A DNA stretch of 37,772 nt from Microbacteriaceae bacterium BACL25 MAG-120322-bin65 (GCA_001438965.1 LIAY01000003.1:1-37772), one strand, 5' to 3'. Numbered from the stretch's first letter, positions 1 to 37,772 are shown. The notes: generated by a model not told the origin, from the letters alone. Numbers and translations: made by a program.

Positions 1-212
1 TTCAGGCGATTAGCGATAATCAGGGCGGTTTCCTGCGCCCTAGACAAGGGACTAGAGACCATCAAATCGAACTGGTGGCCCACCAAAACATCGCCCAAGG
101 CGACCGCTTGTGCGCGTCCGGTGTCATTGAGCGGAATGTCACTAACGCCTTGAATTTTGCGTTGCCGATTCCACTCTGTTTCTCCGTGGCGAACAAGAAA
201 AAACCGCGTCAT
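1..212 (-). CDS. Histidine phosphatase (phosphoglycerate mutase-like) family protein, 3' end truncated by the window edge
   Basis: Reverse complement from ATG at 212 reads MTRFFLVRHGETEWNRQRKIQGVSDIPLNDTGRAQA..., with the RHGE phosphatase motif; SD-like AAGGAG upstream. Not in the supplied ORF list because it runs off the edge. Confidence 0.88.
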   Translation of the reverse strand, partial: MTRFFLVRHGETEWNRQRKIQGVSDIPLNDTGRAQAVALGDVLVGHQFDLMVSSPLSRAQETALIIANRL

Positions 213-257
213 AACACTCCTTGGGTAAACCCCGGTTACTCACTGTGGCGAGATGCC

Positions 258-1106
258 TTATGAACGTAAACCCTCGACTACCAAAGCGAGAGTTTCTGAC
301 GTCCCACCCTCAATCCTAACCGTTGCCATCCGATCTGCCTTGGTAGGCCCCCTGTTGATGATGACAATGGGGATTCGTCGCTTGTAGGCCAGTGTCACTA
401 AACGCATTCCAGTGTTGACCACCAGAGACGAACCCGCCACCACGAGGGCTTCTGATCGGGCCAACAGGCTAGATGCTTGATCAAAAACGGAGAAGGGAAC
501 CATTTCACCGAAAAAAACAACCTCGGGCTTGAGCACCCCTTCACACAGTTCACACGGTGGCACAACGAACTCAGACGATACTTCGATGTCCACATCGCCA
601 TCAGGTTTTACCACCCCTTCTAGACCGGCACCGGGTATCCAAGGATTGAGCTTGTCAATGGAGCGTGCTATCGCGCTGCGAGCAAAAGACTGTCCGCAGT
701 GAATGCATCGAACCTTATCGAGTCGACCATGGAGATCCACCACTCGAAGAGATCCAGCTTTGTGGTGGAGGGCATCCACGTTTTGCGTGATGACGCCAGA
801 AAAGATCGAAGTCTCTTCTGCCCGGGCTATCGCGGTGTGACCCGCGTTGGGGGTTGCGCCGGCGAAACGTCCCCACCCAACGTGGGAACCTAACCAATAC
901 CGTTTGCGATGTGCGGGGGAGTCCAGAAAGCTCTGCAGCGTCATCGGGTGAGCTTTAGGGGCGCCCTCGCCGCGGTAGTCAGGAATTCCCGAATCAGTGG
1001 AAATTCCGGCACCGGTGAGCACTGCGGTGCGTTTTCCGGCCAAGATGTCAACGGCACGTTCGATAAGCGGGTCCACCTCGGAATCCAAGACGTCCACTGC
1101 AGCCAT
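258..1106 (-). CDS. Sir2-family NAD-dependent protein deacylase (sirtuin)
   Basis: GAGISTDSGIPDYRG, TQNVDALHHKAG, CIHC...CELC zinc ligands, GSSLVV motif. Confidence 0.93.
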   Translation of the reverse strand: MAAVDVLDSEVDPLIERAVDILAGKRTAVLTGAGISTDSGIPDYRGEGAPKAHPMTLQSFLDSPAHRKRYWLGSHVGWGRFAGATPNAGHTAIARAEETSIFSGVITQNVDALHHKAGSLRVVDLHGRLDKVRCIHCGQSFARSAIARSIDKLNPWIPGAGLEGVVKPDGDVDIEVSSEFVVPPCELCEGVLKPEVVFFGEMVPFSVFDQASSLLARSEALVVAGSSLVVNTGMRLVTLAYKRRIPIVIINRGPTKADRMATVRIEGGTSETLALVVEGLRS

Positions 1107-1196
1107 CGAAGCAAACCCCCTTACTGGGCATCATGCGTACTCTGGAGGCTAGCGCTCGTTTTTTACGATCATGTTTCGCGCAGCAGAAAGTGAGAG

Positions 1197-2018
1197 GTGA
1201 ATGTCGTGATTTTCCACACCCTCACCGATCAGCAACACCCAGCTCTTGCGAACTACCGCGATCTCACCGATGTGGCACTTCGAAGCGCCAAAGAGCCCGA
1301 ATGGGGTATCTACATCGCAGAGTCCCTCAAGGTCTTAGACCGCGCACTGCGCGCCGGGCATGCGCCAATTTCTGTCCTCACCACGCCGCAGTGGTGTGAT
1401 GCGCTCCTAGCGCTGTCGGAAAAGTTTCCCGAGCAGTCCCACGCACTGCCGGTCTATGTCTGCGATGAGGCCCTAGTGGAGTCGATTACTGGGTTTCATG
1501 TTCACCGCGGCACGCTTGCGGCCATGGCCAGGCCCTCACTGCCCAGCATGGAATCGGTCATCTCCCAGGCCAAACGAGTGGTCGTGTTGGAAAATATCGT
1601 CGATCACACCAACATGGGGGCCGTTTTTCGCTCAGTTGCTGGTTTGGGTTGCGACGCCGTGATTGTGTCGCCATCGTGTGCCGATCCGCTCTATCGCCGC
1701 AGTATCCGTGTGAGCATGGGAACCGTGATGCAGGTTCCGTGGACGAGGGCATCTTCCTGGACTGAACTTGTTGAGGTTTTACATAGCGCGCACTTCCATC
1801 TAGCCGCGTTAGCACTTGATGACACAGCGATCGCCCTCGATGTTTTCGCGGCCAAACCCCCGGATAAGCTCGCGCTTATCCTCGGCACCGAAGGGGCCGG
1901 GCTGAGCAAAACCGCACTGGAAAGTGCCGATTCGCTGGTCAGTATTCCGATGAGCGGTGGAGTGGACTCTTTGAATGTTGCGGCCGCTAGCGCAGTAGCG
2001 ATGTGGGCTCTTCGCTAA
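1197..2018 (+). CDS. SpoU/TrmH-family RNA 2'-O-methyltransferase
   Basis: C-terminal SPOUT motifs: VVLENIVDHTNMGAVFRSVAGLGCDAVI, LILGTEGAGLS, VSIPMSGGVDSLNVAAASAVAMW. Confidence 0.92.
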   Translation: MNVVIFHTLTDQQHPALANYRDLTDVALRSAKEPEWGIYIAESLKVLDRALRAGHAPISVLTTPQWCDALLALSEKFPEQSHALPVYVCDEALVESITGFHVHRGTLAAMARPSLPSMESVISQAKRVVVLENIVDHTNMGAVFRSVAGLGCDAVIVSPSCADPLYRRSIRVSMGTVMQVPWTRASSWTELVEVLHSAHFHLAALALDDTAIALDVFAAKPPDKLALILGTEGAGLSKTALESADSLVSIPMSGGVDSLNVAAASAVAMWALR

Positions 2019-5000
2019 CGAAAATTTCGTGCTGCAGTGGGAACCTGGAGCTCTAGTTTTTCGATTGCATCTGCCACCACGGAGACGACTCCTTCCGGGC
2101 TTCGCTCCAGTAGTCCTCTCACGATAAGGGCGCCACTATCTCGAAGCACGAGTCGATAGCGCTTCCACAATCCCACACCACAGATGACATTAACCAGACC
2201 GGTTTCATCTTCCACGTTGAGAAACGTCACCCCCATTGCAGTGGAGGGGCGTTGCCGGTGGGTCACCATTCCCGCCACCCACACCCGGCGTCCCGGCTCA
2301 TGGGTGAGCATGTCCGCCACGGTGGATACCCCCGAATCGCTGAGCCGCTGGCGCACATAACGCACCGGGTGATCCCCGGGGGAGGCGCCAGTGAAAATGC
2401 GATCAGCCATCATCACTTCGTGTGGTGTCATATCGTCAAATAAGGGCAACACCAAAGCCGTGGTGGTGTGAGGGAGATACTGCGGATGCTCAGTAGCGAG
2501 ATGCCCAGCGGCCCATATTCCTTCTCGGCGCGAGATTCCACAATCATCCAGTGCGCCTGCGCTCGCTAAAGACTCAAGATGGCGGGCGCTAAGCCCTACC
2601 CGCCGGGCCAGATCAGTGGGATCAGCATAAAGACCACCAGAAAGTCGCTCGGTGACAATGCGCTTGGCTGTTTCTGCACCAACTCCGCGCACACTGGCGA
2701 GACCCCACCGCACAGCCAAAGCACTATCGCGTCGGTGTGTGGTGGTGGGGTCTTCGCCGTGAGGGTTAAAAACAGGAGACGGAGCGGGCTGGTCATAGCG
2801 CAGGCAATCATCTAGACCACTGGGTGTGGCGCTGCCGCCCTCCACAGCCTCTACGGAGGCCTCGGACAGTGAATACTGCACCGAAGCGCGCCTGATTTCC
2901 ACTCCGTGGCGTTCTGCATCAGAAACCAGAGATGCCCCGGAGTAGAAACCCATCGGTTGTGCTCGTAGCAAACCGGTAAGAAACACTGCCGGATAGTGCA
3001 ATTTCAACCAAGCACTGGCATAGACGAGCAAAGCGAAACTTAAGGAATGGCTCTCAGCAAACCCAAAATTGGCAAAGGCTTGAATCATCGTATAAATACG
3101 ATCCGATGTCGCCGTATCTAAGCCGCTCTTAGCCATGCCGGTATAGAGCGTTTCTCGTAACGACTCGATGCGCTCTAAACCACGTTTTGATCCCATCGCA
3201 CGACGCAATAAATCAGCGTCCTCACCACTGCAACCGCCTACGGCCATTGCAATTTGCATCAGTTGTTCCTGGAATATCGGCACCCCCAAAGTGCGCTTCA
3301 GACACTCCTCGAGCGCTGGGTGTGGATATTCCACCGGTTCCAGACCTGCCTTGCGACGCACGAAAGGGTGCACCGCACCCCCTTGAATGGGGCCTGGTCG
3401 CACCATCGCAATTTGGATGGCTAAGTCATAAAATCTGCGCGGTTGAAGCCTTGGCAGTAGGGCCATTTGCGCCCTGGATTCCACTTGGAAAACCCCGATG
3501 GAATCGGCGCGACAGAGCATGTCATACACACCTGCTTCATCCCGAGGCAGCGTGGCAAGCTCAAAGGATTCCCCCAAGTGTTCTTCCACCAGGTCAAAGG
3601 TGTCCCGGATGGCTTCTAAAATCCCTAAACCTAAAAGATCAAACTTGACCAAACCCATCCATTCACAGTCATCTTTATCCCACTGCAACACTGTGCGATC
3701 GGCCATCCTGGCGTGTTCGATGGGCACCACTTCTGATACGGGACGATCGGTGAGGACCATGCCACCGGAGTGAATCCCTAGATGTCGGGGCAGAGTGAGC
3801 GCGCGCAGGGCAAGGGTGGTGACGTTATCGGGAATGGTGTGAGAGTCAGTGTCTTTGAGCGCACCCGATCGCTCTATCTGACGAGAGAAGGAATCTTGTT
3901 GACCAGCGCTAAAGCCAAGGGCTCTTGCCATATCGCGAATCGAACTTTTGCCACGGTATTCAATAACGGTGGCAACCTGGGCGGCTTGCCTGCGCCCGTA
4001 GCGCTCATAGACGTATTGGATGACTTCTTCACGCCTACGAGATTCAAAATCAACATCGATATCGGGTTCTTCATCCCGCAGGGCAGAAAGAAAACGTTCA
4101 AAGGGCAGGTTGTAATAAATCGAATCAACCGCTGTGATATCGAGTAAAAAACACACCGCAGAATTTGCCGCTGACCCACGGCCTTGGCAGAGGATTCCTC
4201 GCCCTCGGGCAAAACGAACAATGTCGTGAACAATCAAAAAGTACCCAGCGAAATCCTTTTTCTCGATCAGATCAAGTTCCGCAGCAATGCGCTTCTCTAT
4301 AGCCGGTGACGCTTGTGGGTAACGTCTGGGCACCGCTTCACTAATGAGGCTTCGTAAATAACTCATCGGTGTGTGACCTTCAGGGGATATCGAGCTTGGC
4401 AAACCCGGTGTTACTTTTTTGAGCGAAAAACTCAACTGGGCGGCAATCTCGGCACTGCGGGGGACTGCACCGGGAAAAGCCTTAAACCGCTTGGCTTGTT
4501 GCGCGCCCGAGCGCAAATACGCAGCCGGTGAAGCGGGCAACCAGTTATGTAATGAATCCAAGCTAGATCGTGCGCGCACAGCCGCCATAGCCTGAGCGAG
4601 ATCAGCTTCTTCTGGGGTGGCGTAGTGCACCATTCCCGTTGCCACAACAGCTAGACGATGCTTCATCGCCAGTGTCGCAAGAAAATCATTGTGCGCACTA
4701 TCCAGAGGGTGTCCGTGGTCATAGAGCTCCACCACGACGTTGTCAGCCCCAAAGAGATCTACCAGGCGTTCTAGCTGCTCTTCACTACGCGCTTGTTCTT
4801 TTTGTGAGGGCATCCGGGTGTGAGGTAATTCCGATCGAACCCCACCTTTACGACAGCCGGTAAGAATCATCCAGTGATCTCTGCCCATATCGGCCAAAGT
4901 TTCTAGATCACACTGGAGGGTGCCCTTTTCCGGTGTGGCTAAGTGGGCTTCTGTGAGAGCGCTACACAAGCGGTGATACCCCTGCTCACCACGGGCCAAG

Positions 5001-5404
5001 ACCAGCAAGTGTTGCCCTGAGGGGTCGGGCACTTCGGTGCGAGCTTGGTTATGAGCCAGTGAAATTTCTGCACCAAAAACGGTGGGCATGTCCAGTGAAG
5101 CAGCGGCTTCAGCAAAACGCACGGCGCCATACATACCGTTGTGATCGGTAATGGCAAGACCTTTTAGCCCCAGTTGTTTCCCTCGCTCCACCAGTTTCCC
5201 AGGTGCTGAGACGCCGTCGAGAAAACTAAAACTGGTGTGTAGGTGCAATTCGGCATAATCCGTGGCGTCCTCACCCACCGCCAAAGGTGGCTGCGGTGAT
5301 AGAAGCTGCTCTGAGCCACTCGAAACAGGTCTGAGCGCCCCAGGGTCGCCTCTCAGCCGTCGTTCATGCTCAGACCAGGCGATAGGCGGGTTATGCCACC
5401 CCAT
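2015..5404 (-). CDS. dnaE2: Error-prone DNA polymerase DnaE2 / ImuC
   Basis: 1129 aa C-family polymerase with N-terminal PHP domain (YAELHLHTSFSFLDGVS), PDIDVDFESRRREEVIQYVYERYG, GIHSGGMVLTD; lies directly after imuB with TAATG stop/start overlap. Confidence 0.95.
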   Translation of the reverse strand: MGWHNPPIAWSEHERRLRGDPGALRPVSSGSEQLLSPQPPLAVGEDATDYAELHLHTSFSFLDGVSAPGKLVERGKQLGLKGLAITDHNGMYGAVRFAEAAASLDMPTVFGAEISLAHNQARTEVPDPSGQHLLVLARGEQGYHRLCSALTEAHLATPEKGTLQCDLETLADMGRDHWMILTGCRKGGVRSELPHTRMPSQKEQARSEEQLERLVDLFGADNVVVELYDHGHPLDSAHNDFLATLAMKHRLAVVATGMVHYATPEEADLAQAMAAVRARSSLDSLHNWLPASPAAYLRSGAQQAKRFKAFPGAVPRSAEIAAQLSFSLKKVTPGLPSSISPEGHTPMSYLRSLISEAVPRRYPQASPAIEKRIAAELDLIEKKDFAGYFLIVHDIVRFARGRGILCQGRGSAANSAVCFLLDITAVDSIYYNLPFERFLSALRDEEPDIDVDFESRRREEVIQYVYERYGRRQAAQVATVIEYRGKSSIRDMARALGFSAGQQDSFSRQIERSGALKDTDSHTIPDNVTTLALRALTLPRHLGIHSGGMVLTDRPVSEVVPIEHARMADRTVLQWDKDDCEWMGLVKFDLLGLGILEAIRDTFDLVEEHLGESFELATLPRDEAGVYDMLCRADSIGVFQVESRAQMALLPRLQPRRFYDLAIQIAMVRPGPIQGGAVHPFVRRKAGLEPVEYPHPALEECLKRTLGVPIFQEQLMQIAMAVGGCSGEDADLLRRAMGSKRGLERIESLRETLYTGMAKSGLDTATSDRIYTMIQAFANFGFAESHSLSFALLVYASAWLKLHYPAVFLTGLLRAQPMGFYSGASLVSDAERHGVEIRRASVQYSLSEASVEAVEGGSATPSGLDDCLRYDQPAPSPVFNPHGEDPTTTHRRDSALAVRWGLASVRGVGAETAKRIVTERLSGGLYADPTDLARRVGLSARHLESLASAGALDDCGISRREGIWAAGHLATEHPQYLPHTTTALVLPLFDDMTPHEVMMADRIFTGASPGDHPVRYVRQRLSDSGVSTVADMLTHEPGRRVWVAGMVTHRQRPSTAMGVTFLNVEDETGLVNVICGVGLWKRYRLVLRDSGALIVRGLLERSPEGVVSVVADAIEKLELQVPTAARNFR

Positions 5405-6963
5405 TAGTCATACCGCGCTTCAATATGCCAGTGTCCATCATCCGTAGCGCTAATCAACCAGCCAAGCCCGTCCTCATCAACAACCTGGAGACGATGCAGA
5501 GACCGGCTATGAGTGGGATCCCACCATTTTTCCCACACTGGCCAAGGACCAGCCCAGGACGTCAGTTTCCTGCGGCGCTGACCAGAAATAAGCCAAGCCG
5601 GCGAAGCTGAAAGCTCGGCGCTAGCGGAAACCACGATGTCAGCGCCATCGTCACCCATGAGTGACACCGCCCACGGAATAGCAAAAACGGTGGCCGGTAG
5701 GGGAGAGGGCAACGCTCCAGGAAGAGGCCCCCGCTCGTGAGTCACGGGTGTTTTTTCGCCCCATGGTGTGAGCACCTGAGCTTCTCTAGCTACTCGCGCT
5801 CGTCGCGAGGTGCTCGTAAGAACGCCACTGGCCCCCACCATGCTTTGCACACGAGAGAGCACATGGTGCACTTTGCTATCGGGTCCATGTCCCCATAAAC
5901 CAGGTTCATGGGCGTAAATATCTTCAGGTTCTACCGCGGCATAGTGCACCGAGAGCACACCGGGTGGGAAGTCCGTATCTTCACCAGCGCGGTCACGAAA
6001 ACACTGGTCAAGTTGCCACCGCACGCGATCAACCAGATCACTCGCGGAGAAAAAGCGCGGGTGTACCCACGTGCGCTCGTGTACCTGACCGTCATCAAAA
6101 CTAAGGGTGATGCGCACCTGAGTACACACCTGTAAAGCCTGATAAAGCCGATCGCAGTACTGCTGCGTTCGTGTTCGAATAGCAAAACCAACCTGATCGG
6201 TCAGGGCGTATGACTCGGGAAGGTCAATGAGTTCCTGGGAATCCAGCGGTGCATCCCTTAGCGCTAGGGGAGTATCACCTAGACCCATAGCCAGTCGATA
6301 CAACCGCGATCCATGAGTGCCTAGACGCTCTCGGATTGCGTCTGCACCCAATGCCACAAAATCACCTACCGTATGCACTCCCAAGCGCACAAGAAGTGAC
6401 ACCGTGGCCTCATCATCTAAAACAGTGATCGGCATATCGGCAAGAAAAACAGCCGACTGCCCAGGTTCCACCGTTCGTATCGGATGCGTCGCTGTGGTCT
6501 GCCTGGCCGCTATCACCGCGCTGAAGAGATCATCAGCAATACCCACTCGAGTGCTAGCCAGGGGCTCACTGCGACTCACTGCGTCCATGAGAATCCTGGC
6601 GGAGGCTTGCTCACTGCCATAAAAACGAGCGAGACCTCGAGCGGGAAAAGCAACCAGTCCTGGAGAAATTAGCGAGTGTTGGGGCACATAGGTAGCCAGA
6701 TCAATAATGATGCGCTGAAAAGAAATGTGGTCCCGTGCGCTATCGGTAGCCGCCATCACGATGGTGGGGCAGATCAAGTGAGCATCTCGACGTTTCATTC
6801 CCACACGCACACCCGCCTGGGTGGCCTCCGTGGAACACTGTGTGAGCACACCGCCGTGTAGTAGCGCGACGGGAATACCAGGCACTATCTCGCTGAGTGA
6901 TTCATCTTGGTAAGCGGCCACGATCGACCATTGAGGGCACCACACCACCAGACTGCGCCGCAT
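5404..6963 (-). CDS. imuB: ImuB, Y-family polymerase-like mutasome protein
   Basis: Y-family-like 519 aa protein, N-term MRRSLVVWCPQWSIVAAYQ, QVLTPWG clamp-like motif, located between imuA and dnaE2. Confidence 0.9.
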   Translation of the reverse strand: MRRSLVVWCPQWSIVAAYQDESLSEIVPGIPVALLHGGVLTQCSTEATQAGVRVGMKRRDAHLICPTIVMAATDSARDHISFQRIIIDLATYVPQHSLISPGLVAFPARGLARFYGSEQASARILMDAVSRSEPLASTRVGIADDLFSAVIAARQTTATHPIRTVEPGQSAVFLADMPITVLDDEATVSLLVRLGVHTVGDFVALGADAIRERLGTHGSRLYRLAMGLGDTPLALRDAPLDSQELIDLPESYALTDQVGFAIRTRTQQYCDRLYQALQVCTQVRITLSFDDGQVHERTWVHPRFFSASDLVDRVRWQLDQCFRDRAGEDTDFPPGVLSVHYAAVEPEDIYAHEPGLWGHGPDSKVHHVLSRVQSMVGASGVLTSTSRRARVAREAQVLTPWGEKTPVTHERGPLPGALPSPLPATVFAIPWAVSLMGDDGADIVVSASAELSASPAWLISGQRRRKLTSWAGPWPVWEKWWDPTHSRSLHRLQVVDEDGLGWLISATDDGHWHIEARYD

Positions 6964-6968
6964 GGCGG

Positions 6969-7667
6969 CTAACCTGCCTGACGATGAGCGGCAATATCGG
7001 TAACCGCAGCATGACGGCTCACTTCATGGGTTCCCCATGCGTCAACGAGTATCTCGCAGGTGCGCACCGGATGCCCGTGACGCGGCGTAGCGCTGATTAA
7101 CACACGATGTTCATCCAGCATGCCCCGACCCTGTGTGATACCACTCCATTGATGACGCACCTGGATACTGGCTTCGGTACGAGGCCAGTCGTTGCGCACC
7201 AAAAGAGTGGCTTCTCTTTCGCGTAGACGCCCGGTGAGAGTAGAGAGGATGCGATCTGATGGCGCTGGCAGGGAACCCAGCGCCACGATACCCACTACAT
7301 CAATCAGGGCAGCTAGGACCGAAAACCACTGCTGGCCGGGATAGGGGACAAGGACAAGGCGGTCAACGTTCACTCCCATTTCCTCAGCAGCAGCAAGACC
7401 CATATCGGGCATGCCTACGAGGGCGCACCAGGTGCCTCGAGTCGAGGGCTGCGCTAGAAGCGCCCACAGCAGGGATGAGGAAGAATCCACCTGGTAGATA
7501 GCGCCACGCGAGAGACCTCCCTCGGGGAAAAGACTCGACACTGCTGGTGAAACAGGGAACACTCGGTGTTCCATCTTGGTAACTTCCATCGCATGAATGC
7601 GTTGTTGCAGAGCCTCCACTGCAGCGCGAGCGGGGGGAGCGCCTTCGAGAGTTATTGCGGGGGCCAT
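6969..7667 (-). CDS. imuA: ImuA-like (RecA-like SOS mutasome component); start proposed at ATG 7667 (MAPAITLEG) rather than the ORF-track start at 7790
   Basis: Operon position upstream of imuB/dnaE2; FPEGGLSRGAIYQV and downstream RecA/ImuA-like pattern. The longer ORF-track start would run through the terminator and into the tRNA-Leu gene. The proposed ATG lies 6 nt after a -10-like GAATAT. Confidence 0.85.
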   Translation of the reverse strand: MAPAITLEGAPPARAAVEALQQRIHAMEVTKMEHRVFPVSPAVSSLFPEGGLSRGAIYQVDSSSSLLWALLAQPSTRGTWCALVGMPDMGLAAAEEMGVNVDRLVLVPYPGQQWFSVLAALIDVVGIVALGSLPAPSDRILSTLTGRLREREATLLVRNDWPRTEASIQVRHQWSGITQGRGMLDEHRVLISATPRHGHPVRTCEILVDAWGTHEVSRHAAVTDIAAHRQAG

Positions 7668-7673
7668 AGAGCT

Positions 7674-7702
7674 ATATTCGAACATTTGTTCGATTGTGTC
7701 AA
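7674..7702 (-). promoter_or_regulatory. imuA promoter: TTGACA -35 (7697-7702), 17 nt spacer, GAATAT -10 (7674-7679)
   Basis: Minus strand: ttgaca-caatcgaacaaatgttc-gaatat-agctct-ATG; perfect -35, 17 nt spacing, -10 keeps A at position 2 and T at position 6. Confidence 0.7.
7678..7693 (-). promoter_or_regulatory. LexA (SOS) box TCGAAC-N4-GTTCGA
   Basis: Plus strand reads tcgaacatttgttcga, matching the actinobacterial LexA consensus TCGAACNNNNGTTCGA at all 12 defined positions, just upstream of imuA. Confidence 0.9.
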
Positions 7703-7715
7703 CCTCCACTGACAC

Positions 7716-7757
7716 AAAAGAAAAACAGGGCCCTTCGTCGAAACGAAAGACCCTGTT
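7716..7757 (-). terminator. Intrinsic terminator downstream of tRNA-Leu
   Basis: Minus strand AACAGGGTCTTTCGTTTCGACGAAGGGCCCTGTTTTTCTTTTG: stem AACAGGG/CCCTGTT plus TTCGT/ACGAA, followed by a T-rich tract. Confidence 0.8.
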
Positions 7758-7763
7758 GTCGCG

Positions 7764-7846
7764 TGCGCGAGAGGGGACTTGAACCCCCACGCCCTTTCGG
7801 GCACTAGCACCTCAAGCTAGCGCGTCTGCCATTCCGCCACCCGCGC
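7764..7846 (-). tRNA. tRNA-Leu (anticodon GAG)
   Basis: Minus strand GCGCGGGTGGCGGAATGGCAGACGCGCTAGCTTGAGGTGCTAGTGCCCGAAAGGGCGTGGGGGTTCAAGTCCCCTCTCGCGCA: 7-bp acceptor stem, CTAGC-TTGAGGT-GCTAG anticodon arm, variable arm, GGTTCAAGTCC T-arm; no encoded CCA. Confidence 0.95.
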
Positions 7847-7941
7847 GCACACCGTGTAAAAATTCCACACGACGCGACCGAGACACGACATTACCACTAA
7901 AGTCCCGACCACATTGAGTCCCAACCGCTACCGTTAGGGAT

Positions 7942-8799
7942 ATGGGTCTGTGGGAAGCAATACTGCTGGGCATCGTTCAAGGTCTCACCGAATTCCTCCC
8001 CGTCTCTTCTAGCGCGCACGTGCGCATTGTGGGGGAGTTTCTACCCAGTGCCACCGACCCCGGAGCCACCTTCACCGCAATAACCCAAATTGGCACAGAG
8101 CTTGCCGTCTTGGTCTATTTCGCGGGAAATATCGGAAACATTCTCACCGGCTGGTTTCGCTCACTAGGAAAACCTCGCTCCTGGTGGAAAACCGCCCCAG
8201 CCTCCCAGCGTCAAGATGCACGGCTTGGCTGGTTGATCATGGTGGGAACGCTCCCCATTGTTGCCGTGGGCTATTTCGGCCAGGAATACATTCGTGGCGC
8301 ATTTAGATCACTCTGGTTAGTCGCCACCGTGCTCATTGTTTTCGGGCTCATCCTGGCCGCAGCCGACTGGTGGGGCAAAAAGTCACGAGACTTGACCATC
8401 TTGAGCACACCACATGGCCTCGCCTATGGATTCGCCCAAATGCTGGCGCTCGTCCCCGGTGTTTCTCGCTCAGGCGCGACCATAGCTATGGGCCGGACCT
8501 TGGGCTATGACCGGGTATCCGCCACCCGATATTCCTTCTTACTGGCCATACCGGCAGTGCTGGGTAGTGGTTTCTATGAGCTCAACACTGCTCTTTCTAG
8601 TCCTGATACTGCAGGGCCTTTTACTCTTTTTGATACGGCAGTGGCCACCGTAATGGCCTTCATGATCGGCTGGGCTGTTATCGCTTGGCTCATGCGCTAT
8701 GTCAGCACGCGCAGTTTCCTACCCTTTGTGATTTATCGCCTAGCGTTGGGAACAGCACTGCTGGTGGCGCTTTCCACCGGAGCAATCGACCCGCTATGA
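7942..8799 (+). CDS. uppP: Undecaprenyl-diphosphatase
   Basis: GIVQGLTEFLPVSSSAHVRI and MLALVPGVSRSGATIAMG are the family motifs. Confidence 0.97.
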   Translation: MGLWEAILLGIVQGLTEFLPVSSSAHVRIVGEFLPSATDPGATFTAITQIGTELAVLVYFAGNIGNILTGWFRSLGKPRSWWKTAPASQRQDARLGWLIMVGTLPIVAVGYFGQEYIRGAFRSLWLVATVLIVFGLILAAADWWGKKSRDLTILSTPHGLAYGFAQMLALVPGVSRSGATIAMGRTLGYDRVSATRYSFLLAIPAVLGSGFYELNTALSSPDTAGPFTLFDTAVATVMAFMIGWAVIAWLMRYVSTRSFLPFVIYRLALGTALLVALSTGAIDPL

Positions 8800-9648
8800 C
8801 TCGTTAGAACCTGGTCTGTCGGGTCGGCTTTCCAAATATTTTTCAAACTCTTGGGCAATAGCATCCCCGGAAGCTTCTGGAGCGTCAGCGGTATCTCTCG
8901 CCTGCTCTAATTGATCGATATAGGCACTCATGTCCTCGTCTTCAGCGGCAAGAACATCAATGCCTTCCTCCCATTGCACTGATTCCGCTTCTAAGGATTG
9001 TCGATCAGTCTGAATCCCCACCAACTCTTCTAACTTCTCCAATATGGCCAAAGTTGCTTTGGGGGAGGGCGAAGTGTGGACGTAGTGAGGGACATGGGCC
9101 CATAGATGCAGCGAAGGAATTCCCACCTCCGCAGCGGCTAGCGATAACACCGTTAACACTCCCACGGGACCTTCATAAGATGATTTTTCAATGTCATATT
9201 CGTCACGGATAGCCGCGTCGCCACTGGTGGCCGTAACCCGAACTGGACGAGAGTGGGGGACATCAGCCAACATGGCGCCCAAAAACACGATGCTATCTAT
9301 GCCATAGGCCAGGGCGTGATCCACCATCTGGCTGGCAAAAGAGCGCCACAACCGCGAAGGTTCTTGACCGGTCAGAACATAGGGCGAGTCAATATCACCA
9401 GAGGCCGGGCCGAAAAGGGAAACATCGGGCCATTTCACCGAGCGGACACCGTCGCTGCCCTGTTCCACCAGGGGGCGGGTGAGTTGGAAATCAAAATACT
9501 CTTCAGGATCCACATGGGTCAGGGCGCTGAGGCCACACTGGTCGACCACAATCTCGGCTGCGTGACTAGCCGCATCACCGGCGTCATTCCAACCTTCAAA
9601 AGCGACAATCAGGATTTTACTGGGGTCGCTCAAAGGGATATTGCTCAT
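8794..9648 (-). CDS. PAC2 (proteasome assembly chaperone 2-like) family protein
   Basis: ILIVAFEGWNDAGDAASHA, ...FDFQLTRP, LGAMLADVPHSRPVRVTATS, GIPSLHLWAHVPHYVHTSPSPKA are typical of actinobacterial PAC2 proteins. Confidence 0.92.
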   Translation of the reverse strand: MSNIPLSDPSKILIVAFEGWNDAGDAASHAAEIVVDQCGLSALTHVDPEEYFDFQLTRPLVEQGSDGVRSVKWPDVSLFGPASGDIDSPYVLTGQEPSRLWRSFASQMVDHALAYGIDSIVFLGAMLADVPHSRPVRVTATSGDAAIRDEYDIEKSSYEGPVGVLTVLSLAAAEVGIPSLHLWAHVPHYVHTSPSPKATLAILEKLEELVGIQTDRQSLEAESVQWEEGIDVLAAEDEDMSAYIDQLEQARDTADAPEASGDAIAQEFEKYLESRPDRPGSNES

Positions 9649-9707
9649 GCATCCTCCGCTATCTCACCACTCTAGCGTCTTCCACACCACGACTAGACTG
9701 GCTAGTT

Positions 9708-10397
9708 GTGGGTACAACATCGATGCAGGCCGTTCTTTTCGACATGGACGGCACCATCATCGATTCTGAGCCCTATTGGATGATCGCCGAGCGGGAACTG
9801 GTCGAAAGCTTTGGCGGCACTTGGAGTGACGAGCAGGGCTATGCCCTCGTCGGTAGCGGCCTATGGAACTCCGCCGGCGTGATCAAAGCTGCGGGCGTTG
9901 AGTTAGAACTTGATGACATCGTCCACCGACTCAGCGATCGTGTCCTCGGCCAGATTGAACAAGCAGTGCCGTGGCGTCCCGGGGTTCGAGAAATCTTGAG
10001 AGAGCTCCTCTCAGCCGAAATTCCTTGTGCCTTAGTCACCATGTCTCTTCGCAAAAACGCCCAAGCACTCGCTGACGCCGTAGCGAGAGAACTAGGAGCA
10101 CCCTTTTTTCGCGCCATCGTCGCCGGCGATGATGTGACCATGCCAAAGCCCAACCCCGAGGCATACCTTTTGGGGGCACAGGCACTCGGTGTCGACATTG
10201 CCAACACCATTGCCTTAGAAGATTCCAGCTACGGCGCAGCCAGCGCATTTTCTGCCGGTGCGATCACCATCGGTATTCCTCTACACGTAGAAATACCTGA
10301 ACACATGGTTCATGAAATCTGGACTTCTCTGGATGGAAAATCCGTTGCTGATCTCGTTTCTACCTGGCAAGCGCATCGTCTAGGAGAGAACGCATGA
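9708..10397 (+). CDS. HAD-family hydrolase (beta-phosphoglucomutase-like)
   Basis: AVLFDMDGTIIDSEP motif I, DDVTMPKPNPEAYL, ALEDSSYGAASAFSAG. Confidence 0.93.
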   Translation: MGTTSMQAVLFDMDGTIIDSEPYWMIAERELVESFGGTWSDEQGYALVGSGLWNSAGVIKAAGVELELDDIVHRLSDRVLGQIEQAVPWRPGVREILRELLSAEIPCALVTMSLRKNAQALADAVARELGAPFFRAIVAGDDVTMPKPNPEAYLLGAQALGVDIANTIALEDSSYGAASAFSAGAITIGIPLHVEIPEHMVHEIWTSLDGKSVADLVSTWQAHRLGENA

Positions 10398-11383
10398 CCC
10401 CCCGAAGAGGCGTTTTTGTGGTGGGCGATCATGTGCAACTGCGTGGCCCTAGAGGCAATTTGCACACCATTACGTTGGAGGAAAACGGCAGTTTTCACAC
10501 CCACAAGGGCGTTCTTTCCCACAATAATCTCCTGGGCCAACCTGAAGGTTCGGTAGTGAACACCGATAACGGTGTTAGCTATCTCGCGCTGCGGCCGCTA
10601 TTGGGCGATTTTGTGCTCTCCATGTCCCGTGGTGCTGCGATTATCTACCCCAAAGACGCTGCCCACATTGTCTCGGTAGCCGACATCGCACCGGGTCACC
10701 GAGTCCTGGAGGCCGGCGTGGGTTCCGGTGCTCTGACGTTGTCTATCTTGCGCGCCATTGGTGACACCGGTTCCTTGGTGTCCATTGAGCGCCGTGAAGA
10801 GTTTGCCGATATTGCTAAAGCCAACGTCGCCATCTTCATGGGCGAACTGCCCACGCAGTGGGAGTGCCAGGTGGGGGATTTCCAAGACCGTGCTCTGGAA
10901 TTAGTTGCCCACAGTGTCGACCGAGTGGTGCTGGACATGCTCGCACCGTGGGAATGCGTTGACGCGCTGTGCCACGCGTTGATTCCTGGCGGGGTCGTGG
11001 CTGTTTATGTGGCCACTGTCACGCAACTCTCCCGGGTTGTGGAAGCAATTCGGGCATCGGGACGATTTACTAATCCTGAATCTCAAGAAGTACTCATTCG
11101 CCCCTGGCATGTTGAAGGCCTCGCCGTTCGACCAGAGCACCGCATGATCGGCCATACCGGCTTTGTGATGACCGCTCGCCTAGTTGCTCCCGGGGTTGAG
11201 GTTCCGGCCACCAAACGCCACCACAAGAAGCCTGAATATTCGAGTGAAGATGTTGAAGCTTGGACGCCTGGAGCTACCGGTCAGCGCCAAGCCAGCGATA
11301 AAAAGCTTCGTAAAACTCTTCGCCTAGCGCAGGAACGAGTTGAGAAGTCGCGCAGCGACGAAGCCTCAGATGGCGCTCAGTAG
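10394..11383 (+). CDS. trmI: tRNA (adenine-N1)-methyltransferase
   Basis: DFVLSMSRGAAIIYPKDAAHIVSVADIAPGHRVLEAGVGSGALTLSILRAIG is characteristic of TrmI; overlaps the HAD gene by ATGA. Confidence 0.93.
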   Translation: MTPRRGVFVVGDHVQLRGPRGNLHTITLEENGSFHTHKGVLSHNNLLGQPEGSVVNTDNGVSYLALRPLLGDFVLSMSRGAAIIYPKDAAHIVSVADIAPGHRVLEAGVGSGALTLSILRAIGDTGSLVSIERREEFADIAKANVAIFMGELPTQWECQVGDFQDRALELVAHSVDRVVLDMLAPWECVDALCHALIPGGVVAVYVATVTQLSRVVEAIRASGRFTNPESQEVLIRPWHVEGLAVRPEHRMIGHTGFVMTARLVAPGVEVPATKRHHKKPEYSSEDVEAWTPGATGQRQASDKKLRKTLRLAQERVEKSRSDEASDGAQ

Positions 11384-11386
11384 ACT
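11381..11386 (+). promoter_or_regulatory. Candidate -10 element TAGACT, 7 nt before FKBP ATG
   Basis: TAGACT-aggggtt-ATG; TANNNT at leaderless spacing. Hexamer contains the trmI stop codon. Confidence 0.5.
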
Positions 11387-11393
11387 AGGGGTT

Positions 11394-12386
11394 ATGCCTC
11401 AGTTATCTCTGCCGAAGTTGTTGGTCATCGCTGCCGTTGTTGTTGCCGGCGGGGCAGCCATCGGTGTTACCGCCGTGAGCGCACTTGATGCCAACTCCGC
11501 GTGTGACTATCCCGTTTCGCCCGGTGGTGCCTCGGCCTTGGTTTCCGCGATCGTCAACCCCGAAGCAATGTCGGAAGTGGCTTTTCCTACCCCTCTGATC
11601 ACCACCGGTCAAGAAATGAGCGTCGTGTTTCCCGGCGAGGGTGAACAGGCACAGCAGGGCGATGCCATTGACTTTGATGTCAGTGTTTTTGTCGGTTCAG
11701 ATGGTCAGTTTCTCACCGGGTCCAGCTATGACCCAGCAAATCCCGTGCGACGGGTGATTGATAACACTGGGGACGACTTTTTTGCTTCTGTGTTGGAATG
11801 TCAGCGCCCGGGAGCGCAGGTTGTGATGACCTCACCAATTGTTGAAGTTTTTGGTTCCATCGAAGGCGATGACTACGTCTCGAACGACTCCACGATTGTC
11901 TTGGTTATCGATGTGCACCAGACATACCCTTCGCGTGCCGAAGGGTCACCCCGTCTTCCTCAATCAGGGATGCCCACGGTGGTACAAGCTCCCAGTGGTG
12001 AGCATGGGCTTAGTTTCCCTAATGCCCCCATCCCCACCGAGTTGCGTGTTTCTGTCTTAAAACAAGGCAGTGGGCCTCTGCTTGCCGATGGTGATGTGAT
12101 GGTCGCGAATTTGACTGCAGCAGTGTGGAACACCCGCACCATATTTTTCAGCAGTTTTGATATCGGTGTTCCGCTGGCGCTTCTGGTCACCGATAAGAGC
12201 CAGTCCGCCAGCGGCGAAGGTATTGTGGCGGGCCTCGCCCAGGCTCTGATTGGCCAAAGTGTGGGCTCGCAAATCCTCATTTCGGTGCCACCTGAGTTGG
12301 GCTATGCGCCAGGTACTGCCCCAGCGGGCGTGAGCGATGGTTCCACCCTGGTCTATGTGATCGACATTCTGGGTCTGGGCAGCTAA
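11394..12386 (+). CDS. FKBP-type peptidyl-prolyl isomerase-like protein (signal anchor)
   Basis: N-terminal hydrophobic segment LLVIAAVVVAGGAAIGVTAV, C-terminal GQALIGQSVGSQILISVPPELGYAPGTAPAGVSDGSTLVYVIDILGL. ORF track starts upstream; ATG 11394 follows a TAGACT-N7 promoter. Confidence 0.85.
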   Translation: MPQLSLPKLLVIAAVVVAGGAAIGVTAVSALDANSACDYPVSPGGASALVSAIVNPEAMSEVAFPTPLITTGQEMSVVFPGEGEQAQQGDAIDFDVSVFVGSDGQFLTGSSYDPANPVRRVIDNTGDDFFASVLECQRPGAQVVMTSPIVEVFGSIEGDDYVSNDSTIVLVIDVHQTYPSRAEGSPRLPQSGMPTVVQAPSGEHGLSFPNAPIPTELRVSVLKQGSGPLLADGDVMVANLTAAVWNTRTIFFSSFDIGVPLALLVTDKSQSASGEGIVAGLAQALIGQSVGSQILISVPPELGYAPGTAPAGVSDGSTLVYVIDILGLGS

Positions 12387-12409
12387 GCGCTCCTGATTGC
12401 TAAACCTTC

Positions 12410-12415
12410 TAGGAT
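12410..12415 (+). promoter_or_regulatory. Candidate -10 element TAGGAT, 6 nt before pafB GTG
   Basis: TAGGAT-gagcgt-GTG. Confidence 0.5.
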
Positions 12416-12421
12416 GAGCGT

Positions 12422-13408
12422 GTGAGTGGGCCATCCAGTGCAGTAAACCCCGAAGATCGGCTTTTTCACCTGATTTTGGCGTTAATGTCGAGCTCCTATG
12501 GGCTAACCAAAGACCAGATTCTCTCCACCGTGCGCGGGTATCGCGAAGATACCGAAGGTGGAATGGCACGCGAGAGCATCGAACGACGCTTTGAGCGTGA
12601 CAAAGATTCCCTCAGAAGCCTTGGCATTCCCCTCGAGGCCACGATTCCTCCTGAAGACGACGGGAACAACAAGAACACCCTGTATCGGATCCCCAAGGGC
12701 GCCTACGACCTGCCCGACGATATTGAATTTAGTGCGCGCGATATCGCACTGCTTAACCTTGCCGCAGCGGTGTGGCGCGAAGGCACACTGTCCAAGGACG
12801 CACGCATTGCTCAGATGAAACTGGCTTCCTTTGGCATCACCGTCGATGAGCGACTGGTGGGTTTTGCCCCGGTGATCAGCACCCGGGATCCCTCTTTGCA
12901 GGCTCTTCGCGATGCTATTGACCAGGGTGTGACGGTGAGCTTTAGCTACCTCAAGCCTGGTGATACCACCGCGTCCAAACGCACCGTCTCACCCCAGGCT
13001 TTGGTGAATCACGAAGGCCGCTGGCACCTCTATAGCCATGAAGCCTCTAGTGGCAAACATAAGACGTTCTTACTTCGACGCATCGTTTCAGGCGTTGCCC
13101 TTCACACCGAGCCAGCCGTCGAGGCCATCGCTGGCGTAGCAGATCAGGCGCTAGCTGATTTAGAAAAGCTCTATCAAACCCAGCACGCCCTTATTGAGGT
13201 CACTTCCGGCAGTGACGCCTGGAGCGTGCTCACCCAACGCCGGGGCACAACCGCGGAGGGATCACACCTTCTTGTCCACTACACGGATGCCGATATTTTT
13301 GCCGAAGAGCTGTGTTCGTATGGTGATGACGTCATGGTTCTAGAACCCGAGGCCTTGCGCACCCAAGTGATAGCCCACCTGACAGGCCTGGTGGGCGCAC
13401 ATGGCTAA
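12422..13408 (+). CDS. pafB: WYL-domain transcriptional regulator, PafB-like
   Basis: HTH N-terminus plus WYL region (VSFSYLKPG...TVSPQALVNHEGRWHLYSH...FLLRRI), first of a tandem pair preceding tatA-tatC-helY. Confidence 0.9.
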   Translation: MSGPSSAVNPEDRLFHLILALMSSSYGLTKDQILSTVRGYREDTEGGMARESIERRFERDKDSLRSLGIPLEATIPPEDDGNNKNTLYRIPKGAYDLPDDIEFSARDIALLNLAAAVWREGTLSKDARIAQMKLASFGITVDERLVGFAPVISTRDPSLQALRDAIDQGVTVSFSYLKPGDTTASKRTVSPQALVNHEGRWHLYSHEASSGKHKTFLLRRIVSGVALHTEPAVEAIAGVADQALADLEKLYQTQHALIEVTSGSDAWSVLTQRRGTTAEGSHLLVHYTDADIFAEELCSYGDDVMVLEPEALRTQVIAHLTGLVGAHG

Positions 13409-14408
13409 GAAGACCTCTCAACCCGGCGCCGTTCGACCCAGCGCCACGGACAACTTGTTGTTGTTGCTCGCCCTTGTTCCCTATGTGCTCGACCGGGGTG
13501 AGGTCAGCGCTGCCCAAGCGGCCACCCAGTTTGGGCGCAGCGAAGCCGACATTGTCAAAGCGATTGAACTCATCGCGTGCGCGGGTATCCCTGGCGATAG
13601 CGAGGCTTATTCCCACCTTGATTTGTTCGATATTGATTGGGATTTGTGGGAACAAGACCGGGTCATTACTTTTTGGAACACGGTTGCTATTGACCACCAA
13701 CCTCGCTTTAGTGCCAGGGAAGCTTCCGCATTATTAGCAGGCTTGCAGTATTTGGCCACCCACCCGTCTTATGCACCACGCAGTGAAGTTGATGAAGTTA
13801 TGGCCAAACTGCGCCAAGGGGCAGGGACAGGTCCAGCCGATCGCATTGCGGTGCGCTCTGATGCGGTCGAGAGCCACTTGAGCGTGATTGGCGACGCCAT
13901 TAGCAACAAGGTGGGCATCACCATGACCTACCACAACAAACGTGGCGAGTCAGGGCAAAGAACCATCGACCCGCTGGTTGTGGAGTCACGCGATACCCAG
14001 TGGTACGTCCGAGGCTGGTGCCATAGCCGGCAAGCGCTTCGGACTTTCCGGGTGGACCACATGGAAAATGTTGCCGTAACAGATATCGCCCAGGGTGATC
14101 ATCAATCGCTTATTGAAGACATCTCAAGCGAACTATTTGAACCATCTTCTGATGACATCAGCGTGACCATCGAATGCTCTCGTGGCGCGTTACCGCTGAT
14201 CGCTGATTATCTGCCCCGAGGGGTTGCCCCCGCAGCCCAGGGCGATCCACTGCGACTAGAGATCCCTTTTGCTCACTACGGCTCACTGACGCACTTTGTG
14301 GCGGCACACCCGGGACGGGTCCGAGTCCTTGGTCCCAAATCTGCCTGTGTGGCCGTGCACGATTTCGCCCAGAAGGCGCTGAGTCGTTATGACCCCATTC
14401 GCCACTAG
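13401..14408 (+). CDS. pafC: WYL-domain transcriptional regulator, PafC-like
   Basis: VGITMTYHNKRGESGQRTIDPLVVESRDTQWYVRGWCHSRQALRTFRVDHM; overlaps pafB by 8 nt. Confidence 0.9.
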   Translation: MAKKTSQPGAVRPSATDNLLLLLALVPYVLDRGEVSAAQAATQFGRSEADIVKAIELIACAGIPGDSEAYSHLDLFDIDWDLWEQDRVITFWNTVAIDHQPRFSAREASALLAGLQYLATHPSYAPRSEVDEVMAKLRQGAGTGPADRIAVRSDAVESHLSVIGDAISNKVGITMTYHNKRGESGQRTIDPLVVESRDTQWYVRGWCHSRQALRTFRVDHMENVAVTDIAQGDHQSLIEDISSELFEPSSDDISVTIECSRGALPLIADYLPRGVAPAAQGDPLRLEIPFAHYGSLTHFVAAHPGRVRVLGPKSACVAVHDFAQKALSRYDPIRH

Positions 14409-14497
14409 AAGGCAACTGTTCGTTACTCACTGCCCACTACGCTCAAGTCCTCGGTGATACACTCTCACTACGTTGTAGGGACCAGGAAAGGTTGGCA

Positions 14498-14701
14498 ATG
14501 TCAGGAAACCTCGGTGGATGGACAGGACTGATTGTCCTCGTTGTTGTCTTGCTTCTTTTTGGTGCTCCAAAATTACCGGCACTGGCAAAGAGCTTGGGAC
14601 AGTCTTTGAAGATTTTCAAGAGCGAAGTGCGACCTACTGATTCCAAGGACCAGGAAGAGTCCTCGTCGAAATCTAAAGACCAAGACTCTTCTAGCGCCTA
14701 G
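14498..14701 (+). CDS. tatA: Sec-independent protein translocase TatA
   Basis: MSGNLGGWTGLIVLVVVLLLFGAPKLPALAKSLGQSLKIFKSEV; AGGAAAGG SD upstream. Confidence 0.95.
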   Translation: MSGNLGGWTGLIVLVVVLLLFGAPKLPALAKSLGQSLKIFKSEVRPTDSKDQEESSSKSKDQDSSSA

Positions 14702-14703
14702 CC

Positions 14704-15504
14704 GTGGCTCGCTCACGCCGCCCCGAAGTGCGCGGGCGGATGTCGCTGGGAGAGCACCTGCTTGAACTGCGTCGTCGACTGGGGTTCATTGGACTTTCGA
14801 TTGTTCTTGCCGCTGTGGCTGGCTGGTTTCTCGCAGATCCGGTTTGGGATGCGCTGAGCGCTCCGGTATTAGAGATTGCTCTGGAGCGCGACCGTAATGC
14901 GGAAATCAATTACACCTCCGTTACTGAAGCCTTCGACACCAAAATTGCCATTGCCATGGTGTTGGGTATCGTTCTAGCTGCACCCGTGTGGCTGTATCAA
15001 ATCTGGGCCTACTTTGTGCCCGCCCTGATGCGCAAAGAGCGCCGCTATGCATTGGGTTTTCTCTGCGCAGCGGTTCCGCTGTTTTTTGCTGGTGTTGCCA
15101 TGGGCTGGTGGGTGTTACCCAACATTGTTGTGTTACTCACAGGCTTCGCCCCTGAACAGTCCTCAACCCTTCTCACCGCAAAAGTTTATTTAGACTTCGC
15201 CCTGAAGCTGGTCCTCGCAATCGGCGTGGGGTTCGTACTACCCGTCTTTCTTGTTCTACTCAATTTCATTGGGGTCATTAGCGCCCACAGCATCATCCAT
15301 GGCTGGCGCTGGGCCATCGTGGTCATCTCCGTGTTTACCGCGCTCGCCACTCCGGCAGCCGATGTTGTGTCGATGGTGATCCTCGCTATTCCGATGATTG
15401 TGCTCTACTTCTTGGCGGCTGGTATCGCCTGGCTACACGATCGCCGGGCTAGCAAAAAAGCCGCCAACGAGATGGCCACCACTGATATTTCCGCCACCGA
15501 CTAG
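14704..15504 (+). CDS. tatC: Sec-independent protein translocase TatC
   Basis: MSLGEHLLELRRRLGF, multi-pass protein adjacent to tatA. Confidence 0.96.
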   Translation: MARSRRPEVRGRMSLGEHLLELRRRLGFIGLSIVLAAVAGWFLADPVWDALSAPVLEIALERDRNAEINYTSVTEAFDTKIAIAMVLGIVLAAPVWLYQIWAYFVPALMRKERRYALGFLCAAVPLFFAGVAMGWWVLPNIVVLLTGFAPEQSSTLLTAKVYLDFALKLVLAIGVGFVLPVFLVLLNFIGVISAHSIIHGWRWAIVVISVFTALATPAADVVSMVILAIPMIVLYFLAAGIAWLHDRRASKKAANEMATTDISATD

Positions 15505-15517
15505 TCTCAGTGGAGAC

Positions 15518-17932
15518 ATGACTGACCTCAGCCCGGCGGATAGATTCCAGAGCGCCACCGCTCGAAAAAAGAGCCCGCTGCTCAACGCTTTCGCACAGGG
15601 TCTCAGCATTGACTTAGACCCCTTTCAACGCGCCGCATGCGAGTCGGTCGAGGCTAAACGAGGCGTATTAGTCGCCGCCCCCACCGGGGCTGGAAAGACG
15701 ATTGTTGCCGAGTTTGCCGTGCACGTTGCGATGCTTTCTGGCGACATCAAGGTTTTTTACACGACACCAATTAAGGCTTTGTCTAACCAGAAATTCAGCG
15801 AGCTGGTGGAAACTTATGGCGCTGAAAATATCGGCCTACTGACCGGTGATACCAGCATCAACCCTCGTGCCCGGGTGGTGATTATGACCACTGAGGTTTT
15901 GCGCAACATGCTCTATGCCGAAAGTGACCTGCTGGATAATTTGGGTTACGTCGTCATGGACGAGGTGCACTACCTAGCTGACCGTTTTCGGGGAGCTGTC
16001 TGGGAAGAAGTCATCATCCACCTACCCCAAGATGTTCAGCTCATTTCTCTCAGTGCCACCGTGTCTAATGCCGAAGAGTTTGGCGACTGGTTACAGACTG
16101 TTCGCGGCGACACCGATGTGATCGTCAGTGAAGATCGGCCGGTACCGCTGCACCAACACATGATGTTTGCCCAGAAATTGGTTCCCCTGTTTTCTGGCGA
16201 TCCCGGTAAAAAAGTGGTCAACCCTGAGGTCATCAAAACTGCCCAGTTACTGGGCCAGGGGAGCGCACAGCGTGGACGATCTCGTGGGGCTCCGCGCTAT
16301 CAACGCTTCGAAGACAAGCGCCACAAGGTCTATCGAGCAGACGTGGTGTCACTACTGGATGAAGAAAACCTCTTACCCGCTATCTTTTTCATCTTTTCCC
16401 GGGCTGGCTGTGATCAAGCAGTGTCCCAGGTGTTACGTCGCGGGGTGACACTGACCAATGAGGCAGAACGAGACCAAATCCTGGATCTCGTTGAAGAGAA
16501 ACTTGAGCGGCTCGATGATGATGACCGCGCTATTGTCGGCTATCACGATTGGCTTGATGGTGTTGTGCGAGGAGTTGCGGCTCACCACGCGGGGATGCTG
16601 CCCATTCTCAAAGAGGTCATCGAGCAACTTTTCAGGCAAAAACTTCTCAAAGTTGTCTTCGCCACTGAAACCCTTGCTTTGGGTATCAACATGCCAGCTC
16701 GCACTGTGGTGTTGGAAAAACTGGAGAAATTCAATGGCGAGGCCCGGGTTCCCATCACGGCGGGGGAGTACACCCAGCTCACCGGACGAGCGGGCAGGCG
16801 AGGTATCGACCACGAAGGTCACTCGGTGATTTCGTGGCAGCCAGGAATTAACCCAGAAGCTGTCGCTGCTCTGGCTTCCAGGCGGTCCTACCCGCTCACC
16901 TCCAGCTTTAGCCCCACTTACAACATGGCCGTCAACCTGATCGAGCAGTTCGGCCCCGAGCGCACTCGCACCATCCTGGAGTCCTCTTTTGCCCAGTTCC
17001 AAGCCGATAAGCATGTGGTGGAGCTAGCCCGTAGGGTGCGGGCAAACGACGAGTCATTGGCCGGGTACGCGCAAGCATTTGCTTGTGATCGTGGAGATTT
17101 TGCAGATTACGCAGCACTGCGGCGGGAGTTGAGCGATCTGGAGCGCGAGGGAGCGCAGCGCCCTTCTCGCAGATCTCGGCCAAGCGATAACAACGGGGAG
17201 ATTGAGCTTCTACAAAAGGCATTACGCTCTCATTCCTGTCATTCCTGTCCCGACCGTGAGGCACACGCTAGGTGGGCTACCCGATGGTGGAAGCTGGAGC
17301 GAGAAACCGAACGAGTGCGCCGCCAAATCCGCAGTCGCACCGGTGCGATCTCGATAGTTTTCGACCGGATTTGTGAAGTACTTGTCGAGGCCGGATATCT
17401 CTCGCAAGGAAATAAGGGCCTCGAGCTCACTACACACGGCTTTACGCTGCGAAGGATCTATGGCGAGCGCGACTTGTTGGTTGCCGAGTGTCTGAGGCGC
17501 CAGGTATGGAGCGGGCTCGATGCCCCAGCTTTAGCCGCCATGATTTCGTGTCTGGTGTATGAACCCCGCCGAGATGACACCCCGGTGTACCCCGGTGATT
17601 TGCCCCGAGGAGAGTTTGCTGCGGCTCTAGACGCCACGCGGCGTTGGCACAGAAAGCTCAGTGAAATCGAAAGCGACCATCACCTTTCTCCTACCGGTGA
17701 TCTCTCACCACAACTGGCCATGGCCATGCACAACTGGGCTTCCGGGCACCGACTAGAAAGCGTTTTGGACCACCGCGACATCCAAGCCGGTGACTTTGTT
17801 AGGTGGTGCAAGCAGGTCATGGATGTTTTAGATCAGATCATCACCATTGGTGAGGGACCCATTAACGCGGTTGCTCAAGACGCCCGATCCTCCATTTTTC
17901 GCGGGATTGTTGCTCTCAGCAGCGTCGCTTAG
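15518..17932 (+). CDS. helY: DEAD/DEAH-box RNA helicase, HelY/Ski2-like
   Basis: AAPTGAGKTIVAEFAV, MDEVHYLADRFRG, SLSATVSNAEEFG, TETLALGINMPARTVVLEKLEKFNG, QLTGRAGRRGID. Start MTDLSPADRF at 15518 preferred to the ORF-track start inside tatC. Confidence 0.94.
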   Translation: MTDLSPADRFQSATARKKSPLLNAFAQGLSIDLDPFQRAACESVEAKRGVLVAAPTGAGKTIVAEFAVHVAMLSGDIKVFYTTPIKALSNQKFSELVETYGAENIGLLTGDTSINPRARVVIMTTEVLRNMLYAESDLLDNLGYVVMDEVHYLADRFRGAVWEEVIIHLPQDVQLISLSATVSNAEEFGDWLQTVRGDTDVIVSEDRPVPLHQHMMFAQKLVPLFSGDPGKKVVNPEVIKTAQLLGQGSAQRGRSRGAPRYQRFEDKRHKVYRADVVSLLDEENLLPAIFFIFSRAGCDQAVSQVLRRGVTLTNEAERDQILDLVEEKLERLDDDDRAIVGYHDWLDGVVRGVAAHHAGMLPILKEVIEQLFRQKLLKVVFATETLALGINMPARTVVLEKLEKFNGEARVPITAGEYTQLTGRAGRRGIDHEGHSVISWQPGINPEAVAALASRRSYPLTSSFSPTYNMAVNLIEQFGPERTRTILESSFAQFQADKHVVELARRVRANDESLAGYAQAFACDRGDFADYAALRRELSDLEREGAQRPSRRSRPSDNNGEIELLQKALRSHSCHSCPDREAHARWATRWWKLERETERVRRQIRSRTGAISIVFDRICEVLVEAGYLSQGNKGLELTTHGFTLRRIYGERDLLVAECLRRQVWSGLDAPALAAMISCLVYEPRRDDTPVYPGDLPRGEFAAALDATRRWHRKLSEIESDHHLSPTGDLSPQLAMAMHNWASGHRLESVLDHRDIQAGDFVRWCKQVMDVLDQIITIGEGPINAVAQDARSSIFRGIVALSSVA

Positions 17933-17944
17933 GCTTCCCTTCTC

Positions 17945-19516
17945 ATGTTTTCTCCTACCGGGCTAGTCCGACCCAGAGCATCGCTGGGTGCTCCGGCTTC
18001 GCTGCCGATAGCTATCGGGGTGGCCATACTTGCTGGCTGGTTGATGGATTTGGGCTTCCCTGATCGCGACTGGTGGCCACTAACCCTGCTGGGCACTGCG
18101 GCCATGATGTTCGCCGTTCGGGGACTGAGTTTGCCCAAAGCACTCCTTGTTGGCGCGGTGGGTGGTTTCACCTTCTATGGCATCACTATTTGGTGGCTCA
18201 CGGTATATCTGGGCTTAGTGCCCTGGATTGCTCTCACCCTGGCCGAGGTGGTCATATTTTCTCTTGGAATGGGCCTGATTGCCCTGATCTGGCGCTATGG
18301 CTCCGCGCACTGGAGCAGTGTCGCCGGGCGCTTAGGCGTGCTTCCCGCCCTGGTCGGGGGAGCCTGGATGCTGCGCGAAGCGATTTCGAGCATGTATCCC
18401 TGGGGTGGTTTCGCTTGGGCTCGTATTGCTCAAAGCCAGTCTGAGAGCACCCTTGCGCCCTTAGTTTCCTGGTTTGGTACCAGTGGCATGAGTTTTCTCC
18501 TTGCCTGGGCTGTGGCACTAGGTGTTGCCCTCCTTGGTGAGCCCCGATTGAGTGTCACCGGACGTGGCGGCCTCGCCGCAGCAGTGAGTCTGGCACTGGT
18601 GGTCTGGCCAGCGTGGCCGGTGGTGGAATCTGGTTCAATCCGAGTGTTAGCGATCCAGGGAAATGCCGATGCTGGGCTCCTGGCCAACTACCAACGTGGC
18701 GATAATTTGCGCGATCACTACCTGGTCAACCGTGAGCTTTATGGCGAAGAAGTCGATGTTGTGGTGTGGCCAGAAAATGCTTCCGATATCGACCCGCTAC
18801 GTCACCCAGAGGCCGCATCCGTGGTCTCTGAGGTTGCCCGAGAAATGAACGCGCCCTTGGTCGTGGGGGCCATCACCAAAGTCGGCGAAGAAAGCTTCAA
18901 CAGCATGCTGTTGTGGGAATATGACCCCACCCTTGAGCGGGGAGTGGCGAGAGATCAATACGACAAAATTCATCCAGTGCCCTTTGCTGAGTATCTACCG
19001 GAGCGGGAATTCTTTTACCCACTGTGGCCTTCGCTTTTTAGCATGATTCCCCGGGATTACTCGTTCGGGGAGCGCGATACGGTTTTTGCCCTAGATGGCG
19101 CCACAGCGGGAATTGCCATCTGTTTTGACATTGTCGATGACGCTATCGTGTGGTCAATGATGGACGAGGGCGCTGATGTGATTTTTGCCCCCACCAACAA
19201 CGCTGACTTCGGTCGGACCGATCAGAGTGTTCAACAACTGGCTATCGCAAGGCTCCGGGCGATCGAAACCGGACGCAGTGTGGTCAATATTTCTACCGTG
19301 GGGACCAGCGCCGTGATGGATCCCACCGGTGCCACACTCGATCGCCTGCCCACCTACACCGAGGGATACATGCTCCTCGATGTTCCCCTGGCTCATCACA
19401 CAACTCCAGCTACGTTTATTAAACAAAACCTAGAAGTTTTGGTTGGCTCGGCGACCATTGCTGGCTTGTTCACCGCTCTTGGTGCCACACGTTTTCGGCG
19501 CAAAGAAAGCGACTAA
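17945..19516 (+). CDS. lnt: Apolipoprotein N-acyltransferase
   Basis: Polytopic N-terminus plus carbon-nitrogen hydrolase domain: VVWPENASD, YDKIHPVPFAEYLPER, GIAICFDIVDD, NADFGRTDQSVQQLAIARLRAIETGRSVV. Confidence 0.93.
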   Translation: MFSPTGLVRPRASLGAPASLPIAIGVAILAGWLMDLGFPDRDWWPLTLLGTAAMMFAVRGLSLPKALLVGAVGGFTFYGITIWWLTVYLGLVPWIALTLAEVVIFSLGMGLIALIWRYGSAHWSSVAGRLGVLPALVGGAWMLREAISSMYPWGGFAWARIAQSQSESTLAPLVSWFGTSGMSFLLAWAVALGVALLGEPRLSVTGRGGLAAAVSLALVVWPAWPVVESGSIRVLAIQGNADAGLLANYQRGDNLRDHYLVNRELYGEEVDVVVWPENASDIDPLRHPEAASVVSEVAREMNAPLVVGAITKVGEESFNSMLLWEYDPTLERGVARDQYDKIHPVPFAEYLPEREFFYPLWPSLFSMIPRDYSFGERDTVFALDGATAGIAICFDIVDDAIVWSMMDEGADVIFAPTNNADFGRTDQSVQQLAIARLRAIETGRSVVNISTVGTSAVMDPTGATLDRLPTYTEGYMLLDVPLAHHTTPATFIKQNLEVLVGSATIAGLFTALGATRFRRKESD

Positions 19517-19561
19517 GCGGCAGCCAGCTGCCTATGAATCGCTTGCTGCCAAGCTTTTTCG
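19515..19561 (+). terminator. Possible intrinsic terminator of lnt
   Basis: AAGCGGCAGC ... GCTGCCAAGCTTTTT with imperfect (bulged) pairing and a T-run; also a small local GGCAGCcaGCTGCC palindrome. Confidence 0.35.
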
Positions 19562-20305
19562 CAGCAGGGTGGCCAGGTCACACCGATCTGTCACGATGCC
19601 ATCAACACCCATCTGCCACAGTCTTTTCATGTGAGACACATCATTAATCGTCCACACATGGACTTCACGGCCCCGGCGATGACAGCTACGAATCATGCCC
19701 GGGGTAACCAGGGGTAATCCGTAATACGAGGTGGGAATTTGTAGAGCCACCACTTCGCTCGGGATATCCCACTTATCCAGTGCTAAACCCACCCAGGAAC
19801 GAAGCCTTCCTTCGATAACATGGCGTGAAGTGGCGCTACTGGCAACCCCTGGTAGCCCCGCCACGGCCCGAGATCGGCTCAGCTCACTGAAGGAGGCGAC
19901 CAAGATGCGGTCGGTGGCTCCAAGCGCAGTGATGAGCGAGACAAAGGGCTCCACTACCGAATCAACCTTGAGATCGATGTTGAAGCGTTGTTGGGGGAAA
20001 CGCTCTAACGCTTGTGCCAGGGTGGGGAACCCTTCACCAAAGCCCAGATCAATCCCCGCCAGCTCAGAGGCGGTGTAATCCGCTATGGAGCCGCTACGCC
20101 CAGCAACTCGCTCCAGGAGAGAATCGTGCGCGATGATGACTTCGCCGTCTTTGCTGAGGTGCACATCGGTTTCGAGAATGTCTGCGCCAGCGTCAACAGC
20201 GGCACCAAATGCCCCGAGCGTGTTTTCGCCATGCTCGATCGCCAATCCGCGGTGGGCGATGACGCGTGGGGGAGTACCGATTAAAAAGCTCACTTTTTCT
20301 CCCAA
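19532..20305 (-). CDS. Glycerophosphodiester phosphodiesterase
   Basis: PRVIAHRGLAIEHGENTLGAFGAAVDAGADILETDVHLSKDGEVIIAHD; VHVWTINDVSHMKRLWQMGVDGIVTDRCD. Confidence 0.94.
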   Translation of the reverse strand: MGEKVSFLIGTPPRVIAHRGLAIEHGENTLGAFGAAVDAGADILETDVHLSKDGEVIIAHDSLLERVAGRSGSIADYTASELAGIDLGFGEGFPTLAQALERFPQQRFNIDLKVDSVVEPFVSLITALGATDRILVASFSELSRSRAVAGLPGVASSATSRHVIEGRLRSWVGLALDKWDIPSEVVALQIPTSYYGLPLVTPGMIRSCHRRGREVHVWTINDVSHMKRLWQMGVDGIVTDRCDLATLLRKSLAASDS

Positions 20306-20365
20306 AATATCCTGCTTTCGGCCAGTATAGGCGGGGTTTGGTCTGTTTCTCGCTACACTTCCCAG

Positions 20366-21148
20366 ATGACAAATCCACTAAAGCCTGGCCAACTCACCGG
20401 TGCACGAGCCCTCATTACCGGCTCATCACGAGGAATTGGGGCCGCTACTGCGCACTATCTCGCCCAGGCTGGTGCATCTGTAGTGATCAATTACCGCAAT
20501 AAAGCTTCTCGTGCCGAAAAACTGGTCGCTGAGATCCTTTCAGACGGCGGACAAGCTATGGCCGTTGGTGCTGACCTAACAGAGCCCCTAGGCGTTGCTC
20601 GTATGGTGGCCCAGATTAAGGATTCTCTGGGTGGGCTCGACTTACTCATCCTCAACGCCTCAGGCGGCATGGAATCGGACATGGGAGAGGGCTACGCGAT
20701 GAAACTTAATCGCGACGCCCAAGTAGGCCTCCTGACCAGCGCTTTACCACTGATGGAACCTGGCTCCCGAGTGGTGTTTGTTACCTCGCACCAGGCGCAT
20801 TTCATCCGCGAAGTTGAAACCATGCCCGAATATGTGCCCGTTGCGCTGTCTAAAAGAGCTGGCGAAGACGCTCTGCGGGGCATGATTGATCAGATGAGCA
20901 CTGTGGGAGTGGAGTTTGTGGTGGTCTCGGGAGACATGATCGAGGGCACCGTCACGGCAACCCTGCTGAATCGTGCCAATCCTGGTGTTATCGAGGCCCG
21001 CAAGGAGCAGGTAGGCAAGCTCTACAACGTCGAGGAGTTCGCTGGCGAAGTAGCTTTAGCCGCTGTGGAAGAAGTTCCTGAAGGCAACACCAGGTTGGTG
21101 GGCGATGTTTCCAGTTTTGTCGGCAATCCCGATATTGCCGCGATTTAG
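20366..21148 (+). CDS. Short-chain dehydrogenase/reductase
   Basis: ALITGSSRGIGAATAHYLAQAGASVVINYRN Rossmann motif, LILNASGG. Confidence 0.9.
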   Translation: MTNPLKPGQLTGARALITGSSRGIGAATAHYLAQAGASVVINYRNKASRAEKLVAEILSDGGQAMAVGADLTEPLGVARMVAQIKDSLGGLDLLILNASGGMESDMGEGYAMKLNRDAQVGLLTSALPLMEPGSRVVFVTSHQAHFIREVETMPEYVPVALSKRAGEDALRGMIDQMSTVGVEFVVVSGDMIEGTVTATLLNRANPGVIEARKEQVGKLYNVEEFAGEVALAAVEEVPEGNTRLVGDVSSFVGNPDIAAI

Positions 21149-21185
21149 GGCCTATAGGCAGCTTTTAGCTCTCTAAGCTTGATTC

Positions 21186-21635
21186 ATGGCTGCGGCGGAT
21201 CGACTACGACTTACCAGTCGAATCATGCTGATGGACCCCACGGGCGCCGTTTTGCTCTTTCTCACAGCTGCACCGGATTCTTCTGGTTTCACGCGCTGGA
21301 TAACCCCAGGAGGCGGTGTTGACCCTGGTGAGACCCATCAAGTGGCAGCCAGGCGCGAACTGAGAGAAGAAACTGGCCGAGACTTTAGCGATGTTGGCGA
21401 AGCGGTCTGGACCTATGACTTTGAGGTCAGTTACGACCAGGCAGATCACGATCGTGGTCACGCAGAATATTTCCATGTTCCGTCTGAGCGTTTTGAACCC
21501 GTGAGCACATTCTGGACCGATGAAGAACACATTGATGTCACCGATTGGCGTTGGTTTAGCGCTGAGGAGTTAGAAACGGGCGAGGAAGTGTTCGAGCCGG
21601 CCTATTTGCCCACTCTTATTCGAGAGCTTCGCTAA
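21186..21635 (+). CDS. NUDIX hydrolase
   Basis: GGGVDPGETHQVAARRELREETGRD Nudix box. Confidence 0.94.
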   Translation: MAAADRLRLTSRIMLMDPTGAVLLFLTAAPDSSGFTRWITPGGGVDPGETHQVAARRELREETGRDFSDVGEAVWTYDFEVSYDQADHDRGHAEYFHVPSERFEPVSTFWTDEEHIDVTDWRWFSAEELETGEEVFEPAYLPTLIRELR

Positions 21636-21713
21636 ACTATATAAACCCCGATAATCTATATTATGTCAGTTTGGCGATTACGAGTGCCCTCATCACGGCC
21701 CCAGGTGTCTCCC

Positions 21714-22775
21714 CTAGCCCGATTGAGTGGCAGAGACCCACTCGTTGAGTTTCGCAAGTGCTAAGCCTTGGTCCACCGCGGATTGGGCAAGTTCGATTTT
21801 TTCCATCAAACGCTCGGAGAGGTTTCGCTTCATTTGGTTCGGATCCTCGGCCAGTGCGAAAGCGACCAAACCGGCTGCGGCATTGAGAATAACGATGTCG
21901 CGAACCGGACCTGGTTCGCCGTTGAGAACAGAGTGTGCCAATTGTGCGTTGTGTTCGGGCCCTTCACCCAGGAGGTCCTCTGGTCTGGCTTTGGCCAGGC
22001 CCAATTCCACCGAATTGATGTCATGTTCCAAAATGTTGCCGTTGGATACTTCCCATACGTGTGAGTTACCCGTAGTAGTGAGCTTGTCGATGCCATCATC
22101 GCCGCGATAAACCAGTGCGCCTCTTGCTCCCCTGGTTCTAAAAACTCCCGCCACCTGGGGAGCTCGTGTGGCGTCACTCACGCCCACAGCAGTCGCCTCT
22201 GGCCTTGCCGGGTTACACAATGGGCCCAGGATGTTGAACACGCTGGGAATCCCCATATCCTTGCGAGCCGATGCCGCGTATTTGAAACCCGGGTGGAATT
22301 TGGCGGCAAAGACGAAGGTAATCCCCACTTGGTGGAATACGCGTGCCACCCCTGATGGGTCCAGATCGAGATTGAGCCCCAAAGCTCCTAACACGTCGCT
22401 GGCTCCCGAAGCCGAACTTGCCGCCCGATTCCCATGTTTCACCACCGGAACACCGGTGGAGGCCGCCACAATCGAGGCAATCGAAGATACGTTGACTACA
22501 GCGCCATAGGGGTCTCCCCCGGTTCCGACAATGTCAAGCACCATGGGGTCGATGGGTAACGAGACCGCGTGGTGCAAAATAGCGTCGCGAAAACCCACAA
22601 TTTCATCAACCGTTTCAGGTTTAGCGCGCAAGGCAACAAGGAAACCAGCCAATTGTGCATCGGTGACCGCGCCCGCCATCACCGCTTCCATGGCACGGCT
22701 TGCCTGGGCCACCGAGAGATCTCGGGGCTCTAGCAACTGGGTCAAGGTTTCGGACCATGAGAAATCTGAAGTCAT
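21714..22775 (-). CDS. trpD: Anthranilate phosphoribosyltransferase; start proposed at the second Met (22775)
   Basis: [97 protein letters not shown]7-ATG supports 22775; ORF track starts at 22784. Confidence 0.94.
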
Positions 22776-22782
22776 AGAGGAC

Positions 22783-22788
22783 ATGCTA
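22783..22788 (-). promoter_or_regulatory. Candidate -10 element TAGCAT, 7 nt before trpD ATG (22775)
   Basis: Minus strand TAGCAT-gtcctct-ATGACTTCAGATTTC. Confidence 0.45.
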
Positions 22789-22838
22789 CCGCCCAGAATC
22801 AGGCATGTCGTGGGGGGTTAACGCTCAGGTCAATCAGG

Positions 22839-22844
22839 CATAAT
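22839..22844 (+). promoter_or_regulatory. Candidate -10 element CATAAT, 6 nt before ctaE GTG
   Basis: CATAAT-aggggg-GTG; 5/6 match to TATAAT. Confidence 0.55.
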
Positions 22845-22850
22845 AGGGGG

Positions 22851-23480
22851 GTGAGTAGCGCATCTCTTAGCCCCAGCTTTTCCTCCCCCGCTGTTAATCG
22901 GCCTAACGTCGTGGCAGTGGGCACCATTGTGTGGCTGGGAAGCGAGGTTATGTTCTTCGCCGGTTTGTTCGCAATTTACTTCACTCTGCGATCCACCTCC
23001 CCAGACCTATGGGAATACAACACGTCGTTACTCAACATTCCCTTCGCCGCGATCAACACCACAGTTCTGGTCCTTTCCAGCGTGACCGCACAGTTTGGTG
23101 TTTTCGCAGCCGAGCGCTTGCAAGCCCGCGCTACAGGTTGGAAACCAACCCAATGGGGCATGGTCGAATGGTTCTTCCTGAGCTTTTTTATGGGCGCATT
23201 CTTCGTCGCCGGACAGGTTTATGAGTATGCGATGCTCGTTTCCGAAGGTGTCACCTTAGCTTCCGACGCCTATGGTTCCGCGTTCTATCTGACTACTGGT
23301 TTCCACGGTCTCCACGTGACCGGAGGATTGATTGCCTTCCTGCTGGTGATTGGCCGCGCATATGCCGTCAATACCTTTACCCATCGGGAGGCCACAAGTG
23401 CGATTGTCATCTCGTACTATTGGCACTTCGTTGATGTGGTGTGGATTGGCCTTTTCCTCGTGATTTACGTCTTGAAATAG
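22851..23480 (+). CDS. ctaE: Cytochrome c oxidase subunit III (aa3)
   Basis: [60 protein letters not shown]. Confidence 0.97.
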
Positions 23481-23495
23481 GGAAGAAACGACAAA

Positions 23496-24308
23496 GTGAA
23501 AAAACGCTCCATGCCTAACTCCGTTGCCCGCAAGACAGGTCGCCGTCACCCTCTCATGGGTGCGCTGTTGATCGCGATTGGTCTCCTCGTTACCGGAGGC
23601 GCCTATGCGGCTGCCTCGACCACTATCGCCATGGCAGAAACACCTTCAGTCTCCCAAGCGAGCCTGATAGATGAAGGCGAAAAGCTTTTCCTTGCCAACT
23701 GTGCCAGCTGTCACGGGCTCAACGTCGAGGGCACCGCAGCTGGGCCTAGTCTCATTGGCGTTGGCGCCTTGGCGGTAGACTTTCAGGTAGGAACCGGTCG
23801 GATGCCGATGGCTGGCTCTGGCCCGCAGGCTGAAGCAAAGCCTGTGCAGTTCACTCAGCCCCAGATTGATGCCTTAGCAGCGTTCGTTGCCTCTCTCGCT
23901 CCAGGACCAGGCTTGCCAGACCCACAGTATTACGCCGGTGACGGTGATGCCGCAGCTGGTGGAGCGCTTTTTAGGGTCAACTGTGCAATGTGTCACAACG
24001 TTGCCGGCGCTGGTGGTGCGCTGACCGAAGGAAAGTACGCTCCCCACCTGCGCAATATTGACCCCCTGCACGTCTACGGAGCCATGGTAACGGGACCTCA
24101 AAACATGCCGGTATTCAACGACATGAACCTGACACCCGAGCAGAAGAACGACGTGATTACCTACCTGAAATACCTGGACGAAACGCCCTCTGTTGGCGGC
24201 TTTAGCCTTGGTTCACTAGGGCCCGTGTCTGAGGGGCTTCTGATTTGGCTTATCGGTTTAGGCGGGCTCATCGCCGTCGCTATTTGGCTGACTGCTCGCT
24301 CTAACTAG
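23496..24308 (+). CDS. qcrC: Diheme cytochrome c subunit of the bcc complex
   Basis: Two CXXCH motifs (CASCH, CAMCH), N-terminal signal and C-terminal TM segments, upstream of qcrA/qcrB. Confidence 0.95.
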   Translation: MKKRSMPNSVARKTGRRHPLMGALLIAIGLLVTGGAYAAASTTIAMAETPSVSQASLIDEGEKLFLANCASCHGLNVEGTAAGPSLIGVGALAVDFQVGTGRMPMAGSGPQAEAKPVQFTQPQIDALAAFVASLAPGPGLPDPQYYAGDGDAAAGGALFRVNCAMCHNVAGAGGALTEGKYAPHLRNIDPLHVYGAMVTGPQNMPVFNDMNLTPEQKNDVITYLKYLDETPSVGGFSLGSLGPVSEGLLIWLIGLGGLIAVAIWLTARSN

Positions 24309-24335
24309 CTTTTTTCAACGAAAGGAACAACGAGA

Positions 24336-25394
24336 ATGATGGCCTCCACGCCACCTCGAAAAAATAACTCGGCAGCGGCCGGGCTGGTCAGCGATCCAGG
24401 AACCGCCGTTGTCGCTAGTTCCTTGGTTCCTAACCCTGGGCTGGAAGTAGAACACCAGAGGGTTACCGATTTGGACCCAGCCGAAGAAAAAAAGGCCGAA
24501 CGCCGTATTGCCTTGTTTTTCTCACTCTCCATTGTCGGCAGCGTTATTGCCGCCGTCGCATATGTGGTTTTCCCTATCATTCCCGGCGATATGGCCTCCG
24601 TTCGCTCGAACAACCTGTTCGTGGGACTCGGCTTATCAGTGGGTCTACTCGGTGTGGGAATTGGTGCCGTCCACTGGGCAAAATCGTTGATGCATGGGCA
24701 TGAACTTGTCGAAGATCGCCACCCCACGCGTGGCAGTGAAGAGACCCGTGAGATTGCAGCGGGAATGTTTACCCAGGCGAATAAAGAAAGTGGGTTCACG
24801 CGTCGCTCACTGGTTCGTAACACTCTCATCGGTGCACTCGTAGCAGCCCCTATTCCTGCCGTAGCACTGTTTAGAGATCTTGCTCCCTCGTCTAACCCGG
24901 TGGAGAAGATGAAAGAGACCATGTGGGCTGCGGGCGTGCGCCTAACTAAGGACCCCAGCGGTGTTCCCATCAAGGCCTCTGAAGTAACCATCGGGTCCGC
25001 TTTCCACGTTATCCCCGAGGGCTTAGTTGATCTCGAGCATCACCGCTTAGAGGAAAAAGCCAAAGCAGCAGTGCTGCTGATGCGCTTGCCTGTGGAAGTT
25101 TTAGTCGAAACACCAGAGCGCGCCTCCTGGTCTTATCAGGGCATTGTGGCGTATTCCAAGATTTGCACCCACGTGGGTTGCCCTGTTGCCCTCTACGAAC
25201 AGCAAACTCACCACCTGCTGTGCCCATGCCACCAGTCAGAATTTGACGTGGCAAACCACTGTGAAGTGATTTTTGGACCGGCTGCCCGCCCCCTTCCCCA
25301 GCTTCCTATCAGCGTCGATGCCGAAGGATATCTAGTAGCACAAAGTGACTTCACCGAACCGGTGGGGCCAAGTTTCTGGGAGCGTGAAGCATGA
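24336..25394 (+). CDS. qcrA: Rieske iron-sulfur subunit of the bcc complex
   Basis: CTHVGCPVALYEQQTHHLLCPCHQSEFDV Rieske boxes; N-terminal TM helices. Confidence 0.96.
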   Translation: MMASTPPRKNNSAAAGLVSDPGTAVVASSLVPNPGLEVEHQRVTDLDPAEEKKAERRIALFFSLSIVGSVIAAVAYVVFPIIPGDMASVRSNNLFVGLGLSVGLLGVGIGAVHWAKSLMHGHELVEDRHPTRGSEETREIAAGMFTQANKESGFTRRSLVRNTLIGALVAAPIPAVALFRDLAPSSNPVEKMKETMWAAGVRLTKDPSGVPIKASEVTIGSAFHVIPEGLVDLEHHRLEEKAKAAVLLMRLPVEVLVETPERASWSYQGIVAYSKICTHVGCPVALYEQQTHHLLCPCHQSEFDVANHCEVIFGPAARPLPQLPISVDAEGYLVAQSDFTEPVGPSFWEREA

Positions 25395-27001
25395 GCACCA
25401 CAATAAGCAGTGGCTCTAAGCCTGATGTCAGTCGCGGAATGCGTTTCACCGGTGCCGCCGCCAACTATTTGGATGAGCGCACCAGTGTGTCGGGTGCGGT
25501 GAAAGAACTAGGCCGGAAGATTTTCCCTGACCACTGGTCTTTCATGCTCGGCGAGGTTGCCCTTTACAGCTTCATCGTAATTCTGCTCAGTGGGACCTTC
25601 TTGACGTTCTTTTTTGACCCTTCGATGACCGAAGTGGACTACGAAGGGTCCTACCTTCCCCTCAAGGGCATTGAAATGTCAGTGGCCTACCATTCCTCGT
25701 TGGATATCTCCTTCGACATTCGTGGTGGCCTTTTGATGCGTCAGGTCCACCACTGGGCAGCACTTCTCTTTGTGGCGTCCATCGGGCTACACATGTTGCG
25801 TGTGTTCTTCACCGGGGCGTTCCGCAAGCCTCGAGAGCTCAACTGGATTATCGGTTTTGTACTTTTCATTCTCGCTATGGCCGAGGGTTTCACGGGTTAT
25901 AGCCTCCCGGATGATCTTCTCTCGGGGAATGGTTTGCGCATTATTGACGGCATGATCAAGGCCTTCCCCGTGATTGGCGTGTGGACCTCGTATCTGTTCT
26001 TTGGCAACGAGTTCCCGGGCACGGATGTGATTCCTCGCCTCTATGTGTTGCACATTATGTTGCTCCCGGCGATTTTGATTGCCTCCTTGGCCATCCACAT
26101 GGTCTTGCTGGTGGTCAACAAGCACACCCAGTTCGCTGGCCCCGGTCGCACCAACGACAATGTCGTCGGTTCACCGGTCTTGCCAGTTTTTGCTGCCAAA
26201 GCAGGTGGATTCTTCTTCCTCGTCTTCGGTGCGATCATGCTGATTGCGTCGCTGTTCACGATTAACCCGATTTGGAACTATGGGCCCTATGACCCCTCCC
26301 CTGTGTCAGCCGGAACGCAACCCGACTGGTACATCGGCTTCGCCGATGGTGCATTGAGGCTTATTCCGCCGGGCTGGGAGTTTATTCTCTTCGGAAACAC
26401 GTGGTCGATGAATATTCTGACTCCGACGATATTCCTCGGAGTGTTTATCGTCCTGGTGGCGATTTACCCCTTCATTGAAGCCTGGATCACCGGAGACAAG
26501 CGTGAGCACCACATCGCTGATCGCCCGCGAAACGCCCCCACCCGCACCGCCATTGGGGCCGCTGGAGTGACCTTCTACGCCGTGTTGTGGGCAGCAGCCA
26601 GCTCGGACTTGATTGCCACGCACTTCAAGCTCACCATCGAAGGGGTTATTACCGCCCTTCAGGTGCTCTTCTTCTTAGCCCCCGTTGCGGCTTTCATGAT
26701 TGCCAAGCGAACCTGTCTTGCCCTCCAGCGTAAAGATCGAGAAATCGCTCTGCACGGCTACGAGAGCGGTCGCATCGTGCGTTTGCCCGGTGGCGAGTAC
26801 GTGGAGGTCCACGAGCAGTTAGAGGACGCCGAGCGCTGGCGTCTCCTAGATTTCGAAGAATACAAACCACTTGTTGTGCGCCCCAACGACAAGGGACGGA
26901 TCACAGTGGGAACGCGCATGCGCGCTGGTTTCTCTCGCTGGTTCTTTGAAGACCGAGTGATGCCGGTGGATCAGAAGGAATTGGAGTACGCCAAGCACTA
27001 G
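25391..27001 (+). CDS. qcrB: Cytochrome b subunit of the bcc complex
   Basis: 536 aa; FPDHWSFMLGEVALYSFIVILLSGTFL, VHHWAALLFVASIGLHMLRVFFTGAFRKPRELNW, GYSLPDDLLSGNGLRI. Confidence 0.97.
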   Translation: MSTTISSGSKPDVSRGMRFTGAAANYLDERTSVSGAVKELGRKIFPDHWSFMLGEVALYSFIVILLSGTFLTFFFDPSMTEVDYEGSYLPLKGIEMSVAYHSSLDISFDIRGGLLMRQVHHWAALLFVASIGLHMLRVFFTGAFRKPRELNWIIGFVLFILAMAEGFTGYSLPDDLLSGNGLRIIDGMIKAFPVIGVWTSYLFFGNEFPGTDVIPRLYVLHIMLLPAILIASLAIHMVLLVVNKHTQFAGPGRTNDNVVGSPVLPVFAAKAGGFFFLVFGAIMLIASLFTINPIWNYGPYDPSPVSAGTQPDWYIGFADGALRLIPPGWEFILFGNTWSMNILTPTIFLGVFIVLVAIYPFIEAWITGDKREHHIADRPRNAPTRTAIGAAGVTFYAVLWAAASSDLIATHFKLTIEGVITALQVLFFLAPVAAFMIAKRTCLALQRKDREIALHGYESGRIVRLPGGEYVEVHEQLEDAERWRLLDFEEYKPLVVRPNDKGRITVGTRMRAGFSRWFFEDRVMPVDQKELEYAKH

Positions 27002-27002
27002 A

Positions 27003-27039
27003 AATATATGCGTCGTTTAGAACAAACGGCGCATATATT
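27003..27039 (+). terminator. 16-bp-stem hairpin between qcrB and the convergent GNAT gene
   Basis: AATATATGCGTCGTTT-agaac-AAACGGCGCATATATT; complete pairing with one G-U wobble in the plus-strand RNA. Confidence 0.65.
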
Positions 27040-27472
27040 CAGCTTGTTGGGTGTACCCCAGGCGGTCATAGAAGCCACCAGCGCGACGTGAAGCAACAGT
27101 TAGCTGTGTTACTCCTCTGGCCTCGCACGCGTCCTCCACAGCCCGCACGAGGGCTGTTCCAACACCGCTTGTCTGAATCGAGTCATCAACAGCGATTTCT
27201 TGCAACTGTGCTGAGGTGCCGTTGGTATAGAGCAGGGTATTAACAGTGGTCAAGGCATAGCCCACTACCGCTCCCCCGTGCTCGGCAACATGGACCATGG
27301 TCGCCGGAGCGTCATCGAGGACCTGACTGAAACTAGTGGTAAAAATCTCAGGATCAACCTCAACCGGATGCCCTAACTTTGCCACCAACGCTAAGACGGA
27401 TTCACTATCCGCCGCAGTAGCCATCCGCACCACAACGCTGCTAGCTGGCAAAATATCCCCGGTAGTACTCAT
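27017..27472 (-). CDS. GNAT-family N-acetyltransferase
   Basis: VRMATAADSESVLALVAKLGHPV...LQEIAVDDSIQTSGVGTALVRAVEDACEARGVTQLTVASRRAGGFYDRLGY. Start codon uncertain (27493, 27472 or 27424). Confidence 0.88.
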   Translation of the reverse strand: MSTTGDILPASSVVVRMATAADSESVLALVAKLGHPVEVDPEIFTTSFSQVLDDAPATMVHVAEHGGAVVGYALTTVNTLLYTNGTSAQLQEIAVDDSIQTSGVGTALVRAVEDACEARGVTQLTVASRRAGGFYDRLGYTQQAEYMRRLF

Positions 27473-27857
27473 ACGTCCAGCCAACAAGACCAATCAGGAC
27501 CAGCGGCAGGGCATAGAGGGTGATCCAAAAGCCGACGGCGAGACCGGCGAAAGACATTGCGGCCCCAGCACCCAACATCACGGGCCACCAGCTCCAGGGG
27601 CTATAGAAACCCATTTCAGGGTCGCCCTCATCAATGTCTGCTTCGAGCCTGTCCTCAGGGAGTTCCCCACCCTGGTTGGAGAACTGAAACTGCAAGTAAA
27701 AAGCGATAAAAAGCGAGAGCACTCCACTGAGCCCAATGGCAATCGTGCCTGCCCATTCGACCTGTCCATCAGCTATCAGCGACCACACGGTGTACACGGT
27801 CACCAACAGGCCAAAATAGACGGAGAGAATCGAAAGGACAGCGATGTTTGTTCTCAT
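27441..27857 (-). CDS. ctaF: Cytochrome c oxidase subunit IV (actinobacterial)
   Basis: Small multi-TM protein directly after ctaD; FYSPWSWWPVMLGAGAAMSFAGLAVGFWI is typical of actinobacterial subunit 4. Confidence 0.92.
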   Translation of the reverse strand: MRTNIAVLSILSVYFGLLVTVYTVWSLIADGQVEWAGTIAIGLSGVLSLFIAFYLQFQFSNQGGELPEDRLEADIDEGDPEMGFYSPWSWWPVMLGAGAAMSFAGLAVGFWITLYALPLVLIGLVGWTYEYYRGYFAS

Positions 27858-27860
27858 CGC

Positions 27861-29573
27861 CTAGACCTTCGTCTTCTTCATCGCTGCTGGTCTGGATTCC
27901 AGTGCCGAGGCTAAAGCAAGCTCAGGGTGGTTGAGGTCAAATGCTGGCGATTCAGAGCGAACCCGGGGAATTGAGGTGAAGTTGTGGCGTGGCGGTGGGC
28001 AACTAGTGGCCCACTCCAGCGAACGACCATATCCCCACGGGTCATCGACAGTGACTTTTGGTGCATTACGAGCAGTGAGATAGACGTTAAGCAAGAAAGG
28101 AATCATGGAAATCGCCAAAATGGCGGATCCCACCGTAGAGAGCTGATTCATCCAGGTGAATCCATCTTCTGCCAAATAGGTGGCGTAGCGACGGGGCATG
28201 CCCATCACCCCCAACCAGTGCTGGATCAAGAACGTCATGTGGAAGCCCACGAACAGTAGCCAGAAGTGGAGCTGACCCAAAGACTCATTCAACATTTTTC
28301 CGGTCAACTTAGGCCACCAGAAGTAAAAGCCAGCGAACATCGCAAACACCACGGTGCCAAACACTACGTAGTGAAAGTGCGCTACGACGAAATAAGAGTC
28401 GGACACATGGAAATCAAGGGGCGGCGAAGCCAAAATAACTCCAGTGAGACCACCAAAGACAAAGGAGATCAAAAAGCCCAAGGCGAAGACCATTGGGGTC
28501 TCAAACGTGACGGAACCTCGCCACATCGTGCCAATCCAGTTGAATATCTTCACCCCGGTGGGGACCGCGATCAGCATGGTCATTAGTGCAAAGAAGGGCA
28601 ACAGTACAGAACCAGTGACGTACATGTGGTGCGCCCACACAGTCATCGAGAGTGCAGCAATGGCGATCGTTGCGTAGACCAAGGTTCGATAGCCAAACAC
28701 CGGTTTGCGACTAAAGGCCGGGAAGATTTCTGAGACGATGCCAAAGAACGGCAACGCAATGATGTACACCTCGGGGTGGCCAAAGAACCAGAAAAGATGC
28801 TGCCACAAGATGGCCCCACCATTGGCCGCGTCATAGACATGCGAGCCAAAGACTCGGTCACTTCCCAACGCCAACATCGCTGCAGCGAGAACGGGAAAGG
28901 CCAGCAAAACGAGGATCGAGGTGACCAGCGTGTTCCAGGTGAAAATGGGCATACGCCACATCGTCATCCCAGGAACTCGCATGGTGATGATGGTAGTGAT
29001 GAAGTTAACCGCACCCAAAATTGTTCCGAAACCGCTGAGGCCCAGTCCAAACACCCACAAATTGCCACCCAAGCCTGGTGAGAAAGTCTGACTTGACAGT
29101 GGGGCGTAAGCAAACCAACCAAACGAGGCGGCACCTTGTGGGGTCAAAAACCCGGCCACGGCAATAAGTGATCCAAAGTTAAAGAACCAAAATGCTAGAG
29201 CGTTAAGCCTGGGGAAAGCCACATCCGGTGCGCCGATTTGCAGCGGCATCAAGAAGTTTGCAAACCCAGCGAAAAGCGGTGTTGCAAACATCAGGAGCAT
29301 GATGGTGCCGTGCATGGTGAACAACTGGTTGTACTGCTCTTTCGTTGCCACAATCTCGAGGCCAGGAGCAAACAGCTGCGCGCGAATGACCAACGCCATC
29401 ACACCGGCGATGAGGAAATACACAAAAGAAGTAATGAGGTACAAGTAACCAATTTTTTTGTGGTCAGTGGTGGTGATCCAGTCCACCAAGACATTGCCTT
29501 TTCGCGCTACCCCAGCATTGGAGAGACCCTGTGGGGCAGTGGTTAGGGAAGGCCCTGGCGCCGTCGTTGTCAT
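27861..29573 (-). CDS. ctaD: Cytochrome c oxidase subunit I
   Basis: [76 protein letters not shown]. Confidence 0.98.
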
Positions 29574-29576
29574 CCT

Positions 29577-30437
29577 CTATTCCCCTTCGCTAAGCGGTGT
29601 TGTCCCGGGCAGATTTTGCAGAGTGTTGAGCTCCGGACCCAAACGACCCACGTTTCCATTGGCGCGTAGGGCTGCCATCTGCATGTTGTATTCATCTACT
29701 GACACCACCCGAACCTCAAACAGCATCATCGAGTGGTATTCCCCACAGAGTTCAGCACATTTACCTCGGTAAACCCCTTCTTTCTGGGGAACGAAATACC
29801 AGTAGTTAGTGCGCGAAGGAATCATGTCTTTCTTGTAGAGAAAATCAATGATCCAGAAGGAGTGAATAACATCCCGAGATTCAATCGTGATTTCTACTTT
29901 TTGGTCGACTGGCAGGTATAGGACGGGCAGGGACTCGGTCTCGATGCGACCGCCAGGAAGTTCCTGCGCCTGAATACCGGCGGAGTAAACATTCTCATTC
30001 AGATAATTGAAATCCCAGGCCCAACGCTTTCCATAAACCTCAATGGAAACATCGGGGTCTTCCAGAGGCTGCTCAATAGCAATCTGATCACGGGCGGTAA
30101 ACCCGAAGAGAACCAGGACCAAAATCAGCGGCACAATCGTGTAAAAAACTTCGATCGGCATGTTGTAACGCAGCTGCGTAGGAAGACCGGTTTGACCTTT
30201 ACGCCGGCGGTAGACGACTGTTGCCCAGATAAGAAGTAACCAGGTGATAACACCGACCACTAACAACACGATCCAAGAGACAACCCAGAGGTCAATCACA
30301 CGGTCTACTTGGTTAGTCAGCCCGCGCTCAGTGGGCAACCACCCGATAGAGGACTGCGCAGTACAACCAGCGAGGACTACAGCAAGAATTGTGAGGAGCG
30401 AGGCGCCTTTCAGTCTGCGTTTAAAGTTCAGGCGCAC
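29577..30437 (-). CDS. ctaC: Cytochrome c oxidase subunit II (lipoprotein)
   Basis: Lipobox LAGC, Cu-A site GKCAELCGEYHSMM, YGKRWAWDFNYLN. GTG start at 30437. Confidence 0.96.
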   Translation of the reverse strand: MRLNFKRRLKGASLLTILAVVLAGCTAQSSIGWLPTERGLTNQVDRVIDLWVVSWIVLLVVGVITWLLLIWATVVYRRRKGQTGLPTQLRYNMPIEVFYTIVPLILVLVLFGFTARDQIAIEQPLEDPDVSIEVYGKRWAWDFNYLNENVYSAGIQAQELPGGRIETESLPVLYLPVDQKVEITIESRDVIHSFWIIDFLYKKDMIPSRTNYWYFVPQKEGVYRGKCAELCGEYHSMMLFEVRVVSVDEYNMQMAALRANGNVGRLGPELNTLQNLPGTTPLSEGE

Positions 30438-30539
30438 AGCGTCCCTTTCACCATCTAATATTCCTGCTAAGTGTCTAAGTCTATGCCATCGTCGCCTGAG
30501 AAAAAGCGGCGCTCGCCGTGAGATTTGAGCTAATTGTTG

Positions 30540-30887
30540 CTAGCTGAAGCTATCGCCGCATGCGCAACTACCCGAAGCGTTCGGGTTGTCGATAGTAAAA
30601 CCTTGCTTCTGGATGGTGTCCTCAAAGTCGACGGTGGCGCCCTCGATATAGGGCGAACTCATCTTGTCGACAACAACTTCCACACCACTAAAGTCGACGA
30701 CCAAGTCGTCTTCCATCAGACGCTCGTCAAAAAACAGCTGATAAATCAGTCCCGAGCATCCACCTGGCTGAACAGCAACGCGCAGGCGAAGATCATCGCG
30801 GCCCTCTTGCTCGAGCAGGTTACGCACCTTAAGCGCCGCATGCTCGGTAATAGTCACACCGTGGGCTTCTTTAACGATTTCTGACAT
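30540..30887 (-). CDS. erpA: A-type iron-sulfur cluster carrier (HesB/IscA/ErpA family)
   Basis: MSEIVKEAHGVTITEHAALKVRNLL...VAVQPGGCSGLIYQLFFDE...GSCACGDSFS. SD-like GAGAGGA upstream of ATG 30887; the longer ORF-track start is not supported. Confidence 0.92.
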   Translation of the reverse strand: MSEIVKEAHGVTITEHAALKVRNLLEQEGRDDLRLRVAVQPGGCSGLIYQLFFDERLMEDDLVVDFSGVEVVVDKMSSPYIEGATVDFEDTIQKQGFTIDNPNASGSCACGDSFS

Positions 30888-31032
30888 GGTCTGAATCCTC
30901 TCAACAAACTGTCCCCACAGTCTACGCTTCCTGTGTCGCGAAAAGCTGAGATTTTCCAGCGTGGGGCGCCCACCAATCCCCCAAGCGGTACTCTGGTTAC
31001 TCCAAACACATGAACCAACTCGAGGGGTACCC

Positions 31033-31581
31033 GTGGCCAACACTGTAGTCAAAAACGAACAGCCCAATGAAGAGTCCACCGGAAAGGGCCGCCCTACACC
31101 CCGGCGACGCGACCGGGAAGCGCAGGCGAAGCGCCCCCTAGTCTCCAATAACCGCAAAGAGGCCAGAGCCAAGCTTGCCAAAGAGCGCGAGCGCGCCCGT
31201 TTGGGTCTCGCCTCTGGCGATGAGCGCTTTTTGCCCCAGCGCGACAAAGGCCCTCAACGTAAATGGGCGAGAGATTATGTTGATGCGCGTTGGAACTTTG
31301 GCGAGTTTCTTATCCCGATCATGTTTGCGGTGATCATTGCAACCTTCCTGCCCTCGCAACAAGCGCAACTCATCGCAATCCTCGCCCTGTGGGCGTTCTT
31401 TGGACTGACAATTTTGGATGCCCTCTACGTGGGCCAGAGGGTCAAACGGGGCATTGGCAATAAATATGGGGACGACAAGATGGAAAGTGGCGTTCGCTGG
31501 TATGCAGCTATGCGCTCGCTCCAAATGCGTGGGCTGCGTCTACCTAAGCCTCAGATCAAGCGCGGCGAAACACCTCAGTAA
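31033..31581 (+). CDS. DUF3043-family membrane protein
   Basis: Basic N-terminus KGRPTPRRRDREAQAKRPLV, RARLGLASGDERFLPQRDKGPQRKWARDYVDARWNFGEFLIPIM; GTG start at 31033 (VANTVVKN) preferred. Confidence 0.85.
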   Translation: MANTVVKNEQPNEESTGKGRPTPRRRDREAQAKRPLVSNNRKEARAKLAKERERARLGLASGDERFLPQRDKGPQRKWARDYVDARWNFGEFLIPIMFAVIIATFLPSQQAQLIAILALWAFFGLTILDALYVGQRVKRGIGNKYGDDKMESGVRWYAAMRSLQMRGLRLPKPQIKRGETPQ

Positions 31582-32603
31582 GTACTGTGCTGCAGTTCTC
31601 TGGTGAGAAACTTGGCAAAGAGAGGCCCTCGATACACAAACCCGGTGTAGGCCTGAACCAGGTTTGCCCCGGCGGCTAAGCGCTCGGCAACATCCTCGCC
31701 GGTGAGCACTCCCCCGACACTGATCACACAAAACGTCCGCGGCAAGGTTTGGCGCAATAAACCAACTACCTGTCTCGCTCGATCCGCGAGGGGTTTACCC
31801 GAGAGTCCCCCCGCTCCAATTGTCTCAAGCTCGGATGGGCTCGCCCGCAGGCCCTCCCGATCGGTAGTGGTATTGGTGGCAACAATGCCGGCCAGCCCCA
31901 ACTCCATGACTATTTTTGCCACACCGGTTATCTGCGCATCATCAAGCTCGGGAGCAATTTTGACTAAAATCGGTGTCTGCCCTGCAACGGCCTGAATTGA
32001 CTTCAGCAGTGGTCTCAGCGTCTTTTCTTGCTGCAAACCTCTCAGCCCTGGCGTGTTGGGGGAACTGACGTTTACCACCAAATAGTCCGCGTATTTCACC
32101 AGCTTTTTCGTAGCGAGCACATAATCCGCTTGGGCCCCATCCAGGGCGGTGGTGAGATTCTTTCCAATATTTACCCCAATAATGGGCAAGTCCCCACCCT
32201 TTTTGCGCAGCTTCGCAAGTCGTTTCGCTACAACTTGGGCGCCGTCGTTGTTGAAACCCATCCGGTTGATCAAGGCACCATCGTCAAGGAGGCGAAACAG
32301 CCGCGGTTGTTCATTGCCCGGTTGAGCAAGGGGGGTAATCGTTCCCACCTCAACATGGTCAAAACCCAAAGCATAAAGTCCGCGAATTCCCACCGCGTTC
32401 TTATCAAAGCCTGCGGCCAAACCAACGGGAGAACCAAAAGTGCTCCCCAAAACGTTGAGTGAGAGCGCAGAGGAGGGCGCTGTTTTCTGACGCAGCCAAG
32501 CCCTGATCACGGGCAGGCCTGCCGCCCTGATGAGCCACATCCCCAGCTGGTGAGTGAGTTCAGGGTCAAACTTTTGCAGAATGCGAAAAACGATCGAATA
32601 CAT
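31575..32603 (-). CDS. pyrD: Quinone-dependent dihydroorotate dehydrogenase
   Basis: GLAAGFDKNAVGIRGLYALGFDHVEVGTITPLAQPGNEQPRLFRL, VNVSSPNTPGLRGLQ, ISVGGVLTGEDVAERLAAGANLVQAYTGFVYRGP. Confidence 0.97.
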   Translation of the reverse strand: MYSIVFRILQKFDPELTHQLGMWLIRAAGLPVIRAWLRQKTAPSSALSLNVLGSTFGSPVGLAAGFDKNAVGIRGLYALGFDHVEVGTITPLAQPGNEQPRLFRLLDDGALINRMGFNNDGAQVVAKRLAKLRKKGGDLPIIGVNIGKNLTTALDGAQADYVLATKKLVKYADYLVVNVSSPNTPGLRGLQQEKTLRPLLKSIQAVAGQTPILVKIAPELDDAQITGVAKIVMELGLAGIVATNTTTDREGLRASPSELETIGAGGLSGKPLADRARQVVGLLRQTLPRTFCVISVGGVLTGEDVAERLAAGANLVQAYTGFVYRGPLFAKFLTRELQHSTY

Positions 32604-33070
32604 CAGTCATCCTCGCTGGGCGCTGGGACACCAGTGCGCAATGAGGCGATGGCCTCATCGAAGTCATCTAAGGTCTCGAATGCTTGATAGACCGAGGCGA
32701 AGCGCATATAGGCCACCACATCTAGCTCCCGCAAAGGCTCCAAGATGGCTAAGCCAATCTCGTTGGCCTCCACCTGCGACGTCCCGGTTTGACGAATAAT
32801 CTCTTCAACGCGCTGCGCGAGTTGGGCTAAATCCTGATCGGTAACAGGTCGGCCTTGACAGGCCTTCTTCACACCTTGGGCGATTTTTTCCCGGGAAAAA
32901 GGTTCGGTTACCCCACTGCGCTTAATCACACTCAGGCTTGCAGTTTCTAGCGTTGAAAAGCGCCGTGAGCACTCCGGGCATTGACGACGCCGTCTAATCG
33001 AGAGGCCATCATCACTGGTGCGCGAATCAATAACGCGCGAATCAAAGTGTCGACAAAAAGGGCAATACAT
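32603..33070 (-). CDS. nrdR: Transcriptional repressor NrdR
   Basis: [42 protein letters not shown] zinc ribbon; ATP-cone. Confidence 0.98.
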
Positions 33071-33082
33071 AACTCCCCAATC

Positions 33083-34411
33083 TTACAAGTCAGACTCGGG
33101 TGCCCAGGCGGGGTTAAAGCGCTCCTCCATGGCCTGTGCGTGCGCGGGTAAAGCTTCAGCGTAAGCGAGCGTGACCACCGATGAACGAATGTGAGCCAAG
33201 GCCTCTTTGTCGTAGTCGATGATTTGCTGCGTTCGTAAAAAAGTCATCGGGGACAACCCCGAGCTATACCTGGCTGAACCGTGGGTGGGCAGCACGTGGT
33301 TAGAGCCTGCGGCGTAATCACCAGCACTGACTGGGCTGTAATCACCCACGAAAATTGCACCAGCGTGGCGGATCGCCGTGACGACGCTCTGCGTGTCTTC
33401 GGTCATGATTTCAAGGTGCTCTGGCGCGTAAGCATTGGCCATCTCAATCACCTGATCCATGGAATCTAAAACGATGAGGGCTGACTGCTCCCCCGAGAGG
33501 GAAGTGGTCGCCCGCTCGCGGTGTTGGGTTTGCTCCACTCGACGTACCAGCGCTTGTTCCACCCGTTGGGCAAGTTCAAACGAGGTGGTCATCAACACAG
33601 CGGAGGCTAATTCGTCATGCTCGGCTTGAGAGAGCAGATCAGCGGCAATAAATTCCGGGTAAGCGGTCTCATCAGCGATGATGCCTATTTCTGTGGGCCC
33701 CGCCTCAGAGTCGATACCCACAACACCAATAACCTGCCTTTTGGCTGTGGCGACATAAAGATTTCCGGGACCGGTGATCACATCTACTGGCGCTAAACCA
33801 ATCTCTGGCACGCCATAGGCGAGTGCTGCAATGGCACCGGCGCCTCCCATCGCATACACCTCGGTGATGCCCAACATGTGTGCTGCGCCAAGAATGCTGG
33901 GGTGAATACGTCCACCAAAGTCCGCTTGTGGTGGTGAGACTAAAACAATGTCTTTGACGCCGGCTGCCTGTGCGGCAACAACGTTCATCACGACGCTGGA
34001 GGGATAGACAGCTTTACCGCCCGGAATATAGACGCCCGCGCGGTCGATGGGAACATAACGAGTAGAGACAACCCCACCGGTTTGGTATTCCGTTCGGCTG
34101 GAACGAGGTAGCGAATCCTCTGAAGCCACTCGAACGCGCCGAATCGCTTCATCTAGTGCGGCACTGATAGCCCGGTCAAGATTTTTACCCGCTGCGCGAA
34201 GTTCCTTAGCGGATACTTCCACGACAAGATCAGCAACGTTATCGAAGCGCAGGGCCTGTTCCTGCAGCGCCGCTAGCCCGTCGCTTCGGACGCGTTTGAT
34301 TAGCTCCGCAACTGAGGCATCCACCTCAGCAGCGCCACGGGTTGCGCGCGGCACAAAACTTGGGGCATTTTCCCGGGTGATATTCATACCGCGAAGATCT
34401 AAAAGTCGCAT
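33083..34411 (-). CDS. hisD: Histidinol dehydrogenase
   Basis: YVPIDRAGVYIPGGKAVYPSSVVMNVVAAQAAGVKDIVLVSPP, ITGPGNLYVATAKRQVIGVVGIDSEAGPTEIGIIAD, EHLEIMTED. Start at MRLLDLRG; 34414 or 34426 also possible. Confidence 0.96.
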   Translation of the reverse strand: MRLLDLRGMNITRENAPSFVPRATRGAAEVDASVAELIKRVRSDGLAALQEQALRFDNVADLVVEVSAKELRAAGKNLDRAISAALDEAIRRVRVASEDSLPRSSRTEYQTGGVVSTRYVPIDRAGVYIPGGKAVYPSSVVMNVVAAQAAGVKDIVLVSPPQADFGGRIHPSILGAAHMLGITEVYAMGGAGAIAALAYGVPEIGLAPVDVITGPGNLYVATAKRQVIGVVGIDSEAGPTEIGIIADETAYPEFIAADLLSQAEHDELASAVLMTTSFELAQRVEQALVRRVEQTQHRERATTSLSGEQSALIVLDSMDQVIEMANAYAPEHLEIMTEDTQSVVTAIRHAGAIFVGDYSPVSAGDYAAGSNHVLPTHGSARYSSGLSPMTFLRTQQIIDYDKEALAHIRSSVVTLAYAEALPAHAQAMEERFNPAWAPESDL

Positions 34412-34479
34412 CATCTCGCCCCCCATCGTATCTGGCTGCCGGGAATATTAACTGGGGCTGAGACCTTAAGCTGTACATG

Positions 34480-34977
34480 ATGACTGACACCGATGCTCTT
34501 TCCCCTACCCAAGCTTTCCTTGAAGCGTTCCGCCGCTACGGTGCCGGGATATCGGTGGTGACCGCACTCAAATCAGATGGTTCCCCCACGGGTTTTACTG
34601 CGACATCTCTAGCTTCGCTCTCAGCATCCCCACCCCTGGCGACTTTCAACATGTCGCAAATGGCCAGCAGCTTTCCTGCAGTAAAAAAAGACTCAACCCT
34701 GCTTATCCACATGCTGGGAACTGACTCCCTCGAACTTGCTCGCACCCTCTCCGGCGATGCAGATCAGCGCTTTGTTGGCGATCACTGGAGTAGCGGACCG
34801 GATGGTTTGCCGCTGCTCCACGGTGTTTCTGCCTGGTTGCACGTGCGTGTTGTCGAGATTATGAAGGTCGAATTTGCGGCAACCATAGCCGTACAGATTC
34901 TTGGCGGCGCAGTGGGCGCAGATGATGATGCGCTGGTCTACCAACACCAGGGATACAAGAAGGCCGCAGCGCTCTAA
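34480..34977 (+). CDS. Flavin reductase family (FMN-binding split-barrel) protein
   Basis: FRRYGAGISVVTALKSDGSPTGFTATSLASLSASPPLATFNMSQMASSFPAVKK; TAAGCT-N7 before the second ATG at 34480. Confidence 0.9.
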   Translation: MTDTDALSPTQAFLEAFRRYGAGISVVTALKSDGSPTGFTATSLASLSASPPLATFNMSQMASSFPAVKKDSTLLIHMLGTDSLELARTLSGDADQRFVGDHWSSGPDGLPLLHGVSAWLHVRVVEIMKVEFAATIAVQILGGAVGADDDALVYQHQGYKKAAAL

Positions 34978-35014
34978 GCAGCCAATGATGCTGTAGTCCG
35001 CGCCAAATGCGGGC

Positions 35015-37772
35015 TTACGAGCTCAAGCAGTGAGCGCCTAAGAGGACTTTTACTTCCCCAATAAGATCTGCGGAAACCGTCACCCTACGGGGCAGTTCAA
35101 AAACGCGAGCGATGCCGGACTTTACGAGCCGGAGGCGAACGTTGCAATCGCCTTCATGTCGGGCTAACGCTTCATCGAGTGCGGAAAGAACCGGCACGGT
35201 AGCAAACGCTTCGGGGACAGTGAGGGTCAGTGGTTCCCTAGATTGCTCCACGCTGACATTGAGTGGAAGGAGCTCAATAGCGTGCAGACCAACGCCATCA
35301 TCACGGCGCGATACTCGCCCGCGAAGGGCCACCACCGTGTCATTGACCAGCTCTAATTGATAGTTCTTATAAGTCTTACCGAGGAACATGATGGAAACTT
35401 CTCCACCAAAATCTTCGATGATGACCTGGGCGTAAGCATTGCCCGAGTTTCTGGCCACCCGGTGGTTGACCGAGGTAATCAGACCCGCCACGGTGACCGT
35501 GTCCCCATCTTCCACATCAGACATCAACAAATCCGCTATGGAAACGTCAGCTTCGGTAGCTAAGAGCACTTCCAATCCCGCCAAGGGGTGATCGGAAACA
35601 TAAAGGCCCAACATGTCCCGCTCGAGCGCCAATAGCTCCTTGCGCGACCATTCCGGCAAATCTGGCACGATCGCAGTGGGGGATGTTCCGGCAGATTCAA
35701 AGAGACTGTCAAAATCAAATCCGACATCGCCTAATTCTTCGGATTTCTTCTCCCGCGCGGCTACTTCAACAGCCGTTTCGTGAATATCAAAAAGCGCACG
35801 GCGGGTGTGGCCGAGCTGGTCGAAAGCACCGGCCTTAATGAGGGACTCTACGGTGCGTTTGTTGAGAACGCTGCCGGGAACTTTTTTGATGAAATCGTGG
35901 AAGCTGGTGAAAGCACCCTTCTCCTCACGAGCCTGGCGAATCCCTTCCACCACCCCCACGCCCACGTTGCGAATAGCAGCCAAACCAAAACGAATATCCT
36001 CACCCACAGCACCAAACACCGCAATGGATTCATTCACATCAGGAGGCAAAACGTCAATTCCCCGACGCCGACACTCGTTGAGATAGATGGCGGATTTGTC
36101 CTTCTGATCACTGACACTGGTCAACAGTGCCGCCATATATTCAGCCGGGTAATGCGCCTTGAGGTACGCGGTCCAGTACGAAATCATCCCGTAGGCGGCC
36201 GAGTGGGCCTTGTTGAAGGCGTAGTCCGAAAACGGCACCAGGACTTCCCAGAGGGTCGTTACGGCCTGCTTCGAATAGCCATTGGCCCGCATACCCTCGC
36301 CGAAAGCTTCGAACTGAACATCCAGTTCTTCTTTTTTCTTCTTACCCATTGCGCGACGGAGTAAATCGGCCCCCGCCAGAGTGTAATTAGCAAGTTTTCG
36401 AGCAATCTCCATGACCTGCTCTTGGTAGACAATCAAACCGTAGGTGCCCCCAAGAATTTCTTCCAGGGCACCGGCAAGCTCGGGGTGTATTGGAGTGATG
36501 TCCTGTTGCCCGTTTTTTCGAAGGGCATAGTTTGTGTGCGAATCAGCGCCCATCGGGCCTGGTCGGTATAGCGCCAAGACAGCCGAAATGTCCTCAAAAC
36601 TGTCGGGTCGCAACAATCGCAACAGAGCTCGCATGGGCCCACCATCGAGCTGAAAAACGCCTAGCGTGTCCCCTCTGGCCAGTAGCTCATAGGCCTGTGG
36701 GTCATCTAAGGCAAGCTCTTCTGGCACTACGCGGTGGCCGCGGTTGAACTCGATATTGTCCAGCGCATCATCGATGATCGTGAGATTGCGCAGCGATAAG
36801 AAGTCCATTTTGACCAGACCCAGCGCCTCACAGGAGGCGAAATCAAACTGGGTGACAATTTGGCCGTCCTGTTCCCGACGCATAATCGGGATGATGTCCA
36901 CCAAAGGGTCCGAGGACATGATCACACCAGCGGCGTGAACCCCCCACTGGCGCTTAAGGTTTTCAAGGCCTCGAGCTCTCTCAAACACGGTCTTAGCATC
37001 CGGATCGCTATCCAATAGCGTCCTGAAATCTGCGGCTTCTTTGTAGCGCTCGTGGGTTTTATCGATAATGCCATCTAGCGACATCTCTTTACCCATCACG
37101 CCTTGAGGCATCACCTTGGTGAGCTTCTCTCCCATGCCGTAGGGATATCCCAATACCCGAGCAGAGTCTTTGAGCGCCTGCTTTGCTTTAATCGTGCCAA
37201 AGGTCACGATCTGGGCGACGCGATCTTCACCGTATTTTTCGCTCACATAGCGAATCACCTCACCACGTCGACGCTCGTCAAAGTCCACATCGAAGTCGGG
37301 CATGGACACTCGATCGGGGTTCAAAAATCGCTCAAAAATAAGCCCGTGTTGCAAGGGATCCAGTTCGGTAATACGCATGGCGAAAGCAGCCATAGACCCG
37401 GCTCCTGAACCACGGCCGGGACCAACCCGGATGCCGTGCTCTTTTGCCCAGTTAATAAAATCGGCCACGACTAAGAAGTAGCTAGCAAATCCCATCTGCG
37501 TAATGACATCAATTTCATAATCAGCTCTCGCCTGCACGGGCTCAGGGATCCCGTGGGGATAACGCAGGGTGAGGCCCGTGCGCACTTCAGCCGCAAAGTA
37601 GCTCGCCTCGGTGTGCCCTTCTGGGACAGCGAAGCGCGGCATATAGTTAGCGGTTTCATCGAAAGCCACCGACGCCCTCGAGGCAATAAGCAAACTGCTA
37701 TCGCAGGCCTCGGGGAATTCGGCAAAAAGTGCGCGCATTTGCGCAGCCGATTTCACATAGAACTCTTGGGAA
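35015..37772 (-). CDS. dnaE1: DNA polymerase III alpha subunit DnaE1, N-terminal part outside the window
   Basis: GPGRGSGAGSMAAFAMRITELDPLQHGLIFERFLNPDRVSMPDFDVDFDERRRGEVIRYVSEKYG, VYQEQVMEIARKLANYTLAGADLLRRAMGKKK, C-terminal OB domain. Confidence 0.97.
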   Translation of the reverse strand, partial: SQEFYVKSAAQMRALFAEFPEACDSSLLIASRASVAFDETANYMPRFAVPEGHTEASYFAAEVRTGLTLRYPHGIPEPVQARADYEIDVITQMGFASYFLVVADFINWAKEHGIRVGPGRGSGAGSMAAFAMRITELDPLQHGLIFERFLNPDRVSMPDFDVDFDERRRGEVIRYVSEKYGEDRVAQIVTFGTIKAKQALKDSARVLGYPYGMGEKLTKVMPQGVMGKEMSLDGIIDKTHERYKEAADFRTLLDSDPDAKTVFERARGLENLKRQWGVHAAGVIMSSDPLVDIIPIMRREQDGQIVTQFDFASCEALGLVKMDFLSLRNLTIIDDALDNIEFNRGHRVVPEELALDDPQAYELLARGDTLGVFQLDGGPMRALLRLLRPDSFEDISAVLALYRPGPMGADSHTNYALRKNGQQDITPIHPELAGALEEILGGTYGLIVYQEQVMEIARKLANYTLAGADLLRRAMGKKKKEELDVQFEAFGEGMRANGYSKQAVTTLWEVLVPFSDYAFNKAHSAAYGMISYWTAYLKAHYPAEYMAALLTSVSDQKDKSAIYLNECRRRGIDVLPPDVNESIAVFGAVGEDIRFGLAAIRNVGVGVVEGIRQAREEKGAFTSFHDFIKKVPGSVLNKRTVESLIKAGAFDQLGHTRRALFDIHETAVEVAAREKKSEELGDVGFDFDSLFESAGTSPTAIVPDLPEWSRKELLALERDMLGLYVSDHPLAGLEVLLATEADVSIADLLMSDVEDGDTVTVAGLITSVNHRVARNSGNAYAQVIIEDFGGEVSIMFLGKTYKNYQLELVNDTVVALRGRVSRRDDGVGLHAIELLPLNVSVEQSREPLTLTVPEAFATVPVLSALDEALARHEGDCNVRLRLVKSGIARVFELPRRVTVSADLIGEVKVLLGAHCLSS

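Follow-up and report, generated by a model that had tools for sequence, protein, structure and literature searches.

Gene order at the locus

The stretch of DNA analysed here (the window; 37 772 nucleotides) belongs to a member of what is very probably the family Microbacteriaceae. From a PAC2-family gene on the minus strand, the gene order runs through HAD, trmI, FKBP, pafB, pafC, tatA, tatC and helY to lnt (Table 1). The adjacent pafB and pafC genes each encode HTH, WYL and WCX domains, as judged by Pfam and PDB matches, which is the arrangement expected of PafBC; the start of pafC lies inside the end of pafB, with an overlap of 8 nt, and the pair is thus probably co-translated. The FKBP product is secreted or lipoprotein-like. 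The neighbourhood from trmI through FKBP-pafB-pafC-tatA-tatC to helY was present both in the window and in 20 family loci, 19 of which also had the PAC2 gene in the same place.

Table 1. Features of the window around the trmI–FKBP junction
Feature	Coordinates	Strand	Assignment and remarks
PAC2-family gene	8794..9648	−	PF09754, E 1.5e-48; conserved outer left flank
HAD hydrolase gene	9708..10397	+	PF13419; directly upstream of trmI
trmI	10394..11383	+	TrmI-like_N and GCD14 (PF14801, PF08704); left flank of lost module
trmI–FKBP junction	11384..11393		10 bp; outgroup place of mpa-dop-pup-prcB-prcA-pafA
FKBP-type peptidyl-prolyl isomerase gene	11394..12386	+	FKBP_C, PF00254; right flank of lost module
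pafB	12422..13408	+	HTH, WYL and WCX regulator; family-specific ssDNA-pocket changes
pafC	13401..14408	+	HTH_PafC, WYL and WCX; PF19187, E 1.3e-25; 6sj9, E 2e-38; partner of PafB
tatA	14492..14701	+	PF02416
tatC	14704..15504	+	PF00902
helY	about 15515..17932	+	Ski2-like RNA helicase; PF08148 DSHCT and DEAD
lnt	17945..19516	+	Apolipoprotein N-acyltransferase; PF20154 and PF00795

The HAD gene adjoins trmI in 20/20 family loci, and outgroup loci have an additional gene between the two. In three outgroups (L088, L089 and L103) this gene was named by eye as an apparent M50 site-2 protease. Given the adjacency of HAD and trmI in family loci L066–L085, a second gene on the trmI side has also gone or moved.

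Absence of the Pup–proteasome genes from the family

The initial annotation had described the Pup–proteasome module as missing while its flanks were intact, and both domain calls and tblastn bore this out. In tblastn searches with the Mpa, Dop, Pup, PrcB, PrcA and PafA proteins of outgroups as queries, the window and 24 family loci gave chance-level matches only (E ≥0.06), and every one of the 20 outgroup loci gave strong matches to the module. At the trmI–FKBP junction, tblastn detected nothing left of the module. As the source MAG is fragmented (1.26 Mb in 160 contigs) and 83 % complete, absence from that genome proves little, and the survey was therefore extended to the family by genome-wide six-frame searches of 150 genomes from 81 genera, with a completeness of 90 % or more in 143 genomes. 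The domain shared by the Pup ligase PafA and Dop (PF03136) was found in 0/150 genomes across the 81 genera, 20S proteasome subunits (PF00227) in 0/150 and Pup (PF05639) in 0/80, and neither Mpa (TIGR03689) nor Bpa (PF10759) exceeded its cut-off in any of 100 family genomes. Two relatives from the same genus as the source organism, 97 % and 99 % complete, also lacked Pup–proteasome genes. In an order-wide sample that includes the family members, a Pup-ligase match was obtained in 352 of 396 genomes (351 over the cut-off).

Two kinds of weak match were set aside. Family AAA proteins matching Mpa scored far under the cut-off, and those read out were FtsH-like or a TPR-AAA protein. A sub-threshold Pup-ligase match in one genome (G506; E 7e-4) was discounted, and trmI adjoins FKBP at the locus of that genome.

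Place and age of the loss

trmI adjoins FKBP within the same neighbourhood in all 20 family loci, and in 18 of these the trmI stop is followed within about 0–120 bp by candidate FKBP start codons. In outgroups, the trmI–FKBP interval spans 5–10 kb and carries the module in the order mpa-dop-pup-prcB-prcA-pafA, with the FKBP gene sitting between pafA and pafB. Each of 20 loci from other families holds the module, and the trmI and FKBP genes enclose it wherever both flanks were covered. The same gene cluster is found in Mycobacterium in another order (Rv2115c to Rv2095c; PMC8223512). The comparison of family with outgroup loci agrees with the clean excision between trmI and FKBP that had been proposed initially.

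The absence is fixed throughout the sampled family, which places the event on the family stem, and the simplest account is a family-wide loss of the whole module in a single ancient event, with no relocation seen. The initial annotation had asked whether the module was lost or relocated; the observation behind that question was right and the answer is loss, although the loss is not peculiar to this genome, and its family-wide extent is well supported. Searching whole genomes for Mpa, Dop, Pup, PrcA, PrcB and PafA, and widening that search to the family, revealed no relocated copies. The source assembly is incomplete and in many pieces, and the module genes might have been missed there or moved elsewhere; however, they are absent from both same-genus genomes and from the 143 genomes of at least 90 % completeness, and genome-wide six-frame searches would have exposed a relocation, so that this reading is refuted at the level of the family and hardly credible for the organism itself. 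It is also very unlikely that the module was never present in the family and instead entered this site in the other families of the order. Actinobacterial proteasome genes are thought to derive from horizontal transfer (PMC8223512), which would allow for such gains, but the same arrangement recurs across the sampled families of the order and in Mycobacterium (PMC8223512), and independent gains in one slot are far less likely than a single loss. Where both flanks are covered, the outgroups hold the module exactly between trmI and FKBP, which speaks against an ancestor that had never carried it there.

Loss of pupylation genes is not unique to the window's family, since a Pup-ligase match was also missing from four or more genomes (G152, G197, G320 and G341) of a further family, f4. 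In addition, two outgroup loci (L099 and L100) keep mpa-dop-pup-pafA and gave no match for prcB and prcA, an intermediate state between the full system and its full loss. Pupylation without a 20S proteasome, as in Corynebacterium, is related to the present case as a partial loss at the same locus. It differs in that L099 and L100 keep mpa, dop, pup and pafA, whereas the window's family is without everything from mpa to pafA, and in that L100 keeps R211 of PafB.

Retention of PafBC and its exceptions

With the window PafC as query, a PafC homologue was found in 147/150 family genomes and 80/81 genera, and a scan of a general contig collection gave one match, in an unrelated Oscillospiraceae. 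The job of PafBC, which is to drive repair genes through sigma-70-type RecA-NDp promoters, needs no pupylation, and this would explain why pafB and pafC stayed. Three genomes (G084, G144 and G015) were PafC-negative. Loss was rejected for G084 and G144, both of genus g6, as their pafB-pafC slot holds a diverged, fused pafB-pafC ORF of about 700–740 aa. G015 (L194) keeps trmI-FKBP-tatA-tatC, has pafBC deleted and carries neither helY nor lnt at this locus; it is the only genome truly without PafC among those checked.

The fused, diverged frame of about 700–740 aa was seen at three g6 loci (L180, L181 and L182). A third g6 genome, G005, gave a very weak PafC match; the fused frame in its slot still carries RWHL and VFLLSR, the family PafB signature. 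FKBP was not detected in G084. At two f4 loci (L183 and L184, from the Pup-ligase-negative genomes G152 and G341) the PafBC-like protein is also a single fused frame, of 619–672 aa, from which the PafB WYL domain seems, by eye, to be missing; this hints at a change of the PafB sensor in another lineage without pupylation.

RecA-NDp promoters and the predicted regulon

Two features had escaped the initial annotation: a PafBC-type promoter upstream of recA and a remodelled ssDNA pocket in PafB. The 430 bp upstream of recA were scored over 12 positions against TTGTCRGTG-N8-TANNNT, which we take to be the published RecA-NDp motif. Of the family genomes scored, 24 have a separate PafC; 19 of these matched at 10 or more of the 12 positions, a score that also arises by chance in long sequence, and two others matched at 9/12 (shuffle p <0.1). 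The recA site begins 84–87 bp after the start of the LexA (SOS) box in 17 genomes, one having a spacer longer by 1 nt; in two outgroups this distance is 79 and 82 bp. In the genome from which the window comes, the recA site is less convincing, with 10/12 positions matching (shuffle p about 0.03). No credible RecA-NDp site was found upstream of recA in four genomes with fused or no PafBC, G015 included, or in two g11 genomes; genera g11 and g6 keep PafBC-like genes and lack a clear recA site.

Nine typical genomes with a separate PafC together contained 33 genome-wide occurrences of the pattern TGTCRGWG-N8-TANNGT and one of its reversed control; in six genomes that belong to g11 or whose PafBC is diverged or missing, the counts were 2 and 3, respectively. 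The association is one of raw counts across related genomes, uncorrected for relatedness. The first genes downstream were recA in six genomes and ribonucleotide reductase in two, together with genes for an SbcD-like nuclease, a UvrD-like helicase and a glutaredoxin-like protein. In M. smegmatis, it is PafBC with bound ssDNA that causes RNA polymerase to use RecA-NDp promoters (PMC11804915). The PafBC of this family would likewise bind the conserved sites, and the predicted regulon appears to survive without pupylation.

Three kb from pafBC, the minus strand of the window (2015–7790) carries a likely imuA'-imuB-dnaE2 mutasome operon, comprising a DnaE-type polymerase, an IMS-domain protein and a small third gene. 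Its start probably lies after the listed GTG at 7790, an ATG near 7667 being a better fit. A perfect SOS box, CGAACAAATGTTCG, lies at 7679–7692, directly preceded by a RecA-NDp-like site (7715–7693) matching at 10/12 positions, which alone is not significant in 37 kb.

The ssDNA pocket of PafB

PafB proteins from the family (n=41) were aligned with 12 from outside it, including M. smegmatis and Arthrobacter, and M. smegmatis numbering is used throughout. The family sequences form one clade (support 0.96). Position 211 is Leu in 41/41 family sequences vs Arg in 12/12 outgroup sequences, and R204 is Arg in 4/41 vs 11/12. Position 196, which is Tyr in all 12 outgroup sequences, is His in 29 family members, Met in six, Leu in four, Val in one and Tyr in one. 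Other residues are kept in the family, namely R181 (40/41), R208 (as Arg or Lys), F210 and R214 (41/41), and position 213 is often Arg or Lys (Arg in 15/41). The HTH-B arginines R46 (as Arg or Lys) and R50, both needed for function in M. smegmatis (PMC6789036), are each present in 41/41. The PafC pocket is similar in family and outgroup, its residues being largely kept. In the window, the PafB pocket reads RWHL...TFLLRR, with L217 corresponding to M. smegmatis R211. An AlphaFold2 model of this protein had pLDDT above 90 in the WYL-WCX region and an uncertain overall domain arrangement (pTM 0.52); its best PDB match was M. smegmatis PafB (9fnd_X), at a TM score of 0.34.

In M. smegmatis PafB, R181A, Y196A and R211A/R214A each abolish ssDNA binding, with R211 mutated only jointly with R214; Y196A retains RNA polymerase association, and R201A/R204A in PafC does not abolish ssDNA binding (PMC11804915). 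The full M. smegmatis set of PafB ssDNA residues (R181, Y196, R204, R208, R211 and R214) is not found in the family, which weakens the case for M. smegmatis-like sensing and leaves PafBC orthology untouched. The initial annotation had the WYL regulators retained independently of pupylation; this holds on the promoter side, but the sensor has changed. Judged from these sequences, PafBC may still activate repair genes while sensing damage differently.

What the exchanges in the pocket mean is weighed here between three readings. Our tentative preference, which we would put somewhat short of an even chance, is that PafB has lost the mycobacterial mode of ssDNA binding in its WYL pocket, that the PafC WYL domain or another ligand acts as the trigger, and that this arose together with the complete loss of pupylation. 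The changes could, although we think it rather doubtful, be lineage variation with no functional meaning, with the usual ssDNA binding carried by R181, R208, R214 and new basic residues such as Arg213. The retention of the first three (R208 as Arg or Lys) and the frequency of Arg or Lys at position 213 speak for this, whereas the finding that Y196A by itself abolished ssDNA binding in M. smegmatis (PMC11804915) speaks against it; R211 was tested there only in combination with R214. Relaxed constraint in a regulator decaying after the loss of its partner system would fit the reduced genomes with a diverged, fused PafBC (g6) or none (G015), as well as the missing clear recA site in g11. Such drift would not, however, fix one residue, as with Leu at 211 in every family sequence, nor leave R50 and R214 invariant and R181 all but so; reading frames are intact in nearly all genomes and free-living members show a strong excess of the promoter sites, and we consider drift unlikely. 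The residue changes and the loss of the module share one branch and so amount to a single coincidence, by which a causal link is only suggested. Of the findings, it is the altered pocket that a specialist would not have expected.

Discussion

Taken as a whole, we regard as probable a history in which the module was lost on the stem, PafBC was kept and stayed active at recA and some repair genes, and PafB sensing was remodelled. Of this history, the sequences themselves show the loss with its place and family-wide extent, the retention of PafBC, the promoter sites and the residue exchanges. The family ancestor would have carried mpa-dop-pup-prcB-prcA-pafA between trmI and FKBP, and the whole block would have been lost before the sampled genera diverged. 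On the same stem the PafB WYL pocket would have been remodelled, with R211 replaced by Leu, Y196 mostly by His, and R204 lost. Conserved promoter sites suggest that PafBC continues to act at recA and at some further repair genes, next to LexA. Damage sensing would now probably depend mainly on the PafC WYL domain, or on a different mode of nucleic-acid recognition: DNA damage would expose ssDNA, PafBC would be activated, probably with a larger share for PafC, and activated PafBC would then promote transcription of recA and other repair genes alongside LexA control. In M. smegmatis pupylation is the shut-off step of the damage response (PMC8223512); in this family shut-off may be achieved by another protease that removes RecA after repair, or by dilution.

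PafBC of mycobacteria and Arthrobacter (9fnd, 7p5x and 6sj9) resembles that of the window's family in its gene pair, gene order, HTH-WYL-WCX architecture, R46/R50 and, largely, the PafC pocket, as well as in having RecA-NDp-like promoters beside SOS boxes at recA. It differs in that the family has no Pup–proteasome genes and that family PafB is without R211 and mostly without Y196 and R204. DriD of Caulobacter (8tp8), which the window PafB model matches, is likewise a WYL-WCX activator of damage genes that senses ssDNA, but it is a homodimer with other promoters and no link to a proteasome locus.

A 2021 review placed the Pup locus in all Actinobacteria, and proteasomes have been called 'nearly universal' in actinobacteria, although two of the four organisms used in an older survey had none (PMC4255298), so that isolated absences were already known. 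Among open-licence papers on Microbacteriaceae together with proteasome, pupylation or PafB, none described the present loss. Gene loss of this kind was known, and the family-wide loss adds a new and much larger example.

In summary, a large, mostly free-living family with seemingly the same PafBC promoters and zero pupylation constitutes a natural experiment on the link between PafBC and pupylation, and allows a direct test of the need for the shut-off role of pupylation and of what takes its place. The exchanges fixed at residues that were found essential for ssDNA sensing in a 2025 study offer a comparison for how sensing is split in heterodimeric WYL regulators.
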